DNA of 64,000 nt, taken from contig JAQOTA010000048.1 of assembly GCA_029532415.1 (NCBI GenBank), positions 856,001-920,000 on the forward strand. Direction: 5' to 3'. Source of the stretch: Marasmius tenuissimus (lineage: Eukaryota > Basidiomycota > Agaricomycetes > Agaricales > Marasmiaceae). The notes under the pieces are model-generated. The model was not told where the DNA came from. It searched no databases and saw nothing but the letters and a program-made list of their open reading frames with translations. Shown piece by piece: positions 1-64,000 of the stretch. Made by a program: the position numbers and the translations under genes. Each line of letters starts with the position of its first letter. Position 1 is the stretch's first letter.

Positions 1-982
1 CGAGACGCGGGCCTCACACGTGCCAACGCAACTGGAGTCAAATATTGCTGCATGTTCTTCGCCCGCGGTTGTTGCCCCTACGGATGGGAGTGCGAATACC
101 TGCATTCGTTGCCCGACACCGAACACCCCGTGGAAGATAGCTCGAAGGATTGTTTCGCCAGAGACAAGTTTGCAGACTATCGAGATGATATGGGCGGTGT
201 TGGGAGTTTTCATAGGCAGAATCGGACGTTGTATGTGGGGAGGATAAAAGAGACTGGAACTGGGTTGGAGACGGAGGAGGTCGTGAGGAGGCATTTTAAA
301 GAGTGGGGTGAGATTGAGCGAGGTGAGTCGTGCGAGGTGCTCTCTTGTGGACTTGTGCTTATTCTCTCTCTCCCATTCTCTCTTTTGCCCGACAGATGAC
401 TCTGAAACTGGCTGGGCAGTGAAAGTCCTTCAGTATCGGAGTGTCGCGTTCGTGACTTACAAATCTGAGCTCAGCGCTCAGTTCGCCAAAGAGGCTATGT
501 CATGCCAGTCGTTGGACAATGACGAGATTCTGAACGTTCGTTGGGCGACGGAAGACCCCAATCCGGTTTCGAAAGTCAACGAGAGAAGCCGGTTAGAAGA
601 ACTTGGGCAGAAGGCGATCAGAGAGAAGATGGATCCTGGCGTCGTGGACGCTATGCGCTCAATACGAGCGTTGGAGGATGGTGATGCATTGGACGACGAC
701 GGCCATCTCATTGAAAATGGACACGAGAGCCCAGGGCAGGAGGCTGAAAATTCCGACGAAGATGATCGGCCAGCAGCCAAACGGCGTAGGATTGACTTCA
801 ATGACCCGACACCTGATCCTCCAAAGGCACAAGGTCTCCTCAGTGCGGACACTATGGAGGGATTGAAGTACTTCGCGGAGATCAGGAAACGTAACGGCGC
901 TCCCTCGTCACAGCCTAAGGCAGCACCACCGCCCGTTGCAGGAGGCTTGAATTTGGGAGATTACGGTAGCGACGAGGAGTAG
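1..982 (+). CDS. cwc2: Pre-mRNA splicing factor CWC2-like (CCCH zinc finger + RRM), 5' partial
   Basis: Cwc2/RBM22-type protein of the Prp19-associated (NTC) complex, which contacts U6 snRNA in the active spliceosome in the nucleus. The first exon is open from base 1, so the N-terminus lies outside the window. It encodes the diagnostic stretch with FFARGCCPYGWECEYLH (CCCH finger), followed by the RRM start with the RNP motif LYVGRI. An intron (about 323-419, GTGAGT...CAG) joins EIER to VKVLQYRSVAFVTY, which restores RNP1. The C-terminal third is acidic, carries a basic KRRR patch and is probably disordered; the stop is TAG at 980-982. Splicing is needed because the upstream frame closes at 399. 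The family call is firm from the finger and RRM order. Confidence 0.9.
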
Positions 983-1099
983 TAGATATACCCTGCAATG
1001 TTCTATAGGTGTTGTATATTTTCTTACGGTCATTCAAGCAAGCATGAGTACATATTTAACTCATATTTCTCGTCATGCGACATGAGGGTTACAGCCGTC

Positions 1100-2535
1100 C
1101 TATGCACCATCTTCGTGGTATCCGCCGTCTTGTAGTTTGAGGTCAGCGATTCGCTGTTCCTCAGCAGCCAAGTCCTCTTCCTCCTGCTCTCTCCTGTACT
1201 TGGCCAAGTCCCATTCATCCTCACCGTCGTCGTCTTCGTCTTCGAACCACTCTGGGTTGTATTGGAACTAGTGTTAATATATCGTGGTGAGAAACTCCTG
1301 CAACCTGACGGTGACAAAAAGATATTCTCACCAGATCTCTTCCACTCATACCCGAATTCTTGCCAGCGGCGTTTTGTACGTCCTTAGCTTTGCGAAGGGC
1401 TTCTTCCTCTGCCTGTTTCTTGTCCATACGTGTCTGCTTCCACTTCGCGAACGTCTCTGGCGTCACCGGTGTAAGGTTGGATCCAAGTTTGTGACGCTGT
1501 GGAGGGAGGCGATCAGTCAGTCATCTTTCAAGGACGACAGGTGGTCCTCACCTCGACTTCGAGGAACTCTTCGAGACTGATGGTTTGTCCCTTTGCGGCC
1601 TCCTCTGCGGCTTTCCTTTGAGATTTGAGAACGAAGCCCGGTGGAAGTGCATGTCGATATTGACATTTTTCGCCGCCATTGGGACACTCCCAGAACCAAC
1701 CGAACCTAGAGGCAAAATCGTCAGCAGATGAAGGCGGAGATATCGCAGATTCGTCGTACTTTTGTGATTCTATAGCTTCGATGAAATATTTGCACACGAT
1801 CTACGAAAGCAAGAGAGGTCAGAGAAATTCGAGGACAGCGAAGTGAATACTGACATCGGTCGTTGTTCGTGGATTCCCGTGTTTCGATAGAACGACACTC
1901 CGCAACTTTTCCTCGTCCCATTGATCCATAGTATCTATCGAGGGATTGTCGTACTCCAGTCCATGAAATCGAACGAAAAGAAACGCACCAGCCATCTTCT
2001 CCTCCCTGGCATCCGCATACAAGTTCTTCTTCTCCACTTTCCTTCCAACGTCCAGAGTCATGACTGAACTTGCACTTGCTGCCCTTTTCACAGTGACCAG
2101 CCTTGAAGTACGCACAAAGGACCGTCTTGGGATCTACTCCAAATGGTACCTTCTGAGATATCACTGGTTTGAGCAACGCAGCCTCTTCCTTCTTTCTCTT
2201 CTCCTCATCAGCCTTTTCCTTTGCCCGTAGATCTTTCTCCTTCTCTTTCTCGAGAGCAGCTCTTGATTTACCAGCGTTCTGTTGTTGTTGCTGAATACGT
2301 TGGACTTCCTTCTGGACTTTTGCGGATTTGTTTTTCTAGAGCATTTCGATATAGTTCAACATCCCATATAGATCTTGTGGGTGCATATCATCAGAGATTG
2401 GACTGACATTTTTCATCCCAAAAGTCTACGTAGCCCAGATCAGTCGAATGTACCACCTCGTGTTGTAGAGCCCAAAATTACCTTGTCATCTTTGACTTTG
2501 GAAGAGCTCGCCTGTTGCTGCTTTTTCGGAGGCAT
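1100..2535 (-). CDS. tma46: TMA46/DFRP1-type double CCCH protein (DRG GTPase partner), with an apparent 1-nt frameshift
   Basis: Homologue of Tma46/DFRP1 (ZC3H15), a ribosome-associated cytoplasmic protein that binds and stabilises the GTPase Rbg1/DRG1. It starts MPPKKQQQ at 2535, continues [14 protein letters not shown] and has a Lys/Glu-rich coiled stretch. CCCH finger 1 is [20 protein letters not shown], finger 2 is [20 protein letters not shown], and the acidic tail ends DGGYHEDGA. At least five introns fit, including the joins [23 protein letters not shown] and [11 protein letters not shown]. Right after finger 1 the frame shifts: FSHD is read in one frame and the conserved [10 protein letters not shown] in the next, with one surplus base near 2055-2058 and no room for an intron. 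This is either an assembly indel or a real lesion. Confidence 0.85.
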
Positions 2536-2773
2536 GACGGAGGTCTATGATGTGAATCCCTTGAAGACGGTGAGGAGAAGCTGCTTGTAGTCGTGAGCAG
2601 CGATGAGATGGAGGTGGTTGAGCGCGTGTGTGTTGACGTCTGTGTGTCTCCAACAGTCACTCTGACTTCATCGCTACCGCCCTCTGCTAAGGTACCGCTC
2701 ATTGTCAGGGACGAGCCACGGCGACATCGGCCGTTTTGAATAAGTACTGCAAAACTATTTTACATTTAACACT

Positions 2774-3786
2774 CTACGTTCTATTCTGCACCTCTGAGAT
2801 CCATCCATCTAACAATCTCCAAATCGTTCTCTGTTCTTCCGTCCATTCATCTCTCTTGTCGCGAGTACAATCACCGCACACGCCTTCCTTTTCCCAGTTC
2901 AGCGCTTTCATCGTCTCTAGGACCTCCAACGGCTTCCCTGTACCTCCGCCTTCTAATGCAGGCGCTATTACCAAAGGCATCCACCGATCAGCCACGATAT
3001 CCGTGCATTCCATATGAGAGGTCGGAGGCGGGGTAAAGATGATCGGTGTAAACTGGTCGATGAGACGAGGCATGATCGTCTCGACCCTCTCTGTGATGTC
3101 GTCTACCGTGTTCGGCTGTACCCACGGGGGAAATTTGTCGAGGTGAGAATGTGCGATGAGGTAGTAGAGGAGAGGTTTTTGGACCTAGAATGCCAATACG
3201 AATAGAAATGTTGGTCTTGTGTCGTAAATATACGAAAAGAAAGACTCGGAGAACGTACTTGGATAACTTGATACTGGATCGACAATGCCATAGCATCTTC
3301 TGCCCAGTCACATCGGAAGGTAGCCAGGTTCTCCGGCTCGTTTGGTACCAGTGATTCGAATCGCGCCCTGGCTTCCTCGTACAATTGGGATATGTCTAGT
3401 TGACTGGGACTAGTAATCCGTAGAAGCGAAGCTACTCGTCGGTAATCAGGCTGTGTACTAGTGAATTCGCCGGCTGTTACTATGATCAAGATGTAGAACA
3501 CTCACTGAGAGCTGGACCTATAAACGTGATCGAGCAATTCGAGGAGATCTTCGCGATCGACATTGCTGGCTTCATCTAGCAGAGCATACTGACATCCTGA
3601 AAGATCTGTTGCGGCTTGATCTCCCCAATCGAAAGGAGGAGGCTTGGTTGTATGCAGATTTCGAAACGAAAGTTTAGAAGAGTGAATCCTGTACAAGGTA
3701 TCGTCTATTTTCGGGTCTGGATAGCGGTGATGTAGTAGCATATCCCCATCCTCAAGCCAGTATTTTTCGTGTCGTGTAGCGGGCAT
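2774..3786 (-). CDS. BTB/POZ-domain protein
   Basis: The three exons give a protein of about 280 aa. The N-terminal exon (MPATRHEKYWLEDGDMLL...) has the look of the BTB fold common in large basidiomycete families: an acidic W.DGD opening, a YRIHSSKLSF strand that replaces the usual 'frvhr..L', and ADREDL-type helix residues. Introns join SS|HTQPDYRRVASLLRIT and YQVIQ|VQKPLLYYL. The C-terminal part carries an MECTDIV... segment and ends SEVQNRT. BTB proteins of this type mediate protein-protein contacts, but a specific partner cannot be read from the sequence. The start was chosen as the first ATG in frame. The gene is convergent with nothing, and TMA46 lies downstream on the same strand. Confidence 0.6.
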
Positions 3787-4221
3787 TTCTGCACGAGAGA
3801 TATCGGTTGTGGATGAGGGGAATTGACGAGTTGTCGTGTGAATCTCGGTGAGGCGCGCGTCAGACAGTGAGTCGAATTCGATTCAGGCTTGTCCTAAGCG
3901 CTCATCACCATCTGGATCACACCGAGCGAGAAAAGTAAGCGATCAGCGAAAGGACCTATCGTACCGTGTTCGCTGCTCAACCGATGCGCAAGGGTATTGC
4001 ACACAAGAACAGGGATCAAGCAAAGTGGAATTAATTATTCGATGCAGCAACAATCAATACAGAAAACTCGGATGAAGTGGTGGTATTCAGTACAGGTGGG
4101 CTACATGGTGTGTTGAATCTCTGGTAATTCGCGTTCAACGAATATTTGAAACAGTTCAGCTGAAATTTCTTAAATATCTTTCAATTCCGAACTTGCGAGC
4201 TTGGGCTTGGACTTCAGTCTC
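3787..4221. other. Intergenic, nothing recognised
   Basis: About 435 bp between the BTB start and the forkhead stop. Only short open frames are present, with no family signature. It should contain the BTB promoter and the forkhead 3' end. Confidence 0.5.
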
Positions 4222-5682
4222 TCAGCGACAATTTCGCATATCAGAGTATGGTGGATCGAAGGTGAAGTTATCCTGCTCGGGGGAGTTTGATAGTGGGGGG
4301 TACGCTTGATGGTGGTATGGCTGCTCGTGGGGATGATGAGGGACCAGAGGTGGATACATCTCTACTGCGGGACTGTAAGGACCACCTCCGTGGGACGTCC
4401 GCTGAGGGAAACCCCCGTCATGGTAGGAAGCGTACTGAGGGTATCCACCGCCGCCAGGAGACTGCGTATGCGAGTCGTACCCTTGCTCAGCATTATAGTG
4501 GGCAGGCAATCCCGATCCTCTTCCATTCCGAGACGAAGTCGGCGACGGGGACGAACCCGAAGACCCTTCTCTGATGTACATGTCCGAGTCATGAAACTCC
4601 GCGTCCTCGTCGTCCTCGTCGCTCTGCCTCCGGGTGACATCAGAAGAGTCGCGTGCCTTCCGAGTCCTGTTCCCACGTTTTCTGACGCGTTTATCTCCTC
4701 CAGATTCGAGATACCGGTAGTCGAGAGACCAGTAATGTCCGTTGTTCCTCGACTCAGGTAGCTTCACAAAGGTCTTCTTGAGCGACAGGAGGTGTCGTAT
4801 ATTCGCCTACGTTTTGAATCAGCAAATCGGACATTCGAACTCGGCACAAGACATGTAGTACCTTCCATTTTTTAACCGTCTCGGATTGAAACCTCTGTTC
4901 AATCCGCTCCCAAATTTGGGCTTGCGTGAGTTTCCGTTCCTCACTGGACCAGATAGCGATCTGAGTAATGGCGACCTGGGTGAATGGAGGAGATGGAGGG
5001 TCAGGAACAGCATACAAATCGACGGGTCGGGTGTGGGGGATATTGTAGAGTCGCCGGAATTGGTTCTCGACGTCGAGGATGCTAATGTTCCTACCGAGAA
5101 CTGGGTTGTTGGTTTGAAATTGAATGTTCCTTGGAATGTGACCCGGGACTACGGTAGGAGGCAAGTAGTAGGGAGGTCCTGCGTTTGAAGGAATGCCCCC
5201 CCCTAAGAATAATCTCTCGTTAGACATGTTGGATGAATCAGTACCAGTATTGAGAAGTGGACGCACCGAACTTGCTGGGAGGGTGCTCCCTCTGGTATCG
5301 TAGTATCCTGGGTCATTCTGCCTATCATAAGACGGCGGATATTGACCTCCTGGTGGCATCATAGGTCCATGTCCCGTCGACTGTCCATAGAATGACTCTG
5401 GCTCGAGATGCGTGCTTTGGGGTTGAGTCGATGCATATTGGGTGGGAGCAGCCGTGTTGTAGCTGCTTGAGCCTTCCGGAGCCGGCATGTAGCCCTTGTA
5501 ACTACACGGGGTGAGAATGTCCGGAAGGGACGCGACGAAAATTACCAGAAAAAGTATAGGGACAAAGTGAGCAAAGCAAAACGCAGATCAGTCATGGATT
5601 CACACTAGCCCACACACAAGAAATGGACCCACAGGTGGTATTGATCATCATAATCATCACCTCCAGGGTTGCTGGGTGGCAT
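4222..5682 (-). CDS. Forkhead-domain transcription factor
   Basis: Predicted nuclear DNA-binding regulator. The spliced product starts MPPSNPGGDDYDDQYHL at 5682. An intron then joins to YKGYMPAPEG, followed by a long Gln/Pro/Ser/Tyr-rich disordered region. The winged helix reads ITQIAIWSSEERKLTQAQIW, then WK|ANIRHLLSLKKTF, then KLPESRNNGHYWSLD; the intron between WK and ANIRH restores recognition helix 3. A basic KRVRKRGNRTRK tail, an acidic block and a Pro/Tyr/His-rich C-terminus follow. The stop is at 4222. The family is clear, but orthology to a named fungal forkhead gene cannot be settled here. Its promoter and first exon have a decayed copy downstream at 6.2-6.56 kb. Confidence 0.85.
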
Positions 5683-5880
5683 TTTACAGCGAGGAAAGAG
5701 CAGAGAAGAGAGTAGACGCTGAGGCAAAGCCCTGAGAGGTCTTTTGATGGAGGAAAGGCAACGAGCATTGCAGGCTTTTATACGCTCTCGCAGATAGGGT
5801 TTTTAGTTGTGGATTGTTTGCAAGTTGTCGACAAAGAAGGTAAGTTTTGAGTGGATTGGTTTGTAAATATGACCCCACAC
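5540..5880. repeat. Source copy of a duplicated segment (forkhead exon 1, first intron and promoter)
   Basis: This stretch holds forkhead exon 1, part of intron 1 and the upstream region. It matches 6218-6475 in the same orientation, for example around AAACGCAGATCAGTCAT and again at the GTTGTCGACAAAGAAGGTAA-like stretch. Identity by eye is good but interrupted by small indels. The copy at 5540 is taken as the original because it carries the intact start codon. Confidence 0.65.
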
Positions 5881-6217
5881 ACAGCCACTGCACAGAAGGA
5901 TTGGTAAAGACTGGATTATCCGAGCCAAATTTTTCTCGCGGTAACCTTTTTGGCAAGTTCGAATCGCCTTTTTGGGCTCCGGCCGATTATGGTAATATAG
6001 TACTGTACATCCCTTGCATTGCAGCATCCATGATGACATCACCCCCTATAATTGGCAGGAATTCCCGGGAATCGTACTTCTGACTTATGATACCAATCGG
6101 GCCGGCATCACCCCAGTATAAGTGAGTTGTTCCCTGAACGTAGCATTGATCTTACCTCCTGGAACCGATATATAACCATTGTGATTACACAGGATGAGAA
6201 CATCGAACGAAAGGATG

Positions 6218-6475
6218 CGACGAAACAGAAACAGAAAAAGTACAGGGACAAAGAGAACAAAGCAAAACGCAGATCAGTCATTGATTCACACTGGACACCC
6301 GAGACATGACCCACAGATGGTACTGATCGTCATAGTCTTCACGTTCAGGCTCCGGGCTGCATTATGCAGCGAGAAAACAGCAGAGAAGAAAGTAGTTGTG
6401 AATTGTTTGGCAAGTTATCGTCAAAGAAGGTAAACTTTTGGTGGATTGGTTCGGAAGGATTGGTAAAAACTATAG
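6218..6475. repeat. Decayed duplicate of forkhead gene 5' end
   Basis: Imperfect direct repeat of 5540-5880. At the position of forkhead exon 1 the minus strand reads MQPGA and then a stop, instead of MPPSNPGGDDYDD, so it cannot encode the N-terminus. It is best read as a local segmental duplication of promoter and exon 1 that has since decayed. Confidence 0.65.
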
Positions 6476-6998
6476 TTTGGTGGGTTCTCACGGTGATACC
6501 TGCGTCTTCTGGTAAGTTTTCATTGCCTATTTTGGGCTCTGGCCAATTACAGTGATAATGCACACCATCCCTCGCACTCTTCTGCACGCACTGGGTAAAT
6601 GCTGATTCAGTGGTCGTGGGAGTGGCTGAATGGTTTGACCTTTCCTGACGCTATAAGATTCCCCAACAGATTTACTTCCATGCCCCGATCTCCTCACAAA
6701 ATCGCTATGGCCAAGTCGGACATCAGGTTGGAGGTTGAGACGATGCCCCCTCATCAGTCATACTGCCATCGTACCCTTCGCCGTACTCTTGCAGAATATC
6801 TATCCACGCTCTCACGCCCGATCCCATTTGATGTATGTTGGATTTCATTCGCATGATTTCGCAAACTCTTTTGATTGACTTCGGATAGGGAGTGTGGCAC
6901 AACGAACATGGAGGCTATCGGCAACTTTGGTTTTTTGGACTGGATAGAGACAAGATTTATGCAAGAAGGGGAGATTAAGAATGAGGTGATGGAAGGAT

Positions 6999-7220
6999 GT
7001 GGACTGGAAGCCAGGGAACGAGGGAGACAGCAAGGAGAATACGAAGGAGGAAAGGATAGTGGACAGCGAGGAGGACAACGAGGAGGACAGCGAGGAGGAC
7101 AGCGAGGAGAACAGCGAGGAGAGACGGATACGTTACCTAATTTGGTTGTGTGCCGCTTTCGGACTGGGCATCAAGGTCACGGTGTCGTCCAGGCTCGAAC
7201 CAGCGGCGGTCAGACGGTGA
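6999..7220 (+). CDS. Possible small acidic-repeat ORF (doubtful)
   Basis: A 73-codon open frame whose middle is a run of five 12-bp repeat units encoding a DSEEDNEEDSEEDSEE-type acidic tract, then a short hydrophobic segment (YLIWLCAAFGLGI). No family is recognised. The repeat keeps all frames open on this strand, so openness alone is weak evidence for coding. It could instead be an exon of an unrecognised gene between 6.9 and 7.4 kb. Confidence 0.2.
   Translation: MDWKPGNEGDSKENTKEERIVDSEEDNEEDSEEDSEENSEERRIRYLIWLCAAFGLGIKVTVSSRLEPAAVRR
7062..7121 (+). repeat. Five tandem 12-bp units (GACAGCGAGGAG type)
   Basis: Five near-identical 12-bp units in a row, with single-base variants (one GACAACGAGGAG, one AACAGCGAGGAG). 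The unit length is a multiple of three, so copy-number change would keep a reading frame. Confidence 0.9.
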
Positions 7221-7540
7221 TTTCGGTCGATCAAACCGCTAGGGTAGCAGGCACGAGTGGTTGCAGAGGGACTGGCAGTGTTGAGTCTAGTTGTCGTCTG
7301 TGTCTCTCGATTTCCGTCTTGAACCTCAAAGAATCAGTTAAGCTAACTTTCCACAGGGTCAAGGAACGTACCATCATCTCCTTCTTCAAGACCATCAACG
7401 ATAGGTAGCACACCTTGACGTCCCTCATCTCTCGCCAGCGGAAGACCAACCACGCCCGAAAATTCCGTCTATCTGGCTCCACCATTAACCTGCCCTCGAT
7501 TTCGCGCATCGTTCTCAGTTCCCTGCATTATGCAGATTCA

Positions 7541-8063
7541 TCAGCTGTTCATCAACCATACTAGGTTAAGGTAGTCTGATACACAGCTGGGCGTGAATAT
7601 TATTTTTGCACGGAAATATGCCAGAAAAATATGACGCCTCACAGTTCAACACATATTCAGTCTGAAGATATTCAAAATTGAATTGAATTCCGCATATTTG
7701 GCAGCACAAATACTCACCGGAAAGTAAGGCGTCATATTTCTGCTTCATATTCCGCAACAAAATAAGTTTTTGCCCCAGCTGTGATACATACTTTTTCAGT
7801 CTCCTCCAAAATCGCCCAGCAGATTCGTCCAACAAATCCAACTCAAGCTCCGTATTATCCCGATAAAGGTCAGAAATCAACTGGATCTCGCGCTGCAGGT
7901 CCTCGATCGTAAAGGGGTAGAACCACTGTTTGGCCCAAACACCTATCGCAACGAAAACGACACCCAATATGACGGCCTTCACCACGATACTCCCGCTATC
8001 GCTATTGGCCGACGAGACTTCCTTTATCATCTCCACGGAGTTTTCTGTGTCTAGCAATGTCAT
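7541..8063 (-). CDS. Hypothetical small membrane protein with coiled coil
   Basis: Not recognised. From ATG at 8063 the first exon encodes a short polar N-terminus and one hydrophobic segment (IVVKAVILGVVFVAIGVWA, about residues 28-46). A Glu/Leu-rich helical region with heptad-like spacing follows, ending KYDALLS. An intron (GTGAGT...CAG) joins to a short final exon, DYLNLVWLMNS. The topology suggests a single-pass anchored coiled-coil protein of about 140 aa. Without the intron the frame runs about 40 codons further, so the exact end is uncertain. Confidence 0.45.
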
Positions 8064-9415
8064 TCCTCCGCTCGTACTGGTCGTCTTTGGAGGTTCAGTG
8101 GAACGATATTTCTCTAGCGTCTAGCGTCGGTCATTAGTCTGGTTTGCCGGGCAAGTCAGCTCGGACGTACTGTATGAGAAGTTTTCTGTGTATATATCAC
8201 GACGCTGCGTAGGAAATATGTACTGGCTTGCTCGACGTTTGGTTTGCTGTGTCTAGAATCTATAAAGGTGTTACTTCACGTGCAGCCATCTTTCCAGGGT
8301 GATGTTTGGTCTCCAAACACATCCCACTGTACGGGCGGAGTGGGTGGGATTAGTAAAGACAGAGTTATTGCCCTTTCGGGCACTTCGTTATTGACATATG
8401 TTTCCTCCTGTGGGCCGCGATCATAGGCGAACATGACTGCTACCTCAGCATATCACTGCCGGCCAACCAGTTCTTTTTTGCCCGAAGTTATTAGGGTCAA
8501 AGCCTTCGTTAACAACATGGCTTTAGGCTAACTTCACGGGTGTCAAACCACTTTTAGTGAGGTGTTTCGTGTGTTTTTGCGCGCTAGAAAAAATGGTTTT
8601 GACGCCTGTGATCTTGGCCGCAAATAACCAAACTTTTTTAAGCCCGAAGCTTTCGCCTTTCTAAGTACTAGTTAGTAGTTACGGCCAAAAAATCTTGATT
8701 AGGCAGTGTATATAAAACTCCGCACCTCCTCCCACCGGGCCTCACTCTCGGCGGCATCTCTCGGCGGCGTCACTGCCGCAGAGCACGTCGAACGCGTGCC
8801 GCGTTAGCCGAGTCGGAGCCCTTCAAACTTATGCTATTTCACGGCATTCATCTGACCCACTTCTCAAGGAGCCCTGTCTCTAGTGCCTATTACTGCTTCA
8901 GCAACGGCATCTGGGGCTAGCTCTGCGACTGTGACAAGGCCATCAATCCGACCTGCGCCAAAATGTGCTCAAAATTCGAATGTAGCCTCGTCGACGATCT
9001 CCTTCCACGGTGGCTAACGTGGGAGCATCAGACCCATGGAGAGCATCAGCCGGTCGAAGTCGCTCGGACCTAGAAATTCTTGACTTAGATACCATTACAC
9101 TGAAACATTGAACAGCCGTGGTGAGTTCGACCAACTCTGCGGAGTCGATCACTGAGTCGCTAGATACGCATCCATCACAGAACCCGAAGTTCAGTGTCCT
9201 AGGCCTGTGTCGGTGACTAAGCTTCAGGTGCTTGAAAAAGTACTCGTCTTGGGAGGACCCGACAGTTTGAACTACATACCTTGGGAGTGTCCCGACAAAA
9301 AGGGTGAGAAAACAGCTATTTGGATATTGGGAAGACTATCAAAGTACATAGTTCGGAACGAAACGTGTTATTTCGACTTGATTTCGACACGACGTGAAAT
9401 ATTGCCTTTCAGTCC
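8064..9415. other. Intergenic, no gene recognised
   Basis: No family-supported ORF. A good TATA-like box (TATATAAAA at 8709-8717) precedes a GC-rich stretch with the repeated phrase CTCGGCGGC near 8745-8770, which could be the start of an unidentified transcript. At 8535-8610 two segments, CAAACCACTTTT-like and AAAAATGGTTTTG-like, form an imperfect inverted pair. Confidence 0.4.
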
Positions 9416-9786
9416 TTAGCATTGGAGCTTGCCGCATTTCTGGCAAGAGTCTCGAATTCCGTAGTCGCATGCATGGCTATCAGTGTTGCTACATTCGAAG
9501 ACATGTCCGTTGGTACAGGCTGGGTTAACGGCCTGGTTACCGCAGAACTGGCCTCGGATCCCGTTGCAGACGCAACCGGTAGGAGCGCAGGCCCTCTGGG
9601 AGAAGCGGGTCAGACAATTAGCTTAGGAGAGAGCAAAGAAGCTCGACGTACGCGTTCGATGGGCTCAGCGGCAGCAATACCGGCGAGAGCGAAGACGGTG
9701 AGGACGGCGAGGAACTGGGAAAAGAAAAGTAGTTGAGCAAGCTGGGAGAGGTGGTGATCAGGTCACGACTCGTCGCTCACCTTCAT
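9416..9786 (-). CDS. Small secreted cysteine-rich protein, paralogue 1 (91 aa)
   Basis: Three exons: 9781-9786 (just ATG AAG), 9652-9741 and 9416-9595, with introns of 39 and 56 nt. The product is 91 aa. Its signal peptide is MKLAQLLFFSQFLAVLTVFA, cleaved probably at the AAA/EPIER region; a dibasic ERR lies at the exon 2/3 join. The mature part has 10 cysteines (pattern C-x4-C-x-C-x7-C, then C, C, C, C, C-x2-C and a terminal C) and ends CGKLQC. It should be secreted and held by up to five disulfides. No enzyme family is recognised, and an effector or defence-like role is only inference. Paralogue 2 at 14491-14864 has the same exon sizes. Confidence 0.8.
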
Positions 9787-9873
9787 AGTGATAGTGATAA
9801 TGCGAGTAGGTAGTTTCTTGTGACTATTTCGTGAGGGTGATGATTCTGAGGAAAGAACACTGGGATGTAGAGC

Positions 9874-9880
9874 TTTTATA
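9874..9880 (-). promoter_or_regulatory. TATA box of secreted protein 1
   Basis: TATAAAA on the minus strand, about 88 bp upstream of the ATG. Paralogue 2 has the same element at nearly the same distance, which supports both starts. Confidence 0.6.
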
Positions 9881-9980
9881 CCGCTGGGACGGACCAAAGC
9901 CACAAAATCCTCCAGCCAAAAGGCGGCAATACCGTTCATCTCCCATTGATCTAACTTTTGTCTGACAGGTTGAGGTAGTG

Positions 9981-10134
9981 GGTAGTGGAGCCTTTGGTAA
10001 ACGGACGGGCTAAGCGGGCTGAGGAGACAATACATGGTGAATGCCGAGTCGTGGCCTACAGAATACCGACTAGTAAAATTCATTTCCTGTGCATTGATTT
10101 TCTACTGATAACGCGGGGTAGTGGAGCCTTTGGT
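9981..10134. repeat. 18-bp direct repeats flanking an insertion-like segment
   Basis: The 18-mer GGTAGTGGAGCCTTTGGT occurs at 9981-9998 and again at 10117-10134. Copy 2 of the duplicated promoter has it once. The intervening sequence is absent from copy 2. It could be an insertion with target duplication or a small local duplication. Confidence 0.7.
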
Positions 10135-10959
10135 GGCAGGAGGATTGAACATAGCGACTCAGCGAGTATCGGAGAAAGTCATCGGTTGCCAGACGTTTTG
10201 GAAATGACGGGGCCTTGCGTGCAGCGTATCGACGGTGGACGCGTATGCAGAGAGTCGCCTGGCTACGGGCGTAGAAATAAAGGGCGCAACGACCTCTAGC
10301 GACGCCACACACTGCAAACCAACAGTCACCCTGAGATGTGGAGCTGGCCACTGACAGCAGAAATCGGTCCCAGATGTTTTGGAGGGGCGGCGACCTCAAA
10401 AATTAAAGAGTGGAAGTACGGAAGGCATGGACCGTCGAAGTTTCACGTTCAAATATGAAACCGTGTTCGGATATGAGCCTAGTCACAGGAATCCAGACGA
10501 TGGAGTGGAGGTGGAGTCCCTGCCAGCAACAAATAACCAGGACCTGGCCAAGTAACTGAGCTGAATGAGAAGCTTCCTGGCGGTTTTGAGCGCGAGGCTA
10601 GCTTGGCTTAAACACGCTTCACATGTATCATGAGTGCGAAAAGAGGCCATATACCAACCATCCTTTCGGAGCTCCGAGAATTTTAGTTGAAATTGAGGTC
10701 CTCCAAAAGTCCGTCGCTGGGCATGAGGTAGTTCGAGCAATTTTAGAATCAGTCGAGCACGGCGGTTTCCTCCTTACAGGTTTGTACCAGGCTGTAATAC
10801 GACAGACCGACTTACCTTCTTTGTTGGTATCACATACGGTTAGTTTTCCGCCTTCGAAGTTGCGAAGATAGACTACCGGAACTGACCGGGCCGTGCGCTA
10901 CTTTGATCATTTTCTCACAGTCGAGAAATTTGTCACCACTTGCAGGCGCGCGACGTGGG

Positions 10960-11520
10960 GTAGCGTGGGGTTTCTCAACGATGCCCGGCGCAAAAACTTC
11001 GAGGTCTTGACCTTGAGACTGTAACCCAAACAAAGATACGGAAAAAGCAAAAGAAAAGAGAAGCCTCGGATGATGAAAAGGAAACGGTGCGTAACTCATT
11101 TTTTTCGCCACTGTGTAGTTTTCATAACAAATAAGTCGCCCAGGTGCTCGATGCGGACTCTTCCGAGAGACTATTACGACTAGCCCGACTTCAGCAAGAG
11201 GAAATATCAGAGGAAGATTGGTCTCTGGACGGAAACAGAGGTTGGGATGCCGACGCTTATCGGCTTGCTGAGGGTTCGGATAGCGAGGCCGAATCGGAAA
11301 GATCATATCGTGGCGAATCTCTCCTACAGGAGATAGTCTGTCTACGTCTCTCTTCGCCGTTCTCACCTTGACAATGTGATATCTGTATATTCAGGACATC
11401 AGCGAAGAAGATATTGCACTATTGATAGATTGCATCCCGACTCTTCCGACGGTCGTCGTACAGTGGCTGATATTATCCTATCCAAATTGGAAAGTCATGA
11501 AAATACGCGAGGTACGCCCC
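10960..11520 (+). CDS. Possible multi-exon hypothetical gene with acidic exon
   Basis: A spliced reading joins KKREASDDEKET (exon ending near 11087) to VLDADSSERLLRLARLQQEE (from about 11145, after ...CCCAG). An acidic stretch and a further exon, DISEEDIALLIDCIPTLPTV (from about 11396, after TTCAG), follow, up to a GTACGC donor near 11510. Splice signals and charge pattern look genic, but neither the first nor the last exon could be fixed. Later exons (11.56-11.88 kb) do not join cleanly, so this may be decayed. No family is recognised. Confidence 0.3.
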
Positions 11521-12803
11521 CTACTCTTTGAATGTAAGCCGGAATTCAATACTGTACAGTCACCTCCCATCAGGGCCCTCAAGAGGGGTTAGATCCATGC
11601 GTCGTGGAGGTTTTCGAAAAGTTAGCTCTCGTCAACCCTTTTCGCTGTACTTTCTGACAACTCTGCTTCTTCAGGGCTGGTGCCAGCATGAAGAGTACAG
11701 GCGGTATCCCAAAGGTCATCAAAATGCTTCCTGCGTTTCCGCTATGGAAACGGTACCTCGCTATAGCGAACCCATGGCCGGCGCAAACCCGTTGTGGGCT
11801 TTTTCGGTTGTCAAGTTGACGACCAGCGCAGTGCATGAAACAATTAATACAATGTGCCTTACCATCAGTGCATAGAATCTCGAGCTCCATGATAGTGAGA
11901 ATTGCCGGTCATCTCCGTTTCCCGTTCTGCTAAATTCTCGCCCGTATGCGTTCTTTGTGACTAGGTAGGACTAGGCCAGGTACGGAAATTTTTCGGAAGC
12001 GGACAGACAACGATCTGATGAGGAGCAGTTATCCGTGAAAATCGACTGGGCATCGTCTGCAGCCAGTAAATTGGATACATTGAGCTCAAGGTAGATGTGC
12101 AGACGTATATGTACATGGATGGCAAAGCTGATGATGATGGTATCAGGTATCAAGCGTGGCTCTCGAAGAGGAGGTGTGATGCCAGTAGTTCGAATGCATG
12201 AATATGGACAGATGTGGACAGACGTGGACGGGGTCTATTCTTGTTCCTCGTTGGGCAAGTATGGTGATATCAATTATTAGATGAACACGTACATACTTTG
12301 CAGCTCACACGGACGCGTTATCCTGTGCAGGACTTAACAGGAATATCACCAGAGATCAATTTTTCCACTGCCCAAACCAGCCCGTATCACGCTATCCGTC
12401 GGCGTGTCGAGTCGAAATTAGGCCCTTTTACTGGTTTTTAATTTTCCGTTGTGAAGAACCCGGCCGTCCCTAGTTCGATGGAGGTAAGTTTAGTATGTCC
12501 GACAACCCTTTTCAATTTCGAGACACAATCACAGGAACAAAAAATGAACGAGGACAGCCACTCCGAGTCTCCTTCTGGAATCAACTTATTTGAGCCCTCA
12601 TCTCATCCTCCCGCACCAAGTGATGTCAATATTCATTGCGGTACCGTGGTCCGTCAGTGGTATCTGCTGCTACGCCTTACTGTGACCGAGACTCAGCTAT
12701 AGGCTCTGTACTGTCACAGCCTCGACTCGGATGAACACATACACAATGTTTGTTCAAGATTGTCGAGATTGGATATCCGGTGCGACTCATCGTTGGTGGA
12801 AAT

Positions 12804-12811
12804 GTATAAAA
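12804..12811 (+). promoter_or_regulatory. TATA box of cysteine-rich peptide gene
   Basis: GTATAAAA about 95 bp upstream of the ATG at 12904, followed by a pyrimidine-rich leader. Confidence 0.55.
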
Positions 12812-12903
12812 GGATCGAGGAGGCAGCTCGATATCTTATTCTCTCATCTTTCTTCTCTTTCAAACTTCCGCCGTCTATTCAACCCAATCCTACCACTTTC
12901 ATA

Positions 12904-13220
12904 ATGCGTGCCTTCTGCCTCGCCTACCTCTTTGTCCTATTGTCCACGAGGTATGTAGATTGCTGCGCTCTTCTCTCCTCCAACGTGAAGCTCATCTTAG
13001 TCTTTTTCTTCAGCTTGACCGCAATGGCCCTCCCTGCGTTGATATCATATCCGAAAACCATCTCTGTTGAAGGCTCTGGCAGTGCTGAGCTACCTGCGAT
13101 CCTTCCCCGAGGATGCCCTAACCCCCTTGCTCCTGTAAGCATCCTTTTCCTCGATGTAGTTGAGGCGACACTGACAGCCCTTTTCTACAGAATTGCGGCT
13201 GTGGTACCGCAGGGTGCTAA
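12904..13220 (+). CDS. Precursor of a 4-cysteine secreted peptide (65 aa)
   Basis: Three exons: 12904-12950, 13014-13134 and 13191-13220. The spliced product is 65 aa. Its signal peptide is MRAFCLAYLFVLLSTSLTAM, followed by a short pro-region and then LPR|GCPNPLAPNCGCGTAGC at the C-terminus. Four of the five cysteines lie in the last 17 residues (C-x7-C-x-C-x4-C). A single Arg just before the cysteine core suggests proteolytic release of a small disulfide-rich peptide. The TATA box, the tidy GT-AG introns and the in-frame joins support it as a real gene. No family is recognised; a pheromone is unlikely because no CaaX end is present. It lies between the two secreted cysteine-rich paralogues. 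Confidence 0.7.
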
Positions 13221-14490
13221 CTTCTAAGCTTCAGGATTTGTTTCGACTCACGCGACATCCAACACTCGTGGACTTCCGAATGATTATCATGACTTTGCAA
13301 CTACGGTCACACACTGGGGACGATTCATATCTATTCTTTAAATTATTCAATATTCATCCTCTCCACCCCTCCTTTGCAATCTTTATATGTATTTTTACGA
13401 TCACTATTTATTTACTTGTAACAGCTTCAATACTCGCCGCATATCCTGTTATAGCCCTACTTTACGACTAATTCTAGTGTTACGCGCGTAAACGTGCGTC
13501 TTTCTGGTGGCCGAGTAGACCAACCACATCGCTAAGATGTGCTAAACACCCCATCCTATCCTTCTAGCGACGCGTTGTACACTTAGAAGCAAGATAAATA
13601 GCCAATTGCCCCTCCCAAAGTGCTTAGGACTCATGATATATCAGCTATGGCATTTGCGCTTGAAACCCTAAACGCAGATTAGACAAAGTCAGATCGTGAA
13701 CATGAAACCCATTGCCAGCGCAGGGTACCCGAGTCACGGGGCTATGCATCTTCGTTGTTTCGACGTCGATGAAAGTATAGCGTCCAGAAATAAGCTCGGA
13801 TATGTGGTCCCGATCGAGCGGTCGCGGTACGGAAATCGATATTTAGGGAGGTCGACTCTTGAGAGGGTCCCGGTTTATTCTGCCAAGAAGTAGCCAGGTA
13901 AGGACGTTCAAATAATCAGCACAAGTAATCCTGTCACAATTATCTAGTTCATGGAGTATTTAGACCCCATGGGCGTCGAGAGTCAGTCAGATCCTAGGCC
14001 TGGAGGTACTCTGAAGCACTGCGAGCACTGCCTTCGACTCACCGCTGGCGATGGTGGCGTTCCGTAAAAAAGATTTCGAGCCGGTTATGTTGGAAATCAA
14101 CTGAGATTGTTAAACCTAGGCGTTTACAAGTTCGTGCATGCAAGCTCCAGTCCAGAATGCGAATGCAAATGGTGAGGAAGGTAGAATTCGAAGGCATCGA
14201 AGGGATGGGCGCTTATCATAAGCGTGCGATCGGAGATTGTGTACAAAGCACTGAGCAGTCCCAACACATGGCATGCTCACGAGCCCGCGTAATGGTTCGA
14301 TGCTTAGTACTTGAGTACTGAAAGGGCCCGAGAGACGTTAGTAACAATACCACAATAGTCAATACTTAGTTGATCTCATCGACAGTGCGCAAGAAAGCAG
14401 GTGTTCTAATATTTGGAAAGCTAGAGCAACACAAGGTTTGAGTTAAGATGTGTGACTTCGCCGACGCGAGACGTTGTTTCCTTTGGCTCC
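13221..14490. other. Intergenic, nothing recognised
   Basis: About 1.27 kb with only short unsupported open frames. AT-rich immediately after the peptide gene, as expected for its 3' end. Confidence 0.45.
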
Positions 14491-14864
14491 TCAGCAGCTA
14501 AGTTTGCCACATCTCTGACAAGAGTCTTGAACGCCGGAGTCGCATGCAGTAAAACTGCCCTTGCATTCGTAGACATGCCCTTTGGTGCAGGCTGGATTTT
14601 CGGACTCGTCACCGCAGAACTTCGTTTTTAGGCCGTGAATGCAGAGGCAGGCGGAAGGAGGGCAGGTCTTCTGGGAGGAAGTGGGTCAGACGACCAGCGT
14701 GGGACAAATTTTGGAAGGTAGCTCGACGCACGCGTTCAATGGGCTCGGCGGCAGCGATTCCGGCGAGAGCGAAGATGGCGAGGACGGCGAAGAACTGGGT
14801 AAAGAAGAGGAGTTGGGTACGCTGGAAGAGGCGGTAGCCAGGCAACGTTGTGACACACCTTCAT
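14491..14864 (-). CDS. Small secreted cysteine-rich protein, paralogue 2 (91 aa)
   Basis: Exons 14859-14864 (ATG AAG), 14732-14821 and 14491-14670, with exactly the sizes of paralogue 1. The product has signal peptide MKRTQLLFFTQFFAVLAIFA, then AAAEPIER|KTCPPSACLC, and ends CGKLSC. All ten mature cysteines are conserved, as are CGxxxxNPAC and the Asp-Ser-Cys-Gln-x-Cys-Gly-Lys segment, while the loops differ strongly. This is what a gene duplicate under structural constraint with diverging surfaces looks like. Secreted; function unknown. Confidence 0.8.
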
Positions 14865-15715
14865 AGTAGAAATACGAGTGAGTGGTTCCTTGTGAGTAGC
14901 AGCTCGTGAGGGCGATGATTCTGAGGGAAGGGTGTTGGGTTGTAGGGCTTTTATATCCTTGCACGGACCGAAGCCCAAAGAATCCCGAGTCAAATGGTGG
15001 TACAAACATTCATGTCTCATTGAATGAACATCCCGTCTGACAGCGCGAGCAGTGGAGCCTTCGGCACGACTCAGCGAGCATTGGAGAAAATGATCATGGG
15101 TCACCGGACTTGTGAATCCTTGTTTCGACGTCCAGAAACGACGGGGCCTTGTGTACCAGTCGGCGCGTATGCAGAGAATCGTCTGGCCACAGGTGTAGAA
15201 ATAAAGGGTACAACCACCTTGAGCGATGGAGTCGTACACACTGCATACCAACATTCACCCATGTGGAGTTGGCCAACGAAAGAAATCGGTTCCAGATAAT
15301 TCGGAGGGGTGGCGACGTGCCCCATGCGACTCCGCCGTAATGCTGACTCGATATTATCGAAGCTCGGGAATACGGAAGGCATAAACTGTTAACCCTCTAC
15401 GGTCAGGAATGGAATTGCTCGGATTCAAAGAGTCGCACTAAAATCCAGAGGATGGAGGCAGAGTCCTCTAACCTACCTCTAACGACCTGATTAAGCAATC
15501 ACTGGACTGGCCGGGATGCGCTGGGGTTTGGGCGCGAGTTCACCTTGATATGCACATGCTTCTAATGCAACATGAGCGTAGAACGAGATCGTATACCGAA
15601 TATGACTGAGCGCTAGCAATATTTGACTTGTACTTGAAGACCTCAAGTCCGTCGTAAGTCCGTTGCTGGGAGTGTGATGCGCTCCTGTGGTTGACCGGTA
15701 CGAGCAGTTTCTTGG
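14865..15715. repeat. Duplicated upstream region, copy 2 (secreted-protein genes)
   Basis: Direct-orientation counterpart of 9787-10745. It lacks the 136-bp extra segment. Similarity fades after the GTCCGTTGCTGGG phrase near 15670. Confidence 0.8.
14949..14956 (-). promoter_or_regulatory. TATA box of secreted protein 2
   Basis: ATATAAAA on the minus strand, about 85 bp upstream of the ATG, equivalent in position to that of paralogue 1. Confidence 0.6.
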
Positions 15716-16027
15716 CAGAGAGTACGCCATTCAACGCAGAAGCTTGAACAAAGTGGTATGAAAACAAAAGGGTTCTGAGAAACGCAAGAGCAATATCTGT
15801 TGTTTCGGACTTGCGTCATTTTGCGCCGAAATCGCGTCGGCTTAATCTGTAAGATTAGATAAGATCTAGTCGTCATCCGCCGGCTCTCGTCGCGGTTGCT
15901 TCTCCGATATTCAACCACCATCGCACAACTTGTTCACTCACAGTTCTCGGGTTGCTGCAGTTCCCATCTCCGTCTTAAATAGAGAAAGGGATAAACTGCT
16001 CGCTTGTAGGTCCTTGATCTACAGGAC

Positions 16028-18789
16028 ATGCTCGGGGCTCTCGCACGAACCCTCGCACGCCCTCATAATCCTGTTTTCTGGTGCCGCCAAGGAATCGTAG
16101 CCTCACCAACGCGTTCTTTCTCGTCGTTGAAGAGCTCAATATGGAGGCGGAACTGTCTAGGTCGGTATCTCAGTGTCTTTTCCATGTTTTTTGCTGACGT
16201 TCGCGCTTTGAGCAGGTAAAACGCACCCATGTTCGATGGATCTGCGGCGGACATATGGGCATTTGGCTTCAGGTAACCCACAGGAGCGTAACAATGTCGC
16301 AGATGGATCCAAGAAGGAGGCTGCTACCCCACCAAAAGCGAAAGAACCTTCGACTTCCAGTGACATACTGTCAGAGGCAGCCCCGCTGACACAAGCACAA
16401 GAGCGAAGAAATAACTGGACAGTGGTTAAACGCTTAATGGCTAATGTGTGGCCAAAGAATGACTGGAAGACGCGCGGGACGGTGGTGTTGGGATTTTTCC
16501 TTTTGTTCGGGGGAAAGGTGCGTCACCTAGCTTTTTCTTGCAATCGTTGACTGACTTTGGTGTCTGTGGATTAGCTTCTGAACGTTCAGGTTCCATTGAT
16601 ATTCAAAGATATTATTGACACGTTGAACTTGGACATAACCTCCGGAGCAACAGTATGGGCCGTCGGTGGTTCACTCATACTTGGGTGTGCGTTCCCTACA
16701 TATTCCGTCCACCGAATCCTTCATTCATACCAACCAAATTGATGATGCAGACGGCGCTGCCAGAATTGGCGCTAACGTTTTCGGAGAAATGCTGAACGCT
16801 ACTTTCGCCAATATTGGACAACGTGCTATACGCAAGGTCGCCCGCGAAACATTCGATCAGATTATGGGAATGGATATGAGGTTCCATCTTTCTCGTCAAA
16901 CTGGTGGCTTGACGAGGGCTATTGATCGAGGAACCAAGTCAGTCGCTGAATGAAGCTCGTGACATCCTTTCAGAGCTAACCTTTGGCTGCCCAGGGGTAT
17001 AAGCTTCCTGCTACAAGCCATTCTATTCCGGATAATCCCAACTGCAGTCGAAATATCGTTGGTTTGCGGGATTTTGGTGAGCTTCAACCTATTGTTGAAA
17101 GAGTCGACGTTGACATACACTTCTCCAGACGTATAAATTTGGATGGAATTTTGCTGCGATAACTGTCGGAACGCTGGCTGCTTACACCTGGTTCACCGTT
17201 CGTACAACTTCTTGGAGGTATGGTGGTGGCCGGATTCTGTCTCAGAATATCAAACTCACGCGAATTATGTCAGAACGCGTTTCCGTCGAGAGGCAAACAA
17301 GGCAGATAACCAAGCTGCAACCGTTGCGGTCGACTCGTTGCTGAACTACGAGGCCGTGAAGGTCATTTCCACGTTCTTTCCTTTTGACTGAACCCCAGCT
17401 CACTATGCTATAGCACTTCAACAATGAGAAATACGAAACGGCTCAATACGACAAACACCTGAAAGACTACGAATCGTCATCTGTGAAAATCACGACTTCC
17501 CTTTCGTTCCTCAACTCGGGACAAAATGTCATCTTCTCAAGCGCACTTACGATGACTATGTTGATGGCTGCTCAAGGAGTCATCGATGGTGTGTAATGTC
17601 TAGGTATCCGCGCACCCCTCTCCCTGACTTTCTCACCCCGTAGGAACAATGACCGTGGGCGACCTCGTCATGGTCAACCAGTTGATTTTTCAGCTTTCTT
17701 TCCCGTTGAATTTCCTTGGAACTATCTACCGAGAGATGAAGCAGAACCTTCTTGATATGGAGGTTCTCTTCAAATTACGAGAAGAGAACCCACCCATCGA
17801 GGTAAGTCTTCAGATTCAACGCTTCCCCTACCACACTAAGCCCTCCCCCCCCTCCACCAGGACAAACCCAACGCAACCACCCTCCAACTCCGGGGCGGGT
17901 CCATCCGTTTCGAAAACATCGATTTCGCGTACCACCCCTCCCGACCCATCTTCCGCAACCTCTCCTTCACCGTCCCCGCCGGTAAAAAAGTCGCCATCGT
18001 CGGACCTTCCGGATGCGGCAAATCCACCGTCTTCCGTCTCCTCTTCCGTTTCTACGAACCTACCTCCGGGAAGATCTTCATCGACGATCAAGAGATTCGA
18101 GACGTCCAACTCCGAAGTCTTCGAGAGAACATTGGTGTTGTACCACAGGATACACCGCTTTTCCATGCTGATGTGATGCATAATGTAAGGTATGGGAGGT
18201 TGGAAGCTACGGATGAGGAGGTTATTGAAGCTGCGAAGAAGGCGAATGTGCATGATACGATCGTTAGGCTACCGGAGGGGTATGGGACGATGGTTGGGGA
18301 GAGGGGCTTGATGATCAGTGGTGGGGAGAAGCAGAGGCTGGCGGTGGCGAGGGTGTTGTTGAAGGATCCGCCTATCTTGTTTTTTGACGAAGCGGTGAGT
18401 TGTTCCCTTTTGGTGTCTGTGCTCGGTTTCTGACTTTAGATGTGGGTGTAGACTTCAGCTTTGGATTCTACGACGGAGATGGAGTTGATGAAGAATATCA
18501 ATAATACGTTGTTGGATAGATCTAGAACGAGTATATTCATTGCTCACCGTCTCAAGACTGTCGTCGAAGCTGGTGCGTACCGCTTACTCTTTTACCTTAC
18601 TAGAGAAAAATCAACCGGTTTTCCCAATTTCAAGATCTCATCATCGTCCTCAAAGACGGTCAAGTCGCCGAACAGGGAACCCATGACGAACTCATCAAAT
18701 TGGGAGGACTGTATTTCTCGATGTGGCAACAACAAGCATCGGCGGATTCGTTGACAATGACTGAGGAGGGTTCGGATGTTACATCGTGA
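16028..18789 (+). CDS. atm1: Mitochondrial ABC transporter ATM1
   Basis: Half-size ABC exporter of the inner mitochondrial membrane, ATM1/ABCB7 family. It exports a glutathione-linked sulfur compound needed for cytosolic iron-sulfur proteins. The N-terminus is Arg/Ser-rich like a mitochondrial targeting signal. The membrane domain includes [33 protein letters not shown] and [12 protein letters not shown]. The nucleotide-binding domain has Walker [11 protein letters not shown]-loop VVPQDTPLF, signature SGGEKQR, Walker B ILFFDEAT and the H-loop IAHRL. About ten short introns are needed, several supported by exact restoration of motifs ([25 protein letters not shown]). The stop TGA is at 18787. 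A partial decayed copy of its 3' part lies at 22.3-22.7 kb. Confidence 0.95.
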
Positions 18790-18889
18790 TTACTTGCTCG
18801 GTCGTGGTATTAGTATCTGAGGTATTCTATATAGACTGCATTGTTGTAATTACCTGCTCCCGGATTTTTGTATCATATCACCGTTCATA

Positions 18890-19130
18890 ACATAACGTGA
18901 TCTGGGGAACTTTCTTCTCGTTACCCATCCATCAGCTTTCTCGAGCGTTCTACGCTGCTTCCTCGGCGAGATTCTGACGGGGTCGATTCACCCGTCAGCC
19001 AGTGTCGGTCTCAAGCAAGACCATCACGAATGAGAGCTCCGTATCAAAGTGAGCAGAATGCGAGTTGAGATCCGTTGAGCCAAATAGCGGGAGGACGGGT
19101 GTTGAGGATTGGTGAGGAGTGTAATCACGA
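18890..19130 (-). pseudogene. Relic of PGS1 3' end
   Basis: On the minus strand this still reads LFGSTDLNSHSAHFDTELSF and FVMVLLETD, clearly the second HKD-motif exon of PGS1 (intact copy 22736-24600: LFGSTNLNSRSAHIDTELSF). The rest of PGS1 is absent; homology fades near 19130. It sits just downstream of ATM1, which matches the ATM1/PGS1 junction at 22.6-23.0 kb. Confidence 0.85.
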
Positions 19131-19662
19131 TCCTTATCGCGATCCTAGTACAATCATCAACACACTAAAAGAGAATCGTGCCTGGACAAACTGTCAGAGA
19201 CAACCTCGCGAGATCATGATGATTGGCTGACAATTCCGACCAATGCTGTACAGGGCTGCTCGAGCTCATTGCGTGCATCTGCACGGCACCGGACGGGTCG
19301 CTGCCAGTGCTCACTGCTACTTAGTTCGCATTCTCATCAGTTTCTGATGATCAACAATTCCCACAGCTGCAGGAAAGGTCAGGGGCCTGTCTTCGACTCG
19401 GCTTTGAACTCAAACTAAACGTCTTTCTCTTCCTGCCTTAGTAGTAGTTCGTTCGGCCATGCTTGTCTTAGTCTTGCAAAGAGCCTCCTCCACACCAAGG
19501 GTCCGGATAGTAGCAGAGGAGAGGCCCTGTCCCATTCTACAGCACGTATCAATCGTATCAAACTTCTAGACAAAACGTCACATACATATATACGTTGAAA
19601 AGCACGACGAACTTCACTGCATTTCCATCTCAACCATCCACACTCATTTCGTCTGGGACGTG
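19131..19662. other. Intergenic between PGS1 relic and single-TM gene
   Basis: No supported gene. Contains ATACATATATACG near 19583, a possible promoter element for the plus-strand gene that follows. Confidence 0.4.
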
Positions 19663-20586
19663 ATGCAGCGAGTCGACGATACCGACTCTCGCCTGGTCTA
19701 CACTCCACCCGAAGAGTGGCACATAGCCGGAGTGGAGGCCGAGTTCATGCATTCGACACATTGGACGACCACGGCAGATGCTCAGATGGTTTTCCAATTC
19801 AAAGGTTGGTCGTTCTTCAAAATAGTCGAGCCTCAGCTCATCCTGTCTGGTGCTTTAGGAACGAAGGTCTCGGTATTCGGGACGATATCTTCGAACGTGC
19901 CTCAACCTGCAACACTCAACTTCTTCAGCGTCGATGATCGAGAGCCGGTTTCTTGGTCTGTCGCTGCGCAGAAACCTGCCGTGTATAAACAACTTTTCTT
20001 CAGTTCTCCGACATTAGAGGATGGGGTGCATACGTTGACCATGAATGTAACGGTCAGCAGTAGCCAGACATTCATTGACTACTTGGAATTCGAGCCAAGT
20101 CAACCGTCTTCAATACCTTTGTCCTCATCCTCGACTTCGACTTCATCGGCTACCTCTGATGTTCCGATACCTACAACCTCAGTGGCCGTTCAAGTATCCG
20201 ACGGTTCCCTACCTGCGGGTGCTGTGGCTGGAATATCTGTTGTCGCTACATTAGCAGTCATATCAGGGTTAGGCTGCCTCTGGTGGTGGTGGAGACGGAG
20301 GAGACACAAACGAAGACGGGGAGTTGACTCAATTGAGCCTCATATAACGCCTCAGGATACTCGTGAGTCGGGCTCTAAGCATATTATTGGAGACCGGCAA
20401 CATTACTTACCTTGCTCTCGCTCAGCGTATCCATCAATGTCGAATGGCACTCGAGCAACAAGTTTTCAAACCACTTTCAGGCGTCCGAGCACAGCGGTAC
20501 TGTCAAGTGTGTGGTATGAAAGTACGAGCGAGTATAGTGGCACGACAAGCACGTCACTGAAAACCACTCCCCCTCATCGCAAATAG
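19663..20586 (+). CDS. Single-pass membrane protein with extracellular beta-type domain
   Basis: Of a type common in Agaricomycetes. The N-terminal region is VDDTDSRLVYTPPEEW...STHWTTT..AQMVFQFK. An intron (GTTGGT...TTTAG, about 19805-19858) joins to GTKVSVFGTI, giving a sugar-binding-like beta domain (inference). A Ser/Thr-rich stalk, a transmembrane helix (AGAVAGISVVATLAVISGLG plus LWWWW) and a basic RRRRHKRRR stop-transfer sequence follow, then a short cytoplasmic tail. There is no classical signal peptide, so the true first exon might lie upstream. Near 20360-20425 an optional intron would change the last 40 residues. Function unknown. Confidence 0.65.
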   Translation: MQRVDDTDSRLVYTPPEEWHIAGVEAEFMHSTHWTTTADAQMVFQFKGWSFFKIVEPQLILSGALGTKVSVFGTISSNVPQPATLNFFSVDDREPVSWSVAAQKPAVYKQLFFSSPTLEDGVHTLTMNVTVSSSQTFIDYLEFEPSQPSSIPLSSSSTSTSSATSDVPIPTTSVAVQVSDGSLPAGAVAGISVVATLAVISGLGCLWWWWRRRRHKRRRGVDSIEPHITPQDTRESGSKHIIGDRQHYLPCSRSAYPSMSNGTRATSFQTTFRRPSTAVLSSVWYESTSEYSGTTSTSLKTTPPHRK

Positions 20587-20902
20587 CCTCACCGCACCAT
20601 TTACAAATATCTTGACGGGTTGCTTCATTGGGGTGTTTGGCGAAATCAGTGACAAGCAATGTGAACTAGAGAAATAGAATGAACACAGCTTCCTTTCCGT
20701 CGAGAATATTGCGATGTAACATTTGAGTCGTCTCGTGCTCGTCAATTGACGGAGGAGTCCCTGGCAGTGGCCCCTCTCAGACTGTAAGAGGGAAAGGGTG
20801 GGCCGGGTCGGAGGTTTCGGTATCCCGGGACCGTGTCAGTCACGTGCTACATATTAAACCCGACCCCGACGCGCCCCTGTCTTACTTTTTTTTTGTCTTT
20901 CA

Positions 20903-20981
20903 CAGCTATCGAAGAATCTCTAGAATATTTTCCCACAACTCCAGAAACTTGATCTGTTGATATGCCAAACAACATCACGTG
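20903..20981 (+). repeat. Inverted repeat, left arm (79 bp)
   Basis: Pairs with 21164-21242 as reverse complement, with about 9 mismatches over 79 bp by eye. Spacer 182 bp. Confidence 0.85.
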
Positions 20982-21163
20982 TAGATTGAATTGTTTTGGG
21001 ATAATTTTCCAGCTCACATCCACACGGACCCCCTCTATCTGACTCCCATTGTGTTTCTATACTCAACTGCACTCATCTCAAACCTCGAATCTTGTCCCCA
21101 AATAGCTGTAGGAGGCTGTAGGTGGGTGTAAGTGTTCCACAATTCCAATTTAGTATTATCGCG

Positions 21164-21242
21164 CACGTGAGACTGTTTGGCATGTCAACAGATCAAGTTC
21201 CTGGAGTTACGCGAAAATATTCTAGGGATTCTTCGATAGCTG
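21164..21242 (-). repeat. Inverted repeat, right arm (79 bp)
   Basis: Reverse complement of 20903-20981. It lies immediately before the coiled-coil gene at 21275, so the pair covers what should be its promoter. Confidence 0.85.
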
Positions 21243-21274
21243 CAACTCCTTTCCAGTCAACTCTCACCGCGACG

Positions 21275-21973
21275 ATGCCAATCATTTTACCTGACCCTGT
21301 GCCCGGGGTTTTTGAATATTTGACTACCAAACCTCCTCCACCCGAAAACCCTCCCACGGACAAAGACATTTGTCGAGCTGTCGTGTTTGAGAGTGATGTG
21401 GTCCATCGATACAGTGAGCGCTTCCATTCCCATTCACCGCCGTCAGGGTCGTCGTTTATGTGTTTATGCGATACGTGCAGAGCAACAGAACGCGAAAGTC
21501 AACGCTACCTCGGTAAAAAAATGCCACCATCTATCGCAAGCAAGTGCTGGAGGCCTCAGAGCCTCCGCCACCAGGTCGGCCACCGTCACCTCAATATATG
21601 CGCTCGTAACTGACAGCTCGCTTAGCTCCTTGGTATCAGCAAACTCTAGACTCACTTGCCGGGATCAACAATGCACTCAATCTCATCAATATGAACATTA
21701 TCAACCTCAATATGACACTGGAAACCCTCCATATGAACATAGTCAACCTCAACGTGAACATGGAAGCCATCAAAAATGATATGGAGGTCATCAAAGGTGA
21801 CATTCGCTCAATCCATGATGAGCAGATTCAGATAAGAGAATTGTTCTCAAGGTAAGTATGTTCCTCCACTCCCCTAAAATGCTTGGCAAACTTGCAAACA
21901 CCAAATAATTAATCACACCATAGATAGAGAATTTGGGCCTCTCGGACATGAACTAATGACTTGTGGGGAGTGA
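21275..21973 (+). CDS. Hypothetical coiled-coil protein
   Basis: Not recognised. Spliced reading: MPIILPDPVPGVFEYL... in exon 1 (21275-21413), exon 2 from 21447, then a third exon beginning PWYQQTLDSLAGINNAL. The third exon carries long repeating INMNIINLNMTLETLHMNIV-like heptads and ends IQIRELFSR. A short last exon, REFGPLGHELMTCGE, closes it. The regular Asn/Ile/Leu heptads with repeated 'NLN/NMN' units are a plausible coiled coil and have internal repeats. Donor and acceptor choices fit phase, but exon 4 is weak. Confidence 0.4.
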
Positions 21974-22302
21974 GAAGGGAGAAGTTCACCATGTGGCATG
22001 GCTCACAAGCCGGACAAGTAGGATTGGTCCTGAGTCTATCTATTTCTATGAAATCCAGCCCCTTCAGCGGTGGATCCATGGACACTGTAGATGTTTTTTT
22101 TTTCGTAGATTTCATTGATAGCAGTAAAGGCACCTAATACTTAGAATCGAACAAATAATTGTATTTCTCATATTGTACGCCAGAAGGGAGCTCTTTCATT
22201 TTTAGTCGACGGTTGTGGAAGTCGGTCAGAAACAACCTTGGGCCCTGAAACAAAAAGAAATCATATTGCAGGCGGCAGACCGCCCCCCTCCCTGCGGCCG
22301 CA

Positions 22303-22735
22303 GGAACAATGACTAGACGGTGACCTCGTTATGGTCAACTTCGAGTTGACCTGCCAGCTTTCTTTTCCGTGGAACTTCCGAGGGAGGATATTGACGCTGT
22401 ACCACGGGATACACCGCTTTTCCATGTTGATGAGTTATGGGGGGTTGGAAGCTACTGTCTGCGGATGAGGCTGCGAAGGAAGCGAATGTACACCGTATTG
22501 TTAGATTGCCGGAGGGGTATGGGACGATGGTTGCAGAGTTTTTCTGCGGGTGTGTTTGGCACTTCGGGTTCCTGACTTGTGCGCGAGGGTGTTGGCGGAT
22601 TCGTCGACAATTGGAACTGAGGAGGGATCGGATATTAAATTTTAATTACTTACTAGTCACAGCGCTGGTAGCTGAGGTATCCTATATAGACCGCATTGTC
22701 GTAACCTGCCCCGGATTTGTGTATCACATCACCGT
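22303..22735 (+). pseudogene. Relic of ATM1 3' part
   Basis: Shows AGGAACAATGAC and GACCTCGTTATGGTCAAC as in the ATM1 exon starting at 17644. It then jumps to sequence matching 18133 (DTPLFH region) and 18260 (the [10 protein letters not shown] stretch), then to the ATM1 tail and 3' flank. Internal deletions, frame breaks and loss of the Walker motifs make it non-functional. It abuts the intact PGS1 gene tail-to-tail, as ATM1 abuts the PGS1 relic at 18.9 kb. Confidence 0.85.
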
Positions 22736-24600
22736 TCATAACATACTATGAACTAGTGCGACGATTAAGTACGTGATCCAGGGAACTTTCTTCTCGTTAC
22801 CCTTCCATTCACCAGCGTTTTCCCTAATGTTCTGCACCTCCTCAGCGAGATTCTGACGAAGTTGATTCATTCCGTCAGTCGATGTCGGGTCGGTCTCGGG
22901 TAAGACCATCACGAATGAGAGCTCCGTATCAATGTGGGCAGAACGTGAGTTGAGATTCGTCGAGCCAAAGAGCGTGAGGACGGGTGCAGAAGATCGGTGT
23001 GGGGATAGCCATAATCCTATGAATGCTCATCAATCGAAGGAGATGAAGAGGGAGAAGGGAGGAGACTCACCCTTGGCGTGGTATGTCCAACCGTCTTTCA
23101 GCCATTCTTGTAGGCGAACACCAGCTTGACTACCATCGTCCCATAATCTCCCAGCAAGCCTGACAGCTTTCATGAATCTCTGCTCGAAGAGGGTATATCC
23201 ATCCGGGATTCGACCTGAGATGCCTTTGGATCCGTAGAACCCGTTAGCCTGAGGGAGGGGTGTTAATAGTACTGATCACAGAGAAGCGACAAGAAGCTCC
23301 CACCTTTTGACTCGCAGCGATTACTTGCACGTCAACATTCGGAGAACCCAATATGAGCTCCTGATATGGTTTATACAGCCCAAAGTATCCACTGGTCAAG
23401 TCCACAAGGGGCCGTTCTCCATACTGATTCCCATTCGAGTTCGGGTCATTCGCGTGTCGGAAGAGTAAGTCAATAGCTTTTTCCTCTTCTTTAATGTTGA
23501 ACTGTCCCGCCTGGATGATGGGGAAAAGGGAGACCTTTGGTTCTGCGTCCGTGTCCTGCGAGGAATGGCTAGCATCTTGGATTCGTTGACGGTTTCTGCT
23601 TTGGAACGCCGAAATAGCCTTCTCGGCGTTTTGCTGTATTTTATGTGGGTGGGTAGCGAAATCAGGCCAGAACATGGTGTACCCATCCGACGTAAAGGAG
23701 TGAGGTCCCAGTTCAGACTCGGATTCCGGAGAAGGTAGAAGTCTATACGAAAAGTTCGCAACGGTCTGGAGGAAGTCGAAACAATACTGGGAAAGATGAG
23801 GTTGGTCGCGGAAGTGGAGGTATCTGTCTTGTCGGTTCGTAAAGTAGGATTCGTTGAGGTTGGCACTGTAAGAGCGGTCAGTACTGCAAGGCCAACTGGT
23901 AAGATTAGACTGGTTACGCACCCGCTAATCATCACATCGTCGTCTGCGCCGTATATCTTCGCGTGCCATGTCCCCCAACCCTCGTTGAAACGCGGTGGAA
24001 CAATCTTTGCCATGATACCACGCAAGTTCGGACTGCGGAAAAACGACGCGTGTACACGATCTGGAAATTCTTGGAGGAGGGGTAACAGGATCTTTGCGGT
24101 AGATGAAGCACCCGGTCGAGTGGAACGGTTGAGGTCGAGTTGAAAATAGAGGTGCAAAGCATCTCTTCTACGTAGAGATTCTGTCAAAGCGTTTATCTTT
24201 AGCACAGAGAGAAAAGTCAGTTATCCATGTCTAGACGAAGTTTAGTGCAACACACACGAGTTCTGTTTCCTCAGAGCCAATGTACAAGGATGACAGGAAT
24301 ATCCTCTTCTCCGCACTCTTGATCATGGACTGTTCATATGGTATTTGTGTGAGGGCTATTCGAGGCTTAGGTGTATCTAAAAAAGCGCACCAACAGCTGG
24401 GAGTAAAATTCATTCGGCTGCTTCAATATTCGAATATCCTTGGGAGAGAGCGAAAAATGCGGTTGTCGTTGTCCAAGTTCGTGAACAACTTGACGGACTG
24501 TGGGATGAAATTGGTGAATTGCAGTCGAAGCATGGCGTCTTATACACGCGTAGGCGTAGATTTTCGAGGTGCGAGTCAATAGGGTATGGGGGAAACCCAT
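22736..24600 (-). CDS. pgs1: Phosphatidylglycerophosphate synthase PGS1
   Basis: CDP-diacylglycerol-glycerol-3-phosphate 3-phosphatidyltransferase of the phospholipase D superfamily, the committed step of mitochondrial PG/cardiolipin synthesis. The N-terminus MGFPHTLLTRTSKIYAYACI looks like a mitochondrial presequence. MIKSAEKRIFLSSLYIGSEE follows after an intron. HKD motif 1 is HAKIYGADDDVMISGANLNE (split by an intron at ISG|ANLNE). Motif 2 is YHAKG|LW...LFGSTNLNSRSAHIDTELSF. About six introns. An upstream in-frame ATG at 24717 is possible, but the 24600 start gives the better targeting signal. The final segment WITYLIVALVHSML is hydrophobic. Its 3' end was duplicated next to ATM1 (18.9-19.1 kb). 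Confidence 0.93.
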
Positions 24601-24939
24601 GTTCGTGGGTAGAGGAAAAGAGCGTGCGGGAAGCGCCCGAGTGTCGGAAGAAGGGACCCACAGGCGCCCATAGGTTCCAATATCGAGTTCGAGGGTGTCT
24701 GAATTCACTTGGTACAATCACAACTATGGTACAACACAACGATACAATATACAACAAGCGAATCAACCGCAGAAGACATAGTCCGATGATCCTCGAGGTA
24801 AACAAGCTGCACGAGAAAGGGAATAAGTACGTGAGAGAGCTGTGGGGGTAGGCATTGGTGCTAGACACCGAAAGCAGGAACCACAAGTAAAAGAAACGAG
24901 ATCGACCCTCCAGTCCCAATATCGCGACGCGCTGGTGAA

Positions 24940-27179
24940 TCAACACCACGCAGATCCAGAGTCAGACCACCACCTCTTTTCTCCACCTCTGACTCCCCAT
25001 TCAGATACGCTTTCGGTGGTGGCGACGTAAATATAACCTCCGGAAGGGTCGAAGCAAGTTCCGGCAATGTCCAGGTCGAATTTGTGGTCAGCTGCAGGCT
25101 CTTCCGTACCACAGGTCCCATGTTCCTCCATCTCCGTGTCCTCCTCATCGTACATCTCGCGAGGAACGCGGGTCCATGCACGCCACCTATTATTAGAACC
25201 GGATCTTGCGCTGGTAGGAACAGACCCCGAAGGCGGCGGAGTAGAGCTCCTGGACGGAACATGGGATGAGACGCAGTCCCATTCATTCTCCATCTCCATG
25301 TCGTCAACATCCATTCGACGATCTTGTTCCTCGCCATCAGGGTCGCCTGCACTGAAACCGGAGCCGCCAAGTCCCCTTGCTCTGGCCAGACCGTGATAGT
25401 TATTGAGGAAGTCTCTCACGTTCTCTTCGACCTCTCTGTCGCCGAGTTGGGGTATGACGAACAACCCTTCCTCTTCATCTCGCGATACACCGGGGTAGCG
25501 CTCATCATTATATTCCCCGTCGGCGGATCTCTGAGTTGCAGAGCCAGGCCGTCGGGAACGCCATATAGCCCGAGAGCTTGGAGAAACATCGGGGGATCCT
25601 CGAGAGGAGATCCTGAATGTATCTTCGAGGGCCTGGACGACGTAGGGAGGGATAGTTGAATCGTGCCTTGTGCTGCCTATGTGTGAGGTGGCAGACACAG
25701 GGACATGCCGGGGATTTGAGCGGGGAGGACGTTGGTACGGGCGGGAAACAAATGCACGGGAGCGGGATCTCGATTGAGATGAGGCGTGAAGGTTTTGCTG
25801 CGATGGCGTTCGAGATGAAAGCTGTCGATGTGAGTTTGTAGAGGTTCTTGGCGCTGGGGGAACGCGAACTATTTCCTCGCTCTCGAACGTTCTGGCGTCG
25901 ATGACATGGAGGAATGATGTGTGCTAGGACAGTTGCAATGAATTTTTGAACGTTATGACTCGACAACTGAGGGGAACACACCTCAGTGAATGTCATAACC
26001 TCTTTACCAACTCCACTCCCGCCGCCACATCCAAATTTGACATTCCGCACACTCCATCCTGGGGCTTTAGAATTGCCTCTCGTCCATTCGTAAGGGTCAT
26101 CCGACAGCCATCCGCCAGACCAATGTCCCCCCTCCAACGGCATCCTGCCTTTGTCGGTCTGGAAGACCTTCAACGGTTGACTACTTCGGACATCCCAAAT
26201 TGCGACGACACCTTCCTGCGAGGCAACAGCATATTTCATCCCATCGCGCGAAAAGGCCGTGCTGAATGATGCGGCTAACGACGCAGAGGCAAACGAGAGC
26301 GGTGAGCGATCAGGGGGAGGCATCGGGAGCGTAGCAATGGGGGTGAATGTAAGCCTCGAGCCCCCATCGATTCGATGTAGGAAAACCTTCGAAGAATCGC
26401 CAACTGACAGCAAGGTAAGGCCGTCGGGAGATATCGAAGCTAAGCAAACAGGTCAGTCTCTAAGCTCGAAGCTCGAAAGGCAGTATGACAAGCACGCACA
26501 ATGATTAACCGGGACGTTGAGCCGCAGCGAGCCCACTTCCTTATCTATCCGGGGAGTGTTTCTGACACGCACAGGCACGTCGTAGAACTTGACGGTGGAA
26601 TCGTTGTTGCTGACGACAAGTTTAGGCTCGACGCTGCTCTCGTTGGATCTGGACAAGTTCATTGAGGTGAGGAGTACTGAGTTGTTGATTGATGCATGCA
26701 ACTGCTCGTCCACACGCCACGATGGTTTCGTGCTTCTTGTCGAGTCATGGAGGGAGAGATGTATTTCGGCTTCTTGACCACCTGCTGCCAGCAGAGTCTC
26801 GTCTGAGTCGGATATTTGCAGCGATGATAGCGTAACAGGGGTGTAATGGAGGTCGATGAGGGCGTGAGGACTCTGATGGTGATGGTAATACTACCTGTCA
26901 GTATGAAACCTCCCGTTCGAGTGATAGCGACGCACCGAGTTCGGATCGTTGAGGTTGTGCTCAACAATAGCTTGCTGAGTGATATAGTTTACTACACCCC
27001 GCTCTCGAGGACATATAATGAGATCTCGTAGTTGCCTGCAGGGTCAAATGACGATGAGCACATTGAGCCTGATGGGTTCCAGGATCGAGCTGGATCACTC
27101 ACACATGGCCGATGGATGTCTGTGATGAACTGATGTTGGTCGGTGAGGGTGAGAAAAGCATTGAAGCACCTTTCGCCAT
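24940..27179 (-). CDS. DUF2415 WD-repeat protein
   Basis: A beta-propeller protein of a family conserved in fungi, function not established. Spliced start MAKGASMLFSPSPTN at 27179, then an intron and VQLRDLIICPRERGVVNYIT. Propeller blades follow, with ETLLAAGGQEAEIHL, SNNDSTVKFYDV, SSISPDGLTLLSVGDS and YAVASQEGVVAIWDV. A long disordered acidic/Ser-rich insert comes next. The DUF2415-type closing blade is LDIAGTCFDPSGGYIYVATT with SVSEWGVR. It ends SDSGSAWC. The joins HV|QLRDL and NS|SPHALIDLHYTPV restore frame. The family is recognised from the terminal blade. Confidence 0.8.
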
Positions 27180-28294
27180 CGTTTACGACGACGAGAGGCA
27201 CTCAATGGTGGTAAGAAGCAAGGTTCTGGTCCGGCAACGGCTCGCATCTCACTGGGTTTTCCATGCCGGTCATGACATACATTTTCTCACGCCCCTATCC
27301 CGTTCTCTTGCTCGTTACCTTTGAGTTCACTATGCCCAAATGCCCCCCTCCTTGCTTGTTGAGTGGCTTTCAATCTTTCTGATCCACTGTGATTTTTCCT
27401 CAAGCTTGCTATCTCAAAATATCGACCAGCTAAAAAAAACAACGGTCCTGCGTAACTACCCCAGAGAAGAGTCCTTAACAGCATCGGAAGGCGGTGCCGT
27501 CCAAGTTACAAATGCAATAGAATCGTCCATCAGAGATACGAGGACCAAGTACTTTCCCCGGTGGGCGAGGGGCGCTGGTGATTTGACTGTTGCACCTAGT
27601 CCTATGTACTCGGACGGCATCCTGAAAGAGCACAAAGCGGGCAAGATTCAGGGGACTGTGACATGAGGTTCGCTGAGGTTCGTCGCGTCGGTTGACAGAG
27701 TGGATATATTGTTCAGGCTACTAGTTACACATCACAAGGGGACAAAACGTTGGCAACCATGCGCCAGACCTCGTCATCACCAACATCGATCATGTCAATT
27801 CGACACCGGACTGGATGGTGGCGTATGTCCTTGTTTGGAATAACGTCTGTCGAGGAAGTCTCGTGCACAAATTTGACAAGGATGATTTGACAAGGACTTC
27901 AAGGGAATCCGAAGTTCGAATCTGTTGGGAATAAAGAGGGAGCGCGGCGATGATGTACTCTCTCGTCAAACCCCCCACCTCTCATCAACTCCGAGCCATG
28001 ATGCATGATGCCTCGTCTTTCACCACCGAGAGAACTCGGACCCAGGACCATTACGAGGACTTCAGGATCTGCCAGCACATCAACCCTTGGTGGCGAAGAG
28101 CACTTCCTTCGTCTGACCTCCGATTGAATATCGGACCGAGGCTGATAGAAGATTGTTCGTAATGTAGGATTGAATAGAGTGATAATACAATACTGTTGGG
28201 AGAATTCAGAGCCCCGGGTGTGAAGGTGTCGAAGAGAAATAGACTTAGTAGACTTACAAGTTACGGATCCTGAGACCATCCATCATTTCAGGAA
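27180..28294. other. No confident gene
   Basis: Several open frames of 60-126 codons occur on both strands (27340-27666 +, 27899-28279 -, 27790-27978 -), none with a recognisable domain or consistent splice set. A small unrecognised gene on the minus strand remains possible (segment with YIGLGATVKSPAPLAHRGKY). Confidence 0.4.
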
Positions 28295-29416
28295 TCACAA
28301 ATCCGTTAAATCGATGACTTCTCCGGCCTCAAGTTCATGTTTGACCTCGGGTTCCCTCTTGACTCTCTTAGCTGCCCTCTCTGCTTCTTTACCTTCGAGA
28401 GTTTTTACTCTTTTCTGCGAACGTGAACAGATCAAGATTGTATCAGTGTTTGAGACATGAAAGACACTCACTCGAAGACGTTCAAGCTCCTCCGATTCAT
28501 CTTCATCGCTAATTTCGATAATGTCATCCGGATCGGGCTTCATTCGGGTGACATCGTTGGTCGTCCGTTCTGGTGGAGGTGCAATACCATTTGCTTGGAG
28601 CATTCCTTGAATACACGAACACGAGTCAAGGGAAGCTGTTTTCATACGCGGGCTCCAACACACCGAGAGGACGGTACTTGAAGCAGAATACAGCCTTAGG
28701 AGAACCATGGGTCTTAATATCGACGAAATGAATTTGTCGTGTTTCTACTGCTTCTCCAAACCTAAGCGCCTTCGTGAATACAATGTGAAGTTCAAGATTC
28801 AGAAACTCACGTTGTCTGATGGTCGACAGCTTTCTTCAACCGTTCATGTACAATAGGTTGAGAAGGTACGGTCCGAGGACGATTCAATGTTTGGGAAGGT
28901 GAGGGCTTGATTGTGGCCTGATGGACTTCGACTTTGATTTCTCCGATATCAGAAGAGGCAGAGCATTCTAGCGAGTCTTCATCTACATAAGAGCGCAAAA
29001 AAGCAACTATCAATGCCAAAAGTCGGGTACAGGCTGAGATAGCTCACCAGTAGTCTTCATACGAGAAAAGGTGAACGGCCGCACATTGAATGTGGATACC
29101 CTAATGCCAGACTTGCATAATGTTTCCAATTTCTTCCCATAGAGAGCTTTTCGACCGCATCTAGTTCCGTCGACGTAAAAGCTTGCAGCGACTGGCTTAT
29201 GGTGTCTAGTGTCTTTAATCATGATCTGGAAGGTCTGTTATGAAAACCTGTCGGTCAATGAACGAAGCTAAGTCGCGATTACCAGTGTACCTTTCCTTCC
29301 TCAGACGGTATCCAGCATGTAACCTTGTTCTGCCCTTCAGAAACTTCTACACCGTACTCCTCAGTTGGCACACCGTCGATCGACACCCAGGCAGAATACT
29401 TTGAAAGGTTGAGCAT
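28295..29416 (-). CDS. DUF7918 protein, solitary copy, with two SUMO-interaction-like motifs
   Basis: Six exons, all joins consistent. Start MLNLSKYSAWVSIDGVPTEE, then VTCWIPSEEGK|TFQIMI, FYVDGTRCG, RPFTFSRMKTT|DEDSLE, IGEIKVEVHQA, HERLKKAVDHQTT|FGEAVE, AVFCFKYRPLG|MLQANGIAPPP. This domain order (W.. VDG.. CG.. RPFTFS.. G.I.. HE+.KK..H.. F.YRPL..LQA.GIAP) is the DUF7918 family of Agaricomycetes. The C-terminal region has PDDIIEISDEDESEE, a coiled KRVKTLEGKEAERAAKR stretch, RVKREPEVKHE (two consensus SUMO-acceptor tetrapeptides) and a GEVIDLTDL terminus. About 280 aa, likely nuclear (inference). The biochemical function of the family is unknown to me. Nine such loci occur in this window. Confidence 0.8.
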
Positions 29417-30234
29417 TGTTGAGCCGTTTCGTTACGATCTTTGGGAAGATATACTAGTACTTCGAAAGAGATGGCATCCAAGTTCCTCAGTACGGATGTC
29501 GAGATTGAAAGGAAAGAAGGCTGGAGTAACTCGCGGTTCAGGACAAAGGGGTGGCACGAGCACGTGCCAAGCCGGCAAGCGCCAGTCTGAAATCACGCGC
29601 TGCTCTCCACTGGCTGCTCTGTGACCTGCCACCACTCACCATTAACACATCGTTTGCAGGCGCCTCTCGAGAGTCTCTGCTGGTCAAGCCTGCGATTCAG
29701 CTGATCTTGTGTCTCTAACTACACCGCTCGAGAATCAGCAAATCGCGTAAACTAATTTGTGCGGGCCGATAGCTATGAGCCATCTTCGAGGTTCACATCA
29801 TGGAATTTGAGGTATTTTCCAGTGCCTTCTATTATATCAACTGACGCTAAACGATCCCCAGGTTCCACTTCTATTGGACAGGCAAAATTCCCACTCAAGT
29901 CGAGTGGACCGGTGGACGATAAGCTCCCCCACGTGTACTTGACTTATAGAGCTTTCGGCTTGTAAATGACTTGTGCACTAACCTAGGCCTTATAAGCCAA
30001 TCACCGGTATTATTCTCCATTCTCCGTTCACCATCACGTCTTCCTCAGGTATCACACTGCAGCGTTCTTTTCCGAACGTGATCTCAAGACTTGAGACCTA
30101 TATAAAAGACGTCCCTTCGCGAACCCAGCTTCACGGATGCCAGGTTCCCCACAACCTCCTCATCTTTCGTGAAACGAGCGTCGATCTTTACTTGCAGACT
30201 ACCTCCCCTTCACTATCCTTTGTCACCGCTAAAA
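29417..30234. other. Intergenic between divergent genes
   Basis: About 0.8 kb between the DUF7918 start (-) and the acidic ORF start (+). TATATAAAA at 30099-30107 fits the plus-strand gene. Confidence 0.45.
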
Positions 30235-30666
30235 ATGTCTCGTACACCGGCTAGGCAGATGGCTAGTACTCCCGAGCCAAGCGCTCTTGACCGAGACGAC
30301 ATCCAGGAAATTCTCTCAAGCTTCTACCTGGGCGACGGCGCGTACTCAGAGTCGGGCTCGGAAGAGAACGAAGTATATCCCTCGGACAGTGAGAGGTACG
30401 TGCTACAGCTTTTTGGTTCCTTCCGGCCACCCCCACTTAATAGCGCCACCAACATATCACACAAGAACAGATCCCACAGTCATTGCGGGAGAGACGAGTT
30501 GGAGGCAAGGGAACTCTATGATCTTTACGGCGACGATGAGAGCGAGAACGGCGGGCGTCACGACGATGACGATGGAGCGATGTTTGCTCCTCCTCATCGC
30601 AGGACAGCGACTACGATTATCCACCGGATTTCTCGCCCACCGCCACAGAATGTCCTACCTCTCTAG
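30235..30666 (+). CDS. Hypothetical acidic, disordered protein
   Basis: Starts MSRTPARQMASTPEPSALDR, then an acidic Ser/Glu region (YSESGSEENEVYPSDSE). A 75-nt stretch (30396-30470, GTACGT...ACAG) can be spliced or read through without changing frame. A second exon follows with DELEARELYDLYGDDESENG and an Asp run, ending NVLPL. TATA box 130 bp upstream. No family recognised; composition resembles short regulatory proteins, like the C2H2 gene at 33.2 kb. Confidence 0.45.
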   Translation: MSRTPARQMASTPEPSALDRDDIQEILSSFYLGDGAYSESGSEENEVYPSDSERYVLQLFGSFRPPPLNSATNISHKNRSHSHCGRDELEARELYDLYGDDESENGGRHDDDDGAMFAPPHRRTATTIIHRISRPPPQNVLPL

Positions 30667-31316
30667 GGTTAACATCAGGTCATAGTGGGGGAGTGGAACG
30701 ACTTCACGACCGCAGTTCGAGCGACTTTAGCGCCACTTACACAAAGCCTAAAGCACAAGACCTCAATGTCGCCTTTGAGGGTCCAGAGGATGGGGACAAC
30801 GTGGTGTGGGGTCCTTTAGTCGAGCAAGATTGAACCTTGAGTCTTTCACATGCATGTTCATTTTGAGGTACGCGGAAATATTCCGGAAGTTGTATGTTGT
30901 ACTGATATCCATTGAAAGGTCCCGCGTTACTTCGTTCGAAAAACGCGTCGTCGAAGCTCCTCGTTCTCCACACTATTTTCCTCTGTTGTACATCTTTTGA
31001 ATCCAGCTTTACTGCTATGGGGAATATTGCCGAGGATCAGAGTCGTGTTTTTAAAGTGTCGTCTCTTTATGTGCGGAAATTCCCAACCTGACTTACAATG
31101 TACAAATCCGTACCTGTCATCTGCGACGCTCAGCAGAGTTGCCATCGATTGCTTTTCGACGAGGCGGCTAAACGTTTGAAGCGACATTTCACGGGCCGTT
31201 TTGTCGCAACAATACAGGCCGAGTACGTACACGTTCGTTAGACTCATTTACAGTGGGAGCTGAGGATCTCACTTCTCTTCGCAAGTCGATCCGATAACAT
31301 GAATATTCTAGGCAGG
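30667..31316. other. No gene recognised
   Basis: Downstream of both flanking genes. Only unsupported frames of about 60-106 codons on either strand. Confidence 0.4.
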
Positions 31317-32275
31317 CTAAGGAGAACTATTAGTATTCGTCGACTCCAGCTTCCTCCTTTGATCAGCAGCTTTTTTTGCCTCGCTGAGAGGTTTCCCCCA
31401 TCTTGCAGGTGGAGCGTCCCAGATCCCAAGTTCCTTTTTGAGGTCCTCTGTTTTCTGCTCCCACCGGTTTTCCCAGTACACAGTAATCAGACAACGTGCA
31501 CTACTGCCACACCTGAGCGCCCATGGAACATACTCGCCGAACAGACGCTGCTTCTTCACAGCACTGAGGCGGAGAGGTCCGAATAACGCTGATAGGCCGG
31601 CCAGCGGAAGGCCCAGGTTAACGAATTCAAAGTACTTGACGGCCAGTTCCGACTCGACGTTTACCGGGAAGTTCGTTATGCAGTGGTACAGATCATGGCA
31701 TTCTCGATACCGCTGCATGACATACGCAAGTTCAGGATCGTCGATGTAATGAACCTTCCAGGAGATTATTGACTTGTCGAGTGATGGTGGCAGAGCGAAT
31801 ATGTTTGCTTACAGGTTCGCGTGTATCGGGGGTGACTCCAGTTCTTTCGAGCCAGGTTATGTACGAACGACCAAACGTTCCGTCAGGTAGTCGGGCAAGG
31901 GCTTCCATGTCGACAGTGCTTGTATTGATTCGTGGTCTCTCTTTCAGTATCTGTCTTCCTTCTGGACTCTTGAGCATAATGTCGCGTAAACGAGGCAGAG
32001 CAGGCCCAGCGGTGGTCTCTCCCAATGCGGCGACCATATCTAATCAAGATTCAGCAAAAGTGCGATGGTGAAAGAACAGCAGACGCACCTCCTCGTTTGG
32101 GATCCATCAACGCCATAACTGCAGACCCTGCCGCTAAAAATGCATTCTCGAACCAATTCAAAGGTACGTGACCAGGATATGCTGGTTTAGTGATTGAACG
32201 GCGAAAGTTCAATGAGGGAGAGATTGCGGAGTAGCTTTGCCTGCTGACTGTCGCTCGGATTAGGGAAGTCGCCAT
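31317..32275 (-). CDS. coq4: Ubiquinone biosynthesis protein COQ4
   Basis: Mitochondrial inner-membrane (matrix side) COQ4, which organises the coenzyme Q synthome and is implicated in C1 decarboxylation/hydroxylation of the ring. The presequence is MATSLIRATVSRQSYSAISP. Conserved blocks are YPGHVPLNWFENAFLAAGSA, MDPKRG|DMVAALGETTAGPALP, LPDGTFGRSYITWLE, the metal-binding HDLYH within YRECHDLYHCITNFP, and AVKYFEFVNLGLPL. Three exons; the end SSP lies at 31317. Full length for the family. Confidence 0.95.
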
Positions 32276-33167
32276 TGTGGTCTGTCGTGAAGATTCGGAA
32301 TGACTTGAATGTTCCCAAGTAGGACGAGATTGCAGAATCGAGTTTGGTTCGAGGCCGTGTTGTTGGTCCAGGTCAGGGTTACAGTGTGAGAGCCAGACGC
32401 GTGACGTAGGCCTTCACGTCTCTCCTCCCAAACCGTCACCTACTTTCACCTACTATCACCTATCACTTATTTTCACACAGTCACACCAGGTTCAAGCTTG
32501 GTTTTTTGGGTTCAATGGTGCAGTCGACAATACGAAGTGCATATATTTCCTTTTCGGTCTCACTAAATTGTGCAAACCGGCTAGAAAGCACTTCACAAGT
32601 ATCACAAGTTATCACCTTCCTTCACGATTGTGCACACCCAAAACTTCGAACTTCACACTCGTCCAGGCAAAATTCATCGTCCTCTAGCTTTTTGCTCAAT
32701 ATCGTCTGGATCATTGCTGGTCTGTGATAGTTCTCCTCAAACAATGTAATCTAGCCTGGGAATCAAGGGTTCGGAGACAATAAACCCAACTGGCAACAAT
32801 GGATACCTCTCGAAACAATCCGAGGCTCACTCACCCCACCATACATGAACGTTTTGGGAATGGATCCACGTGCATTTTGATTGTCTGTGGCCCCCCCCCC
32901 AACGGTGCTAAATGGTGATTTCGGCGGTCTCCAATCCGATGCTTTGACCTTTGCAACTATTCTCATTGCCTAAAAGATACATGCATAGTGCGTATCTCCG
33001 TTACCCAACAGGCCAGATAATGGGCCTGCCACATTGATGGCAGCCATGGCTCGAGGGTATATAAGCGGCACCTCGTCTTGTCCAACCCCCAGAACTGGCG
33101 TCTCACCTTTTCTACCTCTACGCGAAACTAGTATCTTCTCTTCCTCCTTAATTTTCTGGGCTTCGAG
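32276..33167. promoter_or_regulatory. Divergent promoter region COQ4 / C2H2 gene
   Basis: About 890 bp between two divergent starts. It contains a TATA box for the plus-strand gene (TATATAA at 33058-33064), a C10 run at 32891-32900, and near 32425-32475 four close repeats of a TCACCTA/TCACTT-like phrase. Confidence 0.5.
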
Positions 33168-34151
33168 ATGGATTCAATGCTTTGCGATATGGAAGACCTG
33201 GTGCGCGAGTCCGCCCCTCTCGTGTCCCCGATCCGCAATCCTGACACAAAACGCCATGCCACCTACTTTCCCCCCAACTTCGACCTCGCTGAGCAGATCC
33301 GAATGCAAGAATTGGATTTGGAGGATGAACACGATGAAACCAGCTCCTACATATTCCGTTCGCCTCCCGCTGGGAAACGCATGCGCAAGGAAAAGGATCT
33401 CCCTCCCATCGTCACTCCTGCCCAGGAGATCATTAACCAATACCGAGCCGGCTTGTTGTCTGCTGCTGATGCGCCCATATCTTCGTCTACTCCCTCGGAA
33501 TCTGCTTCCTCCTCCCTCTCCCCATCGACCACTTTGCGATGCTCTACCACCGACGACTCCACTTGGTACACTGACAGCGACGACAATCTGGGGGAGGACG
33601 GAGACCGTTCCAGATCAGAAGGAGATGGCCCTCTCACGGCGCCTAAGATCAGGTTTCGTCAGTCACGATTCGACGCTCTTAATGAAATGGTGAGTCGATC
33701 CTCCATCATCGATACTCTTCCGACATCTCACGCCCTCTTGTACAGCGCGCGGAGGCCATGCAAGAAATGGGAAACACAGGTGTTAGTGAGGATCATCCTC
33801 TCGTTTGCCCTCGCACTGGTTGCCGCGAGACCCTTGCCAATGTCCACGCCTTGACATACCACCTTCACCTGCACGATATTGACGCCAGAAAGTACGAGTC
33901 CTCGTCCAGCTCGAGCCCTCCGCGCCTAACGCACGAGTTATCCAGGAGCTATACATGCAACGATTGCAGCCTTGACTTCGCAACTCGCCGGGAACGTAGG
34001 ACTCATCCTTGTGTTGCTGCTAGAAGCAGGTCCGCTCCTACGAGCCCCGTCTATGGTACGTCTTATTCTACTCGTTTGTATATCATTATCTCATATTTCG
34101 TGTAAAGCAGCATTTGGATCCATTCTCTCCAAAATCACTTCTCTAAACTAG
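33168..34151 (+). CDS. C2H2-type zinc-finger protein
   Basis: Exon 1 (MDSMLCDMEDLVRESAPLVS...) is disordered, Ser/Thr-rich and acidic. An intron with acceptor ...GCGCGGAG joins NEM to AMQEMGNTG. Next is CPRTGCRETLANVHALTYHLHLHD, a C-x4-C-x12-H-x3-H finger, and YTCNDCSLDFATRRERRTHPC, a second atypical finger. A last exon, AAFGSILSKITSLN, follows a 50-nt intron and ends TAG at 34151. TATA box 104 bp upstream. Probably a nuclear regulator; no named orthologue. Confidence 0.65.
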
Positions 34152-34409
34152 TAATCCAGCAGTCCTAATCGAAACCATGCGCAATTTGTACAACGTTCAT
34201 CCTTAACATCAACTCTCTCTTTTTCCCTCTCATTTTCTTCGCTTAATTTACTCGCATAATCATATTCCAACTTACTGTATCCACTAGATAGCATTTACAT
34301 TGCTCCATACCCTCCCATCTATACCACAAGAAATAAATACATAAATCGGTTCTGTAGCACCATAGACAATAGTACTAATAAATAAATTTCTTCCTCGTCC
34401 TTCGTCGTC

Positions 34410-35558
34410 TTACGCGTCATCGCGCACCGGGATCATATGCTTGTTCAACGCCTCCTCTCGACATGCCCTTCCGCAGAAGTAGTCGTTCCCGCTTTGGGGT
34501 AGATCCAGGCACATAATACATGGCTCAACTAGGCCTGACGATACTGCTTCTCTATTGACGTAGTCCGATGAAGTTTCAAGTCAGAAACACGGTCAACATT
34601 ATAATGAAGAAGGGACTTGGCACGTACTGACGGTGACTCATAGAGCAATATTCACTCGTGTTCTGTCCGCTGGGATCAACGTGTACGAACTTCCCGCAGT
34701 CCGGGATTCGGCATAAGGCGTCCTGTTGTTGGATTTGGATCGAAGCGTGAGGCATGCTGGGCATGCTGATCGATGAGATTCCTCCGTTGCCTGCTGCGGG
34801 GGCCAGGTGTACGGTTGGAGGGATGGACCTGCTGGTACTGGGAAGAGGACTCCCGCCGGCGGGAATGTTCATGGAAGTCTGGTGATGGACGGGAGCCTGG
34901 GAGGAAGATGGCTGAGCCACAGGTCCTTGTTGATGCTGGTAGAGGGGCTGTAGATGGGCCTGGGTTTGGTTGATGAAGGATTGAAGCTGGGGTATTTGCT
35001 GGATAACGAGCTCTATAGGGATGACGCGATTTGGAGTCAGTCAGCTTCTTCCAGGACGGTGACATTTCGTCAACTCACTCGCAACTTGCATAGGGTCGAT
35101 TGCCCCGTTCTGCTGGTTACCCTTCTTCGACCCCCCAGGATTGGAAGGCTTTGCGTTCGGCGTATGAGGCTTGGCCGCAGGCTGAGCGTTTCCTGATCCA
35201 CCAGACTGGGCGGCGAGCGAGGCGCACGTCTTCCCGCAGAAGTCAAAGTTTTGAAACTTCGGTTTCTTCTGACAATGCTGTAGCCGGCGTGAGCCCAAGT
35301 TTACTAAGCTGGGGACGAGGAATTCTCGGTATCACTCACGTTGCAAAGGCTGGTCGAGCTTGTCGCTTGCGAGGCGCATTTCTTGGAGCAATAGTTGTGG
35401 TTCGAGAACCTTGGCTTCTGGTGGCAATACTGGGACGATATGAGCGAGGGACAGCCGTCATGAGAATAAGAGGTGCTCACATCGCAGAGGGTGCTGATAC
35501 CGGATTGTTGTTGGGTCTGAGGAACAGCTGCAAGAGGTGCTCGAGTCGCGGCAGCCAT
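34410..35558 (-). CDS. Zinc-finger-only protein of the ADP-ribose locus
   Basis: Contains four Cys-rich fingers of the kind found in its neighbours and no catalytic domain. They are LCD|YCHQKPRFSNHNYCSKKCAS, LCN|HCQKKPKFQNFDFCGKTCAS, CRIPDCGKF...EYCSMSH and PCIMCLDLPQ...YFCGRACRE, where '|' marks phase-0 introns. Between fingers 2 and 3 lies a Gln/Pro/Ser-rich linker. The finger order (KPKF type, KPKF type, long spacer type, C-x2-C type) equals that of the ZnF-PARP-like gene at 42530-44362, so it looks like that protein without its transferase domain. It ends MIPVRDDA. A possible targeting or adaptor subunit (inference). Confidence 0.75.
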
Positions 35559-35808
35559 AGCTTGGTCAGTACTATCGGATTGGTTGAACCAGAGTCGGAG
35601 AATCGAAGGGCTTAAATAAGATCATCTGCTATTTGAATGCAAACGTGTCTGCTCATGTCTTGCCCTGCCGGGGGCAACGAGGCAACACGATGAAATCTCA
35701 TTCCTCGAGCAATCGTGGAGATCGCATGTCGGAGTTGGTCATAGGTCTAATGTACACATACCACACGAGGAGTCCAGGTGCAGTTCGGCGGACTTGCAGC
35801 GCCACAGG

Positions 35809-36848
35809 CTAATAGCCTCGCAACAAACTTCGCAGCCTTTCCAGCGCCTTCCCGAGCTCGTTATGGCCACGACCGTCCGCACCAATACCCCAAAACCAGT
35901 CTTTGTCAGAATCCTGATAGATGCGCATGTCAGTCAGGAGTCGTGTTGCACACAGGGAGACGATACCTCGACAAGTTCCGCGTTTCCGGTAGAGAGGAGC
36001 TCCGTTCTGAGGTCAACATGTTGTGTAAACTTGAGGTAGAGCGCGAGCTCCATCTGGATAACACGTTTGCAGGCAGCTCGCTTAGAAATGCAAGGGAACT
36101 GACCTTCTGGACCTTGACCTGATTCCAATCATGCCTCACGTCGCCCTGCAACCTTCTTGCTTCCGCAAAAACGTCACGGGGGTATTGTGAGCATGTTCTG
36201 ATGTGATGCACAAGACTTGGATTATGTTCAAACTGAAACGAGTGGTCAGAGCTTCAAAAGAGGTGTTGAATCTCAGAGAGGTCCACCTTGAAGGACTGGA
36301 ATAGGTGCTCGCTTGTCGGGTACAATTCTCCATTGTAGGCGACCGGATGAGGCGAAAAGTTGGTGAATCCATAATAAGGATCTTGTTTATGATAGAAGTA
36401 GATTACTGGGCGGCCGGTACTAGATGTAGTGGGGCGTGTATGGGTTTGAGGATTGACTGCTCGCGCGCAGGTACGACTGCAATAAGGGTGGCGAAATCCA
36501 TTTTCCATGAACTTGGGCCGTTTCCCACACGTCTGTGCCAGAATCAGGGTGAGATCTTTGAGAGGCACTGGGAAATATGCTGGCTGCTGGGGCCCACCTC
36601 GCACAAGTCTAAATGACCTGTCAGATCGCCATAGACCGTATTCCTAGTAGCGCTCCGTTTCCCATAAGCGACTCTTGCACAGCTGCGACTGCAAAATGGA
36701 TGCCGTTGTCCGTTTTCGATGAATGCCCTATTACCGCAAACCTATCTCAATTTGTGAGTTTCTGAGTCAGAGATAGTGATACGGCTCTCACCTTGCATAG
36801 ATGGTCGGACGACGGGGTTGAGAAGGGACGGGTGATCTTGTTGAGCAT
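35809..36848 (-). CDS. Zinc finger-NADAR fusion protein (NADAR-1)
   Basis: Two N-terminal fingers, LCK|VCGNRAFIENGQRHPFCSR and LCE|TCGKRPKFMENGFRHPYCSR, each begun by a phase-0 intron between the first Cys-x and x-Cys. The NADAR domain (DUF1768/YbiA) follows: FYHKQDPYYGFTNFSPHPV, YPTSEHLFQSFK|FEHNP, DVRHDWNQVKVQK|MELALYLKFTQH, LLSTGNAELVE|DSDKDWFWGIGADGRG, NELGKALERLR. NADAR proteins hydrolyse N-glycosidic bonds of ADP-ribose-like substrates, and characterised members remove ADP-ribose from guanine bases. The conserved Glu of SEHLFQ and the WGIGADGRG loop are intact. Ends at TAG 35809. About 250 aa. Neighbours encode PARP-like transferases with the same fingers. Confidence 0.88.
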
Positions 36849-37104
36849 TTCTAGTACAGGTGAGGTGGGTGTCAGAGTGAAAGAGAAGAAGAACATCAGC
36901 TGGCATCGCCCTATGCCGCCGGCTATGTATACATAATGCTTCACCCATCCACGGACCACAGTTCGAAGACGTAGTTCGATGATATGAAGGTACACCACCT
37001 CGATCACGACACGATAGCCCGGCATTTCTTCCTCGTTTCTTGAAATCTCTTCTTCCCACAGATAGTCGCGATCGCATAGATTTAAACCTATAGATTGTAC
37101 ACGT

Positions 37105-37270
37105 GCGGGCGTACAAAGAACCTGCACTGTAACGTCCTAGTGACCAAGGAAACGTGCCCGCGAGAGGCTCCCGAATCATTTCGGCCACGCCGATAACATC
37201 CAATTTTCCAAGACGCTTCTGACTTGCCAGAGTCCTGGATCGGCTCTGGTCAGAAATACGGCAGCCCCGA
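37105..37270 (-). pseudogene. Relic of a third NADAR gene (C-terminal end and 3' flank)
   Basis: On the minus strand GACTCTGG-CAAG, GGCGTGGCCG and GGGCACGTTTCC...CACTAG align with the last exon of NADAR-2 (GACTCTGACAAG, GGGCGTGGTCG, GGGCACGTTTCC...CACTAG). The 3' flank (TGTACAATCTATA versus TGTACGATCTATA) also matches. The upstream catalytic part is missing. Confidence 0.6.
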
Positions 37271-37399
37271 TAGGCAGGATGATAATCAGAAACACTCAAC
37301 AAGCTCCGTACTGCCCGACTGAATGCTGCCGTTGTAGGATACGAGATCGATTGAGAACAAGATCCTGGTTCTATAGCGCAACACGACGATAATGAACCA

Positions 37400-38010
37400 A
37401 GTTACTCTCGAGGATGCAATCATCCTCTCCCTGGGGTCGTTCCGAACCATGCCCCGTCAAGTCGGAGAAGCTTGCTTGATGATCTGGGAAACTTGCCTGA
37501 GAACCGTAAAAATTGTCGATCCGTCGGTAGCAAGTACCCATCGGAGTCAAGGAACTGCGCTCGTTTCTCCCATCACGACCACCATGGTTCCAGGAGCTTC
37601 TCAAGAACAAGGACCATCTTGCAGAAAATCAAAACATAGCCGTCCGAGTCGCCCGGGTAACCCATAGGGAAGAGCGGAGCTCTCCGGAGAATGATATGTG
37701 GAAGAGAGTCACTCAAGCCCAGATATCGGTCTCTTGGATTGGACGGGTGCGTCTCCCAACATTCCAGGTCGAAAGACTGCAAGTGGAATAGCCAGTTCTC
37801 GTGGCAAAAGGATGGACAGCATACGCGCCTTGCCAAAGTCTGCAATCTTGACGTATGGCCCACGAGAGTGTTTGAAGTAGAGTCCAAGGAGCTTCTTGCA
37901 CCTTACCAGCCCAGGGAAATTTACTTCGGGTGATAGGCAGAATTCTACCAAGGCCGTGGTCCATGGACCTATCACCTGGTCAGAGCAACTGTCTGGGTCC
38001 CGTGATAACG
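37400..38010 (-). pseudogene. Degenerate protein-kinase fragment
   Basis: Minus strand reads SRGPYVKIADFGKARML (the DFG segment) and, about 120 bp further, ETDIWA followed by TGA where kinases continue with LGVTL. Frame changes separate the pieces, and no catalytic-loop HRD or glycine loop is seen. Read as a dead Ser/Thr-kinase remnant lying between the NADAR relic and NADAR-2. Confidence 0.45.
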
Positions 38011-38187
38011 CGGCCGCGTCGCGCAAGTCGCGACACGCAGAATGCTTCTGAGAATGACCTTTCGACGAGGCTCTGAGGGAGATCAGGATATGTATGAAGA
38101 GTCCTAAGAGCAACGCCCGCATTGGTATTATAGATCGTACACATGTTGTCGACGTGAAATAACCCAGAAATAACTTATGTCGGAATC

Positions 38188-39332
38188 CTAGTGGCCACGG
38201 AAACGTGCCCGCAGCCATTCGAGAGCCTTTCCCAACTCGTTGCGACCACGCCCATCGGCACCAATCCCCCAGAATGCGTCCTTGTCAGAGTCCTGAGTGG
38301 TGTTCAGTCGTGATATGCCAGAAAACGACTGAGAGTCTTACCTCGATGAGTTCAGCATTCCCAGTGGAGAGTAACTCATGTTTCAGGTCGGAGTGTTGGG
38401 TGAACTTGAGTTCAACTGCGATTCTCATCTAGGGAAGGGTCAATAAAGTTACTTCACCTTGTCTTTGGGAAGTCTACCTTTTCGATGTTGACATCGAGCC
38501 AATCGGACCTCACCTCGTTCTGGAGGCGACGCGCTTCGGAAAAAGCGTCGCTAGGTCGTTCGGAGAAGGTCCTTATATGTTCGACAAGTGCCGGCTTGTG
38601 CTCGAACTGGAACTACGTCAAAATAATGCAGTGGGAACAGAGGTAAGAATCTCACCTTGAATGATTGGAAAAGGTGCTCGCTTGTAGGGAATCTCTTTCC
38701 GTTGTAGAAGACCGGATGCGAGGAGAAATTTGTGAAGCCATAGTGGGGATTGTGTTTATGATAAAAAGGACTTTGGGACGTGTGGATTTGACGGTAGGGG
38801 TATTCGGGGGCGTCTGTCCAGGATTGACTACAGGTTTCGTGGCGTGAGGTCTACGGCTCTGATACCGACTGGGGGGAGACGAAGGTGTCTCTTGTAACGA
38901 CGGCATCTCTTGTATCGAGCGAGGTCGAGGCGGTGGTGAGGTCGGTAGGCTCTGAGGTGACGCCTGCATTTCATTCTGGGATTTACTTCGCTGGAAAGGT
39001 GATTCGCTGTTTCCGTCCGCCGCAGACAATTCCGGCAACTTGAGCGCGTTAGCGATGTCCTCATGCTCCCATTGCGAAGCTGGTATGTCGGATGTGACAT
39101 AGTAAGTTCGGCGCTCCTCGACAAGCTGTACTCGCGGCCGTCGGCCCCTGGGTGATAAGGGAGTCAATGCATCTGAAGAGCATGGGGGATTCGAGGGCGT
39201 TGTAGTGATTGTAATGGCCGTGTGATAACTCATTCTGGATGGGAGATAGTATTGAGCCTTGAGAGAGCCCGTTGAACGGTGTCTTATAGCATACGCTTCA
39301 TCGCCATACACAGACTGGCTTGATCGATGCAA
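38188..39332 (-). CDS. NADAR-domain protein with disordered N-terminus (NADAR-2)
   Basis: The first about 150 residues are Ser/Pro-rich with basic patches. A short intron of 38 nt (GTATCAG...CTGTAG) then joins PSR to QSWTDAPEYPYRQIH and the NADAR domain: SPFYHKHNPHYGFTNFSSHP, FPTSEHLFQSFK|FQFEHKPA, RSDWLDVNIEK|MRIAVELKFTQH, HELLSTGNAELIE|DSDKDAFWGIGADGRG, NELGKALEWLRARFRGH. Catalytic-loop residues are the same as in NADAR-1. Without the small intron the frame is lost, so it is required. A later in-frame ATG (39233) is an alternative start. It has no zinc fingers. It is divergent from the PARP-like gene at 39777. Confidence 0.85.
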
Positions 39333-39776
39333 CGAGGCAGACGTGAGGCATCATGGGCGTCAGAGGAGGAAGTGTGTGACGGTATGTGACGATATGTGAC
39401 TGTAACGGAGAGTAACAGTCGTAACGGCTGGGCGTAACGCTTTCTCGAACCTCCATAACCGCCGAACCCTGGCTCACCTTTGCGCTCTTGTAATATCGAC
39501 AGGACAAATTCAAGCGTAAAAACTCACGCTGAGCGCCTTATCTGACCCGATGGGGGACCTCAATAATGAGTCAGAGGATGCACTACGCGATCGAGGGTCC
39601 TGTGCTGAACAGGACATTTACCACGCGTTTTACATGAAATGAATCTATGGCTACGGATAGATGGGGATGTCCGCCTTGCTTATGGTGTCTGTTTGAGCTA
39701 AGGTGTGTAATTATTCTTCTCTCTTATTATCTCCTCTTCACCAATCTTCCAGGGCAAAGACATAGACGCTCCTTCA
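39333..39776. promoter_or_regulatory. Shared divergent intergenic region NADAR-2 / PARP-like
   Basis: 444 bp separates the NADAR-2 start (-) from the PARP-like start (+), so eraser and writer candidates face away from a common control region. It contains closely spaced repeats of a GTGACGGTATGTGACGATAT-like phrase near 39373-39403. Confidence 0.6.
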
Positions 39777-40860
39777 ATGGCTCAAGATTCCAGAAAGTGT
39801 AATGGGAACAAATCTATACGGCTGGTTTCGTTGAAGACCTCAAACGCCAAGTACCAGGAGTGTAGGTATCTTGTTGCGGATAGTACAGGATGGTCAACTG
39901 AACTGTTTCTCCAATCAAAGTACGGGCGCTCTTTCTACAAGGCTGGAAACACCCCCACAAGAACAGGCCTGCGATACGAGGCATCTATCTGATCGTCTAC
40001 CCGTCAGAGAAACTCGAACCATACCGCAAGTACAGGTTCGTCTGACTTTTGGGGTCTCAACGAACCCCATGGCATTGATTCCATCTGTTTGTAGATCACG
40101 TATCCAGCAGCGCACACTCCGTTCTGGGTTCGACAAGGGCTCCAATGAGCAACTTCTATTCCATGGAACGACGCGCCTTTGCGCGCTTGGAGACAGTGAT
40201 AGAAGCGTTGTACCTTGCTCACTCCCGAGCTGTTCTCTGTGCTCCATAATTTCCAAGTTGTACGATATCCGGAAATGCGGTGAGTAGTCTAGCCTTACAG
40301 ACGTTTTTTTTCTTACATTCAAACAGGGTCGAAGCACAAATTCCGCAGGTGACTTTGCATGGTCCTTCATTTCGCTACCAAGGTCTGAAACACTGTTCTG
40401 TAGATTTGGAACTGGTATATATACAACGACCTGCTCTTCCAGTACGTTGACCAGTCTTCCAAGAGTTCGCTCACCTGATCGTCCCCGTGTAGAGGCGGAT
40501 GATTACTTCGATGCTGGCGGAAAGGATTCCCAGTGCCGAGTCGCACTCGTCAACCGTGTCGTCGTTGGGAAGCCATGCATTCGACATTATAACGCAACCA
40601 ATCTAGTCGAACCGCCGCCTGGTCATAACTCTGTACGTCCTTCCTCTAGTGAAGATGAGTCAGGTTGTACTCACCGCCGTCGTTGCTAGGTCGTCGGCGT
40701 GCCAGGTGCAGACCTCAACTATGAGGAAACTGTTGTTTACGACAGCAACGCTCTCCACCCCGCCTTCTTGATTGCATATTCCGATTCAAACGAAGCTCAT
40801 CGTCAGTCCAAAGCTGCAGCACTCCTTTCTACTTTATTCAAGACCCCGGTGGCATCTTAA
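39777..40860 (+). CDS. PARP-like ADP-ribosyltransferase, intact H-Y-E (PARP-like 1)
   Basis: Spliced product: MAQDSRKCNGNKSIRLVSLK, YQE|LRALFLQGWKHPHKNRPAIR, YRKYR|SRIQQRTL, then the transferase fold. The NAD-binding strand is NEQLLFHGTTRLCALGD (catalytic His), with Cys-rich PCSLPSCSLCSII. Next is FRRFGTGIYTTTCSS (Tyr), ALVNRVVVGKP and DLNYEETVVYDSNALHP (Glu). It ends TPVAS at TAA 40858. Eight exons or so with phase-consistent joins. The HGT...GIY...YEE set matches the PARP catalytic triad. It lacks the zinc fingers of its siblings. A Cys pair pattern C-x4-C-x2-C is shared by all three PARP-like genes here. Substrate unknown. Confidence 0.82.
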
Positions 40861-41088
40861 GAACGCTCAAGGACGAACTATCGACTTATTTATACGTATT
40901 TATTGTCGGCATACGACTCGACGGTTCGCACAAGACTTCCCGAATCTTCAGCACATTGCATATGTACTACATATCCGAAACCTGATACTTCATTTCCACG
41001 CCTTCAATAAAGAGAACGAGCAAGCAACCATCAAGAATAATTTACTGGGCGATACAAGTACAATGTGGCGCACACACCCGACTCTCTT

Positions 41089-42232
41089 CTACTTGAAGAA
41101 CATGATCACATACACTGGAATGATTCCGTCGGCATCAGCTACGAAAATCGGAGCGTTTTCGGGGACCTGAAGAAGGTCAGAGTCGCGTTTCACCTCCGGG
41201 GATCACTGTGAACATACCTCGCGCTTTCGGTCAGCGATGGCAGTGCACGCTACCGAAATGCGGTATGGAGAGGTTGTTACGGTGTAGGTGAACTTATCCG
41301 AAGACGAAGGATCTCTATAGGAGTAAATTCCCTTGCCATGCCTTCTCCAGTCAGCTCGGGGTTCGCCAATTCGACATGATCCTTACCTTCCCATATGGTA
41401 CGGAGCTCCGAAACCGAGGCATCCAAACGAAGACCTAATTGCGTTGCAGATCCCGCATGTCTTATCCTTGCACGTCGTCGCCGCGTTCACTCCCAGATCA
41501 CAAACACACATCGAGGAGAAATAGGTTCGTGTCTCGCCGGGATGGGCGATCGATTTACTAAACCATCCCTTGTTAGTTCGAGAACTTCATAAAAGGAATG
41601 TTCCAATTCTTACCTGAACTTCTTCTGCCTGGCCTTTGCCTGGCGAGGGACGGGGATTTCGTAGATCTTCTCGACCATTGGAACAGGGTCTCCCTTTGAT
41701 TTCCACGCACTCCGGAATTCATCCCGAACTAGTTTCCGTTCGTGAATGAAGGAGTGATCGTCGAGTCGTACTGTTGCTCACCTTGTTTGAAGGTCGTGTC
41801 ATTCGAGTTCAACTCTTTGAGTGGCACAGCCGGGTGAATATCTGTGTCGCGTATGCACTCGATGCAAAATACCGACTGGTATTGCGGGTATACCTTGCAT
41901 CCCTCGCACGCTGGGACATTTCCCTTGCGCACCGCCTCTTTCGCGTGCTCCTTCGAGCAGTAATAGGAGGAGTCACGTTTCCCAGTATTCTGACAGCCAT
42001 CCAGAATACAAGCCATCGGCTGCTCCCCACTGCCGTTGCGAGCGCACGATCGACTACAGTATGGGTGTTGGTACCCATTTTCTGTGAATTTCGGTTTCGA
42101 GTGACAATTCTATTCATTGGTCAGCATAACTCGCATGGTGGTCATGGAATTTCGGCTCACCTCGCATAAATTGTTCTGAGGGAGGGGTCGGTGACGTTGT
42201 ACCCAGTTCATATTCTTCAGTAGCGCGGCCAT
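41089..42232 (-). CDS. Zinc finger PARP-like protein lacking catalytic H and E (PARP-like 2)
   Basis: MAALLKNMNWVQRHRPLPQN leads to finger LCE|NCHSKPKFTENGYQHPYCS, a second CILDGCQNTGK...YYCSKEH and a third CEGCKVYPQYQSVFC. After VRDEFRSAWKSKGDPVPMVE the transferase region reads TRTYFSSMCVCDLGVN, CKDKTCGICNAIRSSF, RHGKGIYSYRDPSSSDKF and IFVADADGIIPVYVIMFFK. Compared with its two siblings, the His of HGT is Phe (YFSS) and the Glu of Y(D/E)E is Pro, while the Tyr in GKGIY remains. It is therefore probably a pseudo-transferase, though coding capacity and all splice sites are intact. It shares a 297-bp divergent promoter with PARP-like 3. Confidence 0.8.
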
Positions 42233-42529
42233 GGTGGGGAAGGGGAAGTAAGGAGAGGGAACGAGGGCTAGAATTCGAGCGAGGCTCAAATGAGCGTGCT
42301 AAATCTCCACATCAGCACGCCAACATGTGTCCACAGCCCATAACATCCACGCCGCATCCTCGTTTTCGACTCACCGCTTTCGGTCAGTTCTCGGCGGGGA
42401 CGTATGCATGCTTTCGTTGCCCATATTATAAGCATGAGCACCTCCGATACCTCTTCATTCCTCACGTACACTTATCACCGCCTGGTCTTTTCAAAGCGTC
42501 ATTGTTAACTCCCGGAGAGTCTGAACATC
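42233..42529. promoter_or_regulatory. Shared divergent promoter of PARP-like 2 and 3
   Basis: 297 bp between two opposite starts. Contains ATATTATAAGC near 42422. Compact spacing suggests co-regulation. Confidence 0.55.
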
Positions 42530-44362
42530 ATGAGCGGAGTCGCTGCCCACATACCCCTCGCTTTATCCCTTCTCCAGACCGTGGCCTCCCAATATCCTGG
42601 TCTACAGAAAGCTCAACCCACAACCACCGTAGCGCCCGGAGCGTCTGCTGGTTCTACTTTATTGGCTACGGCACTGTCCACTCTCCCTGCCTTTCAATCA
42701 CAGGGGCCTTCTCAGTCCCAGCCCCAACCATCGCAAAACATGTCCTCTTCGTCCATACCGGCGACTCCTCCCGCAACCTCGACATCGAATCTTTGTGATG
42801 TAAGTTTACCTGTCTTGGTATCGATCTTTCACCGATGCCGAAACCGTTTGTAGAGCTGTCATCTCAAGCCTAAGTACAACGACGGCCGGAAGACCCATCC
42901 TTACTGCTCGAAGAGCTGTGCGAAGGCGAAGGCAGGGGGAAGTCCCTCCGGTGGTACTTGTGATGTAAGTGTCCGTCTGGAATCTCAGCCGACATTCACA
43001 TGCTCATGATCTCCAACAGTTCTGTCATTCTCGACCCAAGTATGCTGGCCATCCCTATTGTAGCAAATCATGCGCCCAGAAGGCATCCGTTGCTCAAGGT
43101 GCGTCCAGGAACCCACCAGGTAAAGTCTTCCATTTTATCGCCTAAACGAGTATTCATCGTGTCTCTGTAGGAACCTGTCAAGCTCCAGCATGTCAGAAAT
43201 CTGTCTACAACAACGGAAACGGGGCTCCCGGCGATTACTGTTCCTTATCCCACAAGACGTGAGTACATTCATATTCTATGAAACCGTTAGCACCTACGCC
43301 TCGTGTTCATCGCCTGTTTTCTAGACTCGTCGAGAGCCTCTGCTTGCTTTGCCTCCAGCAGCCCAAGCAGACGCATTCTCACTTCTGCAGCAAGAAATGT
43401 GAAGACGACGCGGAGAAGCGAGGGCCGATGATATTAGAAGTCCCCGTGGGACACACGACTTTCAAGAGTGGTATGTCGTCGCTGTTGTTATCTCGCCCTC
43501 GCCGGCGTATTCATTGGGAAATTACTTCCACAGTTGCTGATCAATTTAAGTCTTCCTGGCGACATGCAGGGACCTCGTGTCCGCCGGTCAAGCGTGTATA
43601 CAAGATTATTGCTACTCAGGCATCCCTCTCGGCTTACGATTCATACAAGTAAGAGATGATTCATTTAGCTTCAGCGGCACTGAACGGCTGACCACGGGGT
43701 TTCAGGGCAACAGTCGAAACTCGGGGTCAATTCGCTGCGGCTGGCCGTTCCGAGGGAAATGAGAACCGCCGGTGGCATGGTACGAAAAGAGAATGTCAGT
43801 TAGGGGACAAGGGTCAGACCCAGTTCTGTGCGACAACAACGTGTTCGCTGTGCTGCATTATCCGAACATCGTACGATATCAGTCTATGGGGAAAGAAGAC
43901 GGGGTGGGGACGGTTAGTCGCTTCTGATTGTCGGGGCCTTTGCATTTCTTTGACATTCGTTCCCTTCGACATAGATTCGGCAAGGGTATCTATACCTCAT
44001 CGACCTCATCGAAGTAAGTTGGCACTGGCCACTCTTCCGGAGATGTTTTCATTCTCAATCGCGATCATGACAGGTCGAACGATTACTCTCACAACGCTTG
44101 CAAATCGAATATGAAGGCTATTTTGTTGAACAAGGTCGTGGTTGGCAAGGGATGTAAGATGACACACGATAGCACATCCCTTACCTCTCCGCCAGCAGGA
44201 TATGACTCGGTACGTGACTTGGAACTCGATCATCACAGCGAGTCTAACGGGAATTACTCTTAGGTGCTCGCGGAGAAGGGCGGAAGCTTGAACTACGACG
44301 AGCTGGTCGTATACACGAACGACGCTATCAGACCGTCGTACCTCGTAATGTATGAACCTTAA
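42530..44362 (+). CDS. Four-finger PARP-like ADP-ribosyltransferase, intact H-Y-E (PARP-like 3)
   Basis: The N-terminus is Ser/Gln/Pro-rich. Fingers follow: LCD|SCHLKPKYNDGRKTHPYCSK, TCD|FCHSRPKYAGHPYCSKSC, TCQAPACQKSV...DYCSLSH and LCLLCLQQPKQTHSHFCSKKC. A conserved linker (VADQFKSSWRHAGTSCPPVK) leads to the catalytic part: NRRWHGTKRECQLGDKGQ (His), CATTTCSLCCIIRTSYD, GRFGKGIYTSSTSSKSNDYS (Tyr), ILLNKVVVGKG and LNYDELVVYTNDAIRPSYLV (Glu), ending VMYEP. About ten exons, with each finger start at a phase-0 intron. Probable mono- or poly-ADP-ribosyltransferase; the fingers may bind nucleic acid or protein (inference). Confidence 0.87.
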
Positions 44363-44557
44363 TGTGCGTGTATCTCTAGAGCATATGTAGATCATAGCTG
44401 TATTTATATAGCAAAGGAGTAGACTGTACATATATTATTATCTACGCGTCCGCATGGAAGTCCAGTAATCATACAATGTAAAGTCCTATTGAACATATGA
44501 ATATGGAGATGAAAGTCAATGTACATTTTATGCGGAACCAGAGTGAGCGACAGATAG

Positions 44558-45572
44558 TCAAGTGGTTTCCGCGCCCGCCTTCCAAGCCTTGATCATGGGT
44601 TGAGCAGACAGCCACGCCAGCCATACCAGGGTCCCCGCCGCGCCAGTGAGCACCACGCTGTGATTGGGAATTTCAGTGCCATTTCGGCAAAACCTAGGAA
44701 GGCCTGAGGTACTCACATTTGAACAATCGAAAGAGCTTCATGCGTAGGTTCAGCTCAGCCTAGACCACGCTGTCGGAAAGGCACTCACCAAACAGAGCCC
44801 GTATCTGATGACAATAAACCAACGACGCACAGTTCCCCCGCAGAAACAAGTCTGGAAGAGCGTTGCTCAAGAGTGTTGACCCGACGACGTAGAAGATCCA
44901 AGTCAATAGTACCCAAATGATTTGTGCGCCAATTGAGGATATCGGACGCCCAGACCACGTTGGATGCATGAAAAGTAAAGTGTAGGTGCCTGCAATAACT
45001 GATGTCCACGCCGCACAGAAGCTTCAACGGGGTTGTCATTCATCATATCCCCTCGGGTCGGAATGTGCACTCACAGAAGCATTCGTACGCTGACACGGGT
45101 TTGGTTATTCGGATAATTCGAGAAGAAGTGGTACTGAACGAGCAACCAGGCGGAAATTCCTATCTGAAGGCAGTTTGAGCCCAGTTTGCGAACGCAGCAC
45201 AGAATAGGGCTCATACCTGAGATAAGGCATTCAACACGATAAAACCATATGTAACTGTGGGAGAAGAGATGTGAGCTCGGCCTGAGAAACGAGTTAGCTG
45301 AATGTGAACGTACACGGGGCATAGCGCTGCACGACGGTGCCGGATTTTTTGTTCATTGGGCGAATTTTGGCTGCGTCTTTCGCAGAGCGGTAGCTCCATA
45401 AGAAGGCGACAATATACAGCATGCTTGTTATCACCACAAGGAATGTGACGACAGAAGTGAGGGTTTTCGATATCCCCGAGTTGCTGGCGTATACATCCCC
45501 TAAAGCCGGGCTGACAGGTATACTGTCATTCGACGACGGGATAGGATAAGCTGATGAGATGGGAAGAGACAT
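44558..45572 (-). CDS. MARVEL-like multi-pass membrane protein
   Basis: Six exons give about 245 aa. The short N-terminal tail is Pro/Ser-rich. TM1 is TLTSVVTFLVVITSMLYIVA; next, VTYGFIVLNALSQ|IGISAWLLV, LLFCAAWTSVIAGTYTLLF, AQIIWVLLTWIFYVVGSTLL and, after NCASLVYCHQIRALF|ALSIVQ, IVVLTGAAGTLVWLAWL. The spacing of helices and the NC...YC.Q..AL loop before the last helix resemble MARVEL-type proteins widespread in Agaricomycetes. Ends AGAETT. A membrane role is certain; a specific function is not known. Confidence 0.7.
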
Positions 45573-47090
45573 GGGGTCTGATGAACAGGCGAGTGCTTGA
45601 CAGTCGAATCCGGAGTGGTCCTATATAGTATATGAAGTAGCGTAGTAAGACGGCACATCAGCCACCTGAAATCCTCGTGGCTGAGGACTATTGAAACATG
45701 CCAGTCCAACGATGCAGCTCCAGTCCAGAGGGGTATGAAATCGCCTTGAATAACGTTCGGGTAGCTCTAGTCCGGGGAGGGATCGGTCGCTCACGTTAGA
45801 GTTCTTCGCGCGCTTTAGTTAGCAAGGGAATCTACTATTGAGAAGGGCTCGGAATCCGGGTTGAACTTGGGCAATTCGACATGGCGTAGGGCCCACCGAG
45901 AACGTGGTATGTCATACGATTGAAATGAGACGGCTCAAGCGGGGGCTGAATGTGGTTTATGCACTTGCGCACAGGCAGCGGCGGAAAGACACACGGTATC
46001 TCTCACGATCAGAGAGGACCGCGTAAAAGTTTCCGAATGGTGTGTAGAGCGTGGGGATGGTGTGAGAGAAACGAGGTGTACGAATTGACCACAGGGGCAA
46101 CGTGCAGTCACGGAGAGTTCGAAGAGCGTGCGACCCCAGTAAAGAGACCACTGTGACTTCGCATACGTTCAGTAATCGAGGGCGACAGCGGGCACTTACA
46201 CGACTAGCCGCTCCATATGGCCGGGGTTGAGGATAATGGTGCCGGACACATGGAGACAAAGCCTACAACCATAATGGTGACATTCCCACCCTGCCCTGTG
46301 AAAGCTGAGGAGGAGGAAACTCCGATATTCAGGAGAAAGGACAGACTGATAGAGATCCTACTACGAATTCGGCACGACCACCCTGGAGGAGATATCCCGG
46401 GAAGGGGGTCTACTGTCTCGTCATCTATGCTCTACAATATAGTGTCGCGGCACAGGAGTGCTGAGCTGAAAGGAGCCGTGGCCAGGGACGCAATCGGGGC
46501 TCGCGTGGTCCCCAATCAAAGCAAGGTGGTAATATTCCTGGCCTGTAGCGCCTTCGACACCCACTAAAGGTGATACACCAAATCTTCGCGTTGATGAGGC
46601 TGAACGAGCGTGCTGCCAGGTGGAGATGTTGCTTCAACGGGGTGAATTTTCTTTGAGTCAAATTCAGGGCTACAATTTAGATTCGTGAGTGCGATCAGTT
46701 AAGATAGATGGGACTCGAGGATTGATCTCACAGTTGTTTCTCGGATCTTGGTGTGCTATTGGTCATGGTGGCTGAGAAAGTAAAGATATAAGTGTACCTA
46801 CGTCCAACTGAGGATACCACTGGTCGTGGGATGTCTAAAGTGCGTGCAACGAACTTCAAGTCACGAACTGAAGACAGGGGGCGACCGAAGCATGGCTTGA
46901 AGGTAAAATTGAGGTATGGACGTGTCTTGCTAGTCGTGAGCCACCCGATTGAAAGGATAAATATGGTGAGAATACTAGGCTGTTGAATCTTAAGTTGGTT
47001 ACAATATGAATAGCAAAAGGTTAAGGTAGGGGTGTCGATATATGACAGAGAACCTAGTCACTCGAAAGAAATCACCACCAGTCTCCAAAG
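45573..47090. other. Intergenic, no gene recognised
   Basis: A 116-codon plus-strand frame (46217-46567) and a 100-codon minus-strand frame (45957-46259) overlap in part. Neither has family features. The right end is the 3' side of the first DUF7918 array gene. Confidence 0.4.
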
Positions 47091-48248
47091 CTAATTCTCC
47101 AAGGTGAGGTCGATTGTCTCCCCAACGATAGGTTCTCGCTTGATCTTCTTTCGCGGCCGTTCTCCGTCTCGCTTAGCCCGAATAGCGTCTATCTCCCGCT
47201 GAGGCGTTGTTCAGCACTCGAAATGGAAGATGAACCATGTCGAATCACCTGAAGATCCTTGAGCCGTTCAGCGTCTTCGTCATCCTGGTCTGAGTGGTCT
47301 ATAATTTCACCGTCAGAATCGAGTTCCATCTTGTACCGTTTGCGAGTGGTGCGCCTGGGGACAGGGCGGGGCGGTGAAGGAGATGTTCGTTGGGTGGCTA
47401 GTGGTGGTGGGGCGATGTCCTCTGCTTGAAGGATTCCTGCCAGTTTTTCAGTTCAGGCTCTTGAGTGGAGCAAGTACGAAAATGGAGCCCACCTAGCGGC
47501 CTATACTTGAAGTTGAATACGGCAACAGGAGGGCCTATCCTTTCAACTTCTGTGAAGAACATTGCGTGGGTTGCCACGGAACGTTCGAAACTTCATCTGT
47601 TCAGTTGCAAAGTCCGGAAAGTTGTAGGTTATACGCACCTCGTTTGATGACTGATTCCTTTCTTGGTTTTCTCGTGAAAGATTCTCATTTCCGGAGCTTT
47701 GTTCTGAGACTCCAGTCCTTTGGAGATAACACGGACTTGGAATATTTGAAGCTTGATCAAACCTATGTCTGGAGCAGGCGGTGCCGAAAGCAGGGCGTAG
47801 TCATCTTTGAACATGGTTCAAGATTAGGGATACCATTTCAGCATAGAATAAGCCAGGTACCTGATGTTGCTATATTGGAGAAGGTGTAGGGAACCTTCGT
47901 AGTGGACGTTGTGTACAAAGCGTCTGTAAAAGCCTCGTGCGGTATTGTCTGGTCGTCGCGATCCATCACAGATCCACCACCATGGTGACCATCGATGGTT
48001 ACATATCTAGCTGTTGGGAGTCGGTATTTCTGGTCGGTCCAATGAACTGCATACGTCTGCGAGTACAAATGAACACTCGATGCTGTTCTGGGAGCTCAAG
48101 CCTCGGGCCTCATGATACGCACTTTGCCTACCTCTGACGCGATCCAACAAGTAGCGGTCAGACTCCCTTCATCGACCTGAATATCATATTCCTCCAGATT
48201 CCTCCCCTCTATGCGAACTGAGGCAGAAAAATTGCCTATTCTGGGCAT
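47091..48248 (-). CDS. DUF7918 array gene 1 (subfamily a)
   Basis: MPRIGNFSASVRIEGRNLEE, TCWIASEVGK|TYAVHW, VTIDGHHGGG, TTKVPYTFSNIATS, DDYALLSAPPAPDIGLIKLQ, FHEKTKKGISHQT, AVFNFKYRPLGILQAEDIAP, basic KRYKMELDSDGE, then RPRKKIKREPIVGETIDLTL and the end EN. Contains IKRE (SUMO-acceptor consensus) and ETIDLTLE (SUMO-interaction-like). Splice sites are consistent with gene 3, its closest relative; the join around 47.55-47.65 kb is less certain. Upstream sequence is shared with gene 3, not with the b subfamily. Confidence 0.7.
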
Positions 48249-48655
48249 GGGTGCGTTGCAAGGTCAAAGTAGAAGGACACCACCAGTCAACAAAGTGATT
48301 TGAAACACTGTTGAGTATGATCATGAGTTCGCCAGAGGCTCTCGTATTTACGGTAAGTGTCACTTACAAGACCGTCGAGCGTGCTCAAAGTCGATTCACG
48401 AATTACTGAGCGGCCTGTAGTCAAGGGAGATCGTGGTCAAGAGCAAGAACAGTTAGGCGCTCGGACACCAGTCCTGGGAATCATGTGCCTCACGTACCGC
48501 ATCTGAGGCTCTGAGCAACGTTTCCACTTCATAGACAACCTTTCGTTAGAATACACGTAGAAAAGTGAATGATGATACGGTATACAGGGATATTAGTCGC
48601 GAGTAATGTAGTTCTTAGATCGATAAACTGTAATCGAGTGGCTCAACATCTGGCA

Positions 48656-49828
48656 CTAGTCCTCTGTCAAGTCGATCGTCAACCCGACAATGGGTTCCCT
48701 CTTGATCTTCTTGCGTGAGTGATCACCTTTCTTTTTCTGCTTTCGGAGAGCTTCCAGTTGCCGCTGAGCAGGAATTGAGGACAACTACTCAGTAACATTC
48801 TGATAGTGATGAATCCGCGACTGACCTCAAGATCCGCAATTTTTTTTGCGTTATCATCGTTGTCGTCTTCTTCGTCATCGGATTCAACGATCGGTTCTCC
48901 GTCCGAATCAAGCTCTACTTTGCATCAAGTTCTCTTCTGAGGAACTCTTGATGGGATGTCGCGCTGGGGAGAGGGTGATGCGGGCTGAGGAGGGGGCGGA
49001 GCGATGTCCTGTGCCTGGAGGATCCCTGTAAAACAATGATCGGTCAGATAGACGTGGCTGAACGGGAGTGCGGATACCTAAAGGCCTGTATCTGAACTGA
49101 AAGGTCGCCACTGGTGGGCCCAGTGGTTCAGTTACGACTTTCGTCCTCTTCCTGACGATGATGTCTGGTTGGTCATAGCTGGACGTTCGTATTCAGACCT
49201 TTTGGCACTCAGCAAGAACTTGCTGAATGCACCGTACCTAGTCTGGTGATTGATCATTTTCTTGGTTTTCTCGTGGTACGTTTTGGCAGCAGGGACGGGT
49301 GGAGCCCTTCCAAGCAAGTCCGTCTTCAAGAACCCGAACATTCTGAAGCTTTATCTGGATCATCCCTATATCCGGAGTCGCTGGATCGCAGAGAAGACTA
49401 TCTTCGTCTATAATTCGTTTAGGTTTTGTTGTGAAGAATAGAGGTACAAGAACACACCAGAAACCTTCACATTTGAAAAAGTGAACGGCTTGCAACTCGT
49501 TTCAGCCACATATATACCCTCTTGACACACCGTTCGTCGCAGTTTATCCAATAAAAATCCGCCGCATTATGGCCATCTACCTGAACCCAGCCCACGGCCG
49601 GCGAAAGGAACGTGTCACGGCACCAGTGTAATTTGTATGGCTGGCCAATAGTCAGGTCTTCCGTATTGCTCGAAGTGAAGAGTTGACGCGATTTCGGCAT
49701 ACCTTCCCAACCTCCGATGCGATCCAACAGGTGACCGTCTTGGTTGCTTCGTCGATTTGGGCGTCGTATTCCACGAGAGGTTGATCGTTTACGGTGACCC
49801 AAGCCGAAAATCTATCGTATTGCAGCAT
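48656..49828 (-). pseudogene. DUF7918 array gene 2 (subfamily b), frameshifted
   Basis: Start MLQYDRFSAWVTVNDQPLVE and TCWIASEVGK are intact. In exon 2 the frame is lost at GHNAADFYW (T-run near 49550): the expected EGIYVAETSCKPFTFSNVKV continues one frame over. A second lesion, one extra base in LAWKGS(T)P near 49300, puts VPAAKTYHEKTKKMINHQT in another frame. The C-terminal RKKIKREPIVGLTIDLTED is still perfect. Two independent frameshifts argue for a pseudogene rather than one sequencing error. Confidence 0.7.
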
Positions 49829-49989
49829 TATATTGCTTTCCTGCGAGTGCGTGGAGACTCTTCAAACAAACGAGTACACAGAAGGCAGGTCAAACGACAG
49901 GGGATCAGGGCGATTGACAACATGTAAGGCTACACTGCAGCACGCGCCGAGGTATCGAGGACAGTTCCGAGCCTCAACTCTCTTCAGGC

Positions 49990-50165
49990 AGTAAGAACTT
50001 ATGCGGTGTCAAAGAAAGCAAGAAATCGCGAGAGTGGCACTGGTAGTAGTGGAGGAGAGCGCGGTAGTCACGCGCCAAGGGATATCCGGTCGAAGTTCCC
50101 GTGGTCACCTGCCAATTGTATATGACCCTGACGCGACGCGCGTCGCGACTCGTGGGTGGTTCTCT
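49990..50165. promoter_or_regulatory. Array promoter module (upstream of gene 2)
   Basis: Conserved block shared by all b-subfamily units: TGTCAAAGAAAGCAAGA, a GAGCGCGG-TAGTCACGC stretch, GAAGTTCCCGTGGTCACCTG, then CGACGCGCGTC. Core GGTCACCTGCCAA at 50103-50115. Equivalent blocks lie upstream of genes 4, 5, 6 and (diverged) 7. Confidence 0.6.
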
Positions 50166-50668
50166 TCCTCTCTCCTCGGTCTTGGTATCTTTTCTCCTGT
50201 GTGGTCTGAGGTGAGTTGCTATGATATATTATCTAGGGGTATCGTTCTCTGGTAGTATATTTTTGGTAAAGGATAGGTACAGCAAGCCATACCTGTGCGA
50301 TGATTGTGTTCAAGAAAGGTCGTCGAGTGAGCTAAACGCGCAAGATTAGGGAGGATCGAGGTTAAGGACAGGAATAGATAGATAGGCGCCCATGCCCCAG
50401 GCTCAGGAGAACGTGCTTCGTGTCCCGCGATCTGAATAAAGCTGATCAAGAGGTAGACCTGTGAAAGGCCCGTTATGAGCAAGCGTTGAACATGGTAAAA
50501 AATTGCAGCTGAAGTGCGAACGTGTCCGGTCAGTTGTGGACGATGGGAATACTAATATATTGAATCTTAGCCTTTACAATACGACTAGCAGAGGTTAAAT
50601 TAAGTGCATAGAGATATAAAGAGGAATCCAAACATCCAAAGGAAAACCATTACCACCACTCCCTAGAG
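50166..50668. other. Spacer between array units
   Basis: Its first part (TATGATATATTATC and TCAAGAAAGGTCGTCGAGTG) is the intergenic sequence found between genes 4-5, 5-6 and 6-7. The remainder (50340-50640) is not shared and carries an open minus-strand frame with hydrophobic residues that I could not identify. Confidence 0.5.
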
Positions 50669-51787
50669 TCAATCGTCCAACGTGAGGTCAATCGTCTCCC
50701 CGACGATAGGCTCTCGCTTGATCTTCTTCCGTGGTCGTTCACCGCCTCTCTGGCTCTGCTTCGCTCGAATGGAATCCTTTTCCCGCTGAAACGTTGGTCA
50801 GTGTTTGAGCCAGAGAGATAAGCGATGACAGTTACCTGCAGTTCCTCGAGTCGTTCACCGTCAGATTCGAGTTCAATCTTGTATCGTTTCCGACTGGTGC
50901 GCTGTGGAGTAGTGCGAGGTGGGGATGATGATGTTCGCAGGGTAGGCGGGGGACGTGGAGCAATGTCTTGTGCTTGGAGGATACCTAACATTCGAGCAAA
51001 TAAGGTTTTCGCAGAAAGAAAGGAATGGACACCAGGAAACATACCAAGCGGCCTGTACCGAAAATGGAATGTAGCAACAGGAGGACCCAGTTTATCGCTC
51101 AGTATGGCCCGGACTTCTGGTACCGGTACTGAATGTTCAAAACTTGCGACGAAAGGTGAATATGAGAGACCTGTTAATTATCACCCGTAAGTACCTTGTT
51201 TGATGGCTAATTCCTTTCTTTGTTTTCTCGTGGAATGTTCTAGTATCGGGAGTCTTGATGCTGGTGTACTCTTCTCTCCCCCAAACATAGACGTTGTGCA
51301 TTGTAAGCTTGATCAAACCCACATCGGGCGTAGCTGGTGCGGAGAGAAGAGCCTGCTCATCTAAGAACATTGTCAAACACATGGGATTACTATCAAGTTC
51401 AGCTGAATACCTGAAGTTGTTATATTTGCGAAAGTGAAAGGAACTTTTGTCGTGGAGGTTGTATACAAGCCGTCGTTAGTTGTTACGACTCGCAGGTTGC
51501 CTATAGGTATACGCTCTGTGATGAGTCCCCCACATTGACGTCCATCGATTTCTACATCCGCGCTCGTGGAAAACGGGGATCTGTGGTTGGTAGAAATGAC
51601 TGCATAATCCTGGGTGACTGCCTCAGCCTTTCGCGAGCACAAACCCGAGCACGAAACACACCTTGCCTGCCTCTGATGCGACCCAACAAGTAGTAGTTCG
51701 ATTCGCCTCGTCAAACTGAACATCATATTCCTCCAAATCGTTCCTGTCTACTCGAATAGAAGCAGAGAAATCACCTATTCTAGGCAT
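50669..51787 (-). CDS. DUF7918 array gene 3 (subfamily a)
   Basis: Intact. MPRIGDFSASIRVDRNDLEE, TCWVASEAGK|DYAVIS, VEIDGRQCGG, TTKVPFTFANITTS|DEQALLS, PDVGLIKLTMHNV, FHEKTKKGISHQT|SFEHSV, ATFHFRYRPLG|ILQAQDIAPRPP, KRYKIELESDGE, RPRKKIKREPIVGETIDLTL, end DD. All joins keep frame. It shares its N-terminus and 5' flank with gene 1; the gene 1+2 pair and the gene 3+4 pair look like a duplicated two-gene unit. Confidence 0.78.
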
Positions 51788-52901
51788 GGATGCATTGCAG
51801 AGTCAAAGCACAAAGGCACAACGTCGACACGAGCCAGTGGCATGGCAAGGATATTCAAAAGCTGTTGATTATCAGATCTTCAATGATTCTCGCAGTATTC
51901 ACAGTATGTAGCACTTACAAGTCTGTTGCCCGCGTTTATGTTCGATTCACTAGCTCGGGTCAGCAAACGAGGGAGATGTCCGAGATGGTGGTCAAAAGAC
52001 AACAATAGATACGCGCTCGGCCCGGTTTGGCGCCTACACCTGATTTTGAGCAACTTCAGTCTACCGTTGCAGCCTGGATGTGTACGGCCCAGCAGATTCT
52101 GATGTAGTATACAGGACTTGGTGAGTCAGCCGGCTCCGCTGGCAGGTCCGAATTCGCAAGTTCAAGTTGAGCAAACAAGGGTCAAGACTCAAACCTGATG
52201 CTCACTAAATTGAATTAGTTCAGGACAACTCACAAGAAGGTCATATTTGTTGGTGACAGGACTGGGGACAGAATCCAACAATGTGTGGCTGGCCAAGTCA
52301 TGTAGTAGCTTTATTGGTAGACACGAGAGGGATGGAGGGGAACATGTGGTAGCATTCCTAGTCAAGTCGGACGGCCATAGAAGAGTGTGGTCACTATTTT
52401 AATGGTGCCATCTTTTCTGGGCTGCTCGTCGCCCGGCCTTCGGCCGGCTCCTCGCAGCCCACTAGCCAACAGTAATCACAATGGACTTGGTGAAATATGA
52501 TCATTGTAGCAACAAAGACCAAAAGGTGTGAGTTGTGTTAGGTGGGGCGAATGGGATGGTTTTGGGAGAAAGGAATGGGTGAACGGGTTGGTAACTTTGA
52601 GTTAGGGCGCAGGGCTTTGAGGGCGTGTGAAAAGGTGACCAAATCGGATACAGCTTCTGGCTCTGTCCTGAAGCTTGTCCAAAAAGGGGAGGAAGCCTTG
52701 ACGCGTGAGAGAATCACACTAAATTAGGAAGGAGACGCCGAAAAGGGCGGCACTTCGGACTATATCCGGTAGAAAACTCTCACATCTTAAGCTTTGGTGA
52801 AAAATTGTTTCCAGGACGGAAAAAGCCTAATTCTCGTTCCTCGAATTCGGAATCATCAATTGCGAATAAAATAGTCCTTAGATGAGGTATAAACTGTATT
52901 A
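51788..52901. other. Spacer with hairpin, no gene
   Basis: The first about 230 bp match the region upstream of gene 1 (48249-48480), e.g. TTACAAG(A/T)C and TTCGATTCAC. The rest is unique to this spacer and includes a strong GC hairpin (52419-52460). A 61-codon frame at 52542-52727 has no support. Confidence 0.5.
52419..52460. repeat. GC-rich hairpin (nested inverted repeat)
   Basis: GGGCTGC (52419-52425) pairs with GCAGCCC (52454-52460), and inside, CCGGCC (52433-52438) pairs with GGCCGG (52442-52447) around a TTC loop. Not followed by a T run. Confidence 0.75.
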
Positions 52902-54082
52902 CTAATCCTTCGTCAAATCAATCGTCAGACCGACAATTGGTTCTCTCTTGATCTTCTTGCGTGAGTTCCCTTTGTTCTTCGGTTGACGAAGAGCTTCCAA
53001 TTGTCGCTGAGAAGATCTTAAGGACAATTATGCCTTTCCCTTGGATAAAGATCGGTGACTGACCTCTAGATCTGCAATCCTCTTTGCATTATTGTGATCC
53101 TCCTCGTCCTCATCATCAGATCCAGCGATTGGTTCTCCGTCCGAGTCAAGCTCCACTTTGCATCGCGTCCTCTTCTGAGGGACTCTCGGTGGGCTGTCGT
53201 GCGGGGGAGAGGGTGATGCGGGTTGAGGAGGTGGACATGGAGCAATGTCTTGTGCTTGGAGGATTGCTGGAGAGCAATGACCACGGTCAGATAGAAGCGG
53301 TTGAGCGAGGTTAATATCCTGAGGTACCTAAAGGCCTGTATCTGAATTGGAAAATCGCTACTGGGGGGCCTATGGGTTCAGTTCTCATCAACGTTCTTGT
53401 AGGGATATTTATTTCTGGTTGGTTGAAACTAAAAAAAAAACACGTCTTCATATGAGTTGTTCACGGTGAGTACAATCATACCTAGTCTGGTGAGTGATCA
53501 TCTTCTTGGTTTTCTCGTGAAACGTTCTATCAGCGGGAGTAGTTTGTCCGGGCCAAGGAAGTCCGCTCCCAAGGATCCGAACATTTGAGACCGTTGTCTG
53601 TATCAGTCCCATATTTGGATCTGAGGGAGCAGAGAGAAAAGCAGTTTCGTCTAGGTGAAAGTTCAGAAGTAGCAAGGATCAACAGAGCACAATAACGCAC
53701 CGGTTGTCTTCACCTTCGAGAAAGTGAATGGTCTGCAAGTTGTAGCAGTCTCATATATGCCCTCTTTGCAGCTAGTTTGGGAAGCTTTCTCGTCCTGTTT
53801 CACAAGTCCCCCGCACTCATGGCCGTCTACCTGAACCAAGCCCCTGGTTGGCGAACAGTACTCGTCGTCACGCCACCATACTCTGTATGGCTGTCAAAAA
53901 TAGTCAGATCTGCCATTTCACTTGATAAATGAGGAATTGAAGCCTTTCTGACGTACCTTCCCCTCCTCCGAAGCAATCCAGCAGGTAACCGTATTGGTTT
54001 CCTCTTCAACTTGGACATCGTATTCTTTGAGAGACTTATCGTCCACGGTAATCCAAGCAGAAAATTTGTTGTGCTGAAGCAT
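52902..54082 (-). CDS. DUF7918 array gene 4 (subfamily b)
   Basis: Intact. MLQHNKFSAWITVDDKSLKE, TCWIASEEGK|PYRVWWRDDEY, VQVDGHECGGL, EGIYETATTCRPFTFSKVKTT|DETAFLSA, NMGLIQTTVSNV, FHEKTKKMITHQT, R|TLMRTEPIGPPVAIFQFRYR, AILQAQDIAPCPP, KRTRCKVELDSDGE, acidic SDDEDEEDHNNAK, RKKIKREPIVGLTIDLT and the end KD. An acceptor at CCTACAAG (near 53395) is needed to hold frame. The same late acceptor type is needed in genes 6 and 7, which supports the model. Confidence 0.75.
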
Positions 54083-54239
54083 GATAATGCTGTCCTGCAA
54101 GTAGATGACCAATTTCCAATCGAGTACACAAAAGGTGTTTGTCTGGTCAAGTTGGTAAAACTGTGGTCAGGAAGGTCATCGACACGTATATTTACACTAT
54201 AACGCGCGCCTAAGATTTTGAGATTCCGCAACAAAGACT

Positions 54240-54425
54240 TTCACGATGTCAAAGAAAACAAGAGATTGCGAGAAGAGTGGTAGGGAGTGGCACTTTGTGG
54301 CACTGGTGGCAGTCGGAGTGGAAAAGAGCGCGACGGTCACACACAATAAAAGCATTCAGTTGAAGTTCCCACGGTCACCTGCCAACCACCTGATCCGACA
54401 CGGCGCGCGTCATGGGCAGTTCTCT
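54240..54425. promoter_or_regulatory. Array promoter module (upstream of gene 4)
   Basis: Same block as upstream of gene 2: ATGTCAAAGAAAACAAGAGA, GAGCGCGACGGTCAC, GAAGTTCCCACGGTCACCTG, then GGCGCGCGTCATGG. Core GGTCACCTGCCAA at 54373-54385. Confidence 0.6.
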
Positions 54426-54890
54426 TCCTCCTTTGGCCTTGATGGCTTCTCGCTTTCAAAGCAGCAGGAGCGGGATTGGAAGATTATGTGACCGTCATGG
54501 ATTATACAAAGCTCACTGGCTCACCCTATCAATCCTGACTGGCCCACAGTGGAATTAGTCTCCAGCCTACTCGATTCTAAATTCGGTTACTATAGATGCC
54601 ACTGAAAATGGGCGTGATTCAATTCATGAGTCGTCGAGTGCTGGGCAAATGGAGGACGCTGTACTGCTAGAAGATAGATAAGTCTCCTGGTCCCGGGACT
54701 GCCTCGTGTCATCTTCACATTTGCAGGCGCATCTGGGTGGCTCTGGTACAGAGGGAACCCTTTATACGGTCTGGATAGGTAAATTACTGTGATATATATC
54801 ACCTCAGGGTATCATTTTCCAGTATCGAAGCTTCTAGTAGAGCAGAAACATTCAAGAAAGGTTGTCGAGTGAGCCAAACACATAATGATA

Positions 54891-56043
54891 TTATTCTGTC
54901 AAGCCCATCGTCAATCCGATGTTTGATCTTCCCTTGATCTTCTTTCGTGGTCGATTTATGTTTATCTGCTTTTGAAGAGCTTCTAGTCGCCGCTGAACAG
55001 GAATTGAGGGCTAGTATACTATAACATAGACTGGCGACTGACCTCTAAATCCGCAAGCTTCTTCGAAAACTCGATGTCCTCGCCATCAGATCAACCCGTT
55101 TCTCCGTCCGATTCAAGTACCACCTTGCATCTTGACCTCTTTTGAGGACGGCTATCTCGCGGAGGAGGGGGTGATACACATTGTAAATTAGGACCTGGAA
55201 CGACGCCTTGCGCTCGGAGGATCGCTGGAGGACAATGGCCGGTTAGACAGCGACTAGACGAGCGTACTACCGTGGGGTACCTAAAGGCCTGTATCGGAAT
55301 TGAAAGGTCACCACCGGTGGACCTAATGATTCAGTTTTAGCTCTTGTCCATTTCCGGATGGCGACATCTGGTTGGTCGTGACTAAACGTCCACAATCAGA
55401 CCTTTTGGCATTCGGCATGAATAAGCATCTTACCTCGAGCTCGTTTGAAGATTGACCATCTTGCTTTTCTTCTGGTCGGCATTGGAAACGCCGCTGCTGC
55501 CCGTCCAAAATCCTCTTTGAAGGACCCGAACATTCTCAATCTTTATCTGGATCAACCCTATGACCGAAACCGCTGAAAAGAAAGGACTGTTCTCGCCTGT
55601 ATCCCGTTGATAGTCGGCTGGAATCAGAGAGATACAGCTACACACTGGAAGTCCTCATGTCCGCGAAAGCGAAGGGCTTGAAGCTCGTCTCAGTCACATG
55701 GAGACCCTCTTTGCACCTGGATCGCTTGGATTTAATTTCCCTCATCTGAACCACTTTCCCACCACATTCGTGGCCATCTGCTCGAACCCAGCCCACAGTC
55801 GCCGAACGATACTCGTCGTCGCTCCAATGTACTTTGTATGGCTGTCCAAATGGTTAGGCCTTCCATTTTACTTGTGTGATAGGATAAGAATCGACGCGTT
55901 TTTAACGATGAACCCACCTTCCCCGCCTCTGAAGCAACCCAGCAGGTAACTGTGTTGGTTGCCTCTTCAACTTGAACCTCGTATTCTTGAAGAGGTTCAT
56001 CATCCACGGCAATCCAAGCCAAAAATTTATTGTATTGAAGCAT
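54891..56043 (-). pseudogene. DUF7918 array gene 5 (subfamily b), decayed
   Basis: The N-terminal half is good: MLQYNKFLAWIAVDDEPLQE, TCWVASEAGK|PYKVHWSDDEY, DGHECGGK, EGLHVTETSFKPFAFADMRT. Later the HEKTKKMI.HQT motif has become DQKKSKMVNLQT. The acidic linker has an in-frame TGA (SDGETG* near 55100). The C-terminal tail KKIKREPIVG..IDLT has changed to KKIKGRSNIGLTMGLTE, losing both the SUMO-acceptor-like tetrapeptide and the IDLT core. Probably a dying copy. Confidence 0.7.
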
Positions 56044-56084
56044 TGATATGGCGTTTCTTGAAGAAATTTTGCAGTGTCGAAGAG

Positions 56085-56245
56085 AGTATACGAGAGATTG
56101 CGAGGAAGGAATCCAGCGTGAGTGCAGTAATGGTAGTGGAAAGTGCCAACCACGAGCACACGCCACGAAGGTATTCAATTCAGTTCAAGGTTCTCACGGT
56201 CACCTGCTAACCATATATGACACAGGCGCGTCGCGCTTCAACAAG
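56085..56245. promoter_or_regulatory. Array promoter module (upstream of gene 5)
   Basis: Core GGTCACCTGCTAA at 56198-56210, with GTCGAAGAGAG and AGAGATTGCGAGGAAGG on one side and ACAGGCGCGTCGCG on the other, as in the other b units. Confidence 0.5.
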
Positions 56246-56474
56246 TTGACGACACTGAAGATAACATACTCAAGTCGTTACACGAGCCGTAAGTTGTATG
56301 CAGCTGAGGGAATGCATCTTCCAGGCACATCTGGGTAGCTCTGGCCTGAAGGAAACCTCATGTGCAATCTGAATATGTGGAATACTATGGTATATTTTAG
56401 AGTCCTAGCCGCCAGTAGCGGAGCTCTGGAAATAGAGAAAGATCAAAGAAAGATCCGAGTGAGGCTGCCGCCTG

Positions 56475-57642
56475 CTAATCCTCTGTCAAGTCGATCGTCA
56501 CCCCGACAATCGGTTCTCTTTTAACCTTCTTGCGTGGGCGGTCTTTATTGATCTGCTTGCGGAGGGCTTCGAGTTGTCGCTGAGCGGAGATTGAGGACAA
56601 GCAGTATATTTTAACATAGATCGGCGACTGACCTCTAGATCCGCAAGCTTCCTTGCATTCTCATCACCCTCGTCGTCAGACTCAGCAACCAGTTCTCCGT
56701 CCGAATCAGACTCTGCTTTGCATCTAGTCCTCTTCTGAGGGATTCTTATTGAACTGTCATGCGGTGGTGAGGGTGATATGGATTGGAGAGGAGGTCGTGA
56801 AGCAATGCCTTGTGCTTGGAGAATTGCTGGAAGACAATAATCAGTCGAATAAAGGTGGATGGACGAGCATACTGCCGTGGGGTACCTAAAGGTCTGTACC
56901 GGAATTGAAAAGTCACCACCGGTGGTCCCAATGATTCGGTTCTTGCTTCTGTCCTTTTCCGGATGGTAATGGCTGGTTGGTCAAAACTGGACTCCCATAA
57001 TCAGATCTGGACCTTTGGGCTTCCGGCAAGAACATGCACCGTACCTAGTCTGGTGAGTGATCATCTTCTTGGTCTTTTCGTGGAACGTTTTGGCAACAGG
57101 GACGGGATTGCCCTTCCAAGCAAGTCCGGTTCGGACCACCCAGACATTCTCGATCTTTATTTGGATCAGTCCTATATCTGCCACCGTTGGATCAGAGAGA
57201 AGACCGTCCTCGTCTTTTTATATTTCGGTGAGAACTCGCTGGAGGAAGAGACAAAAACACACCGGAAACCTTCACGTTAGAGAAAGTGAAAGGCCTACAA
57301 CTCGTTTCGGTCACATATAGACCCTCCATGTACAAAGGATGATTGGATTCCTCCGTTCGGGTCCCTTTTCCACCACATTCATGGCCGTCTACCCGAACCC
57401 GACCCATGGTCGGCGAACGGAATTCCTCGTTATGCCAATGTATTTTGTAAGGCTACCCAATAGTCAGTTCTCCCACTTTGCTCAATCAGTGAATATTCGG
57501 CGCGTTCTCGACATACCTTGCCCGCCTCTGAGGCAATCCAGCAGGTTACCACCTTGGTTTCTTCTTCAACTCGGACATCGTATTCTCCGAGAGGCTTGTC
57601 GTCCACAGTAATCCAAGCTGAGAATCCATCGTATCGGAGCAT
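56475..57642 (-). CDS. DUF7918 array gene 6 (subfamily b)
   Basis: Intact. MLRYDGFSAWITVDDKPLGE, TCWIASEAGK|PYKIHWHNEEF, VRVDGHECGGK, LYVTETSCRPFTFSNVKVS|DEDGLLSD, ADIGLIQIKIENV, FHEKTKKMITHQT, R|TEARTESLGPPVVTFQFRYR, AILQAQGIASRPP, KRTRCKAESDSDGE, ESDDEGDENARKLADLE|RQLEALRKQI, RKKVKREPIVGVTIDLTED. Six exons. VKRE and TIDLTED are preserved. Confidence 0.8.
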
Positions 57643-57824
57643 CCTTTCGCTTGGCGAGTAGATGGCGAAGAGTTAATGGAGTACGCAAAGGACAAAATCT
57701 GAAGATAGAAACAACGGTCGGGATGGTTGTCAGCACGGAGAACCACGCTATAATTCACACCAAGATATCGCAAATACTCCCGGGCTCTTTCCAAGCAGCA
57801 AGAACTTTCCTGATGAGTTTACGA

Positions 57825-57985
57825 TTTCGAAGAAAGCAAGAGATTAGTGGGAGTGGAGCAGTGGCAGAGGATGAAAGGGGCAGAGCGCGACGGTTACGCG
57901 CCACGAGGCAAAATTTGCACGGTCACTCGCCAATCACGTATCTGGTAATGCTGACCAGGACCGTTGAGTCTTGACGCGCGTGACG
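57825..57985. promoter_or_regulatory. Array promoter module (upstream of gene 6)
   Basis: Core GGTCACTCGCCAA at 57921-57933, preceded by GCAAGAGATTAGTGGGAGTG and GAGCGCGACGGTTACGCG, followed by GACGCGCGTGACGC. Slightly diverged core. Confidence 0.5.
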
Positions 57986-58517
57986 CACCATTGCCAAAGC
58001 GCCCTCATTTCTCAGCAGTTTTGGCCGGAAATTGACATCAGGGGTTCATATGTTTTCACCAAAACTCCGCCTGGGTTCCGACAAAATCGATATCTTGAGG
58101 AATCAGAAGCTTACTTGACCGTCAAGGATCGCCCAGGGTACACTCGCTGTCTATTCTTCCCGTCTGCCAGCTGGAAATTAGTTTCAAACTTCAAGTCCGA
58201 ATTGATGACGCTAACGATGGTATACAGAGTCGATATACAGATCGCTAAACGGGATACAGTCGAGGGGGATCGTGACCAGTGACAGTAATAGACAAGCCCA
58301 CGGGCCCTGGGACGGTGCTTGGCGTCACCTTCGCATTTGGTGGGCGCATCCTGTGTGGCTCTGGTCCAGAGGGAACCCTTTGTGTGGTTGGGATACACGT
58401 GGATCACTATGATATACTATCCGAGCGTATTGGTCGCCAGTATTGTTCTTGGGAGAGGAAAAATGTTCAACACAGGCCATCGAATGCAAACTTGGCATTG
58501 AGTTGGCCAAATGCCCG

Positions 58518-59693
58518 CTAATCCTCTGTTAAATCGATCGTCAGCCCGACGATTGGTTCTCTCTTGACCTTCTTGCGCGGGCGATCTTTCTTCATCTGCT
58601 TGCGGAGGGCTTCCAGTTGTCGCTGGACAGATATCTATTGATGTCGACACTTTCCACCATAGATGAGTGACTGACCTCTAGATCCGCAAGCTTCTTTGCT
58701 TTCTCGTCGTCCTCATCATCAGATACACCGATAGGCTCTCCATCCGAGTCAAATTCCCCCTTGCATCTGGTTCTCTTCTGGGGCATTCCAGTGAGGCCGT
58801 CTCGGGGAGGAGAAGGTGATATACGTTGAGGCGGAGGACGCGGAGCGATGCCTTGTGCTTGGAGGAACGCTGGAAGACATTGATTATCAGTCAGACGAAG
58901 GTGGCTGAGCGAGCGTATCGCGACGGGGTACCTAAAGGCCTGTATCTGAATTGGAAGATCGCTACCGGTGGACCCAACGGTTCAGTCACTAATCTCGTCA
59001 CTTCCTCGATGGGGATGTCTGGTTGGTCGTAACTGGACCTCCTTTATCAGACCTTGTAGCATTTAGCATAAACATGCATCACACCTGGTCTGATGATTGA
59101 TCAGCTTCTTAGTTTTCTCGTGGTATGTTTTGTCAGTAGGAAGAGTGTCGCCCGGCCAAGCAAGTCCACGTTCAAGCACCCGAATATTCTCGATCTTTAT
59201 CTGGACCAAGCCCATCTCCGGAGCGTCAGGATCAGAAAGGAGTCTGTCTTCGTCTGTATTTCGATTGCATTTCGTTGAGAATCACTTGGAGTAGGAGACG
59301 TATAAGAACACACCGGAAGTCTTCACTCTTGAGAAAGTGAAGGGCCTGCAACTCGTTCCAGTTACATATAAACCCTCTTTCTTCATCGTCTGCCTAGCTT
59401 GCTCCGAGCTTCTTGTCAATCCACCACACCTATGGCCATCTACCCGAACCCAGCCCGCGGTCGGTGAACGAAATTCGTCATCACGCCAGTATACTTTGTA
59501 TGCCTTCATCCAAGAATCAAGATTCTCCTTTCTCGACAGATGGCAAGTCGAGGCGTTTGGGACATACCTTGCCTACCTCCGACGGGATCCAACAGGTGAC
59601 CATCCTGGATTCCTCGTCAACTTGGACGTCGTATTCCTTGAGGGGCTCATCATCCACGGTTATCCAGGCCGAGAACTTGTTGTATTGGAGCAT
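58518..59693 (-). CDS. DUF7918 array gene 7 (subfamily b)
   Basis: Intact. MLQYNKFSAWITVDDEPLKE, TCWIPSEVGK|AYKVYWRDDEF, VRVDGHRCGGL, GLYVTGTSCRPFTFSRVKTS|DEDRLLSD, EMGLVQIKIENI, YHEKTKKLINHQT, R|LVTEPLGPPVAIFQFRYR, AFLQAQGIAPRPPP, KRTRCKGEFDSDGE, SDDEDDEKAKKLADLE|RQLEALRKQM, RKKVKREPIVGLTIDLTED. It is the last member of the array; upstream of it only a diverged form of the promoter module is visible (59.9-60.07 kb). Confidence 0.8.
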
Positions 59694-60669
59694 GAGGCTG
59701 CCCGTTCACAAGTAAAGATTGAAGAGGAATCGAGGATCTTCAATCGACTATACAAAGACAGAGTCTGAGGGTCATCAAATGAGATCAAACGGTCAGGATG
59801 GTTGAGATTTGACACATGATACGCACCAGAGTCTAAAGATACCTGTCTCCAAATCCTGAGTTCGTTCGAGAAGATAACAGGCTTTTGCAATGTCAAAGGA
59901 AGTGCGAAGTTTGCGATAGACTCAGAGTATCTATGGGAAGAGCGCAACGGTCACGCGGCGCCAGGGCAGGCCAGGGCCCAGGACCCCGGACTCCGATTCA
60001 GTTGCAAGTTCTCGCGGTGGCACCTGCTCACCGTGTCCGTACCCCTGACACGACGCGCTTGACTCGCCGAACCTCCTTCTGTCTTGGACGTGTCGATTTT
60101 TGTCATTCTCTGAACCACCGTAGCAGAATCCGAATTGCCAAGCCCATGCGAGATGCAATTACACTCCTATCAAATCTGGCTGCAATTGACAACAGGTTCG
60201 TGCGTTCGCACCAAAACAATCCACCTGAGTTCCGACGAACTCGATTCGATGACTCTGAGGGATCAGAATGTTGTCCATGCGACTCAACTGCGACATATTG
60301 ATACCTACCACCGTATACGGGCTCTACGGTACTCATGAGACCTTGAGAATACTTGGTTCTTCCGCGTTTGACTACCATGCACATGTTAACCAGACTATCA
60401 GCAGTACCCCATATGCCTCCTAGAAACGTTGATCACTGCCAGAAGCTCTCCAACTGCTCAAAATGGTCACTGTCCAGTGCCACTTCTTCACCATGTTGGG
60501 TTCGGTGTAGGTCCGGAAGAGCCGAAATTCTCCCGCCTAATTGGTCGGACCGGGAGACTCCGACCGATTGGGTGCGGCGATAATTCTGGGGTTGTACAGC
60601 TTGTCACTGGTTTCCTTTCTCTTTCTCTTAAGTTTCTCTCTTCCACCTTCTCCCTCATTCACTCTTTTT
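59694..60669. other. Intergenic between array gene 7 and NIPA gene
   Basis: Holds a diverged array promoter module (GAGCGCAACGGTCACGCGG near 59940; GCGGTGGCACCTGCTCACC near 60015) and a long pyrimidine-rich leader before the NIPA ATG. Short frames here have no support. Confidence 0.45.
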
Positions 60670-62114
60670 ATGTCTTCCGCCGTTGACGAGAAATGGATTG
60701 GCCTCTCGCTAGCCGTCTCTAGCTCAATGGCAATTGGGATGAGTTCTATCATCATGAAGAAGGTGGGTGACGCTCGCGGCAATTCTCCTCTCTCAATCGC
60801 TCAAGGTCTATTGCAGGGACTCAACGCCTCGGGAAACAATGCCTCTGATACCTATGCGTATTTCAAGAATCCTGTTTGGTGGGCTGGGATGTTTGCTTGT
60901 ACGTTCTCCACTCTTGCCAACGTGTTCACGAACTAAAGATAGCTTGCCGTTAGTGGGCTTGGGTGAAGGTCAGATATCGCTCGTAAAGGCTCAAAATCAT
61001 AGGAGTACTGAAAATTTCCCAGTCGCCAACTTTGCTGCCTACACGTTTGCCCCACCGATCCTTGTCACGCCTTTGGGAGCTCTCAGTGTGTTGATTGGGT
61101 ACATCCTCAGAGTATCGCCGCCCATGCTGTTTTCTTACAATTGCCTCCAGCGCTGTGCTCGCTTCTTTTCTACTCAATGAACACCTTGGTCATCTCGGTC
61201 GACTTGGTTGTACCCTGTCCCTTCTCGGTTCGCTCATTATCGTCCTACACGCTCCTGAAGACAAACCAATCTCAACAATCACTGAAATCATCAACGACGC
61301 GTCGCAACCACCCTTCCTTTTCTACGTCTTCTTTTCGGTTCTCTATGTCACCTTCGCCATATTCTATATCTGCCCACGATACGGCCAGCTGAACCCGGTC
61401 GTTTACATCTCGGTTTGCTCCATCGTCGGCTCCATTGGCGTAATGGCAATGAAAGCATTCGGAATCGCGGTCAAGCTCACATTCAGTGGGAGCAATCAAT
61501 TCGTGTACCCCAGCACCTGGGCGACGGCCATTGTTGGCGGGGGTTGTATCTTAATGCAGATGGCGTACCTGAATAAGGCGTTGGACAGGTTCAGTGTCAA
61601 CATGTGCGTCCCTGCTCTCTTTTCTTCCCCTTTTTTCCCTATGTATCTAATCGTCCCTTTTTACAGTGTGAACTTGATCTACTATGTATTCTTCACGACG
61701 TCGACTATTTCTGCCTCTGTTATCCTGTTTCAAGGATTCAACACCACAGACGTTACGGACATCATCTCCCTGTTCGCCGGGTTCGCAGTCATTCTGCTTG
61801 GTGTTTACGTCCTCAACCTTTCCCGCAATAACACGAATCCCTCGAATATCGGACAGCAAACACAATCACAAACGCGGCATTCCTTGGACGAATGGGGAAC
61901 GAACGGGCGGTCACAGGCACAAGCGTGGGGTGCGGTGCCTCGGGCAAGGGGTGATGATGAGGAGAGAATCATGTTGAATGATTTCGCCATTGGGGAAGAA
62001 GAGGAGGAAGAAGAACAAGTCCGGTGTCCCCCAACTCCCCGCCGGTCGGAGGAGGACCTGGATAAGACGAGGAAATCTGTGCAGATCTCGACGAGGGGAA
62101 GCAGGCCCGTGTAA
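60670..62114 (+). CDS. NIPA-family magnesium transporter
   Basis: Membrane Mg2+ transporter/permease of the NIPA (DUF803) family. MSSAVDEKWIGLSLAVSSSM, IIMKKVGDA, WWAGMFA|YSLPLVGLGE|VANFAAYTFAPPILVTPLGA, LSVLIG|AVLASFLLNEHLGHLGRL, GCTLSLLGSLIIVLHAPEDK, YGQLNPVVYISVCSIVGSIG, MKAFGIAVKL, RFSVNI|VNLIYYVFFTTSTI. About nine TM helices, then a hydrophilic tail rich in Glu ending TRGSRPV. Four introns of about 50-65 nt restore the family motifs exactly. A longer plus-strand frame from 60541 is not needed, because 60670 matches the family start. Confidence 0.92.
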
Positions 62115-62812
62115 AAAATCTGTATCGTTACTACTACTTCGGACATTTTGGATGGACAATTTTGGGTTTGTAGTATGGTTGTATTCATGTTGTACTTAGA
62201 TGATGTAGAGCTAAGTATAGGATGTGAACCTTGTGGATCTTATCGTGGCGTTTTGGCATCGGGAAGGAAAGTTGCCGCCTGCGGGGTGCTATGCAATCTC
62301 GGCGCTGCGCACAAGGGCGGACCTGTGAAAACGGCGTCGAGTACAATTCAAAAGGTGCTCAATCATTGATTGAAGCAAGATGAACGGTCTAAGCAAAGAC
62401 CGAAGACCGGAGGATACTACGCTAAATTAGGTCCATTAGATCCAATAATGTACAATCAGTATATACGACGTAGGGTAAGAGTACGAGTAGATGAATCCTA
62501 GGATAGCACGAAGATACAGTAGCGGATTAGGTTTTAGTATGTGGCTGGGTAGGCTGCGAGAGAGAAATTCCCTGATTAGAAACAAGAATGAATGTGTAGG
62601 CTGGAGATACAGTCATCGAAGTAGTGGAAGTTAGTATGTAGGTAGTATACCGCGTCATCAAAAGCCGTGTCAAGAAACGAGGGTATCAAGGGTATGGTGA
62701 GGAATCCGAAAGAGCGTGAGCGATTGAGAGTCCGTAAACGAGCGACAAAGTCCGAGAAAGGAGTGAAAGTTGTTGTTGTTGTCGATGGGAGGGGGGAAGG
62801 GGGGCCTGAGGA
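62115..62812. other. Intergenic, 3' ends of convergent genes
   Basis: About 700 bp between the NIPA stop (+) and the DUF7918 stop (-). Purine-rich, no supported gene. Confidence 0.45.
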
Positions 62813-64000
62813 TTACATGCTTGGCTCTGTCTTGATCCTCTTGCGCGAGGTTTCCCTAGCTTTCTTCCGGGCGAGAATGGCTTGAATCTCGCTCTATTCG
62901 TATCAAAGGAAAGATCAGGTGCGCAGAAGAACTTGAGCTTGAAAGCACTGACCTGAAGTTCGCGGAGTTTTGCATCATCAGCCAAATCCGCCTCCTCAGA
63001 CCCACCGGTGATATCCCCGAGCTGCCCCCTTACTTCCTCTTCCTCTTCGTCCTCAAAGCCGCCACTGTCACGAGGGCGCTTGAGTTGAGGTCTCCTACTG
63101 GGACCGGCTTGAGGTTGCGGATACGAGGACGATGAGTATGGAGGAGAAGGAAACATCTGATGCCCGGGCGACAATAGAGGTGCGATCCCGCTAGCTTGTA
63201 AGACGTCTGTGAATCCGTCGGTGAGAACAGGAATGAGAAGCCGCGGCTGAACACTGGAGCTAACGCACCGAGGGGCCGGTATTTGAAGCAGAACATAGCT
63301 ATTGGAACTCCAAAATCGCGAGCGTAAGCTAAAGGTGTTTCGGCGGTTGTCGTCTGCAGGAACCTATTGCAAAACCAACAAAGCCAGTTGAGGCGATTGA
63401 CCGGTGAATAATGAAGGTCTAGACACACCTTGTCTGGTGGCTGATGCATCGCTTTGAGGACTCGTGATAGATCTTCTCCTCCGGTACTGGCTGGGGAAAG
63501 TACACGTCGGTTGGTGTTGGTGTTGTGTTCATGATGATGAGTTGTATGTCACCCAATTCCAGGGACTCGGCCGTTGAGAGGAATGCACTATCATCTAAAG
63601 TGCGATGTTGATCAGATGAGCGTTCGGAGCAAAGGCTTATAGGAGATAGGACGTGCCAGTTGTCTTCACAGACGAAAAAAAGAACCGCTCCAGCGCTGTC
63701 GCGCTCGTCCTGATTCCTTTCATCTGCGCCACGTCCGTCGGGCTCTCCGACAACAAACCACCGCAATGATTCCCATCAATCCGTAACCTTCCAGCTGTTG
63801 GTCCATAAAACATATTACACATCCAGTTCACCTCATATTCCTAGGAGAGAAAGGAGAACGAAAAAACAACCTGCGCTTAGAGCCGAGTCGCAAAGGCGCC
63901 ACTAACGGAGGAGGCAAAGGCGCGCAGTACGTACCTTCCCCGCTTCCGAAGCGATCCAACATGTCACAGTACTGTTCCCTATCGATAAATCCACGCCATA
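62813..64000 (-). CDS. DUF7918 protein, ninth copy, 5' partial
   Basis: The window ends inside exon 1 (...YGVDLSIGNSTVTCWIASEA, then GK). It continues YEVNWMCNMF, LRIDGNHCGGLL, TSATALERFFFSSVKTTG, DDSAFLSTAESLELGDIQLI, YHESSKRCISHQT, IAMFCFKYRPLG and LQASGIAPLLSPG, then a Pro/Ser linker, acidic EDEEEEEVRGQ and TSRKRIKTEPSM. It keeps a SUMO-acceptor-like IKTE but stops directly after EPSM, so it lacks the VIDLT-type tail of its relatives. It is diverged from the array genes, more like a separate lineage of the family. Confidence 0.7.

Follow-up and report, generated by a model that had tools for sequence, protein, structure and literature searches.

A PARP and NADAR gene cluster in Marasmius tenuissimus

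A 10-kb stretch of the 71-Mb M. tenuissimus genome carries genes for PARP-family and NADAR proteins side by side (Table 1). Positions refer to the window, which is the whole 64,000-nucleotide stretch of DNA that was analyzed. Two NADAR genes, a NADAR relic, three PARP-like genes and a gene for a protein built of zinc fingers (FING) all lie where the original prediction had placed them. Exon models of the cluster genes were built by hand. Two gene pairs are arranged head-to-head, with 543 bp separating the starts of PARP1 and NADAR-B, and 297 bp separating those of PARP2 and PARP3.

Table 1. Genes and other features of the cluster, with window positions.
Feature	Positions	Strand	Size	Remark
COQ4 (ubiquinone biosynthesis)	31340-32275	-		Unrelated neighbor, outside the system
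FING, finger-only gene	34410-35558	-	297 aa	Exon model with GT..AG introns
FING exons	35481-35558, 35340-35429, 35079-35277, 34628-35012, 34410-34551	-		
NADAR-A, two fingers and YbiA-type NADAR	35809-36848	-	255 aa, 6 exons	
NADAR relic, fragment of a 3' exon	37135-37237	-		Match limits in self-comparison
NADAR-B, N-terminal conserved stretch and YbiA-type NADAR domain	38188-39233	-		
PARP1, small PARP-family protein, no fingers	39777-40860	+	251 aa	
PARP2, finger and degenerate PARP relative	41089-42232	-	295 aa	
PARP3, fingers and PARP catalytic domain	42530-44362	+	436 aa, 10 exons	
Span of the six finger-core matches with CxxC half	35374-43075			Genome-wide pattern search

Outside the cluster, genome-wide searches recover a single PARP locus over the cut-off (on contig C23) and two NADAR loci (C7 and C19). 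Given so few loci elsewhere, the clustering is more than chance; within each family it is explained by tandem duplication. A PARP match on C19 that falls below the cut-off (E = 0.355) was set aside as fortuitous, because the frames there include a kinase.

Both NADAR genes exceed the Pfam NADAR cut-off of 35.1 bits (NADAR-A, 125.9 bits, E = 2.4e-36; NADAR-B, 117.7 bits, E = 8.1e-34), as the original prediction would have it. NADAR-A is 100% identical over its full length to the deposited M. tenuissimus protein PM082_022604 (P0121), and its predicted structure (pLDDT 86.9) has YbiA (2b3w) and PnNADAR (8bau) as top fold matches. Its second finger and the start of the NADAR domain lie in one exon (36287-36532), and thus the fusion of finger and NADAR is not an annotation artefact. 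NADAR-A and NADAR-B keep the catalytic E and K together with a glutamate in the last strand, which assigns them to the YbiA type. According to the available text of PMC11543638, three residues (numbered E43, K50 and E125 after P. nicotianae) matter for the removal of ADP-ribose from guanine. These are kept in 119, 120 and 118, respectively, of the 120 NADAR matches listed. The published catalytic residues are also present in both cluster genes, which supports the original prediction at the level of sequence.

In the window copy of NADAR-B, the N-terminal half and the NADAR domain are in different frames, and there are two intron readings that would join them. The ortholog P0147, which is 97% identical over the NADAR domain, reads straight through the junction, and therefore a frameshift, either real or introduced by the assembly, appears likelier than an intron. 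The relatives P0143 and P0145 are likewise intact there. A self-comparison of the region from 33 to 46 kb yields two matches between NADAR-A and NADAR-B at 77-78% identity, as well as the relic, about 100 nt that are 69% identical to the 3' exon of NADAR-B (E = 6.5e-6). The NADAR tree places NADAR-A as a Marasmius-level duplicate of NADAR-B.

The claim of three PARP-like genes is borne out by Pfam for two of them. PARP1 (E = 3.9e-10) and PARP3 (E = 1e-13) contain a PARP domain and keep the H-Y-E triad of the PARP family (ARTD, PF00644). PARP2 is related to PARP3 (BLASTP, E = 4.8e-27), but Pfam searches at E ≤ 1 detect no PARP domain in it and it lies outside the H-Y-E class. With neither the H nor the E of the triad retained in its exon model, PARP2 is likely a pseudo-enzyme. 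In PARP3, residues H301, Y352 and E417 are invariant in 40 aligned rows of the family, as are four cysteines (C307, C318, C323 and C326) that form a CX10CX4CX2C pattern between the H and Y motifs. The predicted structure of PARP3 has partly low pLDDT near this four-cysteine stretch. By both sequence and fold, the nearest solved relatives of the cluster protein are the canonical enzymes PARP3, PARP4 and the tankyrases. The PARP1 homologs of Gymnopilus dilepis and Psilocybe cyanescens (P0004 and P0005) are annotated as fused ahead of PARP3.

Other family assignments were considered and rejected. Pfam searches at E ≤ 1 find PARP, and not the DarT family, in PARP1 and PARP3. The NEURL4/LRRC9 ART-like families, judged by description only, find no support as a home for the cluster PARPs in the available text of PMC7955679. 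No PARP-NADAR fusion protein occurs in the Pfam annotation among the 120 PARP and 120 NADAR matches listed, a weak negative because the NADAR homolog search excluded proteins longer than about 446 aa and the matches listed are the smaller part of all those obtained.

A zinc finger shared by PARP and NADAR proteins

FING, NADAR-A, PARP2 and PARP3 carry the same type of zinc finger, which is absent from PARP1 and NADAR-B. The proposal that these proteins share a targeting module thus fits the first four and not the other two. By motif, FING carries two such fingers near its N-terminus (one core in the genome-wide pattern search) and, by eye, two finger-like stretches toward its C-terminus. It contains no catalytic domain, and no Pfam family scores over the cut-off.

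A search of the 71-Mb genome with a finger-core pattern yields eight matches, six of which lie in the cluster (one in FING, two in NADAR-A, one in PARP2 and two in PARP3). The remaining two, on C7 and C36, are without the CxxC half and were discarded as chance. When PARP3, NADAR-A and PARP2 are used as queries, finger matches at E ≤ 1 in the same genome are found only on C44. As far as searched, the finger is confined to the cluster in this genome. Its cysteine spacing is similar to that of MYM/FCS, YacG and HIT fingers, and weak matches to Pfam zf-FCS, YacG and zf-HIT are found for 23, 21 and 8, respectively, of 33 finger pieces. However, the one finger piece that was scored against the cut-offs of these families falls below all of them.

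Among homologs, the finger is present in 117 of the 120 PARP proteins listed and in 16 of the 120 NADAR proteins listed, with 104 lacking it. Outside Marasmius, NADARs with the finger are found in Mycena, Lyophyllum, Collybia, Stereum and Dentipellis. For Collybia nuda, Mycena polygramma and Lyophyllum shimeji, the finger-NADAR is on a contig other than that of the listed PARP, with further PARP copies possible. A single clade of finger-bearing NADARs is rejected (p-AU 0.0008, 17 versus 54 rows), and was rejected again with 15 versus 54 rows (p-AU 0.0025). In the full NADAR tree, which is built on 149 columns and leaves 62 of its 122 inner branches open, the starred branches force at least three changes of finger state. 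Because the finger-bearing NADARs are not one clade, finger and NADAR have repeatedly been joined or separated, by gain or by loss of the finger.

Linkage across species and the COQ4 control

The adjacency of PARP and NADAR genes is not unique to this genome. Linkage, deduced elsewhere from equal-sized contigs and locus tags, is found in 31 of 42 species, whereas about two would be expected from random placement. In 30 of 35 species, homologs of PARP3 and of the NADAR-B type lie on one contig. For comparison, COQ4 (the window copy is identical to P0241, which matches Pfam Coq4 with E = 3.2e-103) shares a contig with PARP in 23 of 33 species and with NADAR-B in 21 of 28. The PARP-NADAR-B and PARP-COQ4 values are thus similar (Fisher p = 0.147). 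The test of non-random adjacency proposed with the original prediction is thus passed when judged against random placement, but not when judged against COQ4. Likewise, the genetic linkage of writers and erasers is real but is not specific to the pair. The COQ4 control therefore rules out adjacency as proof of PARP-NADAR coupling, and the gene cluster is no evidence for pairing beyond ordinary microsynteny. More generally, adjacency of mushroom genes should not by itself be taken as functional coupling.

It is possible, although we consider it doubtful, that the locus is simply an inherited neighborhood, in which an ancestral PARP/NADAR/COQ4 block stayed together, tandem duplication enlarged each family and fingers spread by copying from one gene to the next, with no joint function. 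The near-equal linkage of COQ4 is what this explanation would predict, and the gene orders also fit: by locus tags, COQ4 lies between PARP and NADAR in Amanita inopinata (6596, 6604 and 6614), and NADAR is nearer to COQ4 than to PARP in P. cyanescens (7268, 7271 and 7291). The origin of NADAR-A as a Marasmius-level duplicate points the same way. However, copying between neighbors hardly covers all of the finger-NADARs, which occur in five other genera and, in three species, off the contig of the listed PARP. Moreover, the finger is an uncommon domain in M. tenuissimus.

A candidate reversible ADP-ribosylation module

The shared finger is stronger evidence for pairing than is linkage. We tentatively favor a reading in which the locus could be a reversible ADP-ribosylation module of mushrooms, with PARP writers and NADAR erasers brought to a target by a common finger, although we hold it with somewhat less than even confidence. 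PARP3, and probably PARP1, would attach ADP-ribose from NAD+ to the target, and NADAR-A and NADAR-B-type proteins would take it off, forming a plausible linked on/off system. The finger might direct PARP3 and NADAR-A alike to a single site on nucleic acid or to a single protein, and this writer and eraser probably have a target or partner in common. PARP2 and FING could serve as non-catalytic scaffolds or competitors. Because the NADARs assayed in the available literature hydrolyze guanine-ADP-ribose, we take guanine, whether in DNA or in RNA, as the best guess for the substrate. We infer in this way the activities, the substrate, the common target, the scaffold roles and the finger ligand. 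Eraser families of the macrodomain, ARH and microbial PARG types have matches elsewhere in the genome, and therefore NADAR presumably need not serve generic removal of ADP-ribose from proteins.

Several observations run counter to such a module. NADAR-B, the broadly listed NADAR, is without the finger. Fingers may also pass between neighbors by local exon exchange, which would not imply joint function, and the NADARs may act instead on riboflavin intermediates or soluble ADP-ribose derivatives.

The last of these can be framed as an alternative that we regard as unlikely, namely that NADAR-A and NADAR-B are metabolic N-glycosidases for such compounds and are unrelated to the PARPs. Both are of the YbiA type by their last-strand Glu. 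Activity on reactive riboflavin intermediates is reported for bacterial and plant NADARs, and some YbiA-like NADARs seem to be near flavin-related NADARs of plants and fungi, in the available text of PMC11543638 and PMC11125620. Soluble ADP-ribose derivatives are proposed as substrates in phages and RNA repair (PMC9503650, available text). Nonetheless, it is hard to see why a riboflavin enzyme would carry a finger that PARPs also have, and Escherichia coli YbiA also hydrolyzes guanosine-ADP-ribose in vitro (PMC11125620, available text), showing that the activities are not exclusive.

Even less probable is a scenario in which the PARPs mono-ADP-ribosylate proteins, the NADARs clear the nucleic-acid product of another enzyme, and the finger reflects a partner that both share (such as chromatin or a ribonucleoprotein) rather than a shared adduct. 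The solved relatives nearest to the cluster PARPs, PARP3, PARP4 and the tankyrases, are known mainly as protein modifiers. However, a base-modifying enzyme of the PARP family does exist, since human PARP10 is described as acting on uracil in the literature available. In the accessible portions of PMC11543638 and PMC11125620, NADARs are inactive on thymine adducts. Similarly, one NADAR is reported as inactive on uracil adducts made by PARP10, and NADARs as inactive on phosphate ends, which leaves guanine as the substrate in a comparison restricted to nucleic-acid adducts.

A bolder form of the module, which we think rather unlikely, holds that mushroom PARP-family enzymes ADP-ribosylate guanine in DNA or RNA, as the first known to do so, that dedicated NADARs erase the mark, and that a finger repeatedly acquired by NADARs addresses both to the same place. 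The eukaryotic guanosine transferases named in the available text of PMC11543638, pierisins and CARP-1, are cholera-toxin-like ARTC enzymes rather than PARPs, and no NADAR partner is mentioned there. If true, the locus would represent a eukaryotic counterpart of bacterial YarT-YbiA, possibly for nucleic-acid defense or conflict. A PARP and a NADAR with a private common finger would offer a specific and cheap test for reversible base ADP-ribosylation in fungi.

By analogy, YarT-YbiA is the closest known pair. This myxobacterial toxin-antitoxin system, as described in the available text of PMC11125620, links the gene for an ART of the H-Y-[E/D/Q] clade to that for a YbiA-type NADAR, and its guanine target is itself inferred. 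The cluster also places an H-Y-[E/D/Q] ART beside a YbiA-type NADAR, with the ART being a PARP that is likened to YarT by description. In contrast to the bacterial operon with its small, DarT-unrelated toxin, the mushroom cluster is a multi-gene array of intron-bearing eukaryotic PARP-family enzymes with shared fingers, no known toxicity, and linkage that is not specific to the pair (30/35 versus 23/33 for COQ4, p = 0.147). In bacterial DarT1-NADAR (DarTG1), described in the available text of PMC11543638, a transferase likewise adjoins a NADAR with conserved guanine-ADP-ribose hydrolase residues. However, DarT belongs to another ART family and its NADAR is of the BC4488 type with a last-strand Asp, whereas Pfam finds no DarT family in PARP1 and PARP3 and the cluster NADARs have a last-strand Glu.

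Canonical PARPs (PF00644; PARP3, PARP4 and tankyrases) have the catalytic fold and H-Y-E in common with the cluster PARP3, which differs from them by its CX10CX4CX2C stretch and by N-terminal fingers of another type. To our knowledge, animal PARP12, PARP13 and PARP7 have no NADAR partner. Like the cluster, this animal group combines a PARP domain with zinc fingers and includes a dead paralogue, PARP13, but its fingers are of the CCCH type and are accompanied by a WWE domain (see PMC4245714). The fungal PARPs fall only into clades 1 and 6 in Citarelli et al. 2010 (PMC2964712), the available text of which does not describe the cluster architecture. Neither a fungal PARP-NADAR pair nor this finger was found described in the literature searched, most subscription papers lying outside it. 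For eukaryotic NADARs, the available text of PMC11125620 calls physiological roles unclear and mentions NADAR domains in a trans-splicing protein from nematodes.

Gene models and predicted active sites

Exon models assembled manually, using open frames and GT..AG borders, place all six genes where the original prediction had put them, and the NADAR relic is likewise present, with 69% identity to the 3′ exon of NADAR-B (E = 6.5e-6). The genome searched comprises 71,056,785 bases on 70 contigs, and C44, the contig that carries the cluster, contributes 996,880 bases; the window covers C44:856001-920000. The homolog search shows NADAR-A to be identical to an annotated Marasmius tenuissimus protein (P0121). 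In two pairs the genes lie head to head: NADAR-B and PARP1, with 543 bp separating their starts, and PARP2 and PARP3, with 297 bp.

Features of the window and of other contigs of the same genome
Feature	Location	Strand	Description
COQ4	window 31340-32275	-	ubiquinone gene (31.3-32.3 kb), linkage control
FING	window 34410-35558	-	zinc fingers
NADAR-A	window 35809-36848	-	NADAR domain, fingers
NADAR relic	window 37135-37237	-	resembles NADAR-B 3′ exon
NADAR-B	window 38188-39233	-	NADAR domain
PARP1	window 39777-40860	+	PARP domain
PARP2	window 41089-42232	-	PARP-like, finger
PARP3	window 42530-44362	+	PARP domain, fingers
Repeat array	window 47000-60000		diverged direct repeats
C7 NADAR	C7, about 4702846-4704950		NADAR domain at end of open frame
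ARH-type matches	C10:4755677-4759510		four PF03747 matches

In the window, the N-terminal half of NADAR-B and its NADAR domain lie in different frames. Two intron readings could join the halves; a frameshift, real or arising in assembly, is likelier because the homologs P0147 (Marasmius sp. AFHP31) and P0143 (M. oreades) continue across the break site in a single frame. Intact copies of NADAR-B are present in relatives. In its orthologs, part of the N-terminal region around EERRTYYVTSDIP.SQW is conserved; beyond the NADAR domain, P0147 gives no Pfam match at E ≤ 0.1. The array at window 47000-60000 has as many as five or six copies, in most cases spaced 1.6-4.3 kb apart, with pieces that are 60-92% identical; it is probably a tandem gene family, and one frame matches DUF7918 weakly (PF25534, E = 0.03, below cut-off).

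The NADAR family, reportedly named by de Souza and Aravind in 2012, is recognized by Pfam in NADAR-A (2.4e-36) and NADAR-B (8.1e-34). Two of the three genes proposed to be PARP-like also match their expected family, PARP3 (1e-13) and PARP1 (3.9e-10); for the third, PARP2, and for FING, no Pfam family exceeds its cut-off. A profile of 40 PARP3-family rows matches chains of known structure from PARP3, PARP4 and tankyrases (best 5.4e-10). The predicted PARP3 model (mean pLDDT 67.5, pTM 0.56, weak at 342-361) yields tankyrases as fold matches (best E = 1.1e-6); with a TM-score to target of about 0.5 and an rmsd of about 8, this predicted match is loose. The NADAR-A model (mean pLDDT 86.9) matches E. 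coli YbiA (4.1e-11) and a P. nicotianae NADAR (4.5e-7).

Residues H301, Y352 and E417 are invariant in all 40 aligned PARP3 rows (the window protein and 39 of 120 listed homologs), as are C307, C318, C323 and C326. In the window protein these cysteines have the spacing CX10CX4CX2C, lie between its H and Y motifs and may bind zinc. PARP1 keeps H, Y, E and all four cysteines; PARP2 keeps Y and the cysteines, not H and E. For NADAR, the residues E43, K50 and E125 reported in accessible portions of PMC11543638 were mapped to chain 8bau_A with an offset of two residues, and 11 of 11 positions checked match the stated residue. These columns hold E, K and E in NADAR-A and NADAR-B, and do so in 119, 120 and 118, respectively, of the best 120 of 538 NADAR matches; in the last of these columns, Glu is the hallmark of the YbiA type (excerpts of PMC11125620). 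Judged from their residues, two of the PARPs and the NADARs seem capable of catalysis, NADAR-B with the frame problem of this copy noted above. Elsewhere in the genome, a NADAR on C19 keeps all three catalytic residues. The C7 NADAR, which ends a proline-rich 701-residue open frame, keeps only K and may be non-catalytic, because A and Y replace the other two.

In Gymnopilus dilepis (P0004) and Psilocybe cyanescens (P0005), a PARP1-like unit is annotated as an N-terminal fusion to a PARP3-like protein, and thus a PARP1-PARP3 tandem arrangement exists outside Marasmius. A single annotated Thelephora terrestris protein (P0041) holds two tandem PARP units and finger-like stretches.

Linkage across mushrooms

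For linkage we used the best 120 of 381 matches to PARP3 and the best 120 of 538 to NADAR-A, keeping rows with a named organism and a contig size (102 PARP rows from 86 species and 86 NADAR rows from 74; 18 and 34 were left out) and taking equal-sized listed contigs as the same contig. The non-random adjacency that the original prediction proposed to look for is borne out against chance: among the matches listed, 31 of the 42 species in both lists have PARP and NADAR on one contig, compared with about 2.0 expected under random placement in an assumed 40-Mb genome. Three of the 11 unlinked species (Agaricus bisporus, Ephemerocybe angulata and Lentinula raphanica) clearly draw on different assemblies of one species, judging by their tags, and Mycena sanguinolenta possibly does too. 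With NADAR-B-type rows only, the count among listed matches is 30 of 35 species.

The same adjacency does not stand out against COQ4, which lies about 10 kb from PARP3 (best 120 of 1,399 matches; rows were typed mostly for species in the PARP or NADAR lists, which by reading of the list leaves the counts unaffected). Among the matches listed, PARP and COQ4 share a contig in 23 of 33 species, and NADAR-B and COQ4 in 21 of 28. The COQ4 linkage is if anything undercounted, since five of the ten PARP-COQ4 misses sit on COQ4 contigs below 30 kb. The difference between 30/35 and 23/33 gives p = 0.147 (Fisher test), and in the 17 species with all three genes listed, PARP-NADAR-B agree in 15 and PARP-COQ4 likewise in 15. 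By locus tag, COQ4 lies between PARP and NADAR in Amanita inopinata, and NADAR is nearer COQ4 than PARP in Psilocybe cyanescens; conversely, Collybiopsis luxurians has PARP and NADAR together on one contig that lacks the listed COQ4. The PARP-NADAR linkage is old and real; it is that of a block, and is not shown to be specific to the pair.

A recurrent zinc finger

The finger (C-x2-C-x(n)-H-x-[YF]-C-[SG]-x2-C) occurs in 117 of 120 PARP and 16 of 120 NADAR rows among the matches listed, both lists favoring fingers because both queries bear them. Its pieces show weak Pfam similarity to zf-FCS (23/33), YacG (21/33) and zf-HIT (8/33). Within the genome, searches with PARP3, NADAR-A and PARP2 match fingers at E ≤ 1 on C44 only. 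At the DNA level, a pattern built on the H-x-[YF]-C...C-A core, which misses variant fingers, has eight matches in 71 Mb (reversed control, one): six at window 35374-43075, in FING, NADAR-A (two), PARP2 and PARP3 (two), and two outside the cluster that lack the CxxC half. Finger 2 of NADAR-A shares an exon with the start of the NADAR domain.

On a quick, long-branched tree of 126 NADAR domains (149 columns; of 122 inner branches, 13 starred and 62 open), NADAR-A clusters with Marasmius NADAR-B (87% SH-aLRT) and is, by this grouping, a local duplicate within Marasmius. Other finger-bearing NADARs are placed elsewhere. The full tree has nine changes of finger state at best, with at least three forced by starred branches and a shuffled mean of 16.2. 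A 71-row set, from which the C7 and C19 NADARs, PnNADAR, YbiA and seven no-finger rows, mostly on long branches, were removed and the remaining no-finger rows halved (sparing a named core), needs five. Forcing its 17 finger rows into one clade is rejected (p-AU 0.00084), also without two metagenome rows, P0146 and P0173, whose fingers were not inspected (15 versus 54, p-AU 0.0025). These changes appear as gains and losses taken together. The recurrence of the finger on NADARs is the strongest indication that the two families, PARP and NADAR, work in the same process.

Proposed substrate and related systems

The cluster described in the original prediction is confirmed, and the proposed writer-eraser system is supported in part: the finger common to both families and active sites that remain intact speak in its favor, and adjacency does not. 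PARP3 and/or PARP1 would make a guanine adduct that NADAR would then remove, with the finger serving as an address. In the portions of the sources available, NADARs take guanine-linked ADP-ribose off DNA and RNA (PMC11543638, PMC11125620, PMC11833690), do not act on thymine adducts (PMC11543638, PMC11125620) and do not remove phosphate-end ADP-ribose (PMC11833690), and one is inactive on uracil adducts (PMC13036486). Against a guanine adduct count the view that many phage NADARs more likely act on soluble ADP-ribose derivatives (excerpts of PMC9503650) and the use of riboflavin intermediates by bacterial and plant NADARs (excerpts of PMC11543638 and PMC11125620).

Bacterial transferase-NADAR pairs are already known: DarT1-NADAR (PMC11543638) and YarT-YbiA (PMC11125620). 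YarT-YbiA is the nearer parallel, since in it an H-Y-[E/D/Q] ART is paired with a YbiA-type NADAR. Fungal PARPs are assigned to clades 1 and 6 in PMC2964712. The PARP-finger architecture of the cluster is not described in the accessible portions of PMC4245714 or PMC2964712, and we found no fungal PARP-NADAR pair in the literature searched, which covered few subscription journals.

Other eraser families with matches elsewhere in the genome are macrodomains (C19 and C28), an ARH type (C10) and microbial PARG (C3, with a short match on C7). The four ADP-ribosylglycohydrolase matches on C10 lie inside 4 kb and seem to represent two complete genes plus one more that is split in two, an apparent tandem of this eraser family.
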